A stretch of 62,607 bases of DNA from a virus: IMG/VR virus record IMGVR_UViG_3300017917_002458, positions 1-62,607 of that record. One strand, written 5' to 3'. A program made the translations under genes and the position numbers. The notes under the pieces were generated by a model. The model did no database searches. It saw only the letters and a program-made list of their open reading frames with translations, and had not been told where the DNA came from. Below, in pieces: positions 1-62,607 of this stretch (the first letter of the stretch is position 1; every line of letters starts with the position of its first letter).

Positions 1-13
1 AAAAAAAAGATAG

Positions 14-48
14 AAACCCCAGGTTACGAAAGTATCTGGGGTTTTTTA
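14..48 (+). terminator. Intrinsic terminator
   Basis: A 9-bp stem (AAACCCCAG / CTGGGGTTT) encloses a small TAC-GAAA-GTA hairpin and is followed by a T run. It probably ends the transcript of a gene to the left of the window and insulates the tRNA cluster. Confidence 0.8.
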
Positions 49-51
49 ATT

Positions 52-133
52 CGGAGTATTGAGCAACTGGCTGCTCAGCTGACTGTAAATCAGCCGCCTT
101 ACGGCACTGGGGGTTCGAATCCCTCTACTCCGA
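52..133 (+). tRNA. tRNA-Tyr (GTA)
   Basis: The acceptor stem CGGAGTA/TACTCCG is a perfect 7 bp. The anticodon loop holds GTA, a class II variable arm (GCCGCCTTACGGC) fits bacterial tRNA-Tyr, and the T-arm loop is TTCGAAT. The discriminator is A and CCA is not encoded, so maturation needs a CCA-adding enzyme, which the phage has at 6331. Confidence 0.9.
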
Positions 134-213
134 CAAAAGGTTGATACGGAATAATAACAAATACGTATCGTGTGTGGTTGGGTACATACACTTTGGACGA
201 TCCTTGTTTGGCA

Positions 214-229
214 ATCTGGAAAGACAGAT
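214..229 (+). other. tRNA leader hairpin (GAAAGA loop)
   Basis: Stem ATCTG/CAGAT with hexaloop GAAAGA ends 3 nt before tRNA-Pro. The same architecture with different, compensating stem bases precedes other tRNAs in this window (near 1142, 1514, 3366, 55750, 56139 and 56489). Confidence 0.6.
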
Positions 230-232
230 AAT

Positions 233-308
233 TCAGGGGTTAGTATAGCCAGGCCCATTACTCTCGCTTTGGGAGCGAGAAACGGGAGTTCAAATCTCCC
301 ATCCCTGA
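233..308 (+). tRNA. tRNA-Pro (TGG)
   Basis: Acceptor TCAGGGG/TCCCTGA (one G-T). The anticodon stem CTCGC/GCGAG encloses TTTGGGA, giving anticodon TGG. T arm GGGAG-TTCAAAT-CTCCC. No encoded CCA. Preceded by a GAAAGA-loop hairpin. Confidence 0.88.
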
Positions 309-425
309 CAAAAGTATCAAAAAATTGACGGTTATTCTGGATACCGCAATCAAGCGACCATAGCGTAAATTGGTTAATTTTGAACGTTTCAATTATAAAA
401 CGTTAAATACCAGAGATACTTAAAA

Positions 426-500
426 CGAGTGGTATTTCAATAAGAGCAGAATACGCCGTCTGGAGCGGTGAGGTTGCAGGTTCAAATCCTGTCCACTCGA
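426..500 (+). tRNA. tRNA, isotype uncertain (loop TCTGGAG)
   Basis: The acceptor stem CGAGTGG/CCACTCG is perfect and the T arm GCAGG-TTCAAAT-CCTGT is canonical. The anticodon stem CGCCG/CGGTG leaves a loop with TGG at positions 34-36, formally Pro. However, position 33 is C instead of the nearly universal U and the D stem is weak, so the decoding identity is doubtful. Confidence 0.7.
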
Positions 501-508
501 CAAACAAT

Positions 509-600
509 GGAGAGGTAGCATAATTGGTAATGCAGCAGTCTTGAAAACTGCCGTGTCGGTGAAAATCGGCTTGTGGGTTCGAGCCCCACCTTCTCCGCCA
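509..600 (+). tRNA. tRNA-Ser (TGA)
   Basis: Acceptor GGAGAGG/CTTCTCC, anticodon stem GCAGT/ACTGC with loop CTTGAAA (TGA), a long class II variable arm, T loop TTCGAGC, discriminator G and an encoded CCA at 598-600. One of the few tRNAs here with an encoded CCA end. Confidence 0.93.
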
Positions 601-606
601 ACATAT

Positions 607-681
607 ACGGGTATAGTTCAAAGGCAAGAATGGCGGTCTCCAAAACCGCAGATGGGGTTTCGAGATCCTCTACCCGTGCCA
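607..681 (+). tRNA. tRNA-Trp (CCA)
   Basis: Acceptor ACGGGTA/TACCCGT, anticodon stem GCGGT/ACCGC with loop CTCCAAA (CCA), a T arm with loop TTTCGAGA, discriminator G and encoded CCA. It lies 6 nt after tRNA-Ser, so the two are probably co-transcribed. Confidence 0.9.
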
Positions 682-695
682 AACTAAAAGTGAAC

Positions 696-911
696 ATGGA
701 AAAGAACGAGATCAAAAAAGCTTTGTATAAGCAAAAACCAACAGCTGATTTTCAGTATATCAGAAAAGGTAAGGCATATTACTCCACTACAATTGAAGAT
801 GCTGAATTAGGTTCGGTGTTTGTACAATTTGAGATACCAGTTGAAGACATGGGTGATGCTGACTTCTTAGTTAATATGGAAGCGAAGCTTTTGCAGCGTT
901 GGATCATGTAA
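696..911 (+). CDS. Hypothetical protein (71 aa)
   Basis: A short, soluble, charged protein between tRNA genes. It opens with MEKNEIKKAL and ends with KLLQRWIM. The ATG at 696, 15 nt after tRNA-Trp, is the first start that does not overlap a tRNA. No domain was recognised. Its position suggests co-transcription with the tRNA cluster; the function is unknown. Confidence 0.7.
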   Translation: MEKNEIKKALYKQKPTADFQYIRKGKAYYSTTIEDAELGSVFVQFEIPVEDMGDADFLVNMEAKLLQRWIM

Positions 912-1005
912 AAAAATTAAAGCGAAGACGAGAAGTAACGATACGAGTTGAGCCATAGCTTGTGTTTGTGAAGATTAAGTAGCGTTTAGCAATTATGGCC
1001 ACAAT

Positions 1006-1096
1006 GGAGAGTTTACCCAAACGGTGATGGGGTCTACCTGCTAAGTATGACATTCGGTGAAAACTGGATACGGTTCGATCCCGTAACTCTCCGCCA
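1006..1096 (+). tRNA. tRNA-Ser (GCT)
   Basis: Acceptor GGAGAGT/ACTCTCC, discriminator G and encoded CCA (1094-1096). The loop CTGCTAA gives anticodon GCT. A long variable arm fits class II tRNA-Ser. The anticodon stem (GTCTAC/GTATGAC) needs one bulged T, an early sign of the extra bases seen in many tRNAs of this genome. Confidence 0.85.
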
Positions 1097-1141
1097 GGTT
1101 GGTGATAACGCCCAACGAAGGAAATAAGAACGTTAGTGACG

Positions 1142-1156
1142 GCTGGAAAAGACAGC
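1142..1156 (+). other. tRNA leader hairpin (GAAAAGA loop)
   Basis: Stem GCTG/CAGC with loop GAAAAGA ends 5 nt before tRNA-Glu. It is a one-base-longer version of the GAAAGA hexaloop hairpin seen before other tRNAs. Confidence 0.5.
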
Positions 1157-1161
1157 AAAAT

Positions 1162-1233
1162 GTCGGTGTGGTGCAACGGTTAGCACGACAGATTTTCGAT
1201 CTGTAGACGAGGGTTCGATTCCCTTCATCGATA
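1162..1233 (+). tRNA. tRNA-Glu (TTC)
   Basis: Acceptor GTCGGTG/CATCGAT with G-T pairs, anticodon stem ACAGA/TCTGT with loop TTTTCGA (TTC), T arm GAGGG-TTCGATT-CCCTT. No encoded CCA. Confidence 0.88.
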
Positions 1234-1243
1234 CAGTATAAAT

Positions 1244-1368
1244 GAGTAATTGGTGGAATGGTAGACACAGGAGTCCGTTAAATATTATCAGATGTGATAA
1301 TTTGCCGCAGACTTTAGGATGTAAAACTCCCGCCTCACGGCTTCCAGGTTCAAGTCCTGGGTTACTCA
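1244..1368 (+). tRNA. Leu-type tRNA with internal extra segment
   Basis: Acceptor GAGTAAT/GTTACTC, a Leu-like D arm (TGGTGGAATGGTAGACAC), a variable arm and the T arm CCAGG-TTCAAGT-CCTGG are all clear. The span is 125 nt, about 40 nt more than a normal class II tRNA. The surplus lies in the anticodon region: GGAGT can pair with ACTCC across about 51 nt, and that stretch contains its own hairpin ATTATCA/TGATAAT. The anticodon cannot be placed with confidence. Confidence 0.7.
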
Positions 1369-1374
1369 CGATTC

Positions 1375-1457
1375 GGTCTGTAATACAAATGGGTGAGTGG
1401 CTACTCTTTCAAGGTAGTGAGCGAAAGCCAGAGAGGGTTCGATTCCCTTGCAGATCA
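1375..1457 (+). tRNA. tRNA, probably Glu-like (TTC)
   Basis: Acceptor GGTCTGT/GCAGATC with G-T pairs. Anticodon stem CTACT/GGTAG with loop CTTTCAA gives TTC. T arm GAGGG-TTCGATT-CCCTT. The segment between anticodon and T arm is long (GTGAGCGAAAGCC), unlike a normal tRNA-Glu, so the isotype is uncertain. No encoded CCA. Confidence 0.65.
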
Positions 1458-1513
1458 CGACAAGGTGGATATACCAAGCGACCTAAATATGCATAGAATA
1501 GCGGGTATGACAA

Positions 1514-1529
1514 ACGGGGATAGACCCGT
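1514..1529 (+). other. tRNA leader hairpin (GATAGA loop)
   Basis: Stem ACGGG/CCCGT with hexaloop GATAGA ends 5 nt before tRNA-Ala. Stem length, loop size and spacing match the GAAAGA-loop hairpins before other tRNAs. Confidence 0.55.
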
Positions 1530-1534
1530 ACAAT

Positions 1535-1611
1535 GGGGATTGGGTCTGCAATGGAGTGGACACCGCACTTGCAATGCGGAAATCAGACGATATCGTTCAT
1601 CGTAATCTCCA
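1535..1611 (+). tRNA. tRNA-Ala (TGC)
   Basis: Acceptor GGGGATT/AATCTCC, D stem GTCT/GGAC with GG in the loop, anticodon stem CCGCA/TGCGG with loop CTTGCAA (TGC). The T stem ACGAT/ATCGT pairs perfectly, but its loop ATCGTTC departs from the TTCRANY consensus. The RNase P RNA begins 3 nt later. Confidence 0.8.
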
Positions 1612-1614
1612 CAC

Positions 1615-1894
1615 ATAATTAACATCGACCTACCGCTGGAAACAGAGGAAGTTCTCGACAGCGAAACCTAATTTGGGAGGACACGAATAAGGGGTAATAG
1701 TAGGATTACCGTAGAGTACCCCAGAATGACCCAAGGTACCGTAAGGTACGGAAAGCTCATAAGGTAATCAAGTCCGTTATACCAAAGAAGCTGCAACTTA
1801 AACAATCCGAGGGTGTCGGTTTCCCTATGAGGATGGGTTAAGGCAAAGATAGATGGTAGGATAGAACAGAATCGAGGCTACGGGTGTTAATTAT
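1615..1894 (+). ncRNA. rnpB: RNase P RNA (phage-encoded)
   Basis: Catalytic RNA that removes 5' leaders from pre-tRNAs. Ends 1615-1626 and 1883-1894 form a 12-bp P1 helix with one G-T pair. GAGGAAGTTCTCGA near 1645 (conserved region I) pairs with AGAATCGAGGCT near 1868 (conserved region V) to give P4 with the universal bulged U; the bases differ from E. coli yet pair throughout, so they covary. TCATAAGGTAA near 1757 matches L15, whose GGT binds the tRNA CCA end. AGATAGATGG then ACAGAATCGAGGCTA matches the conserved 3' domain. A P12-like hairpin GGTACC-GTAA-GGTAC is present. At 280 nt it is compact. It directly follows tRNA-Ala. Confidence 0.85.
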
Positions 1895-1924
1895 ATTATT
1901 TAACCAGCATTAAAAAACAAAACG

Positions 1925-2418
1925 ATGGAAAACACATGTAAGGGAGAAACCACGCTGGTCGCACAAAAGACCAGGTATTAAAAGAGATATCTGGTCGTAT
2001 AGGAACAAGACATCAGCGCAAACTCAGAAAGTTCTCTGAGGGTTTCAATGAAAAATTCAGCTTCTTTCTTAGAAGCAACAGATCGGGGATACTCACATTT
2101 TGTGGTGAGGACGTACAAGTAAAATATGACCCCAATGGCGTTGATTGTAAAGAGGGTTTTAGGTTGTATGATGATGGCCATTTCAAAGGCGGTAAAGTGA
2201 TAACATCAAGACACCCAAACATCTTAAGATCTGTAATAATAGGTAAAAAATCATGGGGGTTGTGGCTTGATCAGTGGACAGATGGTATAGCTGATTGGTG
2301 CTTCACACGTGAAGAAATCCTTGATGAGTTCAAGAATAGAAATATAATAATTCCAGAGTCGTTTTTAAAAGATTTTGATAATCGCCTGGAGAAGAAAAAA
2401 AAGAAACGTTATGAGTAA
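1925..2418 (+). pseudogene. Conserved phage protein gene with apparent frameshift
   Basis: A protein-like reading frame runs uninterrupted from 1942 to the stop at 2418 (about 158 codons, with motifs GRTKDQVLKEI, WGLWLDQWTDGI and WCFTREEIL). It has no in-frame start: the nearest in-frame ATG (1936) is followed at once by TAA. The ATG at 1925 opens a different frame (MENTCKG) that would join smoothly if one extra G were present in the GGG at 1942-1944. This is either a real frameshift, a programmed -1 shift, or a homopolymer error. It overlaps the next gene by 8 nt, as expected for an intact phage operon. Confidence 0.6.
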
Positions 2419-2710
2419 CAGACGGTATTTTGTTTACATGAAGAGTGGGCGCAAGTTCTGCGTTGAGGAATTTGGTGATCCGCATGTCCAATGGGGTAAT
2501 GTAATCCCTGGCCAAAATAAGATCGAAAAGGTGACTTCCAAGATGAGTGAAGTGATCGATGAATCAAACACCGAAATAACCAAAGAAAACGGTTATAAGA
2601 ACATCTGTATGCTCGAAATGGGTACATCACCTATGGCTTATATTGAAGCTCTCGATGCCAGTGGCGTTGAAAGATTTGAGAACGCCGATTTTGTTGAATA
2701 TTTGGACTAA
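2411..2710 (+). CDS. Hypothetical protein (99 aa)
   Basis: Starts at an ATG overlapping the stop of the previous gene (ATGAGTAA), which suggests translational coupling. Begins MSNRRYFVYMKSGRKFCVEEF. Soluble, acidic, no recognised domain. A strong promoter follows its stop. Confidence 0.7.
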   Translation: MSNRRYFVYMKSGRKFCVEEFGDPHVQWGNVIPGQNKIEKVTSKMSEVIDESNTEITKENGYKNICMLEMGTSPMAYIEALDASGVERFENADFVEYLD

Positions 2711-2713
2711 AAA

Positions 2714-2745
2714 TTTGGTAGTTTCATTTTGATTTGTTACTTTTG
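2714..2745 (+). promoter_or_regulatory. Bacteroidota-type promoter
   Basis: TTTGG at 2714 and TACTTTTG at 2738-2745, 20 nt apart, fit the TTTG/TAnnTTTG consensus. Drives the dephospho-CoA kinase gene 15 nt downstream. Confidence 0.75.
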
Positions 2746-2759
2746 TAAAAAAGAATATA

Positions 2760-3380
2760 ATGCTTAAGATAGGATTAACTGGCGGAATGGGTGTTGGTAA
2801 AACAACCATATTGAAAGAGTTTGAAAAACTGGATGTTCCGACATATGTCATGGATGATAGGTTAAAAACTCTCATCAAAGAAAACAAAGAGCTGAGGGTA
2901 AAACTCATTGAGTTCCTGGGGCCGAATGTGTTTGACGAAAACAATGAATACAATCGCAAATATGTTGCTGAGGTTATATTCAATGATAAGGTGAAAAAAG
3001 TTGATCTCGCTTTAATCTTTGATCGTTATCTAAAGGATGATATTTATGCTTTTTACGATAAGTACTGGTACAAATCATATGTCCTTGTTGAATCGGCCAT
3101 ATTCTTTGAATATGATATGGATGACCTGGTTGATTTCATGATTGGTGTTAATGCTGGTTCTGAGGTTAGAATGGCCAGGATCAGAGCCAGGGACTTGGGC
3201 CAGGATGAAACGCAAATCATGGCAAAGATAAAGAACCAGATGCCGCAAGATGAGAAGATGAAGTATTGTGATGTTGTTATTGAAAATGGGGGTGAGGTTA
3301 ATGTAGCCGAGATCGAAAGATTACATCGTTTCTTTAACAAGATTCATAATCTTAACCGAAAACGAACTATTTATAGATAG
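2760..3380 (+). CDS. coaE: Dephospho-CoA kinase-like protein
   Basis: Phosphorylates dephospho-CoA to CoA, the last step of CoA synthesis, in the cytosol. The 206-aa product has the usual family length. It opens with the family Walker A (LTGGMGVGKTT, residues 6-16) and ends with the CoaE-type lid and helix pattern (ARIRARDLGQDE, then QMPQDEKMKYCDVVIENGG). The ATG lies 15 nt after a consensus promoter. A related nucleotide kinase is the main alternative, but the C-terminal signature favours CoaE. Confidence 0.75.
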   Translation: MLKIGLTGGMGVGKTTILKEFEKLDVPTYVMDDRLKTLIKENKELRVKLIEFLGPNVFDENNEYNRKYVAEVIFNDKVKKVDLALIFDRYLKDDIYAFYDKYWYKSYVLVESAIFFEYDMDDLVDFMIGVNAGSEVRMARIRARDLGQDETQIMAKIKNQMPQDEKMKYCDVVIENGGEVNVAEIERLHRFFNKIHNLNRKRTIYR

Positions 3381-3381
3381 T
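3366..3381 (+). other. tRNA leader hairpin / ACTATTTATA motif
   Basis: ACTAT/ATAGT (5 bp) with hexaloop TTATAG ends 4 nt before tRNA-Cys, the same geometry as the GAAAGA-loop hairpins. The 5' half is also the ACTATTTATA motif that recurs before several genes. It overlaps the end of the coaE-like gene. Confidence 0.45.
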
Positions 3382-3385
3382 ATAA

Positions 3386-3468
3386 GACGATATGGCTGAG
3401 TGGTTGAAGGCGATGGTCTGCAAAACCATTGGAGAAATCCCACGTTGGTTCAAATCCAACTATCGTCT
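3386..3468 (+). tRNA. tRNA-Cys (GCA)
   Basis: Acceptor GACGATA/TATCGTC, anticodon stem ATGGT/ACCAT with loop CTGCAAA (GCA), T arm GTTGG-TTCAAAT-CCAAC. The variable region is long (TGGAGAAATCCCAC), more like class II. No encoded CCA. Confidence 0.88.
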
Positions 3469-3480
3469 CGGTAAAAAAGA

Positions 3481-3506
3481 AAGGTCGGAGTTTTCCGACC
3501 TTTTAT
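3481..3506 (+). terminator. Intrinsic terminator
   Basis: AAGGTCGGA/TCCGACCTT, 9 bp with a four-base loop, followed by TT-rich sequence. Ends the coaE/tRNA-Cys transcript. Confidence 0.8.
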
Positions 3507-3596
3507 AATTTTGATTATCAGCAAGATATTTATATAGAACGCAATAACCTAAACCCAGGTTATGAAGCATAATTATTTAAACTTAAAATATGGACG

Positions 3597-3812
3597 GTGA
3601 CCCTAATAAACAGAATAAGAACAGCCCTTCGCTCAAGGGAACAGTTAGCCACAATATCTTTATTTCTCGGGAGTTTTTTCTTACCTTTTGGTTACGACGG
3701 GCTATTCGCTCTAATAATGCAATCGACAGGTTCTTATTGGATTACGGATTTAATTTTTTACCTTATTTCGGTACTTTTCTTTACATTACATTATTTCTTA
3801 CGAAAATCGTAA
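3597..3812 (+). CDS. Small membrane protein, recoded 3' end
   Basis: A 71-aa protein starting at a GTG, with an N-terminal basic stretch and two hydrophobic segments (SLFLGSFFLPFG and LIFYLISVLFFTLHYFL). The last 50 residues are repeated, with different codons and several changed residues, at 4773-4922 beyond a homing endonuclease gene. This shows which frame is real and that the endonuclease split the original gene. An ATG at 3590 opens another frame that lacks this support. Function unknown. Confidence 0.65.
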   Translation: MTLINRIRTALRSREQLATISLFLGSFFLPFGYDGLFALIMQSTGSYWITDLIFYLISVLFFTLHYFLRKS

Positions 3813-3839
3813 CCAAGTGCTGATTTTACGATTTCCCAT

Positions 3840-3849
3840 ACTATTTATA
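3840..3849 (+). promoter_or_regulatory. ACTATTTATA motif
   Basis: Ten-base motif 12 nt before the endonuclease ATG. Identical copies stand before the LAGLIDADG gene (26106), the GIY-YIG gene (46364) and the gene at 25056 (25031). It may be a phage-specific promoter element; the function is inferred from recurrence only. Confidence 0.4.
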
Positions 3850-3861
3850 GTAAATGGTTTT

Positions 3862-4758
3862 ATGAACAAATCCGAAAAATTCATTCATCAAGCAAATAAT
3901 GTACATAGTAATAAATACAATTATTCGCAAATTGATTACAAAAATGCAAGAACTAAGGTTGAGTTGGTGTGCTCAGAACATGGTTCATTTTTTGTAACCC
4001 CAGATAATCACATTAGATTAAAAACTGGTTGTCCGACATGTAAGGGTGGTGTCAAATTAACAACACAATCATTCATTGATAAGGCTAACATCATACACCA
4101 GAATAAATATACTTATACCGACTGTAATTATGTTAATAATAGAACACCCGTCATTATAACGTGCCCTATTCATGGCATTTTCATTCAAAAGCCAGCCGAT
4201 CATATAAATGGTTGTGGTTGCCCCGATTGTGGGTTATTAAACATTAAAAAATCCAAATTAGATAATAATGAATCATTTATTAATAAAGCCGTATTGAAAC
4301 ATGGTAGTAAATATGATTATTCCGATGTTGTTTATATAAACACTAACACCAAAATAAAAATTATATGTAAAGATCATGGCCCGTTTGAACAGCGGCCCAA
4401 TGATCATGTTAAAGGTATCGGATGCCCTAATTGTAAATTATCTAAAGGGGAAGAAAAAATCAAAAATTTTCTTGATAATAATTCAATAATCTACACTCAA
4501 CAAAAAAGATTCCCCGAATGTAGATATAAAAAACCATTACCATTTGATTTCTTCTTAATTAAACAGAATATTTGCATAGAATATGATGGTAAACAACATT
4601 TTATACCGAACACAATATATAGTAAAAATTATGAAGAAATGATGTTGAAGGATAAAATAAAAAATGAGTTTTGCTCACAACCAGGCTCACCTAAATTAAT
4701 ACGTATTTCATATATTGATTATGAAAATATTGAAAAAATAATTGAAGATGGTATTTAA
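3862..4758 (+). CDS. Homing endonuclease, DUF723 repeats + VSR/PD-(D/E)XK-like domain
   Basis: Site-specific nuclease that spreads its own gene. Three DUF723-type repeats occupy roughly residues 1-200, each with a pattern like KFI..A...H..KYxYS followed by a CxxHG and a CPxC zinc pair. The C-terminal domain (GEEKIKNFL, then PFDFFLIKQNICIEYDGKQHF) has the D...ExDGxxH layout of VSR/EDxHD nucleases. It sits between a recoded copy and a remnant of the same membrane-protein terminus, so the insertion target is that gene. The ATG at 3862 was chosen because it follows the ACTATTTATA motif. Confidence 0.8.
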   Translation: MNKSEKFIHQANNVHSNKYNYSQIDYKNARTKVELVCSEHGSFFVTPDNHIRLKTGCPTCKGGVKLTTQSFIDKANIIHQNKYTYTDCNYVNNRTPVIITCPIHGIFIQKPADHINGCGCPDCGLLNIKKSKLDNNESFINKAVLKHGSKYDYSDVVYINTNTKIKIICKDHGPFEQRPNDHVKGIGCPNCKLSKGEEKIKNFLDNNSIIYTQQKRFPECRYKKPLPFDFFLIKQNICIEYDGKQHFIPNTIYSKNYEEMMLKDKIKNEFCSQPGSPKLIRISYIDYENIEKIIEDGI

Positions 4759-4772
4759 AATTTTACTCGAGA

Positions 4773-4922
4773 TTTCTACCTTTTGGTTACGATGGCTTGT
4801 TTGCCCTAATCATGAAGTGGACAGGATCGTACTGGATAACCGACATCATATTCTATCTTATATCGGCCACATTCTTTTTGTGCTATTACTTTTTACGCAG
4901 ATCCTCTAAGAAAGGTGAATGA
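4773..4922 (+). pseudogene. Displaced C-terminal remnant of the 3597 gene
   Basis: Reads FLPFGYDGLFALIM..TGSYWITDIIFYLIS and ends RRSSKKGE then stop, matching the C-terminus of the 3597 protein but with no start. Nucleotide identity is high only around ACCTTTTGGTTACGA, the likely junction. It is the original 3' end pushed aside by the endonuclease insertion, and it overlaps the end of the convergent minus-strand gene. Confidence 0.8.
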
Positions 4923-5295
4923 CTACCTTATTATCCACCAGCACTGGTTCAATTTTGATATCTTTGGGATGAATATCGTTTTTATCATGATGTAACGGTT
5001 CTTGTATTTCAATTTTACAGGAACCGTTATTTTTTTCAATCTCGGTTAAGTGATAACCGTTAAAAGGTGATAACAAACACAAACCCCCAGCGAGGTCTCT
5101 TTCAAACACCAATCCAATTTGATCTGGGCCAGCTATAATACCTTTAACCCAATCAACTTTTTGATTGAGCGTATTTGAATACAAATCTTCATACCTCTCA
5201 CCATCAACCGAAAACAAACAACGCTCAGTTATTTCATCCACGGTGAGGTAATGATTATAATTTGCGGTCATTAGAGTTACATCTTTTAGCGACAT
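4906..5295 (-). CDS. Hypothetical protein (129 aa)
   Basis: First of four adjacent minus-strand genes, convergent with the endonuclease block. Begins MSLKDVTLMTANYNHYLTVDE. No domain recognised; mixed beta-rich composition. Its 3' end overlaps the remnant at 4773-4922. Confidence 0.7.
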   Translation of the reverse strand: MSLKDVTLMTANYNHYLTVDEITERCLFSVDGERYEDLYSNTLNQKVDWVKGIIAGPDQIGLVFERDLAGGLCLLSPFNGYHLTEIEKNNGSCKIEIQEPLHHDKNDIHPKDIKIEPVLVDNKVVIHLS

Positions 5296-5297
5296 AT

Positions 5298-5513
5298 CTA
5301 TAAAGTTTGCATTAATAGTTGTTTAACGTAGTGTTGAGATATCATACGTTCGATTATTTTATTAAGTACCCCAATCTCGTCATCAGTTAGATTAGAATTC
5401 AATAAAAATGTTTCATATTCCCCAATCAAATCTGGGTTTATGTTATATTGACGCAATCTCTCAATGTTATCTCTTATCTTCGATAGTTTAGTTAAATTAT
5501 CCATAAGACACAA
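5298..5513 (-). CDS. Hypothetical small helical protein (71 aa)
   Basis: Mostly helical, leucine/isoleucine-rich, reading MDNLTKLSKIRDNIERL after a short MCL. The internal Met at residue 4 may be the true start. It lies 2 nt upstream (in gene order) of the 4906-5295 gene and is probably co-transcribed. Confidence 0.65.
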   Translation of the reverse strand: MCLMDNLTKLSKIRDNIERLRQYNINPDLIGEYETFLLNSNLTDDEIGVLNKIIERMISQHYVKQLLMQTL

Positions 5514-5542
5514 TTATAAGAAAAATATTCCATAATGTCAAG

Positions 5543-5962
5543 TTAGCCGATTTTGAATATGGCTTTTTTTGGTTTGACTTTCTTTTCAATCCCTTTATAT
5601 TTTAAAGTTAATTCCACCCCATGATCGTTGAATGAGGAAAGAATACTTTTCCTAACATATAAACCCAATTCACCACCTTCAAGCTGATATATTAATTCCG
5701 TTGGGGTAAATGTATTTTTGCTGAGGTTCATAAGACCACATAATGATAATTTATCTTTGTGTGTGGATAGCTTATCAAAAAAAGCGTCATCCATTTTACT
5801 AAACAGATGATTTTGGTTCCTTGTGAAGTAAACCAGGTAATGAAACTCATAATAATCCATACAATACTGGAAATCGGTTGTTAGATCCGTTAGTTCTGAC
5901 AGATATAATAACTTTCTCAGGTTCGGTGTTAGTCTGACATAGTTAGCGTATATTTGTGACAT
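5543..5962 (-). CDS. Hypothetical protein (139 aa)
   Basis: Begins MSQIYANYVRLTPNLRKLLYL and has a basic tail (KKVKPKKAIFKIG). Its start codon shares a base with the stop of the upstream gene at 5962, showing one operon. No domain recognised. Confidence 0.7.
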   Translation of the reverse strand: MSQIYANYVRLTPNLRKLLYLSELTDLTTDFQYCMDYYEFHYLVYFTRNQNHLFSKMDDAFFDKLSTHKDKLSLCGLMNLSKNTFTPTELIYQLEGGELGLYVRKSILSSFNDHGVELTLKYKGIEKKVKPKKAIFKIG

Positions 5963-6261
5963 TAAAATCTAATATTAAACTTTATCTGGATATCAATTTT
6001 AGATATATCCATTATGTTAGCCAAAACCGATTTGGGTAGTATTATGATAGTTCCGTAGGATTTAGAAAAGTCTTTACGTATTTGGAGGTATTTCTCCGTT
6101 ACCTCAAATTCATCAGCTATATCCACAAATATTCGATTGTTGATTATGTACTCTGGTTTAACCAATACTCTTTCATTGATGAAAAACACCTCATCGTTCG
6201 GTTTTATCCTTAAATTTTGGTATTTGCACCACTCCATTAAATTTGTTATTTCTGTTTCCAT
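5962..6261 (-). CDS. Hypothetical protein (99 aa)
   Basis: First gene of the minus-strand operon, reading METEITNLMEWCKYQNLRI. A TATTTTTG element on the minus strand just upstream could be its promoter within the divergent 6262-6330 region. No domain recognised. Confidence 0.7.
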   Translation of the reverse strand: METEITNLMEWCKYQNLRIKPNDEVFFINERVLVKPEYIINNRIFVDIADEFEVTEKYLQIRKDFSKSYGTIIILPKSVLANIMDISKIDIQIKFNIRF

Positions 6262-6279
6262 AAGTTTTTTTTACAAAAA

Positions 6280-6312
6280 TAAATATTTTCTCAAAAAAAT
6301 TACATACCTTTG
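6280..6312 (+). promoter_or_regulatory. Bacteroidota-type promoter (divergent region)
   Basis: TACCTTTG at 6305-6312 with a T-rich element about 20 nt upstream. Serves the 2H/CCA/HAD fusion gene. The minus-strand operon starts from the same intergenic stretch. Confidence 0.55.
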
Positions 6313-6330
6313 CGAAATATTTATTTAAAA

Positions 6331-8436
6331 ATGCAAAAAGTATCATACACTGCGGTTGTGCTTGATTCAATATCAAGGGAAAGACTGAGACAAGAATTTT
6401 ATAGTTGGGGTGGTGCCATACCACAGGGTTGGGAATGGATCGCTCATCATATGACCATAAAGATGGGTGCGTTGGCCGAACCAATGCGTTCTGAGTTAGT
6501 GGGTAAATCGGCTCGTTTGGTTATAACCAAATTGGGAATGAGCGATATGGCCCTGGCTGTTGGGGTTAAGGGTGTTTATTCTGAAAAGAGTGAACCACAC
6601 ATTACCCTGGCCGTAAACAAGGCCGAGGGCGGTAAACCACAGATGTCAAACCTGATAAGGGATTGGAAACCATACGAAACCGATTTTGTTTTGACTGGGG
6701 TTATAACCGAAGTAAAACAGATCGACCCAAAAAAAAAGTTAACTGAGGGTTACGATGTTAAAAAATTACCTTTCTTTGCCGATATAACAAAGTTGGGTGG
6801 TAAAATATACCAAGTTGGTGGTGCCGTAAGAGATTTGTATCTCGGAAAGGAGTCAAAAGACCTGGATATCCTGGTAACTGGTGTACCTGCCGCAGAATTG
6901 AACAAAATACTGTCAAAATACGGCAAGGTTGACATGGTGGGTGCTTCATTTGGCGTAATTAAGTTTACACCACCAGGTGGCGAAGAAATCGACATTGCGA
7001 TACCAAGAACCGAAAAGAAAGTCGGCGCTGGTTACCAGGGTTTTGATGTAAACGCCGATCACACCCTACCAATCGAAAAAGATCTGGAAAGACGGGACTT
7101 TACCATTAACTCAATCGCCAAAGATAGCGAAGGTAGTATTATAGACCCATACGGCGGTGTTAAAGACCTTAACGCTAAAGTTATCAGGGTAACTAACCCA
7201 GAGGCATTTGGTGATGATCCGTTGAGGATGTTGAGGGCTGTTCAGTTTGCTTCAAGGTTCGATTTTACAATTGAACCAAGAACGTTTGAATTGATCGAAA
7301 GAAACGCAGATAAAATATCTGAAATATCAAAAGAAAGGATTTTGATCGAATTTGATAAGATAGTACACAAAGGTAACCCACATGTTGGTGCTGTTTTGTT
7401 GGATAAGAGTGGGTTGTTCAGAGGTATTTTCGGTACAGGGTTCGATGGTGATTTTGAGCCGTTTGATTATGTTACCAGGATGAGTGAGTTCATATTCTGG
7501 TTGATTAAAGGTATCGTTGACCAGCCAGACCATTACTTCAAGAACATAATGAAGGGTGAAGATAAGGTTACGAAAGAAATTGCCGCTTTGTCTTATTTGT
7601 ACGCTAATTTGCCAGGTGATGATGTAATAAAACAAAGATGGGTATATTTTCATCTAAATAAGTTGGCACCTTCAATATTTTTTAGTAAGTTTGTGCAAAG
7701 TCACCTAAATGACGTTATGGATGACTTCATGACCAACAAATATCCAGCTTCAATCTCTAAACTTGCCGTTAACGGTAACGATTTGATGGAAATGGGTTAT
7801 AAGGGCCAGGAAGTTGGTAAAGCCTTGATGAATATCATCGGTGCCATCTACAGTGACGAAATCAGCAACAATAAGGCTGAGATTATTAAATATTTAAAAG
7901 GAGAAAAGACAATGACAGAAGATACACAGAAAGGCACCAAAAAGGTCGTTTTTTACGACTTTGATGCCACGATAATGGATTCACCTCACCCAGACCCAGG
8001 AAAGCAAATTTGGGCCGAAAAAATGGGTAAACCATACCCTCATAAAGGATGGTGGGGTAGAAATGAGAGTTTGGACTTGAATGTGTTCGATATTCAGCCA
8101 AACCAGGAGATTTATGCTCAATACAAAAAAGATGCGGCTGATCCCGATACAAAGGTTGTTTTGTTGACAAACAGGATACCTCAGAACTCAGAGGCCATTA
8201 AAAAGGTGCTGGCTAAGCACAATATCACATTCGATGCCTATTCCTATAAGAAAGATCATAAGGAGAAAGGTGAAAGAATATGGGATATTCTACACAACCA
8301 GTTCCCAGATTATAAGATGTTTGAGTTTTATGATGATGATCTGAAACATCTGTATAACGCAAAACAAATGTTCGAGGATGAACCCGATTACAAATTCAAG
8401 TTGTATCACGTGGTTCACGGTAAAGTACAAAAATAA
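6331..8436 (+). CDS. 2H phosphoesterase / CCA-adding enzyme / HAD phosphatase fusion
   Basis: A 701-aa three-domain RNA-end-healing protein. Residues about 1-130: 2H phosphoesterase with HMT (40-42) and HIT (90-92), a fold that opens 2',3'-cyclic phosphates. Residues about 155-510: class II tRNA nucleotidyltransferase/poly(A) polymerase with VGGAVRD (162-168), the metal pair DLD (177-179), RRDFTINS and DPLRMLRA, the head and neck of CCA-adding enzymes. Residues about 537-701: HAD phosphatase starting FYDFDATI (D543, D545), resembling Swiss-army-knife RNA-repair HADs. An internal ATG at 7912 preceded by AAAGGAG could also yield the HAD domain alone. It fits the many phage tRNAs without encoded CCA. 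Confidence 0.85.
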   Translation: MQKVSYTAVVLDSISRERLRQEFYSWGGAIPQGWEWIAHHMTIKMGALAEPMRSELVGKSARLVITKLGMSDMALAVGVKGVYSEKSEPHITLAVNKAEGGKPQMSNLIRDWKPYETDFVLTGVITEVKQIDPKKKLTEGYDVKKLPFFADITKLGGKIYQVGGAVRDLYLGKESKDLDILVTGVPAAELNKILSKYGKVDMVGASFGVIKFTPPGGEEIDIAIPRTEKKVGAGYQGFDVNADHTLPIEKDLERRDFTINSIAKDSEGSIIDPYGGVKDLNAKVIRVTNPEAFGDDPLRMLRAVQFASRFDFTIEPRTFELIERNADKISEISKERILIEFDKIVHKGNPHVGAVLLDKSGLFRGIFGTGFDGDFEPFDYVTRMSEFIFWLIKGIVDQPDHYFKNIMKGEDKVTKEIAALSYLYANLPGDDVIKQRWVYFHLNKLAPSIFFSKFVQSHLNDVMDDFMTNKYPASISKLAVNGNDLMEMGYKGQEVGKALMNIIGAIYSDEISNNKAEIIKYLKGEKTMTEDTQKGTKKVVFYDFDATIMDSPHPDPGKQIWAEKMGKPYPHKGWWGRNESLDLNVFDIQPNQEIYAQYKKDAADPDTKVVLLTNRIPQNSEAIKKVLAKHNITFDAYSYKKDHKEKGERIWDILHNQFPDYKMFEFYDDDLKHLYNAKQMFEDEPDYKFKLYHVVHGKVQK

Positions 8437-8437
8437 A

Positions 8438-8464
8438 ATAAGCCAGGATTTACCTGGCTTATTT
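8438..8464. terminator. Bidirectional terminator
   Basis: AATAAGCCAGG/CCTGGCTTATT, 11 bp with loop ATTTA and A/T-rich flanks, between two convergent genes. It can stop both transcripts. Confidence 0.8.
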
Positions 8465-9109
8465 AATTACTGAGTAAATATTATTAAATCTGGCGACTCT
8501 ATCGTCTAACCCGTGAGTACCACCGTTAATTTTTTTCGTAATATCTGTTATTGTTTTAATGTCTGAGCCTTTAGTACACATTTCCCATAATTTAGTTTTT
8601 TGGAAGAAAAATGCAGCGGAGGCTAATGGATATTTGTTGGAAACCAAATCTGGATTAGCAACACAATCTTCACCGATAAAGTCACTAAAACTCTTGTAGT
8701 TTATTCTACCAGTTAATTGAATGTATCCACGTCCTCTAAAATTATAACCGTCACCCGAAGCTTCGTTACCGTTACCGTTTTGGTTAGCATATACGAAATT
8801 AGCCAACTCTTTAGGTTTTTTAACGTACTTTTTGGCGTTTTCAAGTTCCGCAGCCTCAACCACACGATTGCGATTCAAATCAACATCGCTTTTAAAAATT
8901 TGTGCTATGCGATTCACATCGGAATAGTTTAAATTTTCTTGTAATGTTTTAAAATTACCTGATTCATGGGCACATTGCGATAAAAAGTGCGCTAATTGTA
9001 AGTTAGATGTTACATTAAACTTTGTGACAATGGTTGGTAATTCGGTTAAAACTGTTTCTGGTACCAATTTAGCGGTTCTCAATTTTTGTATTGTGTCTTG
9101 TATGTTCAT
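8459..9109 (-). CDS. GH19 chitinase-like endolysin
   Basis: Cell-wall hydrolase used for host lysis. The 216-aa product has the GH19 fold signatures: AHESGNF with catalytic Glu49, a second acid at about Glu58 (LQENLNYS), and the substrate-groove motif NFRGRGYIQLTGRINY near residue 125. No signal peptide is visible, so a holin or host export would be needed. Minus strand, with a GATATTTATA element just upstream of the start. Confidence 0.88.
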   Translation of the reverse strand: MNIQDTIQKLRTAKLVPETVLTELPTIVTKFNVTSNLQLAHFLSQCAHESGNFKTLQENLNYSDVNRIAQIFKSDVDLNRNRVVEAAELENAKKYVKKPKELANFVYANQNGNGNEASGDGYNFRGRGYIQLTGRINYKSFSDFIGEDCVANPDLVSNKYPLASAAFFFQKTKLWEMCTKGSDIKTITDITKKINGGTHGLDDRVARFNNIYSVIK

Positions 9110-9149
9110 AATGATAATTTATTATAAATATCCTAAAACTAAAAAAAAT

Positions 9150-9180
9150 TTTGTTGGTAAAATTATTTTGCTTACTTTTG
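9150..9180 (+). promoter_or_regulatory. Bacteroidota-type promoter
   Basis: TTTG at 9150 and TACTTTTG at 9173-9180 with a 19-nt spacer, 15 nt before the uvsE ATG. Confidence 0.75.
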
Positions 9181-9194
9181 TCAAAAATCGCAAA

Positions 9195-10115
9195 ATGACT
9201 CAAAATCTTGGATATTGCTGTATATCAATGGGAATCAATGAAGGTGTTGCCAAAAAAGACCAGATTACGGTTAATCGTGGTATGGTTAAAAAAACATTCA
9301 CCGACAAAGGTTTATCCTATGTATCAGAATTGGTACAGCAGAATCTTACGGATTGTCTGCGTGTTTTGAAGTATAACTTCTCTAAGGGTATTATGGTTTA
9401 CCGTATGTCCAGCGATATGTTTCCGTGGATGACACATTATAAGATATCCGACTTACCAAACCACTTCAAAATCAAGACACAATGCAAACTGATCGGACAG
9501 TTTGTCATGGAGAACAACATACGTGTTGGATTTCACCCTGGTCAGTTTTGTGTGATTGCATCTGAAAACCCTGATACGGTAAATATGTCAATTACCGAAT
9601 TGGATAGACACGCTGAGATCTTGGATATGATGGAACTACCGCAAACACCGTTTTACGGGATCAATATCCATCTGAGCAACACCAAGCCGACATTGGAAGA
9701 TGCCGCTGCTCGTTTTTGTACTGAATTTCAGCGTCTTAGCGAAAGTGCTAAGAAACGTCTGACTATTGAGAACGATGACAAAGAAGCGCAGTATACCGTG
9801 AAGCATTTGTATGATCTGGTACATAAAAACATCAACATACCAATCATACCAGATTCTTTACACTATCAGTGTCACCCTGGCGATATGTCCTGGGAAGAAA
9901 CATTCAAATTAGCCATATCAACGTGGGGTGATATTAAACCATTGTGCCACCACTCGACATCGGCTAAGTTGTACGAAGATGAGAAGGAAACAAAGCGTAC
10001 CCATACCGAGTACCTTCATGAGCGATTTGAGAACTTTGATGTTCCAGTTGATATTGAACTGGAATGTAAGATGAAAGACTTGGCATTATTAAAATATAAA
10101 AAAGACTATCTATGA
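9195..10115 (+). CDS. uvsE: UV damage endonuclease UvsE
   Basis: Nicks DNA 5' of UV photoproducts to start repair. The 306-aa product matches the family: N-terminal LGYCCISMG, the TIM-barrel metal ligands in FHPGQFCV, INIHLSN, LTIENDD and IPDSLHYQCHPG, and the C-terminal VDIELECKMKDLALL. The ATG at 9195 lies 15 nt after the promoter. Its stop overlaps the next start by 4 nt. Confidence 0.92.
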   Translation: MTQNLGYCCISMGINEGVAKKDQITVNRGMVKKTFTDKGLSYVSELVQQNLTDCLRVLKYNFSKGIMVYRMSSDMFPWMTHYKISDLPNHFKIKTQCKLIGQFVMENNIRVGFHPGQFCVIASENPDTVNMSITELDRHAEILDMMELPQTPFYGINIHLSNTKPTLEDAAARFCTEFQRLSESAKKRLTIENDDKEAQYTVKHLYDLVHKNINIPIIPDSLHYQCHPGDMSWEETFKLAISTWGDIKPLCHHSTSAKLYEDEKETKRTHTEYLHERFENFDVPVDIELECKMKDLALLKYKKDYL

Positions 10116-11221
10116 CAATACAAGATTTGAGAGATAAGGGCTTGATGCTCTTTGAAGTAATATCGGGATCACGTGCGTATGGTACAAACAAACCAACATC
10201 CGATATCGATTACAGGGGCGTATACATATTACCCCAGGAGAACCTTTATGGGTTCAATTATATCGAACAGGTTTCCGATGCAACCAATGATTCGGTTTAC
10301 TACGAAATCGGTAGGTTTTTACAGCTGTTACAGGCCCAGAACCCGAACATCATCGAATTGTTCAACATGCCAGAGGAAAACATCATCTATAAACATCCTA
10401 TGTTTGATGAAATACTCAAACACAGAGGTTCATTCCTGAGTAAAGTATGTCGTGATTCATTCGGCGGGTATGCTGTGGCGCAAATACAGAAAGCCAGGGG
10501 ATTGAATAAGAAGATAGTAAACCCAATGCCGAAGGAACGCAAATCCATATTGGATTTCTGTCATGTGATTGATGGTTATGATACCGTATCTTTGAGAGAA
10601 GTAATAGAAAAAAATCTCGTTCATTCGATTGCTCAACAGGGCGAACAAATGAAACAAGAAAACTGTGGTTTGGTAAACGTACCCCATGCCAGGGATGTCT
10701 ACGCTTTATTTTACGACATAGGCGGCTCATTGGGTTATCGAGGTATTGTTAACGCCGATGATACCTCAAATGAGGTTCGTCTTTCGTCAATACCTAAAGG
10801 TCAGTCACCGATAGCTACCATGATTTACAACAAAGACGGTTATACCAAATACTGCAAGGATTACAAGGAGTATTGGGAGTGGGAAGAAAAGAAAAACCAG
10901 GACAGGTTCAACACCAACATGGAACATGGTAAGGGTTACGACTCTAAGAACATGATGCACTGTATCAGACTGGTTCGTATGGCCACTGAGATAGCCGAAC
11001 AAAAGAAGGTTATTGTTAGGCGGCCCGATGCTCCAGAATTGATGAAGATAAGGAACGGTGAAATGGAGTATGATGCACTCTTACAGGAAGCGGATGAAAA
11101 GATAAAACTATTGGATGAGTTGTACGCTAAGTCAGATCTACCAGCCACAATAGATAAGAATTTTGTTAACACGTTGTTGATAGATTTCAGAATGAAATTT
11201 TATGGGGAGAGAAAATCCTAA
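10112..11221 (+). CDS. RlaP-type DNA polymerase beta-like nucleotidyltransferase
   Basis: A 369-aa protein with the polymerase-beta nucleotidyltransferase signature ISGSRAYGTNKPTSDIDYRG (GS...D-D metal site, residues 19-34). This matches the predicted nucleotidyltransferase family (RlaP) often found beside RNA ligases and RNA-repair genes. It presumably transfers a nucleotide to an RNA or protein end; the substrate is not known. Translationally coupled to uvsE (ATGA overlap). Confidence 0.8.
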   Translation: MTIQDLRDKGLMLFEVISGSRAYGTNKPTSDIDYRGVYILPQENLYGFNYIEQVSDATNDSVYYEIGRFLQLLQAQNPNIIELFNMPEENIIYKHPMFDEILKHRGSFLSKVCRDSFGGYAVAQIQKARGLNKKIVNPMPKERKSILDFCHVIDGYDTVSLREVIEKNLVHSIAQQGEQMKQENCGLVNVPHARDVYALFYDIGGSLGYRGIVNADDTSNEVRLSSIPKGQSPIATMIYNKDGYTKYCKDYKEYWEWEEKKNQDRFNTNMEHGKGYDSKNMMHCIRLVRMATEIAEQKKVIVRRPDAPELMKIRNGEMEYDALLQEADEKIKLLDELYAKSDLPATIDKNFVNTLLIDFRMKFYGERKS

Positions 11222-11756
11222 TTATAAGACATTGAAACGATTCAAACAAGACATAGTACTCTATAAGGAATTATTAGAAACCTATATAGATCTAAATTCA
11301 AATGTCATGTTTGAATTGTTTTATGGTAGCACATTAAGTGACTATGCCGACATGGATACCGATATACCGAAGTATAACCCTAAATCAAAATCGAGTAGGG
11401 GCGTTATAAAGTATCCGTTGTTTCTAAGTCAAATGGCTATGTTATATCGGTTAGACACGGCGAAATATAAGGGGCAACTTAACGACGCTCTCTTTGAGTT
11501 CTTTGCGTTTAACTTTAGGAATAACACCATCTTTATTGTGAATAATGAGGGGTTTCTGATTTATATTTTAGTTGCTCAGGTTACCAAACAACAAATTGTG
11601 GCGATTAACACATTCTATTCACAACATATTGATGACCTGGATAGTTTTCAATATGTGAGCAGGGAATATAATCCTGATATTGAACCATTCAAACCTTTGG
11701 GGGCGAAAGTAATCCTGGGCGTTAAACAGGAAGATGTTGTTATCACATATTTTTAA
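11202..11756 (+). CDS. Hypothetical protein (184 aa)
   Basis: Overlaps the end of the nucleotidyltransferase gene by 20 nt. Begins MGRENPNYKTLKRFKQDI, with a hydrophobic middle (FLIYILVAQVT) that may be a core strand. No domain recognised. Operon position suggests a link to the nucleotidyltransferase. Confidence 0.65.
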   Translation: MGRENPNYKTLKRFKQDIVLYKELLETYIDLNSNVMFELFYGSTLSDYADMDTDIPKYNPKSKSSRGVIKYPLFLSQMAMLYRLDTAKYKGQLNDALFEFFAFNFRNNTIFIVNNEGFLIYILVAQVTKQQIVAINTFYSQHIDDLDSFQYVSREYNPDIEPFKPLGAKVILGVKQEDVVITYF

Positions 11757-11797
11757 AACCATTTGGAAGTGTGAACTTTTTTAACTATTATTGTAGC

Positions 11798-12100
11798 ATG
11801 GCATACACATACAGAAAACCAAAGGATGTAAAACATCTTTTTGAACTCTTGGGTAAGACCAAGACAAACTGGGATTTGGCAATTCCTGGTAATATAACCG
11901 AAAGTCAAAAGTATTTTGACATGTACGCACCCATTGTCTTGATATATGAAAATCAGACAAAATTAATAGGTGCCGCACATGGTAAAATGCCTGGTGGGCC
12001 GAGAGTAATAGACCCGTCAGATGTCGACATAACCAACACTTTTACAAAGGCTCGTTTGAATGAGATCGATGTAATGATAAAACAACTTGAAATATTTTAA
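11798..12100 (+). CDS. Hypothetical protein (100 aa)
   Basis: Start placed at the ATG in TAGCATGGCATACAC; a GTG at 11771 would add nine residues. Contains GAAHGKMPGGPRVIDPSDVD. No domain recognised. Followed after 1 nt by the next gene. Confidence 0.65.
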   Translation: MAYTYRKPKDVKHLFELLGKTKTNWDLAIPGNITESQKYFDMYAPIVLIYENQTKLIGAAHGKMPGGPRVIDPSDVDITNTFTKARLNEIDVMIKQLEIF

Positions 12101-12101
12101 T

Positions 12102-12572
12102 ATGACACAAGAAGCACTTGAATTAAGGATGTACTCATTAGTGATGTACAACCTAAGCGGTATACAGAAAGGAATACAGGCGTATCACGCCAGCATACGA
12201 TATGCGTTAAAGCATTTCAATGATGAGGATTTCCAGCAATGGGCATCAAAGGATCAGACCGTAATATTATTATCTGGTGGTGGTTCTGGCGATATGATAA
12301 TGAACTGCGAAGAAATGAAAAAGATCGGACTCAAGTTCGTTCAGTTCCATGAACCAGATCTAAACTTCTCGTTATCAGCCGTTTCATTCCTATTGGATGA
12401 AAGGGTTTGGAACAAAGAGAAATACCCAGACTTTAGAAAGTGGATGGAATTAACCTATCCTGGTGTACACAATAGGGATTATCCTAATTACACAGACGAA
12501 TGGGTTAAAAGCATAGGTGGCGAGGATATTCGCAAGAGAAGAGAATTTGTTTCACAATTTAGATTAGCGTAA
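12102..12572 (+). CDS. Possible Pth2-like peptidyl-tRNA hydrolase
   Basis: The 156-aa product reads MYSLVMYNLSGIQKGIQAYHA near the start, which resembles the (G)KxxAQxxHA entry of the Pth2 fold. Then come a QTVILLSGG strand and EPDLNFSLSAVSFLLDER, similar in layout to the Pth2 C-terminal acidic loop. If correct, it would free tRNAs from stalled peptides. The similarity is partial, and an unrelated phage family is possible. Confidence 0.4.
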   Translation: MTQEALELRMYSLVMYNLSGIQKGIQAYHASIRYALKHFNDEDFQQWASKDQTVILLSGGGSGDMIMNCEEMKKIGLKFVQFHEPDLNFSLSAVSFLLDERVWNKEKYPDFRKWMELTYPGVHNRDYPNYTDEWVKSIGGEDIRKRREFVSQFRLA

Positions 12573-12573
12573 T

Positions 12574-13035
12574 ATGAAAAAAACACAAAAAACAAATTTG
12601 AACCCCTCTGAAAAGATATTGTTCTTGGTAAGAGGGGTTCCGTAACCAGGGTCAGGTAAGAGTACATTTGCCAAGGAATTGGTGGGTGGCGCTGATTACC
12701 TTGTATGCGAAGCCGATAAGTTCTTTATCAACAAGGACACAGGTGTATATGAGTGGGATCCAACTAAAATAAAAGAAGCTCATGAATGGTGCCGTAACAT
12801 GGTTGAAACATACATGAAGGATTCGTTAAAAAACGATCAGTTCTACCGTCAGTTTGCCGTATCAAATACGTTCACCCAGGAATGGGAAATGAAGCCGTAT
12901 TTCGAACTTGCAAGGAAGTACGGATATAAGGTATTCTCTGTAATCGTTGAAAACCGTCATGGCGGACATAACGTTCATGGTGTACCAGACGAAGCATTGG
13001 AAAAAATGAGAAATCGTTTTGAAGTAAAATTGTAA
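12574..13035 (+). pseudogene. P-loop polynucleotide-kinase-like gene interrupted by in-frame TAA
   Basis: Reading from the ATG at 12574 gives a typical NTPase start (ILFLVRGVP), then TAA at 12643-12645, then PGSGKSTFAKEL in the same frame, continuing to 13035. Removing six bases (GTAACC) restores the consensus Walker A VRGVPGSGKST, and the rest (154 codons) looks like an intact AAA_33/Pnkp-type 5'-kinase. A 10-bp mRNA hairpin GAACCCCTCT/AGAGGGGTTC ends 2 nt before the stop codon. Either the gene is inactivated, or the stop is bypassed. A start inside the remainder would lack the ATP site. Confidence 0.7.
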
Positions 13036-13037
13036 CA

Positions 13038-13460
13038 ATGAGTAAATACCATCTGTTCCTTGATGATGAGAGGAACCCCAAAGACTGCTGCAATTACATG
13101 CCCAATAAAAGATACTATTGGGAAACAGAGTTTATTGTGGTTAGAAACTATGAGGATTTTGTTAGTACAATAAAAGAACAGTTTAAAAATGGTAATCTCC
13201 CAGAATGTGTGTCTTTCGATCATGATCTGGCTGATGAACACTATTCAATAGGTGTCTCAAGTAAAGAAGACTGGGAAGATTACCATTTTTATTCGGATCG
13301 TGAAAAAACTGGCTATGACTGTGCTAAATATTTAACAGAGTTTTGTGCCGAGAATAATTTACCTTTGCCAGAATACTACGTTCACTCGATGAACACCATC
13401 GGAAGAAAGAACATTGTATCGTGGTTAGAAAACTTTAAAAAGCATCATGCTATACACTAA
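13038..13460 (+). CDS. Cyclic-phosphate processing receiver-domain (cREC) protein
   Basis: 140 aa with the receiver-like pattern LFLDDERNP (residues 6-14), VRNYEDF, SFDHDL (about 57-62) and YYVHSMN (about 113-119). This acidic-pocket layout matches the cREC family predicted to process cyclic phosphates in RNA-repair loci. It directly follows the kinase-like gene. Confidence 0.7.
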   Translation: MSKYHLFLDDERNPKDCCNYMPNKRYYWETEFIVVRNYEDFVSTIKEQFKNGNLPECVSFDHDLADEHYSIGVSSKEDWEDYHFYSDREKTGYDCAKYLTEFCAENNLPLPEYYVHSMNTIGRKNIVSWLENFKKHHAIH

Positions 13461-13920
13461 ACAACAGGCCGCAGATAAAATCAACGATATATATGCGTTG
13501 AACAAAGCTGAAAACTATAATAGTGGTGTGAAATTACCATATATGGAACAGGTATTGGAAAAACTGAACAACCGTCAACCAATATCATTGGCGTATATGA
13601 TTACGGAACCACTTAGTGGAGGAATAAAGGATTTTAACGTCACACCAACTGGATTTGGGGGTGATTATACGGTTGAACCGATACGAGAAATCACCCTAAA
13701 ATTAAAAATGCTCATACTGGTTCCCATCGGTGATGCGTGGACTGACGATATAACGATGAGACTTCTTGTATTGTCTGGGTTAAATTACGATCAATCATTT
13801 TTTGATCAAATACTTAATACTCGTTATATGACCTATAGAGCTAATCGTACTAATATCGAAAGCATATCGGAAGCCCAATTATTTGAAGAATTTATTAAAG
13901 CACAAAACGACCTTATATGA
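13447..13920 (+). CDS. Hypothetical protein (157 aa)
   Basis: Overlaps the cREC gene by 14 nt and the exonuclease gene by 4 nt, so it is part of the same operon. Begins MLYTKQQAADKINDIYALNK. No domain recognised. Confidence 0.65.
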   Translation: MLYTKQQAADKINDIYALNKAENYNSGVKLPYMEQVLEKLNNRQPISLAYMITEPLSGGIKDFNVTPTGFGGDYTVEPIREITLKLKMLILVPIGDAWTDDITMRLLVLSGLNYDQSFFDQILNTRYMTYRANRTNIESISEAQLFEEFIKAQNDLI

Positions 13921-14477
13921 GGATTTTTTTAGACACGGAGTTCACGGGTTTACACAAAAACACAACCCTCATATCCATCGGACTGGTGAGTGAAGAAGGG
14001 CACAAGTTCTATGCTGAGTTCAATGATTATGATAAATCACAATGTGATGATTGGATCAATGAACACGTTATCAGCAAGTTAAAGTGGAATGACGTAAATG
14101 TCTTTTTCGAGGCAAACACAGAAACCAAAACCACATTCGCTAAGAACGATAAAGAGCGCATATCCACTATATTACATATGTGGTTGAAGCAGTTCAAAAA
14201 GATTGAGTTCTGGGGTGATGTGATAGCATATGACTGGATTTTGTTCATGGATTTATTGGGTATGGGTTCTCCGATGAGAAAAATGCCAAGTAACTTTACT
14301 TCTTACCAGGCTTTTGATATATTTACAGCGTTGAGGGTGAAAGGCTTAAATCCCAGGCAAAACAGACACAACCTACTGGGGTTGGAGGATAAAATAAATC
14401 AGCATAATTGTTTATATGATGCTGAGACGATAAAGATGTTGTATGACAAGTTCCTGGCAGTACCAGCAGTTTCTTGA
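13917..14477 (+). CDS. Rv2179c-type 3'-5' exoribonuclease (DEDD)
   Basis: 186-aa DnaQ-fold nuclease with the first catalytic pair in MRIFLDTEFTG (D6, E8), a central FWGDVIAYDW acidic block and a late YDAETI aspartate. This family trims RNA 3' overhangs. Its place among RNA-healing genes fits a role in tidying cleaved RNA ends. Coupled to both neighbours by overlaps. Confidence 0.75.
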   Translation: MRIFLDTEFTGLHKNTTLISIGLVSEEGHKFYAEFNDYDKSQCDDWINEHVISKLKWNDVNVFFEANTETKTTFAKNDKERISTILHMWLKQFKKIEFWGDVIAYDWILFMDLLGMGSPMRKMPSNFTSYQAFDIFTALRVKGLNPRQNRHNLLGLEDKINQHNCLYDAETIKMLYDKFLAVPAVS

Positions 14478-14976
14478 GGACGGTAAAGTAATTGAAAAAA
14501 TGTTTAGTGACTATTTAAAAGAATACGGCAATGTCTACTCATCAACTAACAATGAAGACATTTGGGAACACTGGGATTTAAAACTAATACCCGAAGTTCC
14601 AAGTTGCCCATTTATCATATGGGGCCGAAACAATCTCAACACCACTTACGATGTAAAAAGCATTAAGAGCAAAACCAGGGGTAAATTACCTGATGACTCA
14701 ATACATTACATTGAATTTCAAAATGTGGTTGGTAGAGCGGGGTGGATATATGGTAAATCAGACTATATATCTTTTGAAACAAATACAGAATGGTTGGTTA
14801 TTAACAGACTCGAACTAATTAAAACTTACGAGAAGTATAAAAACCAGATTGCTGTGGTGAAGCCCTATAAAGACCCAAAATTGTATAAATTATACCATCG
14901 CCAGGATCGTAATGATCGATTCATCATGGTTGAAACAAGCGGATTAAGAGAAATTGCTAATATAATAAAAAAGTAA
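14443..14976 (+). CDS. Possible PD-(D/E)XK nuclease-fold protein
   Basis: 177 aa. It has WDLKL, then TYDVKSIKS, IEFQNVVG and a conserved-looking GKSDYISFET, the order (D-ExK-like) seen in restriction-endonuclease-fold phage proteins. Catalytic status is uncertain. Overlaps the exoribonuclease gene by 35 nt. Confidence 0.45.
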   Translation: MTSSWQYQQFLEDGKVIEKMFSDYLKEYGNVYSSTNNEDIWEHWDLKLIPEVPSCPFIIWGRNNLNTTYDVKSIKSKTRGKLPDDSIHYIEFQNVVGRAGWIYGKSDYISFETNTEWLVINRLELIKTYEKYKNQIAVVKPYKDPKLYKLYHRQDRNDRFIMVETSGLREIANIIKK

Positions 14977-14990
14977 ATTAAACACAAAAA

Positions 14991-15812
14991 ATGGCAACAG
15001 TAAAGAAAACGGTGGTTAAAAAGACCGTTACAAAAAAAACAGCTACTAAGAAAGCAACAGCGCCTAAGAAAGCGGCAGCTAAAAAAGTAGTGAAGAAAAA
15101 AGCAACAGCGGATGACGCTGAAAAGAAATTAGGCGAAACCGATGTGGTTGTTGTCCTTGACCGTTCTGGTTCTATGAGAAGTATCCAGGATGCTACCGTA
15201 AAGGGTTATAATGAGTTCATTAACGAACAGATGAATGCAGAGGGCAAGGCGTTCATCACGCTTATCCAGTTTGATCACAGATACGAAGTTCATTACAAAT
15301 CAACACCAGTTGAGGAAGTAAATGACCTGGTAGTGGGTGAAACCTTCGTACCAAGAGGTATGACAGCATTACACGATGCTATCGGTAAGACAATCAACGA
15401 ATTTAACACTGATCGTGACGTTACGTTTGTAATCATCACTGATGGTGATGAAAATTCAAGCCGTGAGTACACTGGTGAGGCGGTTAAGAAAATGATCCAG
15501 GCGTGTGAAAAAGATAAGCAATGGAAATTCGTTTATCTGGGTGCTAACCAGGATGCGGTAACTGTGGCTAAAAACTACGGTATCGGCGGTTCAAATGCTT
15601 TGACATACACAGCAGATGCTAACCACACAACTATGGCATTCGCTAACGTATCAAGTAATGTTAGCAGCATGAGATCTTCTAAAATGGAGTACTTGAAGAA
15701 AATGAAAATTGATACCACTGTTACATATAGCGCAGCTACTATGGACATGATGGCTAAAGATCTGGAATTCTCCGATGACCAGAGAAACAGTTCAGTAGAC
15801 GCAAAACACTAA
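14991..15812 (+). CDS. vWA-domain protein with histone-H1-like tail
   Basis: 273 aa. Residues 1-44 are almost entirely K, A, T and V in repeats such as KKTVTKKTATKKA, like a histone H1 or HU tail that would bind nucleic acid. From about residue 50 there is a von Willebrand A domain: DVVVVLDRSGSM (MIDAS), a PRGMTALHDA threonine loop and FVIITDGDEN. The vWA domain binds a partner through Mg2+. The combination suggests a nucleic-acid-tethered adaptor. Confidence 0.8.
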   Translation: MATVKKTVVKKTVTKKTATKKATAPKKAAAKKVVKKKATADDAEKKLGETDVVVVLDRSGSMRSIQDATVKGYNEFINEQMNAEGKAFITLIQFDHRYEVHYKSTPVEEVNDLVVGETFVPRGMTALHDAIGKTINEFNTDRDVTFVIITDGDENSSREYTGEAVKKMIQACEKDKQWKFVYLGANQDAVTVAKNYGIGGSNALTYTADANHTTMAFANVSSNVSSMRSSKMEYLKKMKIDTTVTYSAATMDMMAKDLEFSDDQRNSSVDAKH

Positions 15813-15814
15813 TT

Positions 15815-16141
15815 ATGGGACAGGTAAAGTATATAGACGCAAAAACGGAATTTGATGGTGTATTAGCAAGCACAGCAAATGTATTGGTTGATTTTTACGC
15901 CGAATGGTGTGGGCCATGTAAACAATTATCACCGCTTTTGGACATTATCGCCAGTGAAATGGATAATGTTCAAATAGTTAAGGTGAACGTTGATAGTGCG
16001 GCTGAATTATCAACAGAATACGGGATTACATCTATCCCGACCATGTTCTTCATAAAAGACGGACAGAAGGTAGAATCGATGAAAGGGTTCATTCCGAAAA
16101 CCCAGTTAGTCGGGAAAATAAAGACTAACTTCGGAATATAA
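15815..16141 (+). CDS. trxA: Thioredoxin
   Basis: 108 aa, standard length, with the active site AEWCGPCK (about residues 29-36), the cis-proline SIPTM (about 73-77) and the usual beta-alpha-beta layout. Reduces disulfides; phage thioredoxins often serve ribonucleotide reductase. Last gene before a strong terminator. Confidence 0.93.
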   Translation: MGQVKYIDAKTEFDGVLASTANVLVDFYAEWCGPCKQLSPLLDIIASEMDNVQIVKVNVDSAAELSTEYGITSIPTMFFIKDGQKVESMKGFIPKTQLVGKIKTNFGI

Positions 16142-16142
16142 A

Positions 16143-16171
16143 AATAACCCCAGAAAAAATCTGGGGTTATT
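16143..16171 (+). terminator. Intrinsic terminator
   Basis: AATAACCCCAG/CTGGGGTTATT, 11 bp with an A-rich loop, followed by TTG. Its last Ts merge into the next promoter. Confidence 0.8.
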
Positions 16172-16201
16172 TGTTTAAGTCAAATTATTTTAGTACTTTT
16201 G
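16170..16201 (+). promoter_or_regulatory. Bacteroidota-type promoter
   Basis: TTTG at 16170 and TACTTTTG at 16194-16201, 20-nt spacer. Drives the RNA ligase operon. Confidence 0.75.
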
Positions 16202-16229
16202 TAAAAATAATTAAAAATATTGATAATAT

Positions 16230-17588
16230 ATGAATAAGAATCATTGCGGTATTGTAACCGTATTAAGAAATGTAAGGCCACACCCAAACGCCGACAAAGT
16301 AAAGTTGGCAACATGTCATGGAAATCAGGTGGTCGTTGGGTTGGATAACAAAGACGGTGACCTTGGTGTTTATTTCCCTTGTGATTTAGCGTTGAGTCAT
16401 GAGTTCGCTTATGCCAACAACCTTTACAGAGAAAAAACAATGAACTCTGACCCAAATGATAAACCTGGTATGTTTGAGCCTAACCGCAGGGTTAGAGCGC
16501 AGAAGTTCAGAGGTGAAATATCTGATGGATTCTGGGTGCCTATGTCATACTTCAACTTCATCAAGGGTTTGCCTGTTGATTTATTAGATGAAGGTTATGA
16601 ATTTGATACAATAGGGAAAACACCTATTTGTAACAAATACATCAACCCATCGACCATAAAAGCCGCTCAGCAGAATCAACCAAAAAAGACAAAGACTGCG
16701 AAGACATCAATCATGTTCAAAGAACATATCGATACCTCTCACTTTGGGCGTTGTATGCATGAAGTGAGACCGAATGATTTAATCATCATCACGGAAAAGT
16801 TTCATGGGACATCTCATAGAGTGGGTCATGTGTTGACTGAACGTCCACTTAAGTGGTGGGAAAAGATTCTCGTTAAACTGGGTGTGGCTATCAACAAAAA
16901 CGAATGGACTTACCTTAACGGTACACGTAGGGTTGTTCTTGAAGAATCAAAGCGTGACGGGCCACAGTATCACGACCCAACAATCAGGGAAAAAGCATTC
17001 AACTTGTTTAAGGGAAACCTTAGAAAAGGTGAAACTGTTTACCTCGAAATTGTGGGTTACGATAACGGCACAACACCAATTATGCCAGCGGTGGACACAA
17101 CTGCGTTGAAAGACAAAGAGTTTACCAAGACATATGCAAATATGGAAAATAAAACACATATGGTATATTCATATGGGTGTGCGGAAGGGACATCGGATGT
17201 TTATGTTTATCGTATGACTATGACAAATGTCGATGGCCAGTCGGTTGACTATTCATGGGATGACGTTATGAGACGTTGTAATGAATTGGGTGTGAAATAC
17301 ATGCCAGAGCTTGCTCGTTTCACTGTCGGTGAATTAAAAGCCAACGAAGAATTAAAGGGACATTTTTTTAATGATGATCGTGACTTCCAGGATTTTCTGT
17401 TGAATGAAGTAGATATTTATTCTAAAGGAGCCTCACTTGTTGATATAACCCACATAAGAGAAGGTGTTTGTGTTAGGTTAGAATCTGGTCTCGCACCAAG
17501 AATCTACAAGCATAAGTCATTCGAATTCAAAGTGTTAGAAGGGTTAGCTAAAGACTCAGGTGTGGTTGACATGGAAGAATCTAACTAA
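16230..17588 (+). CDS. RNA ligase, DRB0094/Rnl5-like
   Basis: 452-aa ATP-dependent RNA ligase. Residues 1-160 form an N-terminal OB-like module (NVRPHPNADKVKLA). The nucleotidyltransferase motifs follow in order: motif I TEKFHGTS with lysine 190, motif III YLEIVGY (271-277), motif IV EGVCVRLE, and motif V YKHKSFEFKVLE. The N-terminal module before motif I is typical of the Deinococcus DRB0094 family, which seals nicks with 3'-OH RNA. It would act with the kinase, 2H and HAD end-healing enzymes nearby. Confidence 0.88.
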   Translation: MNKNHCGIVTVLRNVRPHPNADKVKLATCHGNQVVVGLDNKDGDLGVYFPCDLALSHEFAYANNLYREKTMNSDPNDKPGMFEPNRRVRAQKFRGEISDGFWVPMSYFNFIKGLPVDLLDEGYEFDTIGKTPICNKYINPSTIKAAQQNQPKKTKTAKTSIMFKEHIDTSHFGRCMHEVRPNDLIIITEKFHGTSHRVGHVLTERPLKWWEKILVKLGVAINKNEWTYLNGTRRVVLEESKRDGPQYHDPTIREKAFNLFKGNLRKGETVYLEIVGYDNGTTPIMPAVDTTALKDKEFTKTYANMENKTHMVYSYGCAEGTSDVYVYRMTMTNVDGQSVDYSWDDVMRRCNELGVKYMPELARFTVGELKANEELKGHFFNDDRDFQDFLLNEVDIYSKGASLVDITHIREGVCVRLESGLAPRIYKHKSFEFKVLEGLAKDSGVVDMEESN

Positions 17589-17911
17589 TGAAAAAGAATG
17601 TTTATATTGAGGATTTTATAGAAGAGAAAAGAAAAACCGATAAGAAAAAATCAGGGGTGTTAACATATTGGTCAAAGGTTGATAATCAGTTTTTGATCAA
17701 CTATGTTAACATTTCTTTTTTAAAGAAAGACAGGAAAGATACTCTTAAAATAGTTAGGGAAACTGAATCAGGTAATGATTTTTTATTTTGGGCGGAGTCG
17801 CCAGAGGGTAAAAAGTTTTATAACGATAACTACAATAAGATAGCTGCGGCTATCAAAGAACAACAAGTTAAACCCTGGTTGGATTATGAGTACCGATTGG
17901 AAAAAAAATAA
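17588..17911 (+). CDS. Hypothetical protein (107 aa)
   Basis: Starts on the last base of the ligase stop codon (TAATG). Basic N-terminus MKKNVYIEDFIEEKRKTDKKK. No domain recognised. Overlaps the ClpP-like gene by 26 nt. Confidence 0.65.
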   Translation: MKKNVYIEDFIEEKRKTDKKKSGVLTYWSKVDNQFLINYVNISFLKKDRKDTLKIVRETESGNDFLFWAESPEGKKFYNDNYNKIAAAIKEQQVKPWLDYEYRLEKK

Positions 17912-18464
17912 CCCATTTGATCTTGAAGAGGAACCCTCAAGATCTTTTGTGCTTAGCTGTGACATAGACGATTCATCAGCATTTGAGGTAATGAAATACC
18001 TGTTATTCATTAATGACTATGATGACTATAAAGAGGAAACGGTTAAAGATTATGTGAGGAGACCTATTAAATTCTATATTAACAGTTTTGGTGGTAGTGT
18101 ATATGACGGCTTTGCAATTGTTGGGATGATTGAAAATTCTAAAACGCCAGTCCATACCTATGCTTATGGCTCGGTGATGTCTATGGCGTTATTGATATTT
18201 GTAACAGGCCATTATCGTGTTGCTAATAAGTTTGTGTCATTCATGTATCACGAGATTCTGGATCAGCCCGAATATGAAAAGCTAAGTGCAATATCGGAGA
18301 ATATAGAAGAAAGTAGGCGAATCATGAGCGTGTATGATACTCAATTATTGGCCAAAAGTAAAATCAAGACAAAAAATCTTGATTATTATAAGAAAAACAA
18401 ATCTGATTGGTATATGACGGCTGAAACTGGACAAAAATATGGTTTTGTTGACGAAATAATTTAA
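17886..18464 (+). CDS. ClpP-like serine protease
   Basis: 192 aa with the ClpP fold: INSFGGSVYDGFAI oxyanion region (65-78), catalytic Ser99 in GSVMSMA and His122 in FMYHEIL. ATG at 17886 inside the previous gene. Phage ClpP homologues usually process capsid or scaffold proteins, or act with a Clp ATPase; no such partner is in the window. Confidence 0.82.
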   Translation: MSTDWKKNNPFDLEEEPSRSFVLSCDIDDSSAFEVMKYLLFINDYDDYKEETVKDYVRRPIKFYINSFGGSVYDGFAIVGMIENSKTPVHTYAYGSVMSMALLIFVTGHYRVANKFVSFMYHEILDQPEYEKLSAISENIEESRRIMSVYDTQLLAKSKIKTKNLDYYKKNKSDWYMTAETGQKYGFVDEII

Positions 18465-18465
18465 A

Positions 18466-18780
18466 ATGCTAAGAACTAAACGTAACATATCGTTACATGT
18501 TGATGAAGAATACATAAGAAGATGTGCGAAACAACTAACAGACAAATATGATGAGGTGGGTGCATTCTATCGACAACTAACCAAAGCTGGTCTTATAAAA
18601 GTTATTAACAAGGGTTGGTTATATGACCCAAACGAATATGATTTTACGTTTAGGGTTAAATCAGATGTGGTGGATCAAGAGGACTTTGTTGTTCTTTGTA
18701 AATCCACTATGGTTGATTTGATAAAGTTGAGAAAGATAATACAATACATCATAATAGAAAAACTAACGTATGAAAATTGA
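18466..18780 (+). CDS. Hypothetical protein (104 aa)
   Basis: One base after the ClpP-like gene. Begins MLRTKRNISLHVDEEYIRRC, mostly helical with a YTFR-like strand. No domain recognised. Confidence 0.65.
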   Translation: MLRTKRNISLHVDEEYIRRCAKQLTDKYDEVGAFYRQLTKAGLIKVINKGWLYDPNEYDFTFRVKSDVVDQEDFVVLCKSTMVDLIKLRKIIQYIIIEKLTYEN

Positions 18781-19174
18781 AGATTACTTCAAAACACATT
18801 ATAATATCTCTGATAACATATTACTTCAGAAATACGATAATCTTTGGGGTGCTGGAGATAAAATGACCATCTTGTGGATGCAAATGAATATCCGAAGAGC
18901 AAGCCGAGTTACAGGCTACGACCCAATGTACTTGGTTGATAAAATGGGGGTGGATTTATATTGTCATCTAACAAAAGATGATAGAATAAAAAAGATATTA
19001 TCTTACGTTAACACCGAATATATAGTTGCATTCTGTAATAAGATAGTTTGGTGTGAAAGCGAAAAAATATATCGTAATATGCCATATCCGTATTTCGTCT
19101 TTACGAAAGACGAAATAATACCTGGTAATGGTTTGAGTCCTTATCACGAAAGAATGTACAAGGTTGTTGGTTAA
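18770..19174 (+). CDS. Hypothetical protein (134 aa)
   Basis: Overlaps the previous gene by 11 nt. Contains NLWGAGDKMTILWMQMN. No domain recognised. Ends the operon; a promoter follows. Confidence 0.65.
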   Translation: MKIEDYFKTHYNISDNILLQKYDNLWGAGDKMTILWMQMNIRRASRVTGYDPMYLVDKMGVDLYCHLTKDDRIKKILSYVNTEYIVAFCNKIVWCESEKIYRNMPYPYFVFTKDEIIPGNGLSPYHERMYKVVG

Positions 19175-19197
19175 TTCAAATTATTTTTTTACCTTTG
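19166..19197 (+). promoter_or_regulatory. Bacteroidota-type promoter
   Basis: TACCTTTG at 19190-19197 with GTTGG about 20 nt upstream. The next ATG is only 4 nt downstream, implying a nearly leaderless mRNA. Confidence 0.55.
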
Positions 19198-19201
19198 TTT
19201 T

Positions 19202-19648
19202 ATGGACATTAATAAATTCATTGCGGATAAATGCCAACATGTATCTGGCAATTTATGTGAAACCGATCAATTAACTTTCGCTATGGTTCATGCGTTGGAT
19301 AAAAACCATAGGCACATACCCGAGTGGTATAAAACACTCAGGGTTGGAAAGTTACTTGATTATTTCATAAATGAGCGTATTATTACCAAGTCACAGATTA
19401 GGTATAGATTTACTCTGGGGTATGGTTTCGATCCGATTCCTTTTAATGATGAGTTTAAACTGGAGCAATACCAATTAACAAATTTTACAATATTTGATTT
19501 ATCGTTGGAAGAATTGACAATTATATCAAATATATTACCCTCAGAAGACATTAAAGCCGAAATTGACTTCAAAGTATCCGAACCATACTATTTGGACGGA
19601 GATAAAGATAAGCTACTGCAAAAATATAAGTTGTATTGTAAATTATGA
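19202..19648 (+). CDS. Hypothetical protein (148 aa)
   Basis: Begins MDINKFIADKCQHVSGNLCE. No domain recognised. Overlaps the 2H phosphoesterase gene by 4 nt and shares its promoter. Confidence 0.65.
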   Translation: MDINKFIADKCQHVSGNLCETDQLTFAMVHALDKNHRHIPEWYKTLRVGKLLDYFINERIITKSQIRYRFTLGYGFDPIPFNDEFKLEQYQLTNFTIFDLSLEELTIISNILPSEDIKAEIDFKVSEPYYLDGDKDKLLQKYKLYCKL

Positions 19649-20190
19649 ATTTTTTTAAAAAGATCGCTAAAATTGTTGAACCCAAAACAGATAATAGGTA
19701 TGAGTATGGTTGTGCCATGTTATATTTCGATTTCCCAGAGATGAAAACCCTCCATGGATTAATCCAACCACATGAATTATACGCACCAGAAACAGGAGGA
19801 TATGGCCTGGAAGATGAACCACATATAACCCTGTTATTTGGGTTACATTCAGATGAAATAAATGATGATCATGTCCTGGACGCTTGTAAGGTTAGACCGT
19901 ATAGTAACATAACGCTTAAGAATGTTTCATTATTTAAGAACCCCGAGTTTGATGTTTTGAAGTTTGATGTTGATGGTGAAGATCTTCACTATGTAAACAA
20001 CATTCTAACCAAGTTTCCACACACCAACCGATTCCCAGAGTATCACCCACACGCAACGATTGGATATTTGAAGCCAGGTGCGGGTGATGAGGTTATAAAA
20101 AGGATTAAAATGGGTAAACCATATGTGGTTACACCTAAATCCATAGTCTATTCCAAACCAGATAAAACAAAGAAAATTATAAATCTATGA
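19645..20190 (+). CDS. 2H phosphoesterase (LigT-like)
   Basis: 181 aa with both HxT motifs: EPHITLLFG (about 78-86) and HPHATIGYL (about 133-141), the twin histidine signature of 2H enzymes that hydrolyse 2',3'-cyclic or 2'-5' phosphates. It is a second, stand-alone copy of the activity fused at 6331. Coupled by 4-nt overlaps to both neighbours. Confidence 0.8.
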   Translation: MNFFKKIAKIVEPKTDNRYEYGCAMLYFDFPEMKTLHGLIQPHELYAPETGGYGLEDEPHITLLFGLHSDEINDDHVLDACKVRPYSNITLKNVSLFKNPEFDVLKFDVDGEDLHYVNNILTKFPHTNRFPEYHPHATIGYLKPGAGDEVIKRIKMGKPYVVTPKSIVYSKPDKTKKIINL

Positions 20191-20558
20191 TAGAAGTAAA
20201 ATCAGTACTATTCTTGATTATAGTACATTTCCTCGCGGACTTTGCATTGCAAACACACAATCAAGCCACAAAAAAATCATCCTCAAACCTGTACCTAACT
20301 TATCATGTGGGTACATATGCTTTAACTTGGTTTTTTGCTATGTGGGCGTATAACGGTAGCTGGCTTATGGCGTTGAATTTCAGTATTATCACCTTCATGG
20401 CTCACTGGGTTACCGATTACACAACCAGTCGCATATCAAAGAAGTTCTTTGAGGCTCAGGATTATCACAACGGATTTGTGGTTGTTGGATTCGATCAGGT
20501 GTTGCACTATGCCCAATTGTTGGTAACTTATGTTGCGTTGTCTAAATTAATTTGGTAA
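20187..20558 (+). CDS. DUF3307 membrane protein
   Basis: 123 aa with three hydrophobic helices and the family's polar residues: HFLADFALQTH, AHWVTDYTT and FDQVLHY. Function of the family is unknown. Probably in the inner membrane. Confidence 0.7.
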   Translation: MIEVKSVLFLIIVHFLADFALQTHNQATKKSSSNLYLTYHVGTYALTWFFAMWAYNGSWLMALNFSIITFMAHWVTDYTTSRISKKFFEAQDYHNGFVVVGFDQVLHYAQLLVTYVALSKLIW

Positions 20559-20563
20559 ATAAA

Positions 20564-20595
20564 TTTGGTGATTTAAAAATAATTCACTACTTTTG
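20564..20595 (+). promoter_or_regulatory. Bacteroidota-type promoter
   Basis: AAATTTGGTG with TTTG at 20564 and TACTTTTG at 20588-20595, 20-nt spacer. Confidence 0.75.
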
Positions 20596-20629
20596 TACTC
20601 ATACATTATTAACAATAAAAACTAAAAAA

Positions 20630-20845
20630 ATGGAAAAAGTAATTGCCGCACTGATGGTATTGGTGCTACTCGTTGTAATCTCAATCATTGTCGCTTTTCC
20701 GATTATGTGGTTGTGGAATCTCTGCCTGGTACCAGCTATACCTATGTTGGTTAAAATAACGTTCTGGCAAGCGTTGGGTATCAAAGTTCTTATCGGACTG
20801 TTGTCATACTCAAACTCGTCATCTTCCACATCAAAGAAAAACTAA
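20630..20845 (+). CDS. Small membrane protein (71 aa)
   Basis: Two hydrophobic segments and a Ser-rich C-terminus (SYSNSSSSTSKKN). ATG at 20630 was chosen because the promoter's start point lies about 30 nt upstream. Shares its last base with the next start. Function unknown. Confidence 0.65.
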   Translation: MEKVIAALMVLVLLVVISIIVAFPIMWLWNLCLVPAIPMLVKITFWQALGIKVLIGLLSYSNSSSSTSKKN

Positions 20846-21375
20846 TGAAAGAAAAAATAATATTTGTCGATGTTGACGGCCCATTAGCCTATAATACGTG
20901 GGATTTGGGCCGATTCAAAATTGATGATATAAACATGCCGTACCCGTGGGTTCAGCAAGAATGTGATGCTTTGGCTGAAATAATTCGCAGAACCAATGCT
21001 AAGGTGGTGATCAGCTCAGATTGGAAGTATCACTACAGCATCGTACAGTTGGGTAAGATATTCGTTCATTACGGTATACCTAACAAAATCATCGGTATGA
21101 CCGATGGTAACAAAGCTAAAATGAGTTCATACATTGAAATGGATAGAGCTTATCAGATAATGCGTTGGGTTGAGGGTAATAAAGATCTGATTGACACCTG
21201 GGTGGCTATTGACGATTTAAGGCTCGATAAATACTTTGAGGATGCCAAAGAAACGAGAAATATACCCGTATCTAAAGACAACTTTGTATGGTTGGATGGT
21301 GATTGGTCTGGAACCACCGCTAAATTATCAGAAAATGTTGACCTTATTGTAAAACTACTCAATAGAGAGGCATAA
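20845..21375 (+). CDS. HAD phosphatase, RNA-repair (SAK) type
   Basis: 176 aa. Motif I FVDVDGPL (DxD at 8-10), motif II in KVVISSDWK (about 55-63) and an acidic motif AIDDLRLD (about 131-138). The VISSxW pattern is typical of the HAD group found in Swiss-army-knife RNA-repair proteins. It probably removes 3' or 2' phosphates, but the substrate is inferred. Confidence 0.72.
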   Translation: MKEKIIFVDVDGPLAYNTWDLGRFKIDDINMPYPWVQQECDALAEIIRRTNAKVVISSDWKYHYSIVQLGKIFVHYGIPNKIIGMTDGNKAKMSSYIEMDRAYQIMRWVEGNKDLIDTWVAIDDLRLDKYFEDAKETRNIPVSKDNFVWLDGDWSGTTAKLSENVDLIVKLLNREA

Positions 21376-21423
21376 TCGCTTTCCAAAGGAGCGAGATTCG
21401 ATGAGAATCATGTTTTGATGGGT

Positions 21424-21454
21424 TGCTGGTGTCGGACATCAGCAATTAAAAACC
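21424..21454 (+). terminator. Possible terminator hairpin
   Basis: TTGCTGGTG/CATCAGCAA stem with a short loop, followed by TTAAAAA; the weak T tract makes termination uncertain. It sits in an 85-nt gap with no gene. Confidence 0.4.
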
Positions 21455-21460
21455 ATAAAA

Positions 21461-21844
21461 ATGCCGTTATTTAAAGAAAAAACTCTCTTTCATGATCCGA
21501 AAGAAGGATTAACTCTGTGGATTAAGTTGATTAACCAAGAACTTGGTGTTTTTGAGCTCTACCTCTTAGATAGAGACTTTCAAGCGAGTTATCGTGTTGC
21601 CGAATTTGATGGTAAACGTTACAACGTCCTTAATCAACGTGTGTTTGGTGGTATATACTATAAGATAGTTAAAGAAAACCCATCCGTACTTGATGAGATA
21701 AAATCATTTATGTACTCATATAAACCCGAAAGTAATAGCTTTAGTGCTATGTGTGCGAGGCTGAGTGAGCGTTTTGATAACTGGAAAGAAAAGAAAAAAA
21801 GAGGAATACAAGGATTATGGAAACCAAAGAAGAATACAAACTAA
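21461..21844 (+). CDS. Hypothetical protein (127 aa)
   Basis: Begins MPLFKEKTLFHDPKEGLTLW and ends in a basic tail (KKKRGIQGLWKPKKNTN). No domain recognised. Overlaps the next gene by 28 nt. Confidence 0.65.
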   Translation: MPLFKEKTLFHDPKEGLTLWIKLINQELGVFELYLLDRDFQASYRVAEFDGKRYNVLNQRVFGGIYYKIVKENPSVLDEIKSFMYSYKPESNSFSAMCARLSERFDNWKEKKKRGIQGLWKPKKNTN

Positions 21845-22443
21845 CTATATGGGACAAAGTATCATTATGGTGGAGGCATGAAGCCAGATACTATCATAAA
21901 GACCTTGCCAACGGTATTAAAAATTTAATACGTTGGTTTCCCGTCATATGGAAAGATCGTGATTGGGATGACCATTACATCTGGGCATTGATGATGAAGA
22001 AAATATCATTCCAGGCTGAGTACATACGACATAAAGGTATTCATGTTGATAACATACGTGATGCCCAAAGAATGGAACTTGCGGTTAGGTTGATGAAAGC
22101 TGTATCGGAAGAGCAGTATCAAGGTCTATATATGGATTATCATAAGACGGAAATGCATTTTGACCCAATTACCAAAGAAGATCTGGCTGATATGGATGAA
22201 GAGATGAGGGGTGAAATGGCGGGATGTTCAACATTAAGGATTGAAACATTATGGGAAAATTTCGATGAATTTTTTGCTAAATACCCCCACGCATATCGTG
22301 AGGTGACAAAAACCGATAAGTATATCTTTGACAACGATAGTAAACAAACAATAGCCATGAACATGGGGTATTACCTGCATGAAAAGGCGAATAGAATATT
22401 ATTTACGTTATTACAACGTTACTTACACACTTGGTGGGATTAG
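21817..22443 (+). CDS. Conserved phage-type protein (208 aa)
   Basis: Tryptophan- and aromatic-rich (IWDKVSLWWRHEARYYHKDL, WFPVIWKDRDWDDHYIW). The DWDDHYIWALM stretch is reminiscent of a widespread phage hypothetical family, but no function is known. Confidence 0.65.
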   Translation: METKEEYKLTIWDKVSLWWRHEARYYHKDLANGIKNLIRWFPVIWKDRDWDDHYIWALMMKKISFQAEYIRHKGIHVDNIRDAQRMELAVRLMKAVSEEQYQGLYMDYHKTEMHFDPITKEDLADMDEEMRGEMAGCSTLRIETLWENFDEFFAKYPHAYREVTKTDKYIFDNDSKQTIAMNMGYYLHEKANRILFTLLQRYLHTWWD

Positions 22444-22444
22444 T

Positions 22445-22939
22445 ATGAAAAAGAAAATTTGTTATTTAGACATGGACGGCGTTCTCGCCGATTTTGAGAA
22501 GACATTATTTGAATTACACCCAGAGGTGCTTAACTACGCACCTGGCTCAGAGGAACGCAAGAATGCTGTTGATACATTCTGTCAAAGCAATGCTGGTCGT
22601 AGGATATTCCACGATCTGGATCCAATGGAGGATGCCATAGAATCATTTAACCTGCTATGTGAACATTATGACGTTTACATGTTGTCCACACCAATGTGGG
22701 GCTTACCAGAATCATATTCTGATAAGCGTATATGGGTTGAACGTGTTCTGGGCCCCAATGCCGAGCAGAGGTTGATTCTATCACACCACAAGAACCTGTT
22801 AATGGGCGATTATCTTATTGATGACCGTATTAAACATGGTGTTGATAAATTTGTGGGCGAACACATTCACTTTGGTCAGCCAGGGTTTGAAACATGGAAA
22901 AAAGTTATAGCTTACTTACGTAAAAAAGATAACTGGTAA
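22445..22939 (+). CDS. 5'(3')-deoxyribonucleotidase-like HAD
   Basis: 164 aa with motif I YLDMDGVLADFEKTL (D8, D10), motif II MLSTPMWG (about 76-83) and motif III in LLMGDYLIDDR (about 119-129). This is the NT5C/deoxyribonucleotidase pattern, which dephosphorylates dNMPs. It starts 1 nt after the previous stop and ends on the next start. Confidence 0.75.
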   Translation: MKKKICYLDMDGVLADFEKTLFELHPEVLNYAPGSEERKNAVDTFCQSNAGRRIFHDLDPMEDAIESFNLLCEHYDVYMLSTPMWGLPESYSDKRIWVERVLGPNAEQRLILSHHKNLLMGDYLIDDRIKHGVDKFVGEHIHFGQPGFETWKKVIAYLRKKDNW

Positions 22940-23130
22940 TGAACAAAATTACAAGCTATAAGGTCGGCCAGGAGGTGGAATTCTACTTCCTGGAGGCTAA
23001 ACAAACTGGCATCGTTGAAGAGGTTGCTGGTAAAGATGGAACCGTTCTCGTTAAAACAAAAGATAACATAAAACATCGTGTTGGTTTAACGGAGAAGGAA
23101 TCCAAATTCTGTTATTTTAATAAAAACTAA
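22939..23130 (+). CDS. Small beta-rich protein (63 aa)
   Basis: Reads SYKVGQEVEFYFLEAKQTGIVEEV, compatible with a small SH3/KOW-like barrel. Overlaps the nucleotidase stop by one base. Function unknown. Confidence 0.6.
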   Translation: MNKITSYKVGQEVEFYFLEAKQTGIVEEVAGKDGTVLVKTKDNIKHRVGLTEKESKFCYFNKN

Positions 23131-23132
23131 AC

Positions 23133-23327
23133 ATGAAAAGCAAAATAGTCCTGGTGATCTTGTTATTGACAATGATCACCATGATAACTTATATCTGGAA
23201 TACCCAGAAAAACGATGCTATGCTAATGAAGCACTGGATTGAACTAATTATATTGGAAATTCTGGTTCTTGAATCATCGCACGTTCTAAAGGCGCTGATC
23301 ACCAAATATGTAAAAGAAGAAAAATGA
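23133..23327 (+). CDS. Small membrane protein (64 aa)
   Basis: N-terminal transmembrane helix (IVLVILLLTMITMITYIW) and a second amphipathic or membrane segment. Overlaps the next gene by 4 nt. Function unknown. Confidence 0.6.
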   Translation: MKSKIVLVILLLTMITMITYIWNTQKNDAMLMKHWIELIILEILVLESSHVLKALITKYVKEEK

Positions 23328-23527
23328 TACTACAACTTAACCCCACTATACCCATAGTACGGGTTTGCGATAACATGAAAGGTTATGCTTTCCTTGTGAT
23401 TGATTATTCACAAGAGCATGATCTTTTATTTACATGTGCCATGGAGAACGGTGAAATATGGTCTTTGAACAACAAAGAAATCAGAATCACAGAAAATTTG
23501 AGCCTCGGTAGAAAAAAAAGTTGGTAG
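23324..23527 (+). CDS. Hypothetical protein (67 aa)
   Basis: Begins MILQLNPTIPIVRVCDNMKG, predicted beta-rich. No domain recognised. Its end overlaps the next promoter. Confidence 0.6.
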   Translation: MILQLNPTIPIVRVCDNMKGYAFLVIDYSQEHDLLFTCAMENGEIWSLNNKEIRITENLSLGRKKSW

Positions 23528-23551
23528 TTTCAAAATCTTATCCTATATTTG
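23520..23551 (+). promoter_or_regulatory. Bacteroidota-type promoter
   Basis: TTGG at 23521 and TATATTTG at 23544-23551. Serves the gene at 23572. Confidence 0.65.
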
Positions 23552-23571
23552 CATTCTAAAACGATATAACA

Positions 23572-24423
23572 ATGCGCACAGCACCAAACATGAATGATGA
23601 GTATGACGTTAAGACACTAAACAAACTTAACGCCAAACCATGGCAAATAGCATTACTGGAAAAAAATCCAAGTTACCCATTTTGGGGTAATGGCGAGGAT
23701 TACATGTGGAAAAAAGAAGGTGAGGGTTGGGATTCCCCAGTGAAGTTGAAAACTTTTGCCGATCATTTCAAGTTGGATGAATACAACGAGTTGGTAAACT
23801 TTTATTTCCATGTATATCGTGAAAACCACGAGTGTCCGCACTGTAAGGGTGAGGGTTTAAATCCCGCCACATTAAAGATATCAAATGATTGGTATGCTTT
23901 TAGTCATGAAGCGAACCCAGCCGATAAATGGTGTGATAAGATCACCCAGGACGAGGTTGATGAATTGGTTAAGCGGGGTCGTCTCTCCGATTTCATGCCA
24001 GACCGCAAATGGTATCGTTTTGATGGGGAACGTAATCAGTGGATGGTTATGGATGATACTGGCGAATGGAAAGACCGCAAATGGGTTGATTGTGAAAAAC
24101 CAGAGATGCCAACAGCGGAAACCATCAACCAGGCGCAGCGTGGTAAAGGTATGTACCATCACGATGCCATCAACAGGTGGATATGTATTGAAACCAGGGC
24201 AAAGCGCCTGGGCGTATACGGTCATTGCGAACATTGTGTTGACGGGTACATCTACGATGAACCAGAAGCAAGGGTTGGTCTCCAACTTTGGATTCTTCAC
24301 CCAAGAAAAGGAGCATCACGTGGTGTTTATATCGAAAACATCGAGGAACATGAAGTTCCAGCGGTTATCGAATATCTGAAAGAAGCCGCTGAGCGAAATG
24401 CGAACAGGTTCTCAAAACTTTAA
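23572..24423 (+). CDS. Zinc-ribbon phage protein (283 aa)
   Basis: Contains two separate CxxC pairs, CPHCKGEGLNP (about 88-98) and CEHCVDGYIY (about 221-230), like a split DnaJ-type zinc finger, flanking a long DxxW-rich middle with KWYRFDG and RWICIET. Possibly a zinc-stabilised scaffold or nucleic-acid binder; no enzyme motif seen. Confidence 0.65.
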   Translation: MRTAPNMNDEYDVKTLNKLNAKPWQIALLEKNPSYPFWGNGEDYMWKKEGEGWDSPVKLKTFADHFKLDEYNELVNFYFHVYRENHECPHCKGEGLNPATLKISNDWYAFSHEANPADKWCDKITQDEVDELVKRGRLSDFMPDRKWYRFDGERNQWMVMDDTGEWKDRKWVDCEKPEMPTAETINQAQRGKGMYHHDAINRWICIETRAKRLGVYGHCEHCVDGYIYDEPEARVGLQLWILHPRKGASRGVYIENIEEHEVPAVIEYLKEAAERNANRFSKL

Positions 24424-24424
24424 T

Positions 24425-25027
24425 ATGAAAAAAAAGATTATATTTCTCGATGTCGATGGTGTTCTCAACTGTAACGATTGGTACGTTGAGCGCCATCGGC
24501 TCGTTCAAGCTGGTGTGGAAACCAGGAATTACCCATACGATGAGTTTTCGCCAAGTATCGTTGCGAAACTGAATAAAATCACCGATGCAACTGGTGCTGA
24601 GATAGTGGTGAGTTCCACATGGCGTTTAGGGCGTGATTTAGCTGAATTACGAGATCTTTTCACTCGGGTTGGTATAACGGGCCATGTGTTGGATAAAACG
24701 CCGCATTTCGGCGGTATTGATGGTTATACTATACCGAGGGGTTGCGAAATCGAACAGTGGTTAGACCAACATAAGTTCCAGCGCATTAACTGGTCAATGA
24801 AAGCGCAAAAGGAATACGCTGAGAAGTCTGAGATAGACAACTACGTTATTTTTGATGATGATTCCGACATGTTATATAACCAGAGGGAACATTTCATTAA
24901 AACAAGCCAGAAAACGGGTCTGGATGACACCGATGTGGAAAGGGCAATCGAATTGCTCAAAAAACCCATATGGGAAGTTTACTATAAAGTCGATGGGCCT
25001 TTTTATGATGAGAATTTATACAAATAG
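24425..25027 (+). CDS. HAD phosphatase, RNA-repair (SAK) type
   Basis: 200 aa. Motif I FLDVDGVLNCNDW (D8, D10), motif II IVVSSTWR (about 66-73) and acidic motif YVIFDDDSD (about 142-150). The VVSSTWR pattern again points to the Swiss-army-knife RNA-repair HAD group. It starts 1 nt after the previous stop. Confidence 0.72.
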   Translation: MKKKIIFLDVDGVLNCNDWYVERHRLVQAGVETRNYPYDEFSPSIVAKLNKITDATGAEIVVSSTWRLGRDLAELRDLFTRVGITGHVLDKTPHFGGIDGYTIPRGCEIEQWLDQHKFQRINWSMKAQKEYAEKSEIDNYVIFDDDSDMLYNQREHFIKTSQKTGLDDTDVERAIELLKKPIWEVYYKVDGPFYDENLYK

Positions 25028-25030
25028 GAG

Positions 25031-25040
25031 ACTATTTATA
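25031..25040 (+). promoter_or_regulatory. ACTATTTATA motif
   Basis: Identical to the motif before the homing endonuclease genes, here 15 nt before the DUF5856-like gene and not associated with an endonuclease. This supports a promoter role. Confidence 0.45.
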
Positions 25041-25055
25041 TAAAACTTAAAAAAA

Positions 25056-25568
25056 ATGGATTTAAAAGACAAAATAGTGGGTATGGCTAAGAACGCCATT
25101 CCAACACCAATGCCGACTCAACCAACGCCAGAAACTCCGATAGTTGGTCAACCTGAAATGCCAATGAGCGTACCAGGTGGTTCGGATCCAGCGATGGATA
25201 ACTTTAAAATGATGGTATCAGCATTATTCAGTTCAGAAGTGCAGGTACACATATTCCACTTACAGACAGTTGGTGCTGGGTCATTTGCGGCACATATGGC
25301 TTTAAACGGATATTATACTGGTATTCAAGACCTATTGGATGGTTTAATTGAAAGCTATCAAGGTAAATACAGCATCGTAACTGGATATAAATCAATGGAA
25401 TATAAGGATTTCACATCAGTACAGGATTTAGTCACATATTTTACTGAGCTGGAAGGGTTGATTGAAATGAACAGATCAAGCATCAAAGAATCATATATTC
25501 AAAACCAAATAGATACAATTGTCGAGTTGATTAACTCAACTTTATACAAATTAAAAAATTTGCAGTAA
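25056..25568 (+). CDS. DUF5856-like phage protein
   Basis: 170 aa. A Pro-rich N-terminal linker (PTPMPTQPTPETP) leads into a helical domain with FHLQTVGAGSFAAHMALNGYY and DLLDGLIESYQGKY, resembling the ferritin/Dps-like DUF5856 of T4-like phages. Function unknown. Followed by a strong terminator. Confidence 0.6.
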   Translation: MDLKDKIVGMAKNAIPTPMPTQPTPETPIVGQPEMPMSVPGGSDPAMDNFKMMVSALFSSEVQVHIFHLQTVGAGSFAAHMALNGYYTGIQDLLDGLIESYQGKYSIVTGYKSMEYKDFTSVQDLVTYFTELEGLIEMNRSSIKESYIQNQIDTIVELINSTLYKLKNLQ

Positions 25569-25586
25569 ACTGCGAATCCCTCAAAG

Positions 25587-25618
25587 AACCCCATAAAAAA
25601 AATTGTGGGGTTTTTTTG
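25587..25618 (+). terminator. Intrinsic terminator
   Basis: AACCCCA/TGGGGTT stem with an A-rich loop and TTTTTTT. The T tract ends in TTTG, which serves as the upstream element of the next promoter. Confidence 0.8.
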
Positions 25619-25645
25619 TTTTTTGGAAAAAATTGTCTAAATTTG
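25615..25645 (+). promoter_or_regulatory. Bacteroidota-type promoter
   Basis: TTTG at 25615 (inside the terminator tail) and TAAATTTG at 25638-25645, 19-nt spacer. The smpB ATG is 5 nt downstream. Confidence 0.6.
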
Positions 25646-25649
25646 CGGC

Positions 25650-26081
25650 ATGAAAACGTTAATTCAAAATAGGAAAGCGAGATTCGATTACGAATTCCTG
25701 GATAAATATGATGCTGGTCTCCAATTATTGGGATCGGAGGTGAAAGCGATAAGGGCGGGTGAGGCCAGCGTTGTGGATGCCTTTTGTTATTTTGTGAAGG
25801 GTGAACTCTTCATAACTAACTTTCTTATACGTAGCAACAGCAAGTTTTTTGAGCATGACCCGAACAGGCCGAAAAAGCTTCTTTTGAATAAGAAGGAGTT
25901 GCGCAAGATACAATCCAAGTTGGAGAAGCACATGACTATCGTTCCCGTTTCGATATTTTTGAATGATCGTGGCAAAATAAAGTGCGAGATCGCTGTGTCA
26001 AGGGGTAAGAAGAACTATGATAAGAAAAAAACAATACTTGAACGTGAGTGTTTAAAAAATTCTTTAAAGGAATACCTGTAA
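25650..26081 (+). CDS. smpB: SmpB, tmRNA-binding protein (altered C-terminus)
   Basis: Binds tmRNA and delivers it to stalled ribosomes. The 143-aa product shows the full SmpB core: IQNRKARFDYEF, YDAGLQLLGSEVKAIRAG, LFITNFLI, HDPNRPKKLLL, and VPVSIFLNDRGKIKCEIAVSRGKK. The end (ERE-CLKNSLKEYL) is unusual. A better C-terminus (REALKLKESK and on) lies in a remnant at 26976 beyond the LAGLIDADG gene, so the present tail came with the insertion. No tmRNA gene was recognised in the window. Confidence 0.88.
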   Translation: MKTLIQNRKARFDYEFLDKYDAGLQLLGSEVKAIRAGEASVVDAFCYFVKGELFITNFLIRSNSKFFEHDPNRPKKLLLNKKELRKIQSKLEKHMTIVPVSIFLNDRGKIKCEIAVSRGKKNYDKKKTILERECLKNSLKEYL

Positions 26082-26105
26082 TCATAGTTCTTTTTTCGTT
26101 TTCGT

Positions 26106-26115
26106 ACTATTTATA
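26106..26115 (+). promoter_or_regulatory. ACTATTTATA motif
   Basis: Copy of the recurrent motif, 3 nt before the LAGLIDADG ATG. The very short distance argues either for a leaderless mRNA or for a role other than promoter. Confidence 0.35.
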
Positions 26116-26118
26116 TGT

Positions 26119-26988
26119 ATGGAGAGATATACGGAACAAGAAACTCGTTATTTGTTAGCTAACTATGCAACCGAACAAAAAGATGTTATTTTAACTCACA
26201 TTCACAAGTCATGGCACTCGATACAGAAAAAGGCACATAAATTAAAAATTAAGCGTTTCAATATTCAAAACAAAGGTAAAAACTATGGTAAATATAGCCG
26301 ATTATTGAATAATGAGCCAGAAACTTTTTATTGGATTGGTTTATTAATGGCTGATGGTCATTTTGATAAGCGTGGGTTTATATCAATATCATTGAAAGAC
26401 CGAGAACACGTTAATAGATTTAGACGATATCTGGGGCTACCAGAGTCAAATGTATTCGTTTTAACAATTTCGGATAGATTGGTTTTTGATGAATTGACAA
26501 GTCGATACGGTGTTGGTAGTAATAAAACTTATGAACCTTGTGTGCTAACATCATTTATTGATAATAATGATGCTTTTTTTTCGTTTATTATTGGTTTTAT
26601 TGATGGTGATGGTTCAATAGACAAAAAAGGTGGAATACGGATAAAATGTCATTCATCTTGGTTAGATAATATAACCGCCATGATGAGATTTTTAGATGTA
26701 AATAATCCAGGTGCCAGAATAGATAAAAAAGGTTTAGGTTTGGCAGCTTTAAATAAACGGGATGTTTGTCGTGAAATTAAAAAACGTGCGTTAGATTTAA
26801 ATTTACCGTTATTAACACGTAAATGGAGTCGTATTGATGAATATGAAATATCTAAACAACAAAAAAAACAGTATTGTTTGAGTTTCTTTGATAGAGGATT
26901 AACCCCTAAAGACGTTATCCAATTAAAAATATTAAGTACGAGCTTCATCCATAAAGTATACCGTTCATGGCTTAGCGAGAAGCCTTAA
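26119..26988 (+). CDS. LAGLIDADG-type homing endonuclease
   Basis: 289 aa. A short N-terminal helix-turn-helix-like part (residues 1-50) precedes two LAGLIDADG-like helices, IGLLMADGHFDKRG (about 73-86) and IIGFIDGDGSIDKKG (about 157-171), each with the catalytic acid. Makes a double-strand break for homing. Inserted inside the 3' end of smpB: the displaced smpB terminus follows in another frame and overlaps its last 13 bases. Confidence 0.85.
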   Translation: MERYTEQETRYLLANYATEQKDVILTHIHKSWHSIQKKAHKLKIKRFNIQNKGKNYGKYSRLLNNEPETFYWIGLLMADGHFDKRGFISISLKDREHVNRFRRYLGLPESNVFVLTISDRLVFDELTSRYGVGSNKTYEPCVLTSFIDNNDAFFSFIIGFIDGDGSIDKKGGIRIKCHSSWLDNITAMMRFLDVNNPGARIDKKGLGLAALNKRDVCREIKKRALDLNLPLLTRKWSRIDEYEISKQQKKQYCLSFFDRGLTPKDVIQLKILSTSFIHKVYRSWLSEKP

Positions 26989-27032
26989 AATTAAAAGAAT
27001 CTAAAAACCAAATGAAAAATTATGAAGTTTAA
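26976..27032 (+). pseudogene. Displaced C-terminal remnant of smpB
   Basis: Reads REALKLKESKNQMKNYEV then stop, with no start codon. It continues naturally from the ERE at the end of the upstream SmpB core. Its stop overlaps the next gene's ATG, the usual gene junction in this phage, so this is the original smpB 3' end. Confidence 0.75.
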
Positions 27033-27618
27033 CACAAACGAACGGGAAATATGGGTCTGTTCAGATCCCCACTATTCCCACAAAAACCTTATTAAGAGCC
27101 TGAGCTCATGGGAGTCGGGCGCACACCGTGACTTTAAGTCAATCCCTCACCACAACGACACGCTGGTGAATAACATTAACACTAACGTAAAGAAAGAAGA
27201 CGTGCTCTTCATCCTGGGCGATGTTGCCTTTGGTGGTTTTGAAAACGTTAGGTTGCTTATGGATCGAATCATCTGTGATGAAGTCCACCTGGTTCTGGGT
27301 AACCATGACACACATATCAAATTTAACCGTGATAACATAAAAAACTGTTTTACGACAGTTAATACACGAATCGAGGTTCAAATTGACAACGATATGTTCG
27401 TGATGGATCACTACCCTATCAGGGAATGGGAAGGTTGCCACAAAGGTTGGTATATGCTTTACGGACACCAGCACAACACACCAGATAAGCGTTTCAGCAA
27501 TGGTGACAATCGTTCAATGGATGTTGGGTTCGATGGACACCCAGAGTTCAGGCCATATCATATCAAAAGGGAAATCATACCCCTGTTGAAAAATAAGGTG
27601 TACCAGGCCCATCATTAA
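27022..27618 (+). CDS. Calcineurin-like metallophosphoesterase
   Basis: 198 aa with the metal-binding series CSDPHYSHKN (about 12-21), LGDVAFGG (about 64-71), LGNHDTH (about 90-96), MDHYPI and YGHQHN (about 145-150). These proteins cleave phosphodiesters or phosphomonoesters; a role in RNA or nucleotide processing is possible but unproven. Confidence 0.85.
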   Translation: MKFNTNEREIWVCSDPHYSHKNLIKSLSSWESGAHRDFKSIPHHNDTLVNNINTNVKKEDVLFILGDVAFGGFENVRLLMDRIICDEVHLVLGNHDTHIKFNRDNIKNCFTTVNTRIEVQIDNDMFVMDHYPIREWEGCHKGWYMLYGHQHNTPDKRFSNGDNRSMDVGFDGHPEFRPYHIKREIIPLLKNKVYQAHH

Positions 27619-27667
27619 TACTTGTTTTATTTGACGTATTTTCTTATTTTTATAAAAATTGTGAAAT

Positions 27668-28258
27668 ATGTCAGATTTAAAAGTAACACCAACTAATCCA
27701 TTTTCGTCTAATAACCCCGATTTATTAAGATATTACAAATCAATTGAATTAATTGATAACGATATATCGAAATTAAGAGAGGAGTTAAAGCGGAAGACAG
27801 ACGCACTGATCGAAGTCCAAAAAAACCATAAACGTTCATACGAAGAAAGTATTGAACGTTTAAAAGCAACCTGTACTCACTTTAATGAGGACGGAACATC
27901 AGCTTCAAATGGCACTTATCGTGATAGATTAGAGTGGAAAGGTGTAAATAAGTTTGTTAAGATATCTCAATGTGAGATATGTGGTAAAACATATGAAAAC
28001 GGTTCGGTTGAAATTGATTCTGAAAAGTTACAGACCAAGAATCGTGAAATGATGATGACCGAATGGGAAAACTTCAATGACGAGGATGAGTTTGAAGCAA
28101 ATCTGGATTTTGATGTTCATCATCCGATTAGCATTATTGAAAAGGGTAAAGCCACCCCAATCTTTAAAGAGCGAACAGTACGTGAAGAGATTACAGCGGA
28201 GGATGGAACAGTCCTGGGTATAAGAATGGTAAAGAAAAAGATGTTGAATATTGATTAA
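27668..28258 (+). CDS. Coiled-coil zinc protein (196 aa)
   Basis: Residues about 25-68 are a charged coiled coil (KLREELKRKTDALIEVQ). A zinc knuckle is suggested by C69 and CEICGKTYE (about 98-106). C-terminal half acidic. Function unknown. An AT-rich stretch with a weak promoter-like TTG/TATTTTTA precedes it. Confidence 0.6.
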   Translation: MSDLKVTPTNPFSSNNPDLLRYYKSIELIDNDISKLREELKRKTDALIEVQKNHKRSYEESIERLKATCTHFNEDGTSASNGTYRDRLEWKGVNKFVKISQCEICGKTYENGSVEIDSEKLQTKNREMMMTEWENFNDEDEFEANLDFDVHHPISIIEKGKATPIFKERTVREEITAEDGTVLGIRMVKKKMLNID

Positions 28259-28282
28259 ACCGTGATTTCTCACGGTTTTTTT
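28257..28282 (+). terminator. Intrinsic terminator
   Basis: AAACCGTGA/TCACGGTTT, 9 bp with a tiny loop, followed by a T tract. Confidence 0.8.
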
Positions 28283-28283
28283 A

Positions 28284-28315
28284 TTTGGTCGTTTCAAATC
28301 TTTTGCTTACTTTTG
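28284..28315 (+). promoter_or_regulatory. Bacteroidota-type promoter
   Basis: TTTG at 28284 and TACTTTTG at 28308-28315, 20-nt spacer, 7 nt before the ATG. Confidence 0.75.
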
Positions 28316-28322
28316 CATTGTT

Positions 28323-29366
28323 ATGAAACAGTATAAGTTACTCACACGTGATCAGTTCAGAAATGCGGTCTTCCAAAGAGACGGGCATAAGTGTATTATG
28401 TGTGATGTAACCGAAAATCTGGATGCTCATCACATAATTGAGAGACGATTATTTGATTCGGAAGAAATGTTTGGCGGCTACTTTGTTGAAAACGGGGCAA
28501 CGCTCTGTTCAAAACATCACATAATAGCCGAAGAAACCACATTAACTTGTGAAGAAATACGTTTAAAACTAAAACTCGATGAGTTTCCAATACCAGAACA
28601 CTTTTATGACGATGTTAACTATGATAAATGGGGTAACATCCTTTTACCAAACGGTACCCGATATAAAGGTGATCTTTTCTATGATGAGTCTGTACAAAAA
28701 ATCCTTAAACAAGGAGGTGTATTCGACTTATTCAGCAAATACATCAAATATCCAAGAACCTACCACTTGATGTGGAGCAATCTGCTCAAAGATGATAGAA
28801 TGCTAAAAAACCACGATCATTTCCAGGGTAAGCGAGTTATTGTTACGTTGAAAATGGATGGTGAGAATACCACCTGGTATAACGATTACATCCACGCTCG
28901 TTCACTTAATTCTGGCGCACATGAATCCAGAGATTGGGTTAAAGGTTTATGGGCCCAAAAAGCCTATATGCTCGATGAGAACATGAGGATATGTGGTGAA
29001 AACCTTTATGCTGTTCATTCGGTTAAATATACCGATTTGAAATCATACTTTATGATGTTTTCAATGTGGGTGGATAACACATGCTTGTCATGGGATGAAA
29101 CGGTTGAATACGCTGGAATCCTGGGATTGGAAACCGTACCCGTTATCTATGACGGTGTGTTTGACGAAAAGGCCATTAAAGAGGTGTTTAAGCCTTATGA
29201 GGCGACCAATGAGGGTTATGTGGTAAGGCTGGCCGATGAGTTCACTTACGGCAATTTTAGGCGGTCTATTGCGAAATACGTAAGACCAGAGTTCCGACAG
29301 ATGCTCAATAACTCACATGGTCACTGGATATCCAAGAAAATAGAAAAAAACGGATTAATAAAATAA
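28323..29366 (+). CDS. HNH nuclease - RNA ligase fusion
   Basis: 347 aa combining cutting and sealing domains. Residues 10-70 form an HNH finger: CIMC (24-27), DAHHIIE (35-40) and LCSKHH (61-66). Residues about 140-345 form a nucleotidyltransferase RNA ligase: motif I TLKMDGEN with Lys177, motif III CGENLYA then YFMMFSMW, motif IV EGYVVRL, motif V AKYVRPEF. No intervening stop and a single promoter, so the fusion is real. It might break and rejoin RNA or DNA, or the HNH could be a binding finger; the substrate is unknown. Confidence 0.8.
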   Translation: MKQYKLLTRDQFRNAVFQRDGHKCIMCDVTENLDAHHIIERRLFDSEEMFGGYFVENGATLCSKHHIIAEETTLTCEEIRLKLKLDEFPIPEHFYDDVNYDKWGNILLPNGTRYKGDLFYDESVQKILKQGGVFDLFSKYIKYPRTYHLMWSNLLKDDRMLKNHDHFQGKRVIVTLKMDGENTTWYNDYIHARSLNSGAHESRDWVKGLWAQKAYMLDENMRICGENLYAVHSVKYTDLKSYFMMFSMWVDNTCLSWDETVEYAGILGLETVPVIYDGVFDEKAIKEVFKPYEATNEGYVVRLADEFTYGNFRRSIAKYVRPEFRQMLNNSHGHWISKKIEKNGLIK

Positions 29367-29376
29367 ATCATAAACG

Positions 29377-29685
29377 ATGGTAGAACCAATAAGACCAGAT
29401 GAGGTCACCGAAAAAAAGATAACTTTATTGCCCGATGCGGTAATTCGAGCTTTTAATACCCTTATAGCAAAGAAGTTTAATGGGTATGAGTCAACCGTTA
29501 AACAAGATGAGGCAATAAACGCAATCATGGCCGAAGATGAAACTATCAGTAGACAAGAAATCTTCGATAATCATTGGCTTGATGTTGAAGATATCTACCG
29601 TAATATCGGTTGGGAGGTTAAATTTGATAAACCAGGCTATAGCGAGTCTTACAGCGCTTACTATGTCTTCAAAAAGAAAAAGTAA
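29377..29685 (+). CDS. Hypothetical protein (102 aa)
   Basis: Begins MVEPIRPDEVTEKKITLLPD. The helical middle and YYVFKKKK tail resemble small phage proteins of unknown role. Shares its last base with the next ATG. Confidence 0.65.
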   Translation: MVEPIRPDEVTEKKITLLPDAVIRAFNTLIAKKFNGYESTVKQDEAINAIMAEDETISRQEIFDNHWLDVEDIYRNIGWEVKFDKPGYSESYSAYYVFKKKK

Positions 29686-29885
29686 TGAGAGGGCAATGGC
29701 ATAAAACCGTAGACGGTAGGGATATCTATATCGTTGACTACGAAAACCGATTAATGCCTCAGTATGACGAGGAAACGGCGAAAAAAATAACAGAAACAGC
29801 GCAAGAAACCAGTAAATGGTTGCGCCAGTTTTTGAAAGAGAATAATATTAAATTTACATTAGGCAATGAAGACATTAATTGTTAA
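29685..29885 (+). CDS. Hypothetical protein (66 aa)
   Basis: Starts on the last base of the previous stop (TAATG) and overlaps the kinase gene by 20 nt. Begins MRGQWHKTVDGRDIYIVDYE. No domain recognised. Confidence 0.6.
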   Translation: MRGQWHKTVDGRDIYIVDYENRLMPQYDEETAKKITETAQETSKWLRQFLKENNIKFTLGNEDINC

Positions 29886-30411
29886 CTTTTGTGGTGGCCC
29901 TGGCGTGGGTAAAAGTAAAATGGGGTTACGTTTAACCTCAGATCTAAAAGACCGTGGGTATACGGTTGATTACACTGGCGAATACGCTAAAGACATGGTG
30001 TGGCAGAAATCACATCACATTCTCTCGAACCAGCATTACATCTTTGCGAAGCAACAGAACAGAATATGGCGTTTATATGACCAGGTTAACATTGTTGTAA
30101 CCGACTCACCGCTCATCAATAGCGTGGTGTATTGTAAAGACGATACCAGCGATCTTTTCAAGGCATATGTGCATGAACAATTCGCCAGCCGTAATAACAT
30201 GAACATCAACCTATTACGTGGTAAGTATTACGATCCGAAAGGGCGCAATCAAACATTGGATGAGGCGATTTCATTGGATAATGAGATTACTCAGGTAATG
30301 GAAGAAAAATACGGATTCCATTTAACCGTACCTGGTGAATTGGAGAACGCAGATACTATCCTGGAGGCGGTTATTGAAGAGTATCGCAAACTTAATAAAG
30401 GTACGCTATGA
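29866..30411 (+). CDS. P-loop kinase, AAA_28 / NadR-kinase-like
   Basis: 181 aa. Walker A FCGGPGVGKSKMG (8-20), then YTGEYAKDMVW (37-47), an NQHYIFAKQQNRI helix and Walker B-like NIVVTDSPLI (76-85). This is the arrangement of the AAA_28 family that includes the nicotinamide-riboside-kinase domain of NadR. NAD-precursor phosphorylation is an attractive guess given the NAD genes downstream, but other small-molecule kinases are possible. Confidence 0.65.
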   Translation: MKTLIVNFCGGPGVGKSKMGLRLTSDLKDRGYTVDYTGEYAKDMVWQKSHHILSNQHYIFAKQQNRIWRLYDQVNIVVTDSPLINSVVYCKDDTSDLFKAYVHEQFASRNNMNINLLRGKYYDPKGRNQTLDEAISLDNEITQVMEEKYGFHLTVPGELENADTILEAVIEEYRKLNKGTL

Positions 30412-30653
30412 GTTTAATACAATGGCTGGGGGCCATTACAGTTGGCTTGGTCGTATATGTCTTTTATTACAGTATAAAACTGATGGTTAAGGATATGAAT
30501 AAAGAAACGAATACGGCAAAACTACAAGAATGGTTGAACAAAGTACATCCGTTACCAGAACGCAAACCAGCCGATTTCTCATATGTGGAAAAAATGAAAC
30601 GGAAACGTAAATATAAACCAAAGGCCGTAATAAAAACACACACTAAAAAATAG
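30408..30653 (+). CDS. Single-pass membrane protein (81 aa)
   Basis: N-terminal transmembrane helix (WLGAITVGLVVYVFYYSIKL) and a very basic cytosolic tail (KRKRKYKPKAVIKTHTKK). Overlaps the kinase stop by 4 nt. Function unknown. Confidence 0.6.
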   Translation: MSLIQWLGAITVGLVVYVFYYSIKLMVKDMNKETNTAKLQEWLNKVHPLPERKPADFSYVEKMKRKRKYKPKAVIKTHTKK

Positions 30654-30655
30654 TG

Positions 30656-30687
30656 TTTGGAGATACCAAAATAATTACTTACTTTTG
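30656..30687 (+). promoter_or_regulatory. Bacteroidota-type promoter
   Basis: TTTG at 30656 and TACTTTTG at 30680-30687, 20-nt spacer. Confidence 0.75.
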
Positions 30688-30706
30688 TAAAAAAAGAAAA
30701 ATTCTC

Positions 30707-31327
30707 ATGGGCACACGTAACCTTACGGTAGTGGTTAGCAACAACCAGACAAAAGTTGCACAATACGGACAATGGGATGGTTATCCATCTGGCCAAGGTG
30801 TTAATGCTTTGGGTAGACTCAAAAAGATAATGGATGAGGGCCAGATTGAGACTTTCCGTGAAAAAGTTAACGCACTCAAGTGGTTAACAGAAGCGGATAT
30901 TGAAAAATTAAAAAACAGCGATGAGGATGTGTTGGAAAAACACCCATATCTCAGCCGTGACTGGGGTGCGAAGATCCTGGAGGCGGTGATGTATAACACA
31001 CTAACCGAAACTCATTTCTTGTCCGATAAAGAAATCGTTCATGAGTTTGAGATACTCGGATTGGTTAACCAGGAACAATTCGCTGCCGACAGTTTATTCT
31101 GTGAATGGGCGTATGTGGTCGATCTGGATAAGATGACCTTCGAGGTGTATGAGGGTTTTAACAAAGAAATCCTGGGTGAGGGTGAACGTTTCGCCAAGAT
31201 GCGTCAAACTGACGAGAGCGAATACAAACCTGTAAAACATGTAAAAACCTACGATCTGAATAACCTCCCTTCTGTTGAGGAGTTCATAAACGATTTGGAG
31301 CCAAGCAATAACGAAGATGATAACTAA
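30707..31327 (+). CDS. Conserved phage protein (206 aa)
   Basis: Opens MGTRNLTVVVSNNQTKVAQYGQ followed by WDGYPSGQG, a hallmark of a hypothetical family common in phages and bacteria. No catalytic motif known. ATG at 30707 chosen to sit after the promoter. Confidence 0.7.
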   Translation: MGTRNLTVVVSNNQTKVAQYGQWDGYPSGQGVNALGRLKKIMDEGQIETFREKVNALKWLTEADIEKLKNSDEDVLEKHPYLSRDWGAKILEAVMYNTLTETHFLSDKEIVHEFEILGLVNQEQFAADSLFCEWAYVVDLDKMTFEVYEGFNKEILGEGERFAKMRQTDESEYKPVKHVKTYDLNNLPSVEEFINDLEPSNNEDDN

Positions 31328-31913
31328 AACCGTATATGGTGGTGGTAGTTGGACTTGCTCTAAATGTGGAAGAACCATATTCGGTTCTTCCATACACCAC
31401 CAGTGCATACCATCATCAACAGATTACGAAAATTTATTCCCTGATTTTAAACAAAACAAACGTATGGAAACGTTTAATTATGAATACCACCCAAACATGG
31501 AGCGATATATCACCCGTTTGGTCAAAGAGTGGAAAGAACACAAAAAGATCATTTTAGCTACAGATTTCGATGATACCCTGTCACCCTGGAAGTTTGATGA
31601 TTTCTTTTACCAGGAAGTATTCAAGTTAATAAAAGAAGCTAAAGATCTGGGTGCATATATTGTTATCTTCTCAGCGTGTAAGCCAGATAGATTTGACTAT
31701 ATTCGTAATTACTGTAAGGAAACTGGGGGGTTTGAGATTGATGGTATCAATGAAAACGTAATTGATCTACCGTATGGTAATAATCGTAAGATATATTACA
31801 ATCATTTGCTTGATGACCGTGCGGGTTTAATGCAAGCGATGGCTATCTTATCAATAGCTATGATGCGGATAAAGACCGCAGGTAAGAACGGAGGTGAAAC
31901 TTTTGATGTATAA
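31317..31913 (+). CDS. HAD phosphatase with N-terminal zinc finger
   Basis: 198 aa. An N-terminal CSKCGR...HHQC motif (about 14-30) suggests zinc binding. The HAD core follows: ILATDFDDTLSPW (about 79-91), IVIFSACK and LLDDRAGL. Overlaps the previous gene by 11 nt. A Met at about residue 45 could start a version without the finger. Substrate unknown. Confidence 0.65.
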   Translation: MITKTVYGGGSWTCSKCGRTIFGSSIHHQCIPSSTDYENLFPDFKQNKRMETFNYEYHPNMERYITRLVKEWKEHKKIILATDFDDTLSPWKFDDFFYQEVFKLIKEAKDLGAYIVIFSACKPDRFDYIRNYCKETGGFEIDGINENVIDLPYGNNRKIYYNHLLDDRAGLMQAMAILSIAMMRIKTAGKNGGETFDV

Positions 31914-31934
31914 ATTAAAAAAAACAATATAACT

Positions 31935-32519
31935 ATGGGCTGTGATATACACATGTACATTGAGTACGCAAATAAAAAGCATTTAGAAGAAACGAGAAAG
32001 AAAAAAGCCGAGGGTGATACTGAGGCACGTGAATATTGGCGATCATTCGGTGGTCGCATGAATCCTGGTCGGGATTATTGGATGTTCGGCATACTCTCAC
32101 AAGGGGTAAGGTCGGATAACCCAAATGGGTTTCCGCCGAAGGGAAGGTTAGATCGTGATGAATTATCTTGGGGTACAGCCGAAGATGATTATCTGTACAT
32201 TGTTGATGAAGGTCGTGAACCAGGTGACAATGAAACAACTTTAGAACGAGCCCTAAAATGGGCTTCTGGGAGATTCCCTGAGACATTGGTCTATCGTGAT
32301 GGTAAACCACGTTTTGTATCCCATCCTGACTGGCATTCACATTCATGGTTAACACCAGCCGAATACAAAAAGGCACTTGAACTTTATCAAGCGGATTGTG
32401 ACAAACAAGGTTACGGTTATAAGGTACCCTCTGAATATAAAGCGATTCTCGCCGCCTTAGAGTCTTTGGAATCAAACGGCGAAAATGAAGCCAGGGTTGT
32501 ATTCTGGTTTGATAACTAA
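31935..32519 (+). CDS. Conserved phage protein (194 aa)
   Basis: Begins MGCDIHMYIEY, a hallmark start of a widespread phage family, followed by RDYWMFGILSQGVR and HSHSWLTPAEYKKAL. Cys, His and Asp near the N-terminus could bind metal. Function unknown. A homing-endonuclease fragment follows its stop. Confidence 0.7.
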   Translation: MGCDIHMYIEYANKKHLEETRKKKAEGDTEAREYWRSFGGRMNPGRDYWMFGILSQGVRSDNPNGFPPKGRLDRDELSWGTAEDDYLYIVDEGREPGDNETTLERALKWASGRFPETLVYRDGKPRFVSHPDWHSHSWLTPAEYKKALELYQADCDKQGYGYKVPSEYKAILAALESLESNGENEARVVFWFDN

Positions 32520-32525
32520 AATAAA

Positions 32526-32666
32526 TTTGGTGATTTAATCCGAGAGTGGGACAGTATCAAAGAGATAGTCATTCATTTAGGGTTAAAAACCCCAACAACG
32601 ATTTCTAATTGTTTGAATGGATTATCAAAAACGGCAAAGGGTTTTATTTGGAAATATAAAAATTAA
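32526..32666 (+). pseudogene. Remnant of a NUMOD-type homing endonuclease
   Basis: An open stretch with no start reads IREWDSIKEIVIHLGLK, then ISNCLNGLSKTAKGFIWKYK and stop. This closely parallels the C-terminus of the GIY-YIG protein at 46416 (FDSLTEAFDFLKI, ISKCLKNKQKSAYGFIWKIKK), a NUMOD1-like DNA-binding repeat. The catalytic part is gone. It marks an old insertion between the 31935 gene and the PRPP synthetase gene. Confidence 0.75.
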
Positions 32667-32672
32667 AATAAA

Positions 32673-33458
32673 TTGAAATACATTAGATCAAAATACCCAG
32701 ATGGCGGTATATATGCGACAATAACGGATTTCCACAATCCTGTAATAACTGAGCGCATTAATTCATACGAAGATTTATTCTTCATAAAATCTCTAATGGA
32801 GATTTGTGAATACAATGACGTTGATGGTGTCGAACTGAACATACCATGTATGTTCCAACAGCAGCATGATCGCCGCTTCAATACCCGTCAGTCATTTGAG
32901 CTACAAATCGTTGCTGACTTCATTAATTCATGCAACTTCAAAAAAGTTCGTATATTCCACCCACACTCAGATGTTACCCAGGGTACTATCCGTAAGTGTC
33001 AGGTTGTGGACAACAGTAAATTCATTACCGAAGTTCTGAAAGAACTCCCAACCAAACCAATACTACTCTCTACCGATGGGGGTTCATTCAAATGGATCAA
33101 CAAACTTGCTGATGTGATTGAGTTCACTGGTGAGGTTTACGGTGCCAACAAATCACGTGATGCTGTAACGCACAAACTGGTTCAGATGATTGATCGCCAG
33201 GACTTTGAGGGGCGTGATATTCTCGTTGTGGATGACCTTTGTGTGGGTGGTGGTACTTTCTTGGGCTTGGCTGAGTTGCTGAAAACCAGAAACGTGGGTC
33301 GTTTGTTCCTGGCCATCTCACATGTAACCATACAGTCACCAAACAAGGCTCTGGAAGGTGCGTATGAGCGTATTTTCACCACAAACAGTAAGTACGATAC
33401 GTACAACCTTGATAACCTCACGGTTTACAATATGGATGACCTTAAAATCTTTCAATAA
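32673..33458 (+). CDS. prs: Ribose-phosphate pyrophosphokinase (PRPP synthetase)
   Basis: Makes PRPP from ribose 5-phosphate and ATP. The 261-aa product is shorter than bacterial enzymes (about 310) but has RIFHPHSDVT, the YGANKSRD flexible-loop region and the PRPP-binding loop ILVVDDLCVGGGTF (about 186-199). It starts with TTG just after the endonuclease remnant, so its original start may have been altered. PRPP is the co-substrate of the NAMPT encoded 2 kb downstream. Confidence 0.85.
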   Translation: MKYIRSKYPDGGIYATITDFHNPVITERINSYEDLFFIKSLMEICEYNDVDGVELNIPCMFQQQHDRRFNTRQSFELQIVADFINSCNFKKVRIFHPHSDVTQGTIRKCQVVDNSKFITEVLKELPTKPILLSTDGGSFKWINKLADVIEFTGEVYGANKSRDAVTHKLVQMIDRQDFEGRDILVVDDLCVGGGTFLGLAELLKTRNVGRLFLAISHVTIQSPNKALEGAYERIFTTNSKYDTYNLDNLTVYNMDDLKIFQ

Positions 33459-33667
33459 TGCCACAGATGACCGCACAAACAACTGAATATACTTTCTCTC
33501 TGGGCGAGATAAAGCGTATGATATGTAAGGAACTGGATATTCCAGAGGCTGCTGTAACGGTAACATATGAAGTGAAAGACATATCTGATCGATATGGTAG
33601 CTATTCTTCAGACTATCAGGTTACCTCAGTAAAAGTAAAAGTTGATAACACAAAAATAAAGAAATAA
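33458..33667 (+). CDS. Hypothetical protein (69 aa)
   Basis: Overlaps the PRPP synthetase stop by one base (TAATG). Begins MPQMTAQTTEYTFSLGEIKR; predicted alpha-beta. No domain recognised. Confidence 0.6.
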   Translation: MPQMTAQTTEYTFSLGEIKRMICKELDIPEAAVTVTYEVKDISDRYGSYSSDYQVTSVKVKVDNTKIKK

Positions 33668-33668
33668 A

Positions 33669-34043
33669 ATGACGAGTAAAATCGAAAAGGGTAAATTGAT
33701 TTACCTGGCATCACCTTATAACCACCCAGATAAATCTGTGATGGCCTCAAACTTTGAGATCGTTTCAAAGAAAGCCGCCGAATTGGTGTCTGATGGTCAT
33801 GTGGTTTTTGCACCGATAACATACGGACACATGTTATGTGAGTTCAAAGAAATGACAACCTGTCAGGAGTTTTGGATGGGTTTCTGCCTAACTTACCTTG
33901 AAAGGTGTGACGAACTCTGGGTTTACATGATGCCAGGTTGGGACGTATCAAAAGGTGTGGCCCAGGAGATCGAATTCGCAAAAGAACATGGGATGCCGAT
34001 TAAGTATCTCGAAATAAAAACAAACGTTTTAACAGAAGCATAA
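33669..34043 (+). CDS. DUF1937 protein, deoxyribosyltransferase-like
   Basis: 124 aa with LIYLASPYNHPDKSVM (10-25), VFAPITYGHML (47-57) and MMPGWDVSKGVAQEI (94-108). DUF1937 has the nucleoside 2-deoxyribosyltransferase fold, so it may cleave or exchange N-glycosidic bonds of nucleotides; the reaction is unproven. Confidence 0.75.
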   Translation: MTSKIEKGKLIYLASPYNHPDKSVMASNFEIVSKKAAELVSDGHVVFAPITYGHMLCEFKEMTTCQEFWMGFCLTYLERCDELWVYMMPGWDVSKGVAQEIEFAKEHGMPIKYLEIKTNVLTEA

Positions 34044-34309
34044 TGAAAATAGCATTTTACTTAGTGGTGTTTATCGGTCTATTCTTTTACATGGCCAAAA
34101 CACATATCACATTGCAACCGTTTTCAATCAAATTTGAAAACCTGAAATACACCTTTGGTTGGGTCTTATTAACGGGTGGTATAACACTACTTGTTCTTGG
34201 TGCCCACGAAACAGGGGTTAAGGAGGGGGCCGAAGCAATGAAAAACGAGGTTATAAAAACCCTGGATAGCATGATTGAAGCAGATAAACTGGAAAAAAAC
34301 AAAGAATAA
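34043..34309 (+). CDS. Membrane protein (88 aa)
   Basis: Two transmembrane segments (FYLVVFIGLFFYMA and YTFGWVLLTGGITLLVLGAH) and an acidic-basic helical tail. Shares a base with the previous stop. Function unknown. Confidence 0.6.
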   Translation: MKIAFYLVVFIGLFFYMAKTHITLQPFSIKFENLKYTFGWVLLTGGITLLVLGAHETGVKEGAEAMKNEVIKTLDSMIEADKLEKNKE

Positions 34310-34310
34310 T

Positions 34311-34814
34311 ATGAGTTGGTTAACAAATCTCTTTAAGAGAAAAAAACAAGACACGGCTAAGAAAGCCGAAATAACTAAAATACCACCACCATCGGGTAAG
34401 GTATTTTATATGGATTACGCCCCAACGGGTAGAACAACCGAAATAAGGTATTTATCACCATCGGATAATGGTGTGCAAAACACCCCACAGAATAGTGGAG
34501 ATTTCTTCCTATCGTTAATGGCCGCCCAAGCTACCGATTCAGCTGCGTTGGGTATGGTGATTGGCGGTGATCCAGCTGGTGCAATGATAGGTGATATGTT
34601 AAGCGATAGCAATCATTCAAGTAATGATTCACATGATTACAGCTCACCGAGTCACGACTACAGTCCATCAAATGATGACTATAGCTCACCAAGTAACGAT
34701 TCTTGGTCGTCAAGCAACGATTGGTCTTCGAGCAGCGATTCCTCATCATTTGGATCGGATTCATCATCTTCTGATTCGAGTTCATCATTTAGTTCCGACA
34801 GTGGAGGTTGGTAA
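34311..34814 (+). CDS. Protein with Ser/Asp-rich low-complexity tail (167 aa)
   Basis: N-terminal basic region (MSWLTNLFKRKKQ), a Gly/Ala-rich hydrophobic patch (AALGMVIGGDPAGAMIGDML), then about 65 residues built from S, D, N, Y and W repeats such as DYSSPS and SSSDSSS. Disordered tail, perhaps surface-exposed or a phase-forming region. Function unknown. Confidence 0.65.
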   Translation: MSWLTNLFKRKKQDTAKKAEITKIPPPSGKVFYMDYAPTGRTTEIRYLSPSDNGVQNTPQNSGDFFLSLMAAQATDSAALGMVIGGDPAGAMIGDMLSDSNHSSNDSHDYSSPSHDYSPSNDDYSSPSNDSWSSSNDWSSSSDSSSFGSDSSSSDSSSSFSSDSGGW

Positions 34815-34815
34815 T

Positions 34816-35073
34816 ATGGGAAAAACAAAGAAGCGATACGTTAAATGGGCTAATAAGCTTAAAAACGCATATCCCAGAAAAATGAAGCCATACATGGCTG
34901 ACAAACATATGGGTGAATTAAAGTATGAAGCCACTAAATCCCCATATGTTGATGGTTACACAAAAGGTATAACCGCAACCGAAAAACTTACAGTAAAGAA
35001 TGCGAATCGTAGTAGAAAGAAAGCTATGCGCCAGCAATCCAAAGATATAATCAAGGAAGCATTGCATAAATAA
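34816..35073 (+). CDS. Basic hypothetical protein (85 aa)
   Basis: Lys/Arg-rich throughout (MGKTKKRYVKWANKLKNAY, NRSRKKAMRQQSKD). May bind nucleic acid. One nucleotide after the previous stop. Ends just before a strong promoter. Confidence 0.6.
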   Translation: MGKTKKRYVKWANKLKNAYPRKMKPYMADKHMGELKYEATKSPYVDGYTKGITATEKLTVKNANRSRKKAMRQQSKDIIKEALHK

Positions 35074-35088
35074 ATATCTGACAAAAGT

Positions 35089-35119
35089 TTTGGTGGTTCA
35101 GATTTTTTGACTACTTTTG
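35089..35119 (+). promoter_or_regulatory. Bacteroidota-type promoter
   Basis: TTTG at 35089 and TACTTTTG at 35112-35119, 19-nt spacer. Its start point now lies before the displaced NAMPT start (35140), then the present start at 35256. Confidence 0.75.
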
Positions 35120-35139
35120 TATTCTAAATCGATAACGAT

Positions 35140-35208
35140 ATGACAATTTCATCACAACGCCTTTTGGCATTCCTGGAGATCTACTGGACAGATGTCTATA
35201 AGACATAA
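35140..35208 (+). pseudogene. Displaced N-terminal remnant of NAMPT
   Basis: Reads MTISSQRLLAFLEIYWTDVYK then T and stop. The present NAMPT begins MTSNSKSLLAFLEIYWTDVYK with different codons throughout. The remnant keeps the promoter-proximal position, so it is the original 5' end, cut off after the TDVYK codons. No endonuclease gene remains between the two copies. Confidence 0.8.
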
Positions 35209-35225
35209 ACTTATAGAAGTTTCCG

Positions 35226-35234
35226 ACTATTTAG
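35226..35234 (+). promoter_or_regulatory. ACTATTTAG motif
   Basis: Near-match to the ACTATTTATA motif of the homing cassettes, 21 nt before the present NAMPT ATG. It is consistent with the recoded 5' end having been brought in by a similar cassette. Confidence 0.3.
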
Positions 35235-35255
35235 TTAAACATAAAAATAAAAAAA

Positions 35256-37058
35256 ATGACGAGTAACAGTAAATCATTGTTAGCCTTTTTGGAAATTTAT
35301 TGGACTGACGTTTACAAGGTAGGTCACAAATTCATGCTCCCCGTGGGTAGCTATTTGATGTACTCAAACTTTACCCCACGTAGCGGTAAACTATCGAACG
35401 TAAAGGATTCCAAATTCGTTATATCTGCTGGTCAGCAGAAAATGGTTCGTGCCATGAAACACGATTGGGACGTTAACTTCTTTGAACGCCCTGTGGAAGA
35501 AATCTACCAGTTTGGTCGTGATATGACCGAAATGCTGATGCTGGAGACACCATATGATGTGTCACACTTCATCGCCCTTCACGAACTCGGCTATTTACCT
35601 CTTTGTGTTAAGGCCATACCAGAGGGTCTCAAAATACCTTACAAGGTTCCTCTGTTTACTGTTTACAACACTCACCCAGTGAGCAACATGGTCTTCGACT
35701 GGTTGGTAAACTATCTCGAAACAATTGGTTCAGCCGAATCTTGGTTGACACCTACTTCCGCAACAACAGCGTATGCTTACCGCCAACTCGGTCTTGAGTG
35801 GGCAGAAAAGACTGACCCAGAAAACCTGTGGTTTGTTGATTATCAGTTCCATGACTTCTCTATGCGTGGTATGGGTGGTAAATCAGCCATCATCAACTCT
35901 GGTCTGGGTTTTGCAATGTGCAGCCGTGGTTCTGACACACTCCCTGTGATACCAGCCGCTCGTATGTATTATGACGAAGAAAAGCCATGTATCAACTCTG
36001 TTATCGCAACAGAACATGCCATCATGTGTACACTTACGGGTTTTTACCTGAAAACCGAACACGGTTCATGGGACAACATCGGTGCGTTGGAAGTTGAAAC
36101 TTTCCGTGACCTGTTGAAGCGTTTCCCTAAAGGCATCCTCTCTATCGTATCTGATACCTGGGATCTGTGGAGGGTTATTACCGACTACTGCCGTATCCTG
36201 AAAGACGATATCCTGGCTCGTGACGGTAAACTCGTTATCCGTCCTGACTCTGGTGACCCCGTGGACATTATCTGCGGTGGTGTTTTCAAACCAATAGAAG
36301 CTGATAGTTATGAAATGTTCATTCAATCCGCTCAGGATGTTCTCCACGAGGATCTGGTAGAAGAAACACCACATGGTGAGTTCGGTGGTTCCATAACGCA
36401 AAGGTTTAAATGGAATGGTGATGTTTATGATGTTACTTACGACCCAGACTGGAATCGCCATGATAAACAGTATTATTTCATAGATAACTATGGTGGTAAT
36501 AAAACCAAAGCTGTAAAGGTTGAACTAAAACCAGAAGATAAGGGTGTTATCGAACTTCTTTGGGATATCTTCGGTGGTACCATCACTTCTAAGGGTTACA
36601 AGAAACTTGACAGTCACATCGGTGCAATCTACGGCGATAGTATCACTCTGGAAAGGGCTAAGAATATCTTTGTGCGCCTCGCCGCTAAGGGTTTTGCAAG
36701 CACAAACATCGTACTCGGTGTGGGTTCTTACAGCTTACAGTATGTAACCCGTGACACCCACGGTTTTGCCCAAAAAGCAACATATGTTGAGGTTGAGTTT
36801 GTTAACGGACACAACGAGCATTTCATTGAGGGTATCGAAATCTTCAAAGACCCAGCAACTGACGTGGGTAAAACAAAGAAATCAGCACGTGGCCTGATTG
36901 CCGTACACGAGGATGAAAACGGTGAACTGTATATCAAAGACCAGTGTACCTGGGAGGAAGAAAAACAGGGCGTAATGCAGGTTATCTTTGAGAACGGTGA
37001 GTTCTATAACCAAACAACACTTACCGAAATCCGCAGGAGAATAGGAATGGCCGTATAA
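35256..37058 (+). CDS. nadV: Nicotinamide phosphoribosyltransferase (NAMPT)
   Basis: Makes nicotinamide mononucleotide from nicotinamide and PRPP. The 600-aa product is longer than the usual 460-490. Family motifs: YKVGHKFMLP near the start, DYQFHDFSMRGM (about 198-209), the active-site VIATEHAIM (about 247-255) and LVIRPDSGDPVD (about 326-337). The recoded N-terminal codons follow a displaced remnant of the same sequence. With PRPP synthetase (32673) and the NMN adenylyltransferase (41221) it completes a two-step nicotinamide-to-NAD+ route. Confidence 0.92.
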   Translation: MTSNSKSLLAFLEIYWTDVYKVGHKFMLPVGSYLMYSNFTPRSGKLSNVKDSKFVISAGQQKMVRAMKHDWDVNFFERPVEEIYQFGRDMTEMLMLETPYDVSHFIALHELGYLPLCVKAIPEGLKIPYKVPLFTVYNTHPVSNMVFDWLVNYLETIGSAESWLTPTSATTAYAYRQLGLEWAEKTDPENLWFVDYQFHDFSMRGMGGKSAIINSGLGFAMCSRGSDTLPVIPAARMYYDEEKPCINSVIATEHAIMCTLTGFYLKTEHGSWDNIGALEVETFRDLLKRFPKGILSIVSDTWDLWRVITDYCRILKDDILARDGKLVIRPDSGDPVDIICGGVFKPIEADSYEMFIQSAQDVLHEDLVEETPHGEFGGSITQRFKWNGDVYDVTYDPDWNRHDKQYYFIDNYGGNKTKAVKVELKPEDKGVIELLWDIFGGTITSKGYKKLDSHIGAIYGDSITLERAKNIFVRLAAKGFASTNIVLGVGSYSLQYVTRDTHGFAQKATYVEVEFVNGHNEHFIEGIEIFKDPATDVGKTKKSARGLIAVHEDENGELYIKDQCTWEEEKQGVMQVIFENGEFYNQTTLTEIRRRIGMAV

Positions 37059-37068
37059 TGGATTAATG

Positions 37069-37108
37069 AGTCTGGGTAAAGTGAGCATGACACCTAACCC
37101 AGGCTCTT
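37069..37108 (+). other. Stem-loop between NAMPT and SPFH genes
   Basis: GAGTCTGGG/CCCAGGCTC (9 bp, one G-T) with an inner GTG/CAC hairpin, followed by TTATCATAAAA and no real T tract. It could be an mRNA-stabilising or processing element, or a weak terminator. Confidence 0.45.
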
Positions 37109-37155
37109 ATCATAAAATAAACAATCATAAATTAACAAATAAAAAAAAAGCTAAA

Positions 37156-39051
37156 ATGCTACAATCAATTTTAAGTTTCTGGTGGATTCTTATCCCAGTT
37201 CTCGCAATCGCAGGTTACAAATTTGTATTCCGTGTATTTTTCGGCATGGTAATCATTCCCGAAGACAAGGTAGGTCTTGTTACCAAGAAGTTCGTATTAT
37301 TCGGTTCAAACAAATCATTGCCCGACGGTAAAATCATCGCCCTAAATGGCGAACCTGGCTTCCAGGCCGACACACTCGCTCCAGGTCTTTATTGGGGTTA
37401 CTGGGTATGGCAATATTCAATAACACAGGCACCCCTTGTTGTTGTACCAAAAGGTAAAATAGGTCTTATATCAGCTAAAGATGGTGCGCAGTTGCCAACG
37501 GGTGCTATCCTTGCACGTCACGTGGAATCTGATAACTACCAGAATGCTCGTTTGTTCCTTACTAAGGGCGGTCAGCGTGGTAAACAAGTGGGTTATCTTA
37601 ACAACGGTGTGTATCGTATCAACACTCTTCTTTTTGATGTGTTCCAGGCAGATATTACAAGTATCGAAGATGGTAAAGTAGGTATCATCACAGCACAGGA
37701 CGGTGTTCCGTTGGATGCGGGTACTATCGCAGGTAAATTGATAGAGGGCCACAACAACTTCCAGGACTTTGATAAGTTCCTTGCCAATAACGGTCAACGT
37801 GGTCTTCAATCACAGGTAATCCAAGCGGGTAACTATTCTCTGAACCCATGGGCGGTAATAGTTGAAGTGGTTGAAATGACACAGATTCCTATTGGTCACG
37901 TTGGTGTGGTAATCTCGTATATTGGTGATGATGGTAAAGACCTTACGGGCGAAACTTTCAAACACGGTAACATCGTGAATAAAGGTGAAAAAGGTGTATG
38001 GATTAAGCCATATGACCCAGGTAAGTACGCAATCAACCCATACACAATGAAGATTGAAATTGTACCAACAACCAATCTGGTTCTGAACTGGGCGACGGGT
38101 CGCAATGAATCACACAATCTGGATAAGGGTTTGAGCACGATTACGGTGCGTTCAAAAGACGGTTTCCAGTTCAATCTGGATGTATCACAGATCATCCACA
38201 TACCAGCTAATGAGGCACCAAAAGTAATCGCTCGTTTCGGTTCAATGTCAAATCTGGTAAGCCAGGTGTTGGAACCAACAATCGGTAACTACTTCCGTAA
38301 CTCAGCACAATCTTCTGACATCATATCGTTCCTTACTGACCGTAAGAAACGCCAGGATGAGGCTAAACTTCAAATCAGTGGCGTTCTTGAGGAATACAAC
38401 GTACACGCCGTGGATACCCTGATAGGTGATATAAACCCACCAGAGAGTCTTATGAAGACACTAACCGACCGTAAGATAGCCAGCGAAGAAAAGGAAACCT
38501 TTAAGATTCAACAAGAAGCCCAGGAACAGCGTAAAACGCTCGAATCGGCTAAATCGCTTGCGGAAATACAAGGTAAAATGGTGGCCGCCCAACAGTCGGT
38601 AGAAATCTCTCAGCGTGAAGCGGAAGCATCTGTGAAGAAAGCAGAGGGTGAGGCAAAAGCAATGGAGTTGAAAGCGAAAGCACAGTCAAACGCCAACCTA
38701 TCACTGGCCGAAGCGGAAGCTAAGAAAACCAGACTGATTGGTGAAGCGGAAGCAGCCAAGATTGAAGCTATCGGTAAATCAACCGCCGAATCATACAAAC
38801 TTCAGGTTGAGGCCATGGGTGGTGATAACTTCGCTAAGTTCAAGATCACCGAAGAAATCGGTAAGAACAACATTCGTATCATACCAAATGTGTTGATCGG
38901 TGGCGGTAACGGTACTGACGGTTCTATGAACGGTCTGATGGGTCTGAAACTCATGGAAATGATGGGTTCTGATAATAAGGTTGCCCCAGTGGTAGCGCCA
39001 GTTGAAACAACTGACACACCAAATGAAGTACCTAAACAAAGTAAAAAATAA
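37156..39051 (+). CDS. SPFH/flotillin-like membrane protein
   Basis: 631 aa. N-terminal transmembrane helix (WWILIPVLAIAGYKFVF), then two diverged repeats each with an IIPEDKVGLVT or MTQIPIGHVGVVI strand and a GEKGV/GQRG turn. Next is the band-7 core (TVRSKDGFQFNLDVSQIIHI), then a 150-residue Ala/Glu/Lys coiled coil (QREAEASVKKAEGEAKA). Large phage homologues may build a scaffold at the host membrane; exact role unknown. ATG at 37156 follows an A-rich leader. Confidence 0.82.
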   Translation: MLQSILSFWWILIPVLAIAGYKFVFRVFFGMVIIPEDKVGLVTKKFVLFGSNKSLPDGKIIALNGEPGFQADTLAPGLYWGYWVWQYSITQAPLVVVPKGKIGLISAKDGAQLPTGAILARHVESDNYQNARLFLTKGGQRGKQVGYLNNGVYRINTLLFDVFQADITSIEDGKVGIITAQDGVPLDAGTIAGKLIEGHNNFQDFDKFLANNGQRGLQSQVIQAGNYSLNPWAVIVEVVEMTQIPIGHVGVVISYIGDDGKDLTGETFKHGNIVNKGEKGVWIKPYDPGKYAINPYTMKIEIVPTTNLVLNWATGRNESHNLDKGLSTITVRSKDGFQFNLDVSQIIHIPANEAPKVIARFGSMSNLVSQVLEPTIGNYFRNSAQSSDIISFLTDRKKRQDEAKLQISGVLEEYNVHAVDTLIGDINPPESLMKTLTDRKIASEEKETFKIQQEAQEQRKTLESAKSLAEIQGKMVAAQQSVEISQREAEASVKKAEGEAKAMELKAKAQSNANLSLAEAEAKKTRLIGEAEAAKIEAIGKSTAESYKLQVEAMGGDNFAKFKITEEIGKNNIRIIPNVLIGGGNGTDGSMNGLMGLKLMEMMGSDNKVAPVVAPVETTDTPNEVPKQSKK

Positions 39052-39054
39052 GCT

Positions 39055-39537
39055 ATGCAAATTGTAAAACCAGATAGTCAACATCAGTTTGTTAATCTCG
39101 GTAAGATTTCTTGCAAAATGTTCTTGGCGGGTTCCATTGAAATGGGACTCGCTGAGAATTGGCAAGAAAAAATAGAGAAACTGCTTGCTAATTACAATAA
39201 AGTTTGTATCTTTAACCCGAGACGTGATGATTGGGATTCGTCATGGGAACAAGACGAAACAAACCCGCAGTTCAACTACCAGGTAAACTGGGAGCTGGAT
39301 AAGCTCGAAGAAAGTGATCTGATTTTCATGTATTTCGATCCGAATACGAAGTCACCAATAACACTAATGGAACTTGGTGCTTTCTGTAAACATCGCAATA
39401 TCATGGTATGTTGTCCCAAAGGATTCTGGAGGCGTGGTAACGTACAGATCATATGTACTCGAAACAACATACCGTTTTATAATAACATAGATGAAGCCAT
39501 TGGCGCTTTGTTGACCAAACTACATACTCATAAATGA
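39055..39537 (+). CDS. Nucleoside 2-deoxyribosyltransferase-like protein
   Basis: 160 aa with KMFLAGSIEMG (21-31), NPRRDDWDSSW (54-64), the catalytic-type region LIFMYFDPNT then SPITLMELGAF (Glu near 107) and CCPKGFWRRGN. Matches the Nuc_deoxyri_tr2 family, which exchanges bases or cleaves nucleoside glycosidic bonds. Second protein of this fold in the window. Confidence 0.8.
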   Translation: MQIVKPDSQHQFVNLGKISCKMFLAGSIEMGLAENWQEKIEKLLANYNKVCIFNPRRDDWDSSWEQDETNPQFNYQVNWELDKLEESDLIFMYFDPNTKSPITLMELGAFCKHRNIMVCCPKGFWRRGNVQIICTRNNIPFYNNIDEAIGALLTKLHTHK

Positions 39538-39947
39538 CACTAAAAGAATTAAAAAACTGGATAAACAACCTCCCAGAGGAATTTAATGACCACATGGTCG
39601 TAAATGGAAAAGTCGGGAAACTGGACGAACAATATCACTATCGTGTTGACAGCCCAATAACCACTTTGATGGTGGATGAGGCTAATAAAGAGGTTGTTAT
39701 AATGTATGACGACCAGGATGATTTTGAAGCCAAAATGGATGATACCATACCTGATGACTTTGATAGCGAAGCCGATAAGATAATCGAAGCTATGCAGTCG
39801 GAGGAATTTAAAGCCTCATTCCGCAAACAGGTTGAACAGGATACCTGGGGCCAGGGTAAACCGATGTACTATATGGATGATGACGGTTGGTTGGTTGAAC
39901 ATCTAAAAGATGGTACCATAAACAAATTAAAAAGGCTTAAGAACTAA
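39534..39947 (+). CDS. Acidic hypothetical protein (137 aa)
   Basis: Overlaps the previous gene by 4 nt. Very acidic middle (YDDQDDFEAKMDDTIPDDFDSE), tail MYYMDDDGWLVEHLKDG. May mimic nucleic acid or bind metal. No domain recognised. Confidence 0.65.
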   Translation: MTLKELKNWINNLPEEFNDHMVVNGKVGKLDEQYHYRVDSPITTLMVDEANKEVVIMYDDQDDFEAKMDDTIPDDFDSEADKIIEAMQSEEFKASFRKQVEQDTWGQGKPMYYMDDDGWLVEHLKDGTINKLKRLKN

Positions 39948-40537
39948 TGAATATATTAGAATATCATTACCCCTCGAGTTTAGGTGTCGCCACCGTACAT
40001 AATTTTCATAATGAGATATATGCTGGGGAATATGACAAATTTGGTGTTTCCGTTGAATATGGCGATATCGTTGTCGATTGTGGCGCAAACATAGGTATTT
40101 TTACTATCTATGCTAAATCCCTGGGGGCAAGAGCAGTATATTCATTTGAATGTGATGACGAAACATATCAATCATTGATTATTAATCTGGGTTCTTCCGA
40201 TAACACAAAGAAAACATTTATTTCCGACAGATTCAACGACCCAAAACATTATAATGTCGAAAAGATAATGTCTGAATATGGTTTAACCCATATTGATTTT
40301 ATGAAGATTGATATCGAAGGATGGGAATATCCTTTAATATTGAATATGAACCCAGACACACTAAAAAAGGTTAAAAAATGGGCCATAGAGTGCCATAATT
40401 TAACTGACCCGCATTATGCAGGTAAAGTGTTTCAAATACTCGAAAAGTTTAGTATTAATGGTTATTCGTGTTATTACGAACAAACACATAAACAGTACCC
40501 AAGCATAGGTATGTTTTACTTTATAAAAAATAAGTAA
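39947..40537 (+). CDS. FkbM-family methyltransferase
   Basis: 196 aa SAM-dependent enzyme: motif I DIVVDCGANIGIF (40-52), acidic motif II VYSFECDDE (about 65-73), and FMKIDIEGWEYPLI (about 117-130), the FkbM signature. Likely an O-methyltransferase on a sugar or small molecule; target unknown. Confidence 0.82.
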   Translation: MNILEYHYPSSLGVATVHNFHNEIYAGEYDKFGVSVEYGDIVVDCGANIGIFTIYAKSLGARAVYSFECDDETYQSLIINLGSSDNTKKTFISDRFNDPKHYNVEKIMSEYGLTHIDFMKIDIEGWEYPLILNMNPDTLKKVKKWAIECHNLTDPHYAGKVFQILEKFSINGYSCYYEQTHKQYPSIGMFYFIKNK

Positions 40538-40792
40538 ATGGACAATAAAGAAATTTTTATTTGCGACTGCCATAACTTTGAACATCAGTTGATTTTTTGG
40601 AAAGATGAAGATTACGTATATACTTACGTTAATCTCCTTCATTATCAAGGGTTCTGGAAAAGGCTCTGGTATGGTTTGAAATATGCCTTTGGGTATAAAT
40701 CAAGATATGGTGCGTTTGATGAATTTCTTTTCAATCCAGAGGATCTTCAACGATTAAAAACATTTTTAAATGAGAGCAATTATAGCCGTTAA
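40538..40792 (+). CDS. Hypothetical protein (84 aa)
   Basis: Starts directly after the previous stop. Pattern FICDCHNFEHQLIFWKDEDY and KYAFGYKSRYGAFDE occurs in many phage genomes. Possible metal ligands in CDCH. Function unknown. Overlaps DHFR by 23 nt. Confidence 0.65.
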   Translation: MDNKEIFICDCHNFEHQLIFWKDEDYVYTYVNLLHYQGFWKRLWYGLKYAFGYKSRYGAFDEFLFNPEDLQRLKTFLNESNYSR

Positions 40793-41159
40793 CAACGTAG
40801 GGTTCATCGGATTAGGTAATGGTATGCTTTGGCATTCATCCGATGATTTCAAACACTTCAAAACCATGACTCTGGGGCAAAAACTATTGGTCGGGTATAA
40901 CACCTTACAAGGGTTACCCAAACTCAAAGATCGTGAACTCATAGAGGATCTGAGAACTAAACTCATTGTTGACCCAGAAACAATTGATTGGTGTATCGGA
41001 GGCAAAAAGACGTATGAGAAATATTGTCACTTATTTACCGAACTACATATTTCTCACATCAACAACAACGGGATCGGTGATGTAACATTTCCCGATTTGA
41101 GTAAACTGAACCCTGAGTGTAAGATCTTCAATTATCATTTTGAAGAAAACAAAAAATAG
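40770..41159 (+). CDS. folA: Dihydrofolate reductase (short)
   Basis: 129 aa, shorter than the usual 160. Has the N-terminal substrate site AIIAVNNVGFIGLGNGMLWH (3-22), a reduced DDFKHFKTMT helix with GYNTLQGLP, and the NADPH-site WCIGGKKTYEKY (about 74-85). The adenine-binding part of the central region looks trimmed. Supplies tetrahydrofolate for dTMP synthesis. Confidence 0.78.
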   Translation: MRAIIAVNNVGFIGLGNGMLWHSSDDFKHFKTMTLGQKLLVGYNTLQGLPKLKDRELIEDLRTKLIVDPETIDWCIGGKKTYEKYCHLFTELHISHINNNGIGDVTFPDLSKLNPECKIFNYHFEENKK

Positions 41160-41191
41160 TTTGGTGTTATCAAAATAATTTTCTACTTTTG
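41160..41191 (+). promoter_or_regulatory. Bacteroidota-type promoter
   Basis: TTTG at 41160 and TACTTTTG at 41184-41191, 20-nt spacer. Confidence 0.75.
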
Positions 41192-41220
41192 TGCTGTCCA
41201 TTAAGGGCGGCACTTTTTTT
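41192..41220 (+). promoter_or_regulatory. Leader hairpin with T tract before the NMNAT gene
   Basis: GTGCTGTC/GGCGGCAC (8 bp with G-T pairs) followed by TTTTTTT and immediately the ATG. It would form at the very 5' end of the transcript. An attenuator or 5'-stabilising hairpin is possible. Confidence 0.4.
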
Positions 41221-42438
41221 ATGTCACAAATAGTTAAGAATCTTATAAAGGACGGCTATAAAGCCACCATAGTAGAATGCGGACACGGCGCATTATTAAT
41301 AAACGAATTTCTCAGTACGCCAGGGGCCAGTCAGTTGGTTCTTTATGGTAAACAGCCATACGCAAAAGACGTACAGCATTTTGATTATCCATCCACTGAG
41401 GATGTGCGCAGTGTGAGCCAGGAGTTCGTGTATTATGTGATGAGATCGGAACTCACGAGAAACTTTATTCAGTTTGGTGATAAAACCATAACCTTCGTAT
41501 CATCGTTTCAGTTAGCTGACACCGATGGTAAACTGTGCCATGGGTATTTCGGTATTGGTCAGTTCATTGATGACGAGCCCCATTTCACTATCTATCACCT
41601 CTCATTCTATGAGCGTTATCATAACAAGGAATACTGGATTGCTAATATTAAAAATTGGTTAATGGATATTATCGAACGCCACTTTTACGTTTCATCTAAG
41701 AACGTTGCTATGGTCGATGCTATCTGGGAATCCAATCGTAATAGTGAGGGGCTGATTGAGATGAAACAGAACATTGAGGCCACACTTATCATAAACAGCG
41801 ACACCGAAGACATGGAAAACTTCTTGTGTTTTACCCCTAACAACAAGATGATCCGATTCGAGGACATTGTGCGCCTAAATAAGGGCAAAACAAGGGGCAT
41901 TATCATGCAGAAGGGTAGTTATAACCCTTTCCATAGAATGCACAGGAATATAGCTGAAAATGCGAAGAAACACTATCCCGACTATCCACATGTCCTGGTG
42001 TTATCAGCGGTAACTTGTGATAAGGGTGTAAACGGCTCAGAAGTCCTGGAAGAAAGGATTAAAAATCTCACAGCCCTGGGTTACTACGTGATGGTAACTA
42101 AGAGCGGGTATTTCATTCATAACGTTGAGTGGATACGCAAATTTTACACGGATCTCAATATAATTTTCCCTGTGGGTGAAGATACGATTGAAAGATTCTT
42201 GAGGGACTGGGGGGCCTATTACAAAGATTATCGGGCTTTTGAAATGTTAGAGGCGTATAAAAAGAATTTCACTAATGTTGAATGGCTCATAACCGAACGT
42301 AAGTCCGATACTAAAGATTATGGTGATATGATACCATACTATGCCAAAGAATTGGATAATTTTAAATACTCAGATCTTGAAATGGATGATATTTCATCAA
42401 CCAAGATAAGGTCTGGCGAAATAAAGAACGAACTATAA
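41221..42438 (+). CDS. CinA-like domain + NMN adenylyltransferase fusion
   Basis: 405 aa. Residues 1-160 resemble the CinA C-terminal (NMN deamidase) domain: YKATIVECGHGALLINEF and STPGASQLVLYGKQPYAKD. However, the usual ESCTGG catalytic serine is replaced, so it may only bind nucleotide. Residues about 220-405 are a nucleotidyltransferase with IIMQKGSYNPFHRMH (HxxH-type ATP site) and DDISSTKIRSG (ISSTxIR site), as in NMNAT/NadM. It would convert NMN to NAD+, the step after NAMPT. Assignment of NMN over another nucleotide rests on gene context. Confidence 0.75.
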   Translation: MSQIVKNLIKDGYKATIVECGHGALLINEFLSTPGASQLVLYGKQPYAKDVQHFDYPSTEDVRSVSQEFVYYVMRSELTRNFIQFGDKTITFVSSFQLADTDGKLCHGYFGIGQFIDDEPHFTIYHLSFYERYHNKEYWIANIKNWLMDIIERHFYVSSKNVAMVDAIWESNRNSEGLIEMKQNIEATLIINSDTEDMENFLCFTPNNKMIRFEDIVRLNKGKTRGIIMQKGSYNPFHRMHRNIAENAKKHYPDYPHVLVLSAVTCDKGVNGSEVLEERIKNLTALGYYVMVTKSGYFIHNVEWIRKFYTDLNIIFPVGEDTIERFLRDWGAYYKDYRAFEMLEAYKKNFTNVEWLITERKSDTKDYGDMIPYYAKELDNFKYSDLEMDDISSTKIRSGEIKNEL

Positions 42439-42794
42439 TGAAACCAAAAACTTTTAAGTTCTATAAAGAAGATGATAAGTGGTATGTTGACTTACCAGAG
42501 TGGGAAGGTGAACAGGCCGAACTACAAATGGTGGCGGGTGCCGATAATTTCCTTGAAATATTGGCCCAGGGCGAAGAATCTGTATATCTTACCCTTTCCA
42601 CCGAACCCTTCACTGGGGCGGATAAATTAACTTTCTTACATTACGGTCATCTTGAAACATGGGAAATGGGTACGGGTGCGTGGTATGTGTTGGATACTTA
42701 TATGGGTATACCGTTTAACTTGGAAATGTGGTTGTGTGATGTAACTAAGTTTGTTTTTAACGGGTTTCCAAAAGAAATATATTTTAAGTTATAA
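42438..42794 (+). CDS. DUF6717-like protein (118 aa)
   Basis: KWYVDLPEWEGEQAELQMVAGAD near the start and MWLCDVTKFVFNG near the end match a widespread small family of unknown function. Overlaps the NMNAT stop by one base. Confidence 0.65.
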   Translation: MKPKTFKFYKEDDKWYVDLPEWEGEQAELQMVAGADNFLEILAQGEESVYLTLSTEPFTGADKLTFLHYGHLETWEMGTGAWYVLDTYMGIPFNLEMWLCDVTKFVFNGFPKEIYFKL

Positions 42795-42804
42795 AATAAT
42801 AATT

Positions 42805-43392
42805 ATGGACAGTAGATTATTGTGGGTTTTTAAGCAACACCAAGACACCAACCATCTATATGATGGATATTTACCCTACCAATTTCACTTAAAAATGTGT
42901 TTGGGGGTGTATGATCAGTTCAAATATTTGCTTGATTCAAAGCGGAGTTACTACACGGGTGATGACATCTATAGAAGTGATGATATATCACTTAGTGACG
43001 CTGTATATTTGGCTGTAGCTGGGCACGATTTGATTGAGGACACACGTCAAAGTTATAATGACGTAAAGAACGTTCTGGGGCAAGAAGCTGCCGATATTGT
43101 GTTTGCTGTAACAAACGAAACAGGTAAAACCAGAAAAGAACGAGCTAACGCCAAATATTACGAAAAAATCAGGAACACAAAGGGGGCCATCTTTGTTAAA
43201 CTGTGTGACCGTATCGCAAATGTCCAGTATGGTAAGTTGGTAAAGAGCCCCCAGGTGGAAATGTATAAGAAAGAATTACCTGAGTTCCTGGCCGAACTGG
43301 GTTGGGGCGAAGATAGTAAATACTTCAATGCTGAGGTATGTATGATGTACGCACCTATGTTCCAGTATTTGATAAATCTTTTTGAAGATTAA
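42805..43392 (+). CDS. HD-domain hydrolase (SpoT/RelA-hydrolase-like)
   Basis: 195 aa. Metal site residues: H in YLPYQFHLKM, HD in AVAGHDLIEDT (71-81) and KLCDRIANV (about 132-140), the layout of the (p)ppGpp hydrolase domain. May degrade alarmones or related nucleotides during infection. The ATG at 42805 avoids overlap with the previous gene. Confidence 0.75.
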   Translation: MDSRLLWVFKQHQDTNHLYDGYLPYQFHLKMCLGVYDQFKYLLDSKRSYYTGDDIYRSDDISLSDAVYLAVAGHDLIEDTRQSYNDVKNVLGQEAADIVFAVTNETGKTRKERANAKYYEKIRNTKGAIFVKLCDRIANVQYGKLVKSPQVEMYKKELPEFLAELGWGEDSKYFNAEVCMMYAPMFQYLINLFED

Positions 43393-43424
43393 TTTGGCGC
43401 TTTCAATTTTTTGTCTTACTTTTG
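43393..43424 (+). promoter_or_regulatory. Bacteroidota-type promoter
   Basis: TTTG at 43393 and TACTTTTG at 43417-43424, 20-nt spacer. Drives the 43442-45420 run. Confidence 0.75.
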
Positions 43425-43441
43425 TCTTCTAATTAATTCAG

Positions 43442-43831
43442 ATGGCGACAACATACATCAATCTCGCACAAGTAACGAACATTTATTGTTACCCAAACAA
43501 GAAACGTGAGTCAATAGAGAAATATACGTGGACTAAGAACGGTAGTTTGCTGGCCCGATTAATGGGTAAAACAAAAGAAACCATCTTTGGGTATAGAGAA
43601 AGAGACTGGAACGGTTATGTTTTCTATTATGGTGATTCGCTAACTGAGTACCTAAAAGAAAATTCATCATATATCGGTGATGACGGGGAGATATATAAAT
43701 TTCCGTATCTCGAAATCAGTATGTCAGATCAAAGAACCAGATACAAATATTTCAACACCGAAGAGGAACTGAACGCCTGGATTGAAGAAGCTGTTAAAAC
43801 AGTACCAACATTAACAATACTTAAGAAATAA
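43442..43831 (+). CDS. Hypothetical protein (129 aa)
   Basis: Begins MATTYINLAQVTNIYCYPNK; beta-rich N-terminus and a helical end (EEELNAWIEEAVK). No domain recognised. Confidence 0.65.
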   Translation: MATTYINLAQVTNIYCYPNKKRESIEKYTWTKNGSLLARLMGKTKETIFGYRERDWNGYVFYYGDSLTEYLKENSSYIGDDGEIYKFPYLEISMSDQRTRYKYFNTEEELNAWIEEAVKTVPTLTILKK

Positions 43832-43835
43832 GGTC

Positions 43836-44018
43836 ATGATCACACAAAACACTCTGGAGCAGTACTATGAAAAGTACAAAGCCGCCAATTCAAGCGTATC
43901 ATTTTTCTACTGGCTCGAAGGGGATGTTCGTAGCATCTCCGACCTCGCAAAAGAACTTAATTTTAACTCAGTCGAACAACTAAGATCGGCTTGTCGTAAA
44001 CTTTCAAAAACCAAATAA
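43836..44018 (+). CDS. Hypothetical small protein (60 aa)
   Basis: Helical, with ISDLAKELNFNSVEQLRSACRKL, possibly a helix-turn-helix-like fold. Four nucleotides after the previous stop. Confidence 0.55.
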   Translation: MITQNTLEQYYEKYKAANSSVSFFYWLEGDVRSISDLAKELNFNSVEQLRSACRKLSKTK

Positions 44019-44019
44019 C

Positions 44020-44307
44020 ATGGGAATGTCAACACATGTAATCGGATTCAGGACAAGCAATGATCCAGATTACAAGAAACACAGTAAGGTACTTCGTGCT
44101 TGCATCGATGCTGGTATTAGCGAACTACCAAAAGAAACCGCAGAGTATTTCGATTCCAAATATCCAGAGGAATATCTCTTTGAAGCAGCCCTTGAGGTTG
44201 AGATTCCCGTAACGAAATATCATGGTGATATGAGCCAGGGTTTTGAACTCAAGGTTAGCGACATACCAGCGGGTGTGGAAACAATAAGGTTTTATAACTC
44301 GTACTAA
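44020..44307 (+). CDS. Conserved phage protein (95 aa)
   Basis: MGMSTHVIGFRTSNDPDYKKHSK start and YFDSKYPEEYLFEAALEV middle are typical of a common phage hypothetical family. One nucleotide after the previous gene. Confidence 0.65.
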   Translation: MGMSTHVIGFRTSNDPDYKKHSKVLRACIDAGISELPKETAEYFDSKYPEEYLFEAALEVEIPVTKYHGDMSQGFELKVSDIPAGVETIRFYNSY

Positions 44308-44316
44308 AAAACATTT

Positions 44317-44514
44317 ATGTCACAGAACGTACAAAAAACGATGTCTACGTATGAAAAGCGTAGCAATCACCTGAAAAAGGTGATTCTGAAAGGTCAGGAC
44401 ACAATAGCCAAACGAAGGGCTCTCCTGATAAAACACAATACCTTCCTTAACCAGCTGCGAGACAGTGGTCGTGTAACCAAGGAGGAAATCGAATTGTTCT
44501 TCAAAAAGAAATAA
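44317..44514 (+). CDS. Hypothetical small basic protein (65 aa)
   Basis: Helical and basic (KRSNHLKKVILKGQDTIAKRRALLIKH). May bind nucleic acid. Function unknown. Confidence 0.55.
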   Translation: MSQNVQKTMSTYEKRSNHLKKVILKGQDTIAKRRALLIKHNTFLNQLRDSGRVTKEEIELFFKKK

Positions 44515-44517
44515 CAA

Positions 44518-45420
44518 ATGAAACATATTTTAATCCGTAAAGGCGTATTTGAGACCAACTCATCAAGTGCCCATTCAGTATCCATCGCAGATGATACGAA
44601 AGAGTTCGTTCTTGACACACTATATCCAGACCAAAACGGCCAGATCCTTTTAACGGGTGGTGAGTTTGGTTGGGAGTGGTTCAAGCATAACGATGCGTTA
44701 ACCAAAGCTAACTATGCCGCTCAGTCATTCGAGGGTAATGAGAACCATCAGGAAATGCTGATTGACATCATCAAGGAAATGACTGGTGCAGATGAAGTTA
44801 TTTTTGATTGTGAAAATGGTTATATTGACCATGATTCATACGGCACAGCACCAACTAACCGTGAAGAACTCAAGAGCTTCATATTCAATAAGAACTCATG
44901 GTTGTTCGGTGGTAACGACAACTCAACCCCTGACCCAACGTTTTACCATGTCCCCGAGTTCAAGGCTGGGCGAATGATACTCCCAGAGTACAAGTACGAA
45001 CTTAAAGTAGAGGGTTTCGATAAAACGACCAAGTTCCTTAAGAAACCATCCAAAGATGAACTTGTCGAGGGTCTATCGGCTCTGTTGGGAGATGTTAAAC
45101 TCTACGATATGGGCAACGGGTACTACTTTGACAATGATCGCTCAGTATACGGTATGCTGAATAGGCGTGAGGGTTACTATGAGTATAGCTCATGGAAACG
45201 TTCTATCAATACCAGGAAGAAAGAGATATACTTCACCAAAGATGCTTGGCAAGATGCAAGAGATCAATGGATGTCAATACCTGGTAATGATCAAAAGGAC
45301 TGGGGTAATGTTGGGTACAAGGAGGTGCGTGAAATCGAAGAAAAACTACTCCAGACCCCAGAATATTACAGAGCAGTCAAATATTCTTTGATAGACCTCA
45401 AAGAAAAAGTTGGAAAGTAA
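44518..45420 (+). CDS. Conserved phage protein (300 aa)
   Basis: N-terminus MKHILIRKGVFETNSSSAHS matches a family found in many large phages (FETNSSSxH). Rich in Asp and aromatic residues further on. Function unknown. Its stop overlaps the next promoter region. Confidence 0.7.
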   Translation: MKHILIRKGVFETNSSSAHSVSIADDTKEFVLDTLYPDQNGQILLTGGEFGWEWFKHNDALTKANYAAQSFEGNENHQEMLIDIIKEMTGADEVIFDCENGYIDHDSYGTAPTNREELKSFIFNKNSWLFGGNDNSTPDPTFYHVPEFKAGRMILPEYKYELKVEGFDKTTKFLKKPSKDELVEGLSALLGDVKLYDMGNGYYFDNDRSVYGMLNRREGYYEYSSWKRSINTRKKEIYFTKDAWQDARDQWMSIPGNDQKDWGNVGYKEVREIEEKLLQTPEYYRAVKYSLIDLKEKVGK

Positions 45421-45440
45421 CAAAACTTACCTTATCTTTG
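45409..45440 (+). promoter_or_regulatory. Bacteroidota-type promoter
   Basis: GTTGG at 45409 and TATCTTTG at 45433-45440. Confidence 0.6.
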
Positions 45441-45456
45441 CAAGAAATAAGGAATC

Positions 45457-46347
45457 ATGTTACACACATATAAAAACGGTAATGCTGTTGTCAAATTATT
45501 TTCTGACGGAACACGTCATATTGAATACGATGATGAGTTAAAATTAGAGATGGCATTAAATATAGACATCAGGGTAAGTACCAAATGTGCCTTTGGTGCC
45601 AAAGCTGATGGAACACCAGGATTCTGTTCGTTTTGCCACGAAAGTGCCAAACAAAATGGTTCCGAGTGTGATTATCTACATTTGAGAGATAAATTATATG
45701 ATTTACCAAAAGGTATTGAACTGGCTATAGGGGCAAATAACCTAACCGATAACCTATTTGAGTTTCTTTGGTGGGCGAAATGCGAGGGTTATATTTGCAA
45801 CCTTACCATCAACCAGGGCCACCTTAAACGTGACCTACAATTGCTTAATAAAGCCATCGAGTCTGATATGATCAAAGGTCTCGGTATCTCATATCGTGGT
45901 GGTTTGAAATGGGATGTTCCCCAGGAATTATTGGATTACGATAACACAGTATTCCATGTGATCGCTGGTATTGACACCTATGCTGAGGTTGAGGCATTGG
46001 CTGATAAGGGTGTAAAGAAGATCCTGGTGTTGGGTGAAAAGGACTTTGGTTTCAACAAAGGTAATGTAAACCTGGACAGTCGTAACCACAAAGAATGGTT
46101 CTGGTGGGTACATAAGCTTTTCAGCCGTTTTAAGGCCGTTTCCTTCGACAATCTCGCCTTAACCCAGTTACGTATCCAGAGGTTCTTTACGGGCGAAAAT
46201 TGGGCCGTATTTAACCAGGGAGAACATAGCTTCTTCGTGGACTCGGTAAACGGGTTTTATCATCCTTCGAGCAGAAGTTATGAGAAGGTTGATTGGAATA
46301 CGATGTCTATGAAAGAGTTTTTTCAAAAATATGTTGATAAACGATGA
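45457..46347 (+). CDS. Radical-SAM-like protein, recoded 3' end
   Basis: 296 aa. IDIRVSTKCAFG then GFCSFCHESAK (C about 42, 56 and 59) resembles the iron-sulfur loop of phage radical SAM proteins (KxTxxCxxxCxFCHExS), though the first spacing is enlarged. LAIGANNLTD and LTINQGHL fit the barrel strands. Its last about 40 residues (VNGFYHPSSRSYEKVDWN...) are repeated in diverged form at 47265-47390 beyond the GIY-YIG gene, so the present end is a substitute. Reaction unknown. Confidence 0.7.
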   Translation: MLHTYKNGNAVVKLFSDGTRHIEYDDELKLEMALNIDIRVSTKCAFGAKADGTPGFCSFCHESAKQNGSECDYLHLRDKLYDLPKGIELAIGANNLTDNLFEFLWWAKCEGYICNLTINQGHLKRDLQLLNKAIESDMIKGLGISYRGGLKWDVPQELLDYDNTVFHVIAGIDTYAEVEALADKGVKKILVLGEKDFGFNKGNVNLDSRNHKEWFWWVHKLFSRFKAVSFDNLALTQLRIQRFFTGENWAVFNQGEHSFFVDSVNGFYHPSSRSYEKVDWNTMSMKEFFQKYVDKR

Positions 46348-46356
46348 TTATTAAAT

Positions 46357-46415
46357 AATTCTAACTATTTATAATCAGGGTGAATACTCTGATAAACATA
46401 TAAATAGTTAGAATT
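46357..46415 (+). repeat. 17-bp inverted repeat before the GIY-YIG gene
   Basis: AATTCTAACTATTTATA (46357-46373) and its exact inverted copy TATAAATAGTTAGAATT (46399-46415) flank a second pair ATCAG/CTGAT. The left arm holds the ACTATTTATA motif, and the right arm ends at the endonuclease ATG. It could act as terminator, promoter pair or protein-binding palindrome. Confidence 0.75.
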
Positions 46416-47255
46416 ATGGTAATTTATAAAATACATTGTTTGGTTAATGATAAGTTGTACATTGGGTGGTGTACTAATTTCTATATTAGAAAAAGGACAC
46501 ATTTACAACATCTAACACGTAATAACCACCATTCTCAAAAATTACAACGTGCCTGGAATAAGTATGGTGCTGAGAGCTTTAATTTTGAAATAATAGAGAA
46601 AGATATACCATCCGATCTAATCTTGCAAACTGAGGTGGACTATATTAAAAAATTTAATTCTTATAAAAAGGGTTACAATTGTACACCTGGCGGTGAGGGT
46701 GTAGTGGGTAGATTTGGACGAGATCATCACAATTCGAAATATTATTATCTTTATAATTTGAAGGGTGATTACATAACTAAGAAATTAACAATTAAAGGCG
46801 TTACCAAATACACCAAAAAAGAACTTAGGTTTGATAAAAGAGGTTTTGGTATATGCGGTGATTATGTTGTCAGTAAAGAATATACTGGCAAAACATTTAC
46901 AAAACATCATAAATTATTCAAATATAATTCCAATAATGCTCTAATCGAATCATATGTATCAACATCCTATGTCGAGGACACACCAATAAACGAAATTTAT
47001 GATAGTATAAGAACTAATAAAATTATCAACGGTTTTCTTTGGAAGACCGATGTTACAGAAACACAAAAAAATCAATTTGATTCTTATAAACTAAAAATTG
47101 ATATGTTTGATAAAAATGAAACATATATAAGAACGTTTGATTCATTAACGGAGGCTTTTGATTTCTTAAAAATACCAGTAAATGGCAATATAAGTAAGTG
47201 TTTGAAAAACAAACAAAAATCGGCTTATGGTTTTATTTGGAAAATCAAGAAATAA
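46416..47255 (+). CDS. GIY-YIG homing endonuclease with NUMOD repeats
   Basis: 279 aa. N-terminal GIY-YIG-type domain: VIYKIHCLVNDKLYIGWC (the GIY and YIG parts appear as IYK and YIG), then RKRTHLQHL and a catalytic Glu in LQTEVDYIKKFNS. C-terminal NUMOD-type repeats (YIRTFDSLTEAFDFLKI and ISKCLKNKQKSAYGFIWKI) bind DNA. Inserted near the 3' end of the radical-SAM-like gene. The fragment at 32526 is a relative. Confidence 0.85.
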   Translation: MVIYKIHCLVNDKLYIGWCTNFYIRKRTHLQHLTRNNHHSQKLQRAWNKYGAESFNFEIIEKDIPSDLILQTEVDYIKKFNSYKKGYNCTPGGEGVVGRFGRDHHNSKYYYLYNLKGDYITKKLTIKGVTKYTKKELRFDKRGFGICGDYVVSKEYTGKTFTKHHKLFKYNSNNALIESYVSTSYVEDTPINEIYDSIRTNKIINGFLWKTDVTETQKNQFDSYKLKIDMFDKNETYIRTFDSLTEAFDFLKIPVNGNISKCLKNKQKSAYGFIWKIKK

Positions 47256-47264
47256 TGTTTAACT

Positions 47265-47390
47265 TTGTACAACGCAGTTGAGGGTTATTATGCACCATCC
47301 AGCCGAAGCAACGAAAAGACCGACTGGAATAAGAAAAACATATTTGAGTACTTTAAAAACCTCGAAAAAAATGGAAGTAAAAGAAATTGA
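47265..47390 (+). pseudogene. Displaced C-terminal remnant of the radical-SAM-like gene
   Basis: Reads NAVEGYYAPSSRSNEKTDWN and continues to FKNLEKNGSKRN then stop, parallel to SVNGFYHPSSRSYEKVDWN at the end of the 45457 protein. No start codon. Its stop overlaps the CYTH gene by 20 nt, a normal junction in this genome, so this is the original 3' end. Confidence 0.82.
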
Positions 47391-47841
47391 ACGTAGGTTC
47401 CTTTTGAAGAAAATACCTAAAGCCAAATGGGATTACCAATACAGCATCAGCCAGTATTATATACAGGATGGTGATATAGTTAAACGTTTGCGGTTCACCA
47501 CCGACATAAACAGAAAAGAGACCATAGAGTATCTGCATAAGATACAAAAGGGTGTTGGTGAGTTTGTTGAAGTCCACGAGGATATAAACCAATCCGATGC
47601 GTATCAACTTATGACCACCGCATTTAAGGTGGTTAATAAGGTAAGGCATATCCTTAACCACAATGGATTGAAGTTTGAGGTTGATAAAATTGATGGTATT
47701 GAGCTGGTTCTGCTTGAAGTTGAACTGGACGACATCAACCAGGAGATCGTGTTCCCGCCGATCATAGAAGAACAAATCATAATGGAGGTGACGGGCATTC
47801 GTGAACTAAGCAATGCCAATCTCGCAACATTATTAAAATAA
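47371..47841 (+). CDS. CYTH-domain protein (triphosphate tunnel-like)
   Basis: 156 aa beginning MEVKEIERRFLLKKIP, the ExExK-type opening of CYTH proteins, followed by the charged strands YYIQDGDIVKRLRF and ELVLLEVELDD. CYTH enzymes act on triphosphates (inorganic, thiamine, RNA 5' ends, cAMP). Here an RNA- or nucleotide-triphosphate role is plausible. The ATG at 47371 aligns with the CYTH start. Confidence 0.8.
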   Translation: MEVKEIERRFLLKKIPKAKWDYQYSISQYYIQDGDIVKRLRFTTDINRKETIEYLHKIQKGVGEFVEVHEDINQSDAYQLMTTAFKVVNKVRHILNHNGLKFEVDKIDGIELVLLEVELDDINQEIVFPPIIEEQIIMEVTGIRELSNANLATLLK

Positions 47842-47846
47842 TCCCT

Positions 47847-48038
47847 ATGCCACTAAGTAAAAACGAACACCGTACATTACATGACTCCATCTATGTTGAT
47901 CTGTTGGATTTGAGGGATAAGATCAAAGAACAACTAAATTCGGGGGTTGATAAAGGTTTGATCATAAACACCTTGAATAACGCCACCAGGAGTATACCAG
48001 CGAAAGCGGTAAGGCTTATCGGTAAAAATAAGCAATAA
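47847..48038 (+). CDS. Hypothetical small protein (63 aa)
   Basis: Helical (LSKNEHRTLHDSIYVDLLDLRDKI). Five nucleotides after CYTH. Function unknown. Confidence 0.55.
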   Translation: MPLSKNEHRTLHDSIYVDLLDLRDKIKEQLNSGVDKGLIINTLNNATRSIPAKAVRLIGKNKQ

Positions 48039-48042
48039 TAAA

Positions 48043-48074
48043 TTTGGTGGTTTCAGAAAACCGTACTATATTTG
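48043..48074 (+). promoter_or_regulatory. Bacteroidota-type promoter
   Basis: AATTTGGTGG with TTTG at 48043 and TATATTTG at 48067-48074, 20-nt spacer. Confidence 0.75.
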
Positions 48075-48094
48075 CACTCTAAATAATTAATGCT

Positions 48095-48553
48095 ATGAGT
48101 ATCAAAGCAAAAATCCAGGCTGATTTCGTAACAGCCATGAAGGAGAAAAATGAAGTTGCGAAGACCGCACTGAGTTCGTTAAAGGCGAAGATTACCGAAG
48201 CTGAAAAAGCTAATGGTAACAGCGAACTCGCAGATGAGGCGATCATCAAAGTTATCAATACCGCAATCAAGCAGCGTAAGGAATCAGCTGATGCGTTTAC
48301 CAAGGGTAATCGTCCTGAACTGGCCGCTAAGGAACAGGCTGAAATTGAGGTTATCAACAAATACCTCCCAACGCAGATGACCGAAGCGGAGATTGAAGCC
48401 GCTGTGCGCCAGATCATCCCAACACTGGAAGGTGTGGCAACCAACCCTAATGTATTGTCAGGTAAGACCATGGGTGCGTTCAATAAGCAATACCCTGGCC
48501 GTGCCGACAACGCTCTGGTAAAAACTGTTATTAACCGTGTAATTGGTGCATAA
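48095..48553 (+). CDS. yqeY: GatB/YqeY-domain protein
   Basis: 152 aa, full family length: AMKEKNEVAKTALSSLKAKI, IKVINTAIKQRKESADAF, EIEVINKYLPTQMTEAEIE and GKTMGAFNKQYPGRAD. The domain is the tRNA-contacting tail of GatB; the stand-alone form is linked to tRNA metabolism. Overlaps the sigma factor gene by one base. Confidence 0.88.
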   Translation: MSIKAKIQADFVTAMKEKNEVAKTALSSLKAKITEAEKANGNSELADEAIIKVINTAIKQRKESADAFTKGNRPELAAKEQAEIEVINKYLPTQMTEAEIEAAVRQIIPTLEGVATNPNVLSGKTMGAFNKQYPGRADNALVKTVINRVIGA

Positions 48554-49107
48554 TGGATCGTGAGGCTGGAATAATTTATGGGTGTAAGAATAATGACCCG
48601 AGGTCGCAAGTTGAGCTCTACAACACTTATAAGAGTTTTGTACATGGGTTTGTAATTAAACGCATGAAAACCAGTGAGTACGTAGATGAGATAACATCAA
48701 TGGTATTTGAGCGAGTTTTCGCCAAAATCAACCAATTTAACGGTATTAACAATTTAAGGCCGTGGATATCGGTTATTGTAAAGCGTGTAATGTATGAGGT
48801 CATCGTTAAAATAAAAAAGGAACAGAGTTCACCCTTGGTTTACACCAAGAGTTATGACTGGTTGCTCGATAATGATGATACCTTGAGGGATAATAGTAAT
48901 GATTTACATTATTCCGACTTACTGGCCACAGTTAAAAATCTTTTAAATGAAAAAGAATTGATTGTGTTCATGGCATGTTATGAGGGTTATAACCATAAAG
49001 AGATATCGGAATTATATAATATGTCCGAAGGTACATCCAAATGGTATTTGTTTTCCGCCAGGAAAAAAATAAAAAATAAAATTGCCTCTGGCGATTTGGT
49101 TATTTAA
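48553..49107 (+). CDS. ECF-type RNA polymerase sigma factor
   Basis: 184 aa. Region 2 spans about residues 1-90 (IYGCKNNDPRSQVELYNTY, VDEITSMVFERVFAKI). Region 4 follows (LLNEKELIVFMACYEGYNHKEISELYNMSEGTSKWYLF) with its helix-turn-helix. No region 3, as in ECF factors. It may direct host polymerase to phage promoters, possibly the ACTATTTATA elements; that link is inference. Confidence 0.82.
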   Translation: MDREAGIIYGCKNNDPRSQVELYNTYKSFVHGFVIKRMKTSEYVDEITSMVFERVFAKINQFNGINNLRPWISVIVKRVMYEVIVKIKKEQSSPLVYTKSYDWLLDNDDTLRDNSNDLHYSDLLATVKNLLNEKELIVFMACYEGYNHKEISELYNMSEGTSKWYLFSARKKIKNKIASGDLVI

Positions 49108-49126
49108 AAACAATTTCTTACTTTTG
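49095..49126 (+). promoter_or_regulatory. Bacteroidota-type promoter
   Basis: TTTG at 49095 (inside the sigma gene end) and TACTTTTG at 49119-49126, 20-nt spacer. Confidence 0.75.
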
Positions 49127-49141
49127 TAAAAACAAAAAACG

Positions 49142-49399
49142 ATGAAAATCATAAAAAAGACAGACGGTACTTTTGAGAAAGTAACCAACGATTATGCTGA
49201 AAACGAAGTGCGTTTTGGCCGTGCCAGCTTTGCACCAAAATCCGAATGGAAAACGAATGTTCGTGACGTTCAGAAGTCAGAGGAAGTAAAGGTCGCAGAC
49301 ACCAAAGGCCAGGCAACCAAAGCCGAGAAGCGTGAGAAACGTGAAAAGCTGAAAGACAAACAACGCCCGTCCGAGTATACGGATAAAATGTTCAGGTGA
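49142..49399 (+). CDS. Basic hypothetical protein (85 aa)
   Basis: Begins MKIIKKTDGTFEKVTNDYAE and has a highly charged tail (KAEKREKREKLKDKQRPS). Shares its last base with the following lipoprotein start. Function unknown. Confidence 0.6.
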   Translation: MKIIKKTDGTFEKVTNDYAENEVRFGRASFAPKSEWKTNVRDVQKSEEVKVADTKGQATKAEKREKREKLKDKQRPSEYTDKMFR

Positions 49400-49524
49400 T
49401 GAAACAAATGTTAACCGCTATTATTGCTTTTTTAATTTTGATAACGTCAACTGGGTGTTCTGTGCAAAAACACAAGCACAGGCACCAGTTACGTTGCCAA
49501 ATGGGTTGTAGTAAATTCAAATGA
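49399..49524 (+). CDS. Small lipoprotein (41 aa)
   Basis: Signal sequence MKQMLTAIIAFLILITSTGC with a lipobox ending at Cys20, then a short His/Lys-rich tail (SVQKHKHRHQLRCQMGC). Overlaps both neighbours (TGATG and ATGATG). Could be a lysis or superinfection lipoprotein; function unknown. Confidence 0.65.
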   Translation: MKQMLTAIIAFLILITSTGCSVQKHKHRHQLRCQMGCSKFK

Positions 49525-49745
49525 TGTCTTTATATAAACAAAATAAATCTTTATTTTTTGCATCATTGGTGGCCGTTGGTTTGGTTCTTTTTTCAATGTA
49601 TATGTCATTCACGACATTGAACGCTTACGCCCTTGAAAAAGAAAATGTTCGATTAAAACACGAAAACGATTCATTAAAAAAACAATACTGCGATGAAAAC
49701 AAAGTGGCTAAGGAGGTTCAGAAAAACTTACTCATGGCATTTTGA
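49521..49745 (+). CDS. Membrane-anchored coiled-coil protein (74 aa)
   Basis: One transmembrane helix (LFFASLVAVGLVLFSMYMSF) followed by a coiled coil (LEKENVRLKHENDSLKKQY). It resembles an i-spanin or spacer protein and lies next to a small lipoprotein, so together they could be spanins. Start at the first of two ATGs. Confidence 0.55.
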   Translation: MMSLYKQNKSLFFASLVAVGLVLFSMYMSFTTLNAYALEKENVRLKHENDSLKKQYCDENKVAKEVQKNLLMAF

Positions 49746-49914
49746 TCGGGAAACCAAAAAATGGGTCTTGTTCAATAGAAAGACACACCAGAAATGGAGA
49801 AGAAAAGAATCCTTCATCATTATATGTCTCATGATGCATAAGTTCTTTTCATTTGGCCAGGTCATCGACTACATAAAGAGAAAAGAAAGAATACTTGATA
49901 AAAATAAATATTGA
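49693..49914 (+). CDS. Hypothetical basic protein (73 aa)
   Basis: Overlaps the previous gene by 53 nt in another frame. Begins MKTKWLRRFRKTYSWHFDRE, with a hydrophobic helix FIIICLMMHKFFSF. Function unknown. Confidence 0.5.
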   Translation: MKTKWLRRFRKTYSWHFDRETKKWVLFNRKTHQKWRRKESFIIICLMMHKFFSFGQVIDYIKRKERILDKNKY

Positions 49915-49922
49915 TTCAAAAG

Positions 49923-49954
49923 TTTGGTAGATTCAGAATTTCGTATTACTTTTG
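49923..49954 (+). promoter_or_regulatory. Bacteroidota-type promoter
   Basis: TTTG at 49923 and TACTTTTG at 49947-49954, 20-nt spacer. Confidence 0.75.
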
Positions 49955-49979
49955 CTTTATCAAAATTGAAAAACAGAAA

Positions 49980-50606
49980 ATGAAAAAATTAATCCTGTTG
50001 GTAGCTCTCCCACTGTCTTTGAGCACTTTATTGACATCATGCGATATTCCTGTTCAAACACCACCGCCACAGCAGTCGAGTTCGGGGGCTAAGACGATGA
50101 ATGTGGGTAAAGAATTCCGCATCCCCACAAACGCAGAGGGTAATACCACAGAACAACAGAACATTCTCGACCAGAAAAAGGTTACATCAGATCCGACTAA
50201 GATCCTCTGGATGCACCTGGTTGATATGAATGGCCGTATGTATCTTCGCACACCAGTTCGCTGCAAGGTTACCAGTTCGGGTAAACGCCTTGAACCTACA
50301 TCATGTGCTGCGGGTATGGCTAATGGTCAAGGCATTGATACTTATTACGGTGCAAAAGCACCCAACGGTCAGCACACCACAGAACTTATCCAGATAGACG
50401 GTACCTATGGTAGTTCCGACCCGTATGTTTACTGGTTCGACCCTATGGGCCACTATTTCCAGAAAGGTGATGGTTACATCCTCTCTGACATGCCAATCGA
50501 CATCAAGAATCCTATCGATGAGGTAACTGGTTTGTACCGTGCTCATGCCGAAGCCGAGAAGTGGGCTAAAGACCAGGAGTCTAAAATGAAAGGCGAAACC
50601 AAATAA
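49980..50606 (+). CDS. Lipoprotein (208 aa)
   Basis: Signal peptide with lipobox (LLTSCDIP, Cys at about 22), a Pro/Ser linker and a beta-rich domain with LWMHLVDMNGRMYLRTP and a C-terminal helix. Predicted in the host envelope; perhaps a superinfection or envelope-modifying protein. Function unknown. Confidence 0.7.
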   Translation: MKKLILLVALPLSLSTLLTSCDIPVQTPPPQQSSSGAKTMNVGKEFRIPTNAEGNTTEQQNILDQKKVTSDPTKILWMHLVDMNGRMYLRTPVRCKVTSSGKRLEPTSCAAGMANGQGIDTYYGAKAPNGQHTTELIQIDGTYGSSDPYVYWFDPMGHYFQKGDGYILSDMPIDIKNPIDEVTGLYRAHAEAEKWAKDQESKMKGETK

Positions 50607-50695
50607 CAATAACATTGAGGTGAGGGAGATTATCTGGTGTATAGACATGGAGAAAACATAACTCAGCACATCACCGCTTTAAAAACCAAAAACAA

Positions 50696-51142
50696 ATGAA
50701 AAAGCTATTATTAGTTATCGCAGGGTTTATCCTCATTGGTCTTTATATCACAACCAGTTCATGCAGGTTCGTTGATGACGGTGTTGAAACAGCACACCAG
50801 GAATATGACCCATCAGCTATGCTGAAAAAGTATGAGTGGTTCAAGAACCAGTCAGCCCGTATCCAGAAGATGGATCAGGACATCACAAACGCCAAAACAT
50901 TGCGTGATGGTATAAGGAGCCAGTTCGAGGCTGACAACGGTAAAGACCATAAGTCGTGGGATCCTGTAACAAGGAAACAATACCAGGACAAGGTTGATCT
51001 CCAGGATCAGATGGTTACCGCAACCGTATCACAGCGTAACAGCATTGTTGCTGATTATAACGCACAGAGCGCCAAGTTCAACTGGGCTTCATTCAAAACC
51101 AATGATGACCTTCCACCAACAACATTTGAAGCCATTAAATAA
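50696..51142 (+). CDS. Exported/lipoprotein with helical domain (148 aa)
   Basis: Signal-like start MKKLLLVIAGFILIGLYITTSSC (lipobox-like ending at Cys23) followed by a mostly helical domain (MLKKYEWFKNQSARIQKMDQD, Gln/Asp-rich). About 90 nt without a gene precede it. Function unknown. Confidence 0.65.
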   Translation: MKKLLLVIAGFILIGLYITTSSCRFVDDGVETAHQEYDPSAMLKKYEWFKNQSARIQKMDQDITNAKTLRDGIRSQFEADNGKDHKSWDPVTRKQYQDKVDLQDQMVTATVSQRNSIVADYNAQSAKFNWASFKTNDDLPPTTFEAIK

Positions 51143-51151
51143 CACATCACC

Positions 51152-51472
51152 ATGTTCAACACAGATATTGTAGTAAAAGATGCGTTCCATGTCACAAAAG
51201 ACAGCATCAAAGAAGTAAAAGCGTTTACTTTCAGGGAAAGTAATTATCATGGCGGTAGTGATGTGACATACTACTCAACAGAAAAGGGTTGGTCTAAAAC
51301 CTTCTCAATACAAAACATTTCGGCACCCGAATATATCGAGGTTGTTTTCGATAGGGTTGAAGCTGATAAGTTACAATTGGCTAAAAAGAAACAGTACCTT
51401 GAGACCATTGAAAAGCAACAGGCTAAATTGAAAGAAGAAGCCGAGACTTTAAAGGCGGAATTAGGTAAGTAA
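51152..51472 (+). CDS. Hypothetical protein (106 aa)
   Basis: Beta-rich N-terminus (DAFHVTKDSIKEVKAFTF) and a C-terminal coiled coil (LAKKKQYLETIEKQQAKLKEEAE). Function unknown. Followed by a structured non-coding stretch. Confidence 0.6.
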   Translation: MFNTDIVVKDAFHVTKDSIKEVKAFTFRESNYHGGSDVTYYSTEKGWSKTFSIQNISAPEYIEVVFDRVEADKLQLAKKKQYLETIEKQQAKLKEEAETLKAELGK

Positions 51473-51478
51473 AACAGG

Positions 51479-51756
51479 AAGTTAGTTTCAGCAAATGAAA
51501 TGCTTGCGTGGTAACTGCAAATGGGGAGACCCATAAGGCGAACTAAAATACAGATTGATAGACAACGAAAGCGATACTTGAATAGCAGGTTTTCAATGGG
51601 CGATGTGTAGTCGAACAGAAAGTCGAGGGACAAGATTTATGGGTTAGAAATCCAACTGCGGAAATCGGTATTATGATGAGTAAGTTTAGAAATGTAAAAT
51701 GTCGTGCAAATTAATTAAATCGGGTGTTGGTTACACAGAACAACCCGTACTAACTT
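51479..51756 (+). ncRNA. Putative structured RNA closed by an 8-bp helix
   Basis: AAGTTAGT (51479-51486) pairs with ACTAACTT (51749-51756), enclosing about 260 nt with further hairpins: ATGGG-GAGA-CCCAT, GATTT/AAATC and CGGG..TTG/CAACCCG near the 3' end. No protein-like frame. It ends 8 nt before a tRNA-Leu. The size and a 3' stem next to a closing helix recall tRNA-like RNAs, but no canonical T loop or tmRNA tag sequence is present. Confidence 0.4.
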
Positions 51757-51764
51757 GAGATTAA

Positions 51765-51872
51765 GGCTATTTGGCGAAAGCAGACGCAACGAATTAAAGC
51801 GTTGGTGATAATGGGAACCCAGCTGTTCTGGATGTGAACCTCACCGTGTGGGATCGTACCCCACAATAGCCA
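51765..51872 (+). tRNA. tRNA-Leu (TAA) with enlarged variable region
   Basis: Acceptor GGCTATT/AATAGCC, Leu-type D arm, anticodon stem CAACG/CGTTG with 8-nt loop AATTAAAG (TAA after U), T arm GTGGG-ATCGTAC-CCCAC. Length 108 nt because the region between anticodon and T arm is about 41 nt and contains extra hairpins. Discriminator A, no encoded CCA. Confidence 0.75.
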
Positions 51873-51939
51873 CAAATGTTTACTGGAAAGTAAACAATAA
51901 CCCTTAATCACAATATATCGATTAAAAGGATTAAGGAGA

Positions 51940-52012
51940 AGTGTAGTAGTTCAGACACGGAATGAATCCCGTCGGGTGGCGGTGGTTGTTGGTTCGAATC
52001 CAGCCTATACTG
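51940..52012 (+). tRNA. tRNA, possibly His (GTG)
   Basis: Acceptor AGTGTAG/CTATACT, D arm GTTC-AGACACGGAAT-GAAT, T arm GTTGG-TTCGAAT-CCAGC. The best anticodon stem is CCGTC/GGTGG with loop GGGTGGC (GTG), but U33 is absent and only 2 nt separate it from the T stem, so the identity is tentative. An alternative reading puts GAA (Phe) in an 8-nt loop. Confidence 0.6.
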
Positions 52013-52026
52013 CAAACAAGTCAATT

Positions 52027-52710
52027 ATGGCAAAGAATAAAAAATCAACATTGGCCCTGGGGCGGATTGAACTGGGTGAAAAAGTAATCGTTTCCGATCC
52101 ATGTTATACACGTGGTACCTGGTGTCACGGTAGCGTGGAGGGCTTACTTCCTGGTAACTACAACTGTATTGTCACTTATAGTGATGAGGGTTCTTGGGGT
52201 GAAAGGGTTTCACAACTAACGGTTCATCATGAGTCGGTAAAGGTAACCCAATTACGTAAAGGTGAAGTAGCTGAGTTTACCGTTGGTGTTGATTCAGGCC
52301 AGGCGGGTATCTTTTGTGATTCAATCTACCCAGAAGGTGAGGATATTGGCGAATATTCGGACAAAAATTCATTCTATGGTTCATGTTGTAATGCAACCAT
52401 CGGTGAGGGTTACGACAACCAACAACGTAAGTTTTATTTCAACCATGAAATAAAGATGCTTGAAGAAAACATTGAGGAATTATCTAAGCTGGAAGATGGC
52501 GCAGGTGCCCGAATGATTGAATATAACAAGATCAGACTGGAAACATTAAAAGAGCAACAGGCCAACCACGTTGATATACCATGGACAAAGGCGGGTACGG
52601 TATTCGGAAAGGGTGTTGTTTCATCCTCTGGGTACGGTGATGGTTCATACGAATGTATCGTATACAAAAAAGACGGTAAGGTTATCGGTATAAGGATAGT
52701 CTATCTATAA
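52027..52710 (+). CDS. Conserved phage protein, DUF4241-like (227 aa)
   Basis: LGRIELGEKVIVSDPCYTRG, YNCIVTYSDEGSWGERV and AEFTVGVDSGQAGIF fit a beta-sandwich family common in phages. C-terminal helix pair. Start ATG 52027, 15 nt after a tRNA. Function unknown. Confidence 0.6.
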   Translation: MAKNKKSTLALGRIELGEKVIVSDPCYTRGTWCHGSVEGLLPGNYNCIVTYSDEGSWGERVSQLTVHHESVKVTQLRKGEVAEFTVGVDSGQAGIFCDSIYPEGEDIGEYSDKNSFYGSCCNATIGEGYDNQQRKFYFNHEIKMLEENIEELSKLEDGAGARMIEYNKIRLETLKEQQANHVDIPWTKAGTVFGKGVVSSSGYGDGSYECIVYKKDGKVIGIRIVYL

Positions 52711-53174
52711 AAGCTTTCTTAGGCTAAGAGAAGAAGACCCCACAAAACCAATTCACTCGATTGGTATGGACAGTGTTAACCAGACATAGAAGGCTTCATC
52801 GGCTATGGGGGAGGCTACACAAGTTAAAGAGTACCCGTTTAAATGTTTTCGGGTTTAGGTGACCGTAAAAAGTGCTGTATAAACATTCAAGTCATACGTA
52901 TATTGATTAACCGTATGATATACACTGTACCTCATCAGTGAGGCTGGCACGTAACTTTGCTGGTAGGGTTGAGGAAATCTGAGGATACCTTGAAAGATAG
53001 GGAAAGTAGAAAGATCCGATGGATGGTTACTATGCTCTGCAACTCAACAGGGTTATTCGGGGAATTTATTTAGCGAATAGGAAGGGTCATTTAGAGAAAA
53101 GTAAAAACCTGTTCCGCATACCCAGCGGTAAGAGTGTCAGGTTTTTTAAATTAACATTAATAACATTAATAACA
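52711..53174 (+). ncRNA. 464-nt gene-free stretch rich in hairpins, probably structured RNA
   Basis: No protein-like frame. Many stable hairpins: CCAAT/ATTGG (52759), CATAG/CTATG (52788), ACCCG/CGGGT (52833), TCATACG/CGTATGA (52890), CCTCA/TGAGG (52932) and a closing AAAACCTG/CAGGTTTT. No tRNA T arm and no recognised family. Possibly a phage ncRNA ending at the terminator at 53103-53147. Confidence 0.4.
53103..53147 (+). terminator. Terminator-like hairpin with inner stem
   Basis: AAAACCTG/CAGGTTTT with an inner CCGC..GCGG arm and a T tract (TTTTTT). Ends the preceding non-coding transcript. Confidence 0.6.
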
Positions 53175-53660
53175 ATGAACACAAAAATATACCAATTTAC
53201 CCAGAACAACTCTGGGGGCTGTTTCGACACTGATGATAAAGTTTGTCACAGGGTTTTGATTGAGGCTTTAAACGAGGGTCACGCATGTGATATTGCCGAG
53301 AACATGGGTATCTATTTCGATGGCTGTGATACTGGTCATGATTGCCCATGTTGTGGAGATCGTTGGTATAGACCCTGGGATAGTATTGAGTTTCCTTATA
53401 TATATGGTCATTTTAAGGAAACTGAGGCCCAGGCGATGGTTGAAAAGTATAACTGTATAAGCGCAATGGTGGAAAAACCAAAGAATGGTAGGGTTATTGA
53501 AATATCTTTCCCAACCGTGGCTTCCTATGCTCAGTATTTGGCCGATAACTTTGGCTGGACAGTACCAGATGTTCGGGTATTCTACCTGGATGGAACAGTT
53601 GAAGAATTTTACACACCTAACACGAAACCAGATGAAAGTAAAACTGCTAAAAAAGGTTAG
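53175..53660 (+). CDS. Conserved phage protein with zinc-like CCxCCG motif (161 aa)
   Basis: TKIYQFTQNNSGGCFDTDDKV start and NMGIYFDGCDTGHDCPCCGDRWY (about 44-66) match a family in many large phages. The Cys cluster may bind zinc. Function unknown. Confidence 0.7.
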   Translation: MNTKIYQFTQNNSGGCFDTDDKVCHRVLIEALNEGHACDIAENMGIYFDGCDTGHDCPCCGDRWYRPWDSIEFPYIYGHFKETEAQAMVEKYNCISAMVEKPKNGRVIEISFPTVASYAQYLADNFGWTVPDVRVFYLDGTVEEFYTPNTKPDESKTAKKG

Positions 53661-53961
53661 AAAACGCTTTGAGATAATCCATATGCCCAACGGGTATATT
53701 AAATCCGATGGGGATCATTACAATTATAACTTGTATAAGTTGGTTGACCATAATAATGGGGAATGGTACAATAAATGGGCTCAATTAGGCCGTAAACAAG
53801 GTACAAGGCAATTCACTAATGATATATTTGATACCGATAAAGAATGCATTGATTACCTGTTGGGTCAGATAATTGATAGGTTGCGCCAAGAAGGTCACCG
53901 CCAGAGAAAAGATAATAAAATCTGGGAAAAACGAAAAAAAGTTTGGTGGAATGGAAAATAA
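53632..53961 (+). CDS. Hypothetical protein (109 aa)
   Basis: Overlaps the previous gene by 29 nt. Basic at both ends (MKVKLLKKVRKRFEII, EKRKKVWWNGK). Its end overlaps the next promoter. Function unknown. Confidence 0.6.
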   Translation: MKVKLLKKVRKRFEIIHMPNGYIKSDGDHYNYNLYKLVDHNNGEWYNKWAQLGRKQGTRQFTNDIFDTDKECIDYLLGQIIDRLRQEGHRQRKDNKIWEKRKKVWWNGK

Positions 53962-53973
53962 TACTTACTTTTG
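53942..53973 (+). promoter_or_regulatory. Bacteroidota-type promoter for the second tRNA array
   Basis: TTTG at 53942 and TACTTTTG at 53966-53973, 20-nt spacer. The first tRNA begins 14 nt downstream. Confidence 0.75.
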
Positions 53974-53986
53974 TAAAAGAAAAAAT

Positions 53987-54098
53987 AACCGAATAGTTTA
54001 ACAGGAAAAAACCACGGTGCGTAGTGGTTAGAATAGAACACGATGGACTGCCGAGTTTGCAGTGAAGGGTGAGGGTTCGGGCCCCTCTTCGGTTACCA
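53987..54098 (+). tRNA. Oversized tRNA with D-loop insertion, isotype unresolved
   Basis: Acceptor AACCGAA/TTCGGTT, discriminator A, encoded CCA. T arm GAGGG-TTCGGGC-CCCTC. Anticodon stem ACTGC/GCAGT with loop CGAGTTT. Length 112 nt: about 25 extra nt sit in the D loop and form a hairpin AACCAC/GTGGTT. Confidence 0.72.
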
Positions 54099-54223
54099 AA
54101 ACTATTAAATTGGGCGGCGGAGATTTATCCGTAGTGGTGGGATCGCAACCCCTAACTGTCTTGTATCAGATACCACTGGTAGCACCCAGAGGCGAAGAGT
54201 CGAACTCAATTTAATAGTTTTTT
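54099..54223 (+). ncRNA. Structured RNA closed by a 14-bp helix with T tail
   Basis: AAACTATTAAATTG (54099-54112) pairs perfectly with CAATTTAATAGTTT (54207-54220), followed by TTT. Inside are AGTGGT/ACCACT and GGG-ATCGCAA-CCC. It starts on the CCA of the preceding tRNA. It may be a small RNA or a terminator with a branched top. Confidence 0.5.
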
Positions 54224-54229
54224 GTAAAA

Positions 54230-54331
54230 GGTTCGGTGATGGAAAGGTAGACATAGGTGTGTAAGTTGCCCGATGCGTTAATAACAACTATAAAATAATC
54301 GCATATCAAAGTTCGAGTCTTTGCTGAACCA
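54230..54331 (+). tRNA. Leu-type tRNA (TAA) with enlarged variable arm
   Basis: Acceptor GGTTCGG/CTGAACC, Leu-like D arm (GATGGAAAGGTAGACAT), anticodon loop TGTAAGT (TAA but without U33), T arm CAAAG-TTCGAGT-CTTTG. The variable arm ATGCG/CGCAT holds a 22-nt AT-rich loop. 102 nt, no encoded CCA. Confidence 0.68.
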
Positions 54332-54593
54332 CAAGTCAACAGATGTACATGGAGTGTTGGTATCTTACACTCTCTTTGGCGAACCATCGAATCCACGAAT
54401 GCGTTGGATAGATCTAATAAGCAGGTATAAAATGTCATGGCTGGACTTTAACGAAAACATTCTCTGCGGAGGACTGGTTGCTATAATAGCAAATGCTATC
54501 AAGGTACTATAGTAATCTTTAACATCATGCGGTAGACACCCCGTAGTTTTTACGGTAACGACGTTTTATAAGGGGTATTTTAAATTTTTAACT
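54332..54593 (+). other. 262-nt spacer, no clear gene
   Basis: Contains small hairpins (ATAGC/GCTAT near 54487; ACCCC..GGGGT with CCGTA/TACGG near 54537-54576) and an AT-rich end before the next ATG. No T arm, no convincing protein frame except a 26-codon ATG frame at 54432. Confidence 0.4.
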
Positions 54594-54740
54594 ATGCCGT
54601 TAGATATTGATTATATTGCTGGGGTAAAAGCAATAGACGAATTAAAAGAATTGCTTTCTCAGCAACCGCATGGTGAACGAGATGAAATCGCAGATGAGAT
54701 CTGCGCCTTTGTCGAAGAAATGAAACAAAGATTTGGTTAA
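54594..54740 (+). CDS. Small helical protein (48 aa)
   Basis: MPLDIDYIAGVKAIDELKEL then acidic helix with Cys (ADEICAFVEEMKQRFG). It lies inside the tRNA array, and its stop overlaps the 5' end of the next tRNA-like gene by 6 nt. Function unknown. Confidence 0.6.
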   Translation: MPLDIDYIAGVKAIDELKELLSQQPHGERDEIADEICAFVEEMKQRFG

Positions 54741-54916
54741 TTGGTGGAGAGGAAGACACACGGGCGAGTGATGAAGAAAGGGCACGAGTCTGGGATTGAC
54801 GAGCTTAACCCGATGACGGTTGCAAACGTTGCGGTACAACAGAATGGTGAATACTATGAAAATAGGATAGGCCCCGAATGATTCAATCAGCGCAACTTCG
54901 ATTGTTGCATTAACCA
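54735..54916 (+). tRNA. Leu-type tRNA with about 95 extra nt
   Basis: Acceptor GGTTAAT/ATTAACC, Leu-like D arm (TGGTGGAGAGGAAGACAC), T arm GCAAC-TTCGATT-GTTGC, discriminator A. Total 182 nt. The extra material lies between D arm and T arm and includes CGGG/CCCG and GCAA/TTGC pairings. Anticodon not placed. Confidence 0.62.
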
Positions 54917-55029
54917 CAAGTCCGATCCCAAGGACGAACAAATAAAAGGACGCTTGTTAGGATGCGAGAGACTTCTACGTTATTCTCACTAATGTTACGA
55001 GGGAGATGCTGGTAGGTAAGCTACTTTAT
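54917..55029 (+). other. 113-nt spacer
   Basis: No gene. Contains GTCC/GGAC pairs and, at its end, a GTAG-GTAAG-CTAC hairpin 5 nt before the next tRNA, comparable to the leader hairpins elsewhere. Confidence 0.35.
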
Positions 55030-55149
55030 GATCAAGTAGCTCAACGGCAGAGCGGCAGACAGATAATCTGCGTCACCGAAAGGGTATCAAAGAGGCGGAG
55101 ATGGCTACCGTGGGTATGATATTTGTTGGTTCGAATCCTTCCTTGGTCA
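55030..55149 (+). tRNA. tRNA-Ile (GAT) with insertion before the T arm
   Basis: Acceptor GATCAAG/CTTGGTC, perfect D arm GCTC-AACGGCA-GAGC, anticodon stem GCAGA/TCTGC with loop CAGATAA (GAT; A instead of U33), T loop TTCGAAT. The T stem is imperfect. About 45 extra nt lie between anticodon and T arm. 120 nt, no encoded CCA. Confidence 0.7.
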
Positions 55150-55402
55150 CACGTGCCAGTGCATACGCTGGATAGTATGTCCCATATGATGAGAAACAGG
55201 GTGATGCCTGTAGGAGATTGCTGATATACCAGGTATATCCAGATTGACCATCTGCTGGATAAAGAAAGATATAAAGTCATCGGTGCTTTCAATGGTCTAT
55301 TTCTAACACGATGCTGGTGAAAGCAACCAAAATACGTAACAGTTGAGGGTCGTGGACAACCATAACACTTGTAAGCTGGATAAATCAGGGTGTTAATTTT
55401 AT
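55150..55402 (+). other. 253-nt spacer with hairpins
   Basis: No gene. Hairpins include CCAG/CTGG near 55156, GATATAC/GTATATC near 55223 and AACAC..GGTGTT just before the next tRNA. No T arm or protein frame. Confidence 0.35.
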
Positions 55403-55684
55403 GGTCAAGTGGCGGAATGGTAGACGCACTAACGAAAAAAGAAACTGAGTTAGGTACTGAATAAGAAGAACGCAGACTTCGAATAACAAAGGCAATTGGA
55501 ACTGGACGTGCCTTGAATTGACAAGGAAGTGGCTTTGCGGGTGCTGGAGTACCAGTGATACCGATGTGTAGGATGATTGCAATCCGAAGCATTTTGGGTG
55601 TGAGTCTGAGTTATGGGAACTCGCCCAGATAAGCAGTAACTACGTAGTCCAAGTACAGTACTGGTTCGAACCCAGTCTTGACCA
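55403..55684 (+). tRNA. Leu-type tRNA with about 195 extra nt
   Basis: Acceptor GGTCAAG/CTTGACC, textbook Leu D arm (TGGCGGAATGGTAGACGC), T arm ACTGG-TTCGAAC-CCAGT, discriminator A. Total 282 nt, the longest of the set. The interior has CTAAC/GTTAG, CCTTG-AATTGA-CAAGG and CTGG/CCAG hairpins but no recognised group I intron core. Anticodon not placed. Confidence 0.6.
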
Positions 55685-55749
55685 CAGCAAGTCAAAAAAT
55701 AGTCTATGTCGGGAAAAGACTGCTTCAAAAACGATGGGCATAGATGACG

Positions 55750-55765
55750 GGTGGGAAAGGCCACC
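55750..55765 (+). other. tRNA leader hairpin (GAAAGG loop)
   Basis: Stem GGTGG/CCACC with hexaloop GAAAGG, 4 nt before the next tRNA. Same geometry as the GAAAGA-loop hairpins. Confidence 0.55.
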
Positions 55766-55769
55766 AAAT

Positions 55770-55895
55770 GGTCAAGCAGCGATTGAATCGCACCGATTTT
55801 GTGGGGTAAGGTAGCTGGATGTGTCCTACGATTCTCAAACCCTGACGAGGGTGATGACGGAACTTAGCTAAGAGGTTTGAATCCTCTCTTGACCG
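55770..55895 (+). tRNA. Oversized tRNA, isotype unresolved
   Basis: Acceptor GGTCAAG/CTTGACC (identical to the tRNA at 55403), D-arm-like GCGA-TTGAA-TCGC, T arm AGAGG-TTTGAAT-CCTCT, discriminator G. 126 nt. An internal ACCCT-GACG-AGGGT hairpin is part of the surplus. Confidence 0.6.
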
Positions 55896-55899
55896 CAAA

Positions 55900-56023
55900 T
55901 TTAACTATACAGAGGAAGCATCCATAGCTCTTTAGATGCACTCGCAATTAGGGGTCAGTTCGAATCTGGCGACACAAATTAGGGCTTGTGAATAAGGTGG
56001 ATTAGAGTAATTGCATAGTTAAA
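55900..56023 (+). ncRNA. tRNA-like RNA closed by a 9-bp helix
   Basis: TTTAACTAT (55900-55908) pairs with ATAGTTAAA (56015-56023). Inside are GCATC/GATGC and a canonical T arm GTCAG-TTCGAAT-CTGGC. The T arm is about 45 nt from the 3' end of the closing helix, unlike a normal tRNA, so this is a tRNA-like RNA with an insertion after the T arm or a degenerate tRNA. Confidence 0.45.
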
Positions 56024-56138
56024 ACAGATTTTGATTATTAAAGAGAAGCGGGAGTACGAGCCCTGACTGTGGCCACAGAAAACAGGATAGGAAACCGACT
56101 ACTGGGATAATAGAATAGGCCCAGATTAATCAGTGACA
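56024..56138 (+). other. 115-nt spacer
   Basis: No gene. Contains the perfect palindrome CTGTGGCCACAG near 56066 and a CTGGG/CCCAG stem near 56101. Confidence 0.35.
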
Positions 56139-56154
56139 ACCTGGAAAGACGGGT
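56139..56154 (+). other. tRNA leader hairpin (GAAAGA loop)
   Basis: Stem ACCTG/CGGGT (one T-G) with hexaloop GAAAGA, 5 nt before the next tRNA. Confidence 0.6.
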
Positions 56155-56159
56155 AAATT

Positions 56160-56348
56160 GGTCAGGTGGCGGAATGTAGACGCTAAAGTGAAGCTCTTAT
56201 AGATTGGTTGTCAGTAACTAAGTTACATGACCTGTAGACGTAAAATAACAATTACCGTTGAACAAATCAGGTTTGAGTTGTGTTATAATGTTCACGCTTC
56301 AAAAACATCTAAACTCCAATCATACAGGTTCAAATCCTGGACTGACCA
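56160..56348 (+). tRNA. Leu-type tRNA with about 100 extra nt
   Basis: Acceptor GGTCAG/CTGACC, Leu D arm (TGGCGGAATGTAGACGC), T arm CAGG-TTCAAAT-CCTG extended by T-A, discriminator A. 189 nt. The extra segment lies between D and T arms. GTGAA near 56188 can pair with TTCAC near 56291. Anticodon not placed. Confidence 0.6.
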
Positions 56349-56488
56349 CGAATGCCCCTACGAGTTTGCTAACGTAGTGAATGGTGGATAAGCGGCTGGC
56401 TATTGCAAAACATGGCGAATAAAAGGCACCATCGGTAGGAAAGATTTCGCTAAACCTACTTAAAATCTTTGTAAGGTAAAGATTGGCA
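56349..56488 (+). other. 140-nt spacer
   Basis: No gene. Contains CTACG/CGTAG, GTAGG/CCTAC and AAAGATT/AATCTTT pairings. A sequence GAATGGTGGATAAGC resembles a Leu D arm, but no matching T arm was found. Confidence 0.35.
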
Positions 56489-56504
56489 CTCTGGAAAGAC
56501 GGAG
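56489..56504 (+). other. tRNA leader hairpin (GAAAGA loop)
   Basis: Stem CTCTG/CGGAG (one T-G) with hexaloop GAAAGA, 6 nt before the next tRNA. Confidence 0.6.
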
Positions 56505-56510
56505 ACTCAT

Positions 56511-56595
56511 TCGGCTCTGGTGTAATGGAAGCACACCCTCTTTATTTAGCGCTAAGGGGAAGGTATAGTTTGTTCGAATCCTATGTGCCGAGCCA
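56511..56595 (+). tRNA. tRNA with expanded loops, isotype unresolved
   Basis: Acceptor TCGGCTC/GTGCCGA (6 of 7 pairs), D stem GTGT/GCAC with GG loop, discriminator G and encoded CCA. Anticodon stem CCCT/GGGG encloses 16 nt instead of about 7. T arm ATAG(TTT)G-TTCGAAT-CCTAT carries a three-base bulge. TTGGCAC at 56483 could pair 7/7 with the same 3' strand, but it overlaps the leader hairpin. Confidence 0.65.
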
Positions 56596-56625
56596 AACAG
56601 TTGAAAATAAAGAAACAAAAATAAA

Positions 56626-56657
56626 TTTGGTTATGAACAAAATTTTTCTTATTTTTG
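56626..56657 (+). promoter_or_regulatory. Promoter-like sequence overlapping the next start
   Basis: TTTG at 56626 and TATTTTTG at 56650-56657, 20-nt spacer, match the consensus exactly but overlap the first codons of the gene at 56633. If active, translation would begin at ATG 56740. Confidence 0.5.
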
Positions 56658-57064
56658 CGTTAGTTATCACAACAGCCGTAAAGGCGCAATCGTTTAGTGA
56701 TTATGAGCAATACCAACGTGAACAAATAAAACAAAAAACAATGACAGTTCAAACCAAATACTCCCCAGGTGATTTCGTATTCATTATCATCGGATCTGGT
56801 GATAGTGCCAGGGTGTATGAATCACAAATAGCATCTGTAACTACGGTGGCCGCAATAAGCGGTACAACCGTAACCTATTCATGCGGTATAGACCGAACAA
56901 AAATCGGTACAGCTCTACCAGGTACGCCTAACATGACATATACGGAAAAAACCGAAAAGAACATGTATGATACAGCGGAATCCTGTTTCCAGGCTATTGT
57001 CATTCTTAACGAAGAACGTGAAAAACAAAAAAACAAAAAAAGTGGCAACAATAACAATCAATAA
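56633..57064 (+). CDS. Exported protein (143 aa)
   Basis: Reads as a signal peptide (MNKIFLIFALVITTAVKAQ, cleavage after KAQ) followed by a beta-rich domain (TKYSPGDFVFIIIGSGD) and a Lys/Asn tail. A perfect-looking promoter overlaps the first codons, so the real start may be the ATG at 56740 (MTVQTKYSPGDF), giving a cytosolic protein. Function unknown. Confidence 0.6.
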   Translation: MNKIFLIFALVITTAVKAQSFSDYEQYQREQIKQKTMTVQTKYSPGDFVFIIIGSGDSARVYESQIASVTTVAAISGTTVTYSCGIDRTKIGTALPGTPNMTYTEKTEKNMYDTAESCFQAIVILNEEREKQKNKKSGNNNNQ

Positions 57065-57416
57065 TTCCGACTACGTGGGTCGTAACCTCATAATCAACAG
57101 TAATAAAGTTAATATCGATGGCCAAGATGTAACACCCGATGTTAAAGAAATAACAATCACTGTGTCTGGTGACATTACCACACTTAATGTAGATTACGCC
57201 AAAGAAATCCAAGTACAGGGTTCTGTGGGACATGTTAAAACAACATCTGGTGATGTGTGGTGTGGTAACGTAACGGGCGATGTTAAATCAACCTCTGGGG
57301 ATATCGAATGTGACACCGTGCAAGGTAATGCTGAAACGGTATCTGGTGATATCAAAGCCGCTTTGATAAGCGGTAACGCTAAAACACTATCTGGGGATAT
57401 TAAATATAAAAAATAA
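57042..57416 (+). CDS. Beta-helix repeat protein (124 aa)
   Basis: Starts at a GTG overlapping the previous gene by 23 nt. Repeats of about 8-12 residues with T/VSGDI cores (ITVSGDITTLNV, KTTSGDVWCGNV, KSTSGDIECDTV, ETVSGDIKAAL, KTLSGDIKYKK) predict a DUF4097-like right-handed beta-helix. Function unknown. Confidence 0.65.
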   Translation: MATITINNSDYVGRNLIINSNKVNIDGQDVTPDVKEITITVSGDITTLNVDYAKEIQVQGSVGHVKTTSGDVWCGNVTGDVKSTSGDIECDTVQGNAETVSGDIKAALISGNAKTLSGDIKYKK

Positions 57417-57422
57417 AGTATA

Positions 57423-57748
57423 TGTACGATATATTAAGTTTACTTTGCTTAATAGGGCTAAGCATACTTCCCTGGTGTCTTGTATGCCTGATGATACGAA
57501 ACATATTGGTTTCTAACTTTAGACAAAAGATTATTAATTTATCTTTTATCTGGTCTTGTAATTGCGACAGTATTCTTTATGAAGAGTTAGCATTTTCATG
57601 GTTTTATGCATCATTACCATCTTACGAAAAAATGATGTTTTCTTTTAAGCCACTAAAGCTAAAGAACTGGTGTACCCAAGAACAACTGGATAAACTACTT
57701 GCTGATGAGGAAACAAAACAAAAAGCCATAGAATTTGGTTTAATATGA
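57423..57748 (+). CDS. Membrane protein (108 aa)
   Basis: Starts MYDILSLLCLIGLSILPWCLVCL, one transmembrane helix, then a soluble helical part (WCTQEQLDKLLADEETKQ). Overlaps the next gene by 4 nt. Function unknown. Confidence 0.6.
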
Positions 57749-58011
57749 TAACCCTAACCGAACTTGCTGATAAAGTAGCTAAGATTGAGGCCAAATATAC
57801 GGATAAATCTGACTTTTCTATTAGTGTCAGATACAGGGATGGGACGATAAATTATCGTATTGACCATACCAAAAACGAGGATGGTTATAAATCATTCGAT
57901 ACTGGGTTTGGTATTACCAACATTAATGATTTGTTACGCACCTTCGAACTGGGTATGCACAACCTTTATAGATCAAACAATAATATTGACGATATAATCA
58001 TTGACCAATGA
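57745..58011 (+). CDS. Hypothetical protein (88 aa)
   Basis: MITLTELADKVAKIEAKYTD helix followed by beta strands (FSISVRYRDGTINYRI). Overlaps both neighbours by 4 nt. Function unknown. Confidence 0.6.
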   Translation: MITLTELADKVAKIEAKYTDKSDFSISVRYRDGTINYRIDHTKNEDGYKSFDTGFGITNINDLLRTFELGMHNLYRSNNNIDDIIIDQ

Positions 58012-58490
58012 GCAGATACGCAAAAATAATTCCAATGGCTGAGTTTCAGAAGAAAATTCAGCGTTTACTCGAATTGGATGACTTTCCATACGAGATGTCA
58101 ACCAAAATAACCCAGGATCTTAGTAAAATAAACTTCGACTGGGAAAACTATAACATCGGTAACGCCGACCCCGACTACGAACAATACCCAGAAGATAATG
58201 AAGGTTTCGCTGGTTATCCATGCGGTTATGAAACCCTGGAGAACGGAATGCCCATCTTCTTCATCAACGCTGGTGGTGACTGGGAACATCCAATATGCCT
58301 TTGTTTATACTGGGACGGTAAAGCCTTGCGTGGTTACATACCAGAAGAGGGCAATGTCTTCAATAAGAAAGAAAGGTGTGCCTATGGTTCCGAGGATATG
58401 GATGATGACAGCATCGACTATGAAAACCTACCAAAGGGTGACGCTGATGCAATCAGAAAAGACGTGATGGCACGTATCATAATCAGGTAA
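58008..58490 (+). CDS. Acidic hypothetical protein (160 aa)
   Basis: Contains GMPIFFINAGGDWEHPICL and a very acidic tail region (GSEDMDDDSIDYENLPKGDAD). No domain recognised. Overlaps the previous gene by 4 nt. Confidence 0.65.
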   Translation: MSRYAKIIPMAEFQKKIQRLLELDDFPYEMSTKITQDLSKINFDWENYNIGNADPDYEQYPEDNEGFAGYPCGYETLENGMPIFFINAGGDWEHPICLCLYWDGKALRGYIPEEGNVFNKKERCAYGSEDMDDDSIDYENLPKGDADAIRKDVMARIIIR

Positions 58491-58493
58491 TAT

Positions 58494-59141
58494 ATGGTTT
58501 TTGTTTTAAGTATTGATGAGGATAAGTTTAGATCAACAAATTCTAAATGGAACGAGTTGGGTTTAAATAAACCATCAGTTGTTGGGTATGTTTCATTTCT
58601 TATTGAATCAAGAGAGTTCGCCACCAAAGAAGATTGGGAACAATACTACTATGATAGTGGTGTGGCAAGATTACAAGACACACAAAGTAATCCGAAATAT
58701 TTTGGTAGAACCAAAGATGAACTCCAAAGCATAGCCGAAAAATTGTATGTTGGTGTTAAGGATAATGGCTTTGATTTGACCCTGGATGATTGTGTTGAGT
58801 GTGTAAGGTTCAGAGTAATATGTGAGACATGGAACGGTATCATTATGCGTGAGCATAATACGATAAATAACCTCAAAGAGATATTCACTGGTGCCACGTT
58901 TAATAAAACAACAGCCGAATTTGATTTTGAATACGCCATTGATTATGAGGTTAGTAAGAATTCTGAATTGGTCGGGGCGTTACAAATAAAACCAAAATCA
59001 TATACCTATAATAACGAATATATAAATAAAGCCAAAAAGATAAATCGGAAAAAAAATAAACAATACACTAAGAAATATGGTGTGAGTGTTTATAATGTGG
59101 TTTCCGATTTGTACGGCAATATTTTAAGCATCACCAAATAA
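58494..59141 (+). CDS. Hypothetical protein (215 aa)
   Basis: N-terminus MVFVLSIDEDKFRSTNSKWNE and a basic Asn/Lys-rich region near the end (KAKKINRKKNKQYTKKYG). No domain recognised. Confidence 0.65.
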   Translation: MVFVLSIDEDKFRSTNSKWNELGLNKPSVVGYVSFLIESREFATKEDWEQYYYDSGVARLQDTQSNPKYFGRTKDELQSIAEKLYVGVKDNGFDLTLDDCVECVRFRVICETWNGIIMREHNTINNLKEIFTGATFNKTTAEFDFEYAIDYEVSKNSELVGALQIKPKSYTYNNEYINKAKKINRKKNKQYTKKYGVSVYNVVSDLYGNILSITK

Positions 59142-59142
59142 C

Positions 59143-59622
59143 ATGAGAGACAAACAATCGAATAGGGTTTTTAAGAAGCGTAGTGCCATTATAGCCAGGT
59201 TATTGCTCCAGGCTGGTATGATTACCCCTAAGTTCTTTAATGGGCTGTATTGGGCTGAATTTAGACGTAAACGCAATAAGAAGAAACGTGGTAAACAGTG
59301 GTCTCGGTTACAGTACTACAGGGAACTCCACTATTGGACTCAGGACTACTGGGGTGAGTGTGATGAACATTCTGTGATTGATATGGCTTTCGATATCTTA
59401 TTCGATAAATTAATTACCTTTGATGAGGTTACTCTGGAATATGTTTATCCTGAGAAGTGGCCTAAAACAACATTAGCGATTATTAAATCTTTAAGACATG
59501 GCATACAGCACAATAAGATACACGGAGCCAAAGCAAAGCACTTACGAATCAATCGTACTAAAGTATCGAGAAAACGGTCAAGAAAAAACAAAGTTCTTCG
59601 ACTCAGGAAATATCATTATTGA
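59143..59622 (+). CDS. Basic hypothetical protein (159 aa)
   Basis: Very basic, especially the last 40 residues (KTKVSRKRSRKNK-like), with a central aromatic acidic block (YYRELHYWTQDYWGECDEHS). The C-terminal 125 nt overlap the next gene in another frame. Possibly nucleic-acid binding. Confidence 0.6.
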   Translation: MRDKQSNRVFKKRSAIIARLLLQAGMITPKFFNGLYWAEFRRKRNKKKRGKQWSRLQYYRELHYWTQDYWGECDEHSVIDMAFDILFDKLITFDEVTLEYVYPEKWPKTTLAIIKSLRHGIQHNKIHGAKAKHLRINRTKVSRKRSRKNKVLRLRKYHY

Positions 59623-59947
59623 TTTTTATGACTATATGTTGTTCCTCCAGGAACAGCCTGACCAGTTCTATAAAGAAAACTATCGTATAAGTGGTTCATC
59701 ATCTTGGGATCACTTCTTCATGGACGGTAAAAAATACCGTGAAAGTTATTTCAACCCAGCGACTGGTGAGTTCATTAACTGGCGCAATGCTCTTGATGCG
59801 GGTGACTATGAAACCTATAACAAATGTTGTGATAATGAATATCCGAGGGTAATACACTTGGCATGTCATAAATCATTCACTGCGGTTAAGGCCTATTACA
59901 AGAAAAAAACCAAAAAGAAAGTTGTTGTTTCGGAAGAAAATGCCTAA
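59498..59947 (+). CDS. Hypothetical protein (149 aa)
   Basis: Begins MAYSTIRYTEPKQSTYESIV; mixed alpha-beta with SSSWDHFFMDGKKYRESYF and a basic tail. It overlaps the previous gene by 125 nt, far more than other junctions here. A later start (for example Met47) would reduce the overlap. Confidence 0.6.
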   Translation: MAYSTIRYTEPKQSTYESIVLKYRENGQEKTKFFDSGNIIIDFYDYMLFLQEQPDQFYKENYRISGSSSWDHFFMDGKKYRESYFNPATGEFINWRNALDAGDYETYNKCCDNEYPRVIHLACHKSFTAVKAYYKKKTKKKVVVSEENA

Positions 59948-59956
59948 TATTGTAAC

Positions 59957-60400
59957 ATGAAATATTTTATTACCGTAGAAACAAAATCTGATGATGAATT
60001 GTCTTTGTTGGATATACAAAAGTTTGAATTAACATCGGAACAAGTTACCAAACTCAACAAAATACTGGCCACCAAAGAGAAGAAACCCAAAAAACCAGTA
60101 TTACCATATTATGATGGTAATGATATTAATTTAACCGAAGAAGAAATCAATGCCATTTTTACAGAAGATGATCAACTGGATGATGTCGATTTGCTTGAAG
60201 AGATACTACATGATTCTGATTGTTTAAGATGGCAAGAAAGAGATTACGGTCAAGAAGATAAACCAACTCGTTTATGGATTAACAATCGATATTTGATTGA
60301 GTTTACTCTTGGTTCAGGTGAGTGTATTGAAGCAACATGGTCGCACACTATATGGGGTGGCGAAGCAATCGATTTAAAACTGGTAGAGGTAAAGAAATGA
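59957..60400 (+). CDS. Acidic hypothetical protein (147 aa)
   Basis: Acidic middle (NLTEEEINAIFTEDDQLDDVDLLEEI) and beta-rich C-terminus (FTLGSGECIEATWSH). Overlaps the next gene by 4 nt. No domain recognised. Confidence 0.65.
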   Translation: MKYFITVETKSDDELSLLDIQKFELTSEQVTKLNKILATKEKKPKKPVLPYYDGNDINLTEEEINAIFTEDDQLDDVDLLEEILHDSDCLRWQERDYGQEDKPTRLWINNRYLIEFTLGSGECIEATWSHTIWGGEAIDLKLVEVKK

Positions 60401-60690
60401 GAAGAAACTACAAACTCGAAAAGCTCCAAGCGGGTGAAACCGTAACAACAAGCGAAAAGGGGAACTCAATGGTTCCCTTGATTCGTTCAGGCCAGGAACA
60501 CATGGTTGAACCAGCGACCTGGGAATCGGTTGAAGTGGGTGATATTGTCTATTGTAAAGTACATGGACGTATGTTTACCCATTTGGTAACAGCAAAAAAT
60601 GATGACAAAGGTTGTCAAATCAGTAATAATCACGGTCACGTAAACGGCTGGACAAAACAAGTTTACGGTAAGGTGGTAAAAGTACTTTAA
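60397..60690 (+). CDS. S24/S26-like peptidase-fold protein (97 aa)
   Basis: EKGNSMVPLIRSGQEHMVEP (about 22-41) and VEVGDIVYCKVHGRMFTHLV (about 47-66) match the LexA/signal-peptidase barrel with the Ser in NSM. The Lys expected in the second motif is not obvious, so it may be non-catalytic, as in some phage regulators. ATG at 60397 overlaps the previous stop. Confidence 0.65.
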   Translation: MRRNYKLEKLQAGETVTTSEKGNSMVPLIRSGQEHMVEPATWESVEVGDIVYCKVHGRMFTHLVTAKNDDKGCQISNNHGHVNGWTKQVYGKVVKVL

Positions 60691-60694
60691 AAAA

Positions 60695-60726
60695 TTTGGA
60701 AATTTCACAAAGCCGTTGTATATTTG
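60695..60726 (+). promoter_or_regulatory. Bacteroidota-type promoter
   Basis: TTTG at 60695 and TATATTTG at 60719-60726, 20-nt spacer. Confidence 0.75.
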
Positions 60727-60740
60727 CACTCTAATTTCAA

Positions 60741-61004
60741 ATGAAACGAAAACCATCGGTTATGACAGGACAACCATCAGTACGAGAAAAGATAGCATCA
60801 ATGGCAACCTTTGAGTTGATTCAGATGACGGAAGAATTGCAACAGCAATTTATTCCACTGGATGCTCTGGTGCGGCAAGTATGCACTGAGTTATATGTCA
60901 ACATGCACAACAAGGTAGAAAATGTGTCTATGCTACAGATGATCATGTTGGCCCCTCAAATAGCGTTTGAGCTTGGCCACCGAATTAAAAACCACATATT
61001 ATGA
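60741..61004 (+). CDS. Hypothetical helical protein (87 aa)
   Basis: Helical with EKIASMATFELIQMTEELQQQ and MIMLAPQIAFELGHR. An internal Met at residue 8 is an alternative start. Function unknown. Confidence 0.6.
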   Translation: MKRKPSVMTGQPSVREKIASMATFELIQMTEELQQQFIPLDALVRQVCTELYVNMHNKVENVSMLQMIMLAPQIAFELGHRIKNHIL

Positions 61005-61007
61005 CGG

Positions 61008-61100
61008 ATGGGCATACCTCAGCTTGAGATGAAGTTAAATGACTTACCCATTGACCGAAGATACGAAATTATTTATCATTATTCACATTTCATAAAATAA
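61008..61100 (+). CDS. Very small protein (30 aa)
   Basis: Frame MGIPQLEMKLNDLPIDRRYE then IIYHYSHFIK and stop, beginning 3 nt after the previous stop and ending 7 nt before the next ATG. Codon usage and tight packing favour a real gene; no homology can be judged at this length. Confidence 0.45.
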   Translation: MGIPQLEMKLNDLPIDRRYEIIYHYSHFIK

Positions 61101-61107
61101 AAAAACC

Positions 61108-61410
61108 ATGTTATTAGCGTTATTAATTATCGTTCCGCTCCTTTTTTTGTATACAGCCTTTTCCTGGGGTTACGTCCTCAGCTGCATGTATCAATGGTTC
61201 ATCTTATCAGCCATCCCAACCATGCCGATGTTTACGGTGGTTCAATTCATCGGGTTTAGCTTGTTTGCTAATACCCTCATCAGGCACACAGCGCCCAAAA
61301 GCGTTAAAGCCGAATATGCGGAAGATGGTACAGCCTATCTCGTAGGTCAACTGATATTACCATGGTCTACTTGGCTTTTTGCGTGGGCTTTCCACGCTTA
61401 TTACTTCTAA
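61108..61410 (+). CDS. Membrane protein (100 aa)
   Basis: Three hydrophobic helices (LLALLIIVPLLFLYTAFSWG, FTVVQFIGFSLFANTLI, PWSTWLFAWAFHAYYF). Function unknown. Confidence 0.6.
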   Translation: MLLALLIIVPLLFLYTAFSWGYVLSCMYQWFILSAIPTMPMFTVVQFIGFSLFANTLIRHTAPKSVKAEYAEDGTAYLVGQLILPWSTWLFAWAFHAYYF

Positions 61411-61411
61411 T

Positions 61412-61543
61412 ATGAAAAAGTATCTACCATTATTTGGCCTAAGACTGCTCCAGATAGTAATCACATTAAGTATTGCGTTCCTGGCTTATCACGGCAAGGA
61501 AGGATGGGGTTGGTTAGTTTTTGCATTAGTTTTAACACTATAA
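61412..61543 (+). CDS. Small membrane protein (43 aa)
   Basis: MKKYLPLFGLRLLQIVITLS and a second hydrophobic segment (WGWLVFALVLTL). One nucleotide after the previous stop. Function unknown. Confidence 0.55.
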   Translation: MKKYLPLFGLRLLQIVITLSIAFLAYHGKEGWGWLVFALVLTL

Positions 61544-61554
61544 ATTTTATAGAC

Positions 61555-61824
61555 ATGCCATGTCAAAAATGCAACTCTGAAAGGGTTGCTGAAATCGGGG
61601 GTAAATGCAGTGATCGTTTTCATGCATATATTCGTGACCGTGAAAAATCTGGTTATGTAGACCATGATCTCGGCATAGGTGGTGGTAATTATATCGAATT
61701 TAATCTATGTCTTGATTGCGGTCAGGTACAAGGTGAGTTCCCGTTACCACCAACGTTTTTGGAAACGGGAAAAAACCCAGATGACGATGACGATGAAGGT
61801 TTTTGTGGTCTTTACTTTAAATAA
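61555..61824 (+). CDS. Zinc-ribbon protein (89 aa)
   Basis: Two Cys pairs, CQKCNSERV (3-11) and LCLDCGQVQGEF (about 51-62), form a likely zinc ribbon. Acidic C-terminus (DDDDDEGFCG). Function unknown. Confidence 0.65.
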   Translation: MPCQKCNSERVAEIGGKCSDRFHAYIRDREKSGYVDHDLGIGGGNYIEFNLCLDCGQVQGEFPLPPTFLETGKNPDDDDDEGFCGLYFK

Positions 61825-61825
61825 A

Positions 61826-61857
61826 TTTGGTGGATTGAAAAATCCACCTTATTTTTG
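61826..61857 (+). promoter_or_regulatory. Promoter with palindromic spacer
   Basis: TTTG at 61826 and TATTTTTG at 61850-61857, 20-nt spacer. The spacer is an 8-bp inverted repeat GGTGGATT/AATCCACC around GAAA, which could be an operator. Confidence 0.65.
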
Positions 61858-61872
61858 CATAAAATAATAACA

Positions 61873-62424
61873 ATGAAAGGAATCGCCGCATTTAAGAAGA
61901 GACTGTTGGAGTTGACCGACAACAACCACGCAAACGTAATTAACGCTTTATTGAAAGACGTTAAGAAGTGTGGTACCAAGAACATAGCGTTCAGGCGTTT
62001 TGATATACCAGCTGCTGGTGTTTCAAAAGAAAACGGCGATATCTTTATTGCTGATAATCATGTTAGCTTATCTGATATTGTTTTTATCAGCTTGCACGAA
62101 TCAGCACACCAGTTACAGTTTGGTAAGTACGGTACTGACCACGCTACCGACATCTGGTTTGATGCTTTAAATAATGGAGTATCATCTGCCGCATCTAAAG
62201 TTAAGTACATAGAAGATGTTGCAAACCGCTATGCTTTTATGAAGTTCAAGCAGTACCAGGCCCAGTTCGGTTTGGGTGATATCAGCTACCACATAAAAAT
62301 CTCAACGTATATGCCTGATTATGCTTATGCTGCTAACATGAATATGTTGGTTGGTATGTTAAAGTGTAAGGGTATTAACACCAAAGAAGCCCTGAGAAAC
62401 GAATTGAATAATTATCTTAAATAA
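61873..62424 (+). CDS. Putative zinc metallopeptidase-like protein (183 aa)
   Basis: Contains LHESAHQLQFG (about 76-86), an HExxH zincin site, with further acidic residues (WFDALNN) downstream. No signal peptide. Substrate unknown; the fold resembles small MPTase-like phage proteins. Confidence 0.6.
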   Translation: MKGIAAFKKRLLELTDNNHANVINALLKDVKKCGTKNIAFRRFDIPAAGVSKENGDIFIADNHVSLSDIVFISLHESAHQLQFGKYGTDHATDIWFDALNNGVSSAASKVKYIEDVANRYAFMKFKQYQAQFGLGDISYHIKISTYMPDYAYAANMNMLVGMLKCKGINTKEALRNELNNYLK

Positions 62425-62431
62425 AATACAT

Positions 62432-62607
62432 ATGAAACGTTTAATGCTTAACAAAGCAAACAAAAAGATTGCGGGTGTCTGCTCAGGTCTCGCCGATTAT
62501 ATGGTGGTTGATCCTACTATTATCAGGGCAATATTCCTGTTCCTATTCCTTGTAGGTGGCGGCGGATTTATGCTCTATTTGATCATGTGGGCGTTGATGC
62601 CTAATAA
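62432..62607 (+). CDS. PspC-domain protein (cut by window end)
   Basis: Reads KRLMLNKANKKIAGVCSGLA then DYMVVDPTIIRAIFLF and a Gly-rich transmembrane helix ending MWALMPN, the complete PspC motif. No stop before the window ends. PspC proteins sense or stabilise membrane stress. Confidence 0.85.
   Translation, partial: MKRLMLNKANKKIAGVCSGLADYMVVDPTIIRAIFLFLFLVGGGGFMLYLIMWALMPN

Follow-up and report, generated by a model that had tools for sequence, protein, structure and literature searches.

Introns in phage tRNA genes, and phage-encoded YrlA, are already known. Lak megaphages carry tRNAs with 'enigmatic' introns (Devoto 2019, PMC6784885) and, as for the array reported here, the setting is one of huge Bacteroidota phages whose tRNA genes contain extra segments that Rfam could not classify. 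The tRNA-Gly of Lak-A1 and Lak-B1 has an insert of 40–50 nt in the variable region, with acceptor and T stems re-paired between copies; moreover, Lak-A1 encodes DUF2828, as do the insert-bearing records considered below. That study proposed no motif, partner protein or mechanism. We found no sequence relation between the Lak inserts and ours, and the two Lak-A1 insert genes examined (101 and 104 nt) lack the ACNGCAA module that defines a short insert class described below. The second precedent, YrlA (RF02553) with its partner Ro60/Rsr, likewise unites a tRNA-like body with a Ro60-binding module – here, too, a gene for a protein of predicted Ro60 fold lies nearby – and one Salmonella operon contains Rsr and Y RNAs along with the RtcB ligase (PMC7790460). 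The tRNA body of YrlA, however, is permuted and its acceptor end closed. The short class shows no permutation, keeps an ordinary acceptor end and has its module within the anticodon stem; its Ro60 homologue, moreover, is DUF2828 and not TROVE.

Two further systems bear comparison. The protein-spliced tRNA introns of archaea and eukaryotes are also short anticodon-arm inserts whose removal restores the tRNA, but they lie at 37/38, whereas the short class sits at nucleotides 28–30; its hairpin-ACNGCAA element is not described for those introns, and no EndA-type endonuclease was seen. In tmRNA a long insert replaces the anticodon part between acceptor, D-like and T arms. The array units, in contrast, have canonical tRNA D arms and no match to tmRNA (Rfam RF00023), and the relatives G002 and G003 carry separate tmRNAs.

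The window – the whole 62,607-nt stretch of virus DNA that was analysed – holds, within 53987–56592, eight tRNA-like units of 82–282 nt, each with its acceptor, D and T arms paired, together with a ninth T-arm RNA, all 3′ of a single promoter-like site (Table 1). This bears out the nine T arms and the expanded tRNA array of the first-pass annotation. Six units emerged from a scan demanding at least 6/7 acceptor pairs, T8, R9, a D arm and a T arm; two were recognized by hand. At the same threshold the scan returned nothing from 30 Markov shuffles, from 34 control stretches of array size elsewhere in the window (both strands), or from the minus strand of the array. The relatives G001 and G003 have the promoter-like block 5′ of tRNA clusters as well.

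Table 1. Window coordinates of tRNA-like units, associated RNAs and predicted genes for RNA end healing and sealing
Feature	Position	Strand	Basis and remarks
Leu-type tRNA gene, 44-nt short-class insert (about 1272–1320)	1244..1368	+	hairpin AUUAUCA-GAUG-UGAUAAU, UUG, CCGCA
2H phosphoesterase, CCA-adding enzyme and HAD phosphatase fusion	6310..8436	+	G002 orthologue matches fungal tRNA-ligase CPD domain
RlaP RNA-repair nucleotidyltransferase	10112..11221	+	GS..DID motif
cREC cyclic-phosphate-processing domain	13038..13460	+	domain match
RNA ligase with PHA02142 OB domain	16230..17588	+	KRDG motif
2H phosphoesterase	19645..20190	+	HITL, HATI motifs
HAD_SAK_2 phosphatase	20845..21375	+	
HAD_SAK_2 phosphatase	24398..25027	+	
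RNA ligase	28323..29366	+	KMDG motif
P-loop kinase, candidate 5′ kinase	29866..30411	+	GGPGVGKS
Expanded tRNA-like unit	51765..51872	+	Rfam tRNA 24.1 bits, below cut-off
Non-canonical tRNA-like unit	51940..52012	+	Rfam tRNA 32.7 bits
Bacteroidetes-type promoter-like site TTTG-N-TAnnTTTG	53942..53974	+	pattern scan; directly 5′ of unit 1; none other before 56601
Unit 1, 109 nt	53987..54095	+	by hand; acceptor AACCGAA/TTCGGTT 7/7, T stem 5/5; D-loop hairpin insert AACCAC/GUGGUU
RNA-like segment between units 1 and 2	54098..54221	+	closed by perfect 15-bp inverted repeat (100% complementary)
Unit 2, 102 nt	54230..54331	+	scan; Leu-type tRNA; Leu-type D arm; enlarged variable arm, 22-nt loop
Unit 3, 182 nt	54735..54916	+	scan; Leu-type D arm; anticodon/variable part replaced
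Unit 4, 120 nt	55030..55149	+	scan and Rfam tRNA, 40.3 bits; Ile(GAU) anticodon arm; insert of ~50 nt in variable region/T stem
Unit 5, 282 nt	55403..55684	+	scan; Leu-type D arm; orthologue G001 288831–289112(−)
Unit 6	55770..55895	+	by hand; acceptor GGTCAAG/CTTGACC 7/7, T stem 5/5; D arm GCGA-UUGAA-UCGC; T loop UUUGAAU
Structured RNA with ninth T arm (55959)	about 55900..56023	+	closing stem, T arm, closed CACAA/UUGUG hairpin
Unit 7, 189 nt	56160..56348	+	scan; Leu-type D arm; G001 keeps 5′ part only
Unit 8, 82 nt	56511..56592	+	scan; 13-nt anticodon loop; UUU bulge in T stem

Set against a canonical tRNA (four arms, 70–95 nt), the units have the acceptor, D and T arms but depart in length and in the anticodon arm, the sole exception being the anticodon arm of unit 4. 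A covariance-model search with the Rfam tRNA model recovered unit 4 and missed most of the others. Most positions first assigned to the surplus sequence stood, with two corrections: the supposed T-stem insert at 56511 is really a 3-nt bulge, ATAG(TTT)G/CCTAT, accompanied by the enlarged anticodon loop, and at 55030 the anticodon arm, GCAGA CAGAUAA UCUGC, is intact. The claim that inserts often form their own hairpins did not hold up: folding z-scores of whole units range from +0.5 to −1.3, and hairpins are no more frequent than chance predicts. Two milder cases had also been named; 51765 is indeed an expanded tRNA-like unit, and 1244 leads to the short class below.

Among 49 relative records the array was found in G001 only, and G001 is without most of it, the 55403 unit and the 55900 RNA being the full orthologues available for comparison. 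A core 21-mer of the 282-nt unit's insert is likewise present in no viral contig of IMG/VR except G001, and two protein queries from genes adjoining the array found no relatives. The window and G001 copies of the 282-nt unit are 95% identical, yet three base pairs have changed in compensatory fashion: the acceptor GGTCAAG/CTTGACC has become GGTTGAG/CTCAACC and the T stem ACTGG/CCAGT has become ACAGG/CCTGT (P<5e-6 for at least three compensated pairs, 200,000 simulations). Loss of acceptor/T-arm pairing in relatives had been named beforehand as one point on which a functional reading could fail; here both stems are re-paired, and together with the re-paired stems of Lak tRNA-Gly they support the suggestion that the units are functional. 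The insert differs at 4/216 positions compared to 10/66 outside it. On this comparative evidence the 282-nt unit is under selection on both its stems and its insert. A short peptide-like ORF within that insert was rejected, two of the few codon changes relative to G001 being non-synonymous. The 55900–56023 RNA is also conserved in G001, with two compensatory pairs in its closing stem; by eye its layout resembles that of YrlA, and it has no Rfam match.

A central issue is whether the inserts are removed. For array units no single excision yields a better tRNA than controls with shuffled middles, which speaks for their retention. Per gene, the ARAGORN-based search does not discriminate – shuffled middles score equally high – and thus only pooled statistics were used. 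Among the fetched loci no insert-free orthologue was close enough to fix insert boundaries; three candidates for such matches (L283, L295 and L327) proved to be archaeal introns. The array inserts matched no Rfam family, YrlA included (E<=5), and a model of the hairpin-ACNGCAA module reached 7.6 bits at best across 53987–56592, which is chance level.

The earlier suggestion of removable inserts is well supported for the short class, represented in the window by 1244–1368, but not for the array. Found in more than 200 phage and Clostridia tRNA genes, its members carry ~44 nt between tRNA nucleotides 28–30, comprising a covarying 7-bp hairpin, 3 nt and then ACNGCAA (membership required the 7-bp hairpin, the 3-nt gap and CNGCA, all within the anticodon part of the tRNA). 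Excision at this fixed site leaves a perfect anticodon arm – a 5-bp stem, U33 and R37 – in 108 of 206 genes, against 2.75 expected, with diverse anticodons and canonical anticodon loops. At fixed geometry the hairpin positions pair in 77% of cases, compared to 53% when shuffled and at most 53% when slid; the types of pair lend further support. The 44-position RNA model (R1) is too weak for genome-wide searching, but within positions 1–4000 its best match is 1274–1317 (11.9 bits, E 0.099), with all 7 bp and at the expected place.

This module supplies a sequence signature for the unexplained extra segments of phage tRNAs, and a candidate partner came from their neighbourhood. A single ORF family, DUF2828+DUF7788, adjoins the short-class tRNA in 70/135 loci, at a median distance of 121 nt. 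The predicted fold of DUF2828 matches Ro60 across its full length (best E 1.5e-8) and displays the features that mark Ro60, a HEAT-like ring and a vWA/MIDAS fold, with D-x-S-G-S invariant. All 14 insert-bearing phage records >200 kb contain DUF2828, whereas none of 12 large comparison records does (Fisher P 1e-7); TROVE was found in its place in G004 only. By these genomic measures the short-class module is genetically tied to a Ro60 homologue, and from this association we infer that the protein may bind the modules. A Ro60 gene is absent from the window fragment, but the phage presumably has one, given that its closest relatives, G001 and G002, both encode DUF2828. G002 also contains a full-length match to YrlA (E 3.7e-7, below Rfam's cut-off).

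Our leading, though tentative, explanation is that the array specifies RNAs of tRNA/Y-RNA type whose module recruits a Ro60-like protein. The array would be a single transcription unit of tRNA-derived, tRNA-like RNAs in which selection maintains three arms (acceptor, D and T), and the anticodon, variable or T-stem part contains, or is replaced by, an extra RNA module. The tRNA body would be processed by phage or host tRNA machinery; the module would recruit a protein, most likely the phage Ro60-like DUF2828, and RNAs and protein together would guard or repair tRNAs during infection. The array inserts may thus be the same sort of module as in the short class, kept rather than excised. The predicted end-healing and sealing genes of the window and the YrlA match in G002 also speak for this reading. 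Against it stand the lack of the hairpin-ACNGCAA module in array units, the absence of a Ro60 gene from the window fragment, the restriction of the array to G001 among the relatives and insert folds no more stable than shuffles. If the segments are not introns, they would constitute a non-permuted kind of Y RNA. The array belongs to a large virus of bacteria, and the short-class genes, which lie next to a Ro60-like gene or share a genome with one, suggest a little-known tRNA/Y-RNA system of phages and bacteria.

Possible, but doubtful, is a Ro60-dependent system of tRNA splicing or guarding in phages and Clostridia, wherein a Y-RNA-like, Ro60-binding intron at nucleotides 28–30, and larger modules elsewhere, would be excised and the halves sealed by a ligase to give a tRNA and a Y-RNA-like fragment. 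This would extend protein-based tRNA splicing beyond archaea and eukaryotes and involve Ro60 and Y RNAs in it. It is unlikely that the inserts are simply protein-spliced introns, excised by an endonuclease, healed by 2H, HAD and cREC enzymes with the kinase and joined by one of the two ligases into ordinary tRNAs, the Ro60-like protein helping to recognize the short class. In keeping with such splicing are the anticodon arms restored in the short class, a PF09414 RNA ligase in 14/14 insert-bearing records >200 kb, Lak introns inferred from genes with and without insert (PMC6784885) and a whole end-healing and sealing set predicted in the window, although that set fits tRNA repair as well as splicing. 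(RtcB was rejected as the common ligase, being present in only 3/37 records.) But excision from the array does not beat its shuffled null, no splicing endonuclease was found, no intron-less orthologue is near enough to set boundaries, and conservation is higher in the insert of the 282-nt unit than in its tRNA ends: an excess for a discarded intron unless it is a ribozyme. Were the segments introns after all, they would reveal a new tRNA splicing route.

That the units persist at full length as expanded tRNAs or decoys, whether to escape host anticodon nucleases or to absorb or sense them, is improbable. Alteration is greatest in the anticodon arms, and tRNA-repair genes abound in the phage; for the repair genes and tRNAs of jumbo phages a role of this kind has been argued (Iyer 2021, PMC7824862). 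But inserts also occupy D, variable and T parts, which anticodon nucleases do not cut, and anticodon loops of the short class are still canonical. Decay of tRNA genes in a recombination-prone region would account for the reduced array of G001, with its truncated 56160 unit, and for the want of an anticodon arm in most units. Acceptor and T stems are nonetheless paired in nearly all of them, and the compensatory changes and well-conserved insert of the 282-nt unit argue that the array units are not decaying pseudogenes; decay, already unlikely for 55403, is quite improbable overall. That the inserts are self-splicing group I or II introns, or ribozymes of another type, that went undetected is hardly credible: the ~200-nt, highly conserved insert of the 282-nt unit lies in a Leu-type tRNA, a classic group I site, and the window has homing-endonuclease-like genes, but Rfam gave no intron or ribozyme match across 51000–57200 at E<=5 (as far as Rfam reaches, the first-pass verdict of no group I core is upheld), the remaining inserts (about 20–120 nt) are too small, and the core 21-mer is confined to G001 and the window.

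Insert-bearing tRNA genes are missed or misnamed in annotation. Three relatives carry no annotation for their short-class copies, while the copy of Aeromonas phage Aeh1, a 119-nt gene at 96387–96505, is entered as tRNA-Val(CAC) and the PX29 copy as tRNA-Leu.

The 62,607-bp window, a record from IMG/VR, is part of a large Bacteroidota-type phage with promoters of the form TTTG..TAnnTTTG. ARAGORN placed all nine of its tRNAs within 1-3469 and none in the array (53987-56592), where the Rfam tRNA model matched a single unit. A purpose-made tRNA scan – at least 6/7 acceptor pairs, T8, R9, a D arm and a T arm, with ends at most about 420 nt apart – found six units there. None of 30 shuffles reached their scores, and neither did either strand of 34 control stretches taken from the window or the minus strand of the array. 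Together with the RNAs read by hand (see table), these bear out the first-pass annotation, which had described an array of expanded tRNAs. Transcription of the array as one RNA is likely, since a pattern scan of the window placed one promoter-like site before it and the next only after it.

Features of the window and of related records (G001-G004, relative phage genomes; L-numbers, retrieved loci with their own coordinates)
Record	Coordinates	Feature
Window	216, 1143, 51883, 56141, 56491	CUGGAAAGAC-type hairpins lying a few nt ahead of tRNA genes
Window	1244-1368	short-class tRNA gene
Window	1532-1610	non-canonical tRNA-Ala(UGC), T loop AUCGUUC, long D loop; canonical tRNA-Ala at this place in G003
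Window	48553-49107	phage-encoded sigma-70-like factor
Window	53987-54095	further tRNA-like unit, read by hand
Window	54098-54221	perfect 15-bp inverted repeat round 94 nt, between two tRNA-like units
Window	55030-55149	unit matched by Rfam, 40.3 bits
Window	55403-55684	282-nt unit
Window	55770-55895	further tRNA-like unit, read by hand
Window	55900-56023	ninth T-arm RNA, read by hand
G001	L024 rc 12466-13340	unrelated segment at place of window tRNA genes 1244-1610, possibly a minus-strand mobile-element gene
G001	L380:2300-4818(-)	DUF2828 Ro60-like gene, interrupted by insertion of about 870 nt
G002	L028:1108-1486(-)	tmRNA gene, 78.8 bits
G003	L029:12756-13205	tmRNA gene, 39.4 bits, under Rfam cut-off
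G004	L018:7103-14737	2545-aa open frame: 2H, CCA-enzyme and HAD domains, about 1700 aa unassigned
Aeromonas phage Aeh1	114907-115008 (L371)	second expanded tRNA, of a different kind: roughly 25-nt hairpin insert in anticodon loop
	L211:678-836(-)	whole second tRNA-like gene within anticodon loop of tRNA gene; resembles Lak tRNA-Thr case
	L248:546-1796(-)	unassigned 417-aa protein family, recurs by Ro60-like/tRNA loci (11 loci)
	L251:2063-3004(-)	WYL protein, recurs by Ro60-like/tRNA loci (10 loci)

Evidence of selection came from G001 (320,934 bp), the closest relative, with 77% identity in the CCA-enzyme protein. The 282-nt unit is kept there, the copies differing at 14/282 positions. Six of these 14 differences make up three base pairs in which a change on one side is fully compensated on the other; two of the pairs belong to the acceptor, the third to the T stem. 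Random placement of 14 changes in simulation produced at least two compensated pairs at a frequency of 6.5e-5, and none of 200,000 trials produced three. The insert differs at 4/216 positions, the remainder at 10/66. The compensated pairs and the few insert changes indicate that tRNA ends and insert alike are under constraint. The T-arm RNA is also conserved in G001, with its closing stem re-paired (UAACUAUACA/UGCAUAGUUA versus UAAUCAUACA/UGUAUGAUUA). The remaining array is not present in G001, and an array search of 49 records gave substantial matches in G001 only, with 26-29-nt matches in two others.

As judged from sequence, expanded tRNAs of two kinds are present in the window: the array and one member of a short class, in which the insert (about 44 nt) comprises a 7-bp hairpin, 3 nt and ACNGCAA. 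The distinction rests on a covariance model of the short class, whose top match in 1-4000 was 1274-1317 (all seven pairs, E 0.099) and which found nothing above chance in the array. The milder expansion suspected at 1244 carries a 44-nt insert that includes a hairpin followed by CCGCA. Similar inserts occur in 121-125-nt tRNAs of G001-G003, three of which become perfect tRNAs on removal of exactly 50 nt.

Viral contigs and GTDB genomes were searched with a pattern joining a D-arm piece, CNGCA and a T-arm piece; the matches listed include at least 206 distinct bacterial and phage genes (104-133 nt), in which CNGCA is invariant because the pattern demands it, the flanking A's and the hairpin not being imposed. 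Among these listed genes an A precedes CNGCA in 84% and follows it in 85%, and a stem of at least 5 bp lies upstream in 92% (30% shuffled), typically 7 bp long with a loop of 4 nt and a gap of 3 nt. In 163 of the listed genes, selected by motif alone, fixed-geometry pairing reached 77%, whereas shuffling the partners gave 53% and sliding them no more than 53%, and all Watson-Crick pair types occur; a separate pair-type count drew on genes chosen for pairing and is illustrative only. When one block is removed, 108/206 of the genes among the matches listed (2.75 expected) show a fully paired anticodon stem together with U33 and R37, the cut falling mostly after tRNA nucleotide 28 or 29; when neither U33 nor R37 was required, they were present in 85-90% and 93-98%, respectively.

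Around 135 insert-bearing loci among the matches listed, one ORF family recurred at 70, at a median of 121 nt from the tRNA: DUF2828 plus DUF7788, with a vWA domain. The closest PDB structures to an AlphaFold2 model of the DUF2828 protein (38-row alignment, pLDDT 85.5) were Ro60 proteins, matched along their whole length, including the Thermus phage phiLo Ro60, Ro autoantigen and Deinococcus Rsr. All 14 insert-bearing records that reach 200 kb carry DUF2828, G001, G002 and three Aeromonas phages among them, whereas none of 12 equally large comparison records does (Fisher P 1e-7, the records being related by common ancestry); these 12 are other CCA-enzyme phages called insert-free by a weak model, two with marginal matches. 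The absence of DUF2828 from the window probably reflects the position of the G001 copy, which sits outside the window-equivalent stretch. G002 has a match to the Y RNA YrlA, permuted as in Rfam. Ro60 and YrlA are already known from phages (PMC7765460), and tRNA introns of Lak megaphages were reported in 2019 as enigmatic (PMC6784885); neither the hairpin-ACNGCAA class nor its insertion site or its tie to DUF2828 turned up in the open-access literature searched.

In the short class, the evidence is strong both for restoration of the anticodon arm and for a link to Ro60. Two readings are equally compatible with the sequence: the insert may be an intron, cut out with help of Ro60, or a Y-RNA-like RNA that would be left whole. 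For the array no good excision was found, and this, with the conserved insert of the 282-nt unit, favours tRNA-like RNAs that would keep their inserts, a reading we hold tentatively; splicing is considered somewhat less likely. The removable inserts proposed in the first-pass annotation find support in the short class but not in the array.

The CUGGAAAGAC-type hairpins, which are possibly a processing signal, also occur in G001 and not in the loci of G002-G004; CTGGAAA(A)GAC occurs five times in the window (0.12 expected), once, at 7084, within a coding region.

Enzyme sets known as RNA repair in jumbo phages (PMC7824862) are comparable to that of the window, which encodes a 2H-CCA-HAD fusion, RlaP, two KxDG ligases, a 2H protein, two HAD_SAK phosphatases, a cREC domain and a P-loop kinase. 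The first domain of the G002 fusion orthologue matches the phosphodiesterase domain of fungal tRNA ligase, and a PF09414 ligase is present in every insert-bearing record of at least 200 kb. The window counterpart of the long G004 open frame is the fusion, of 708 aa.
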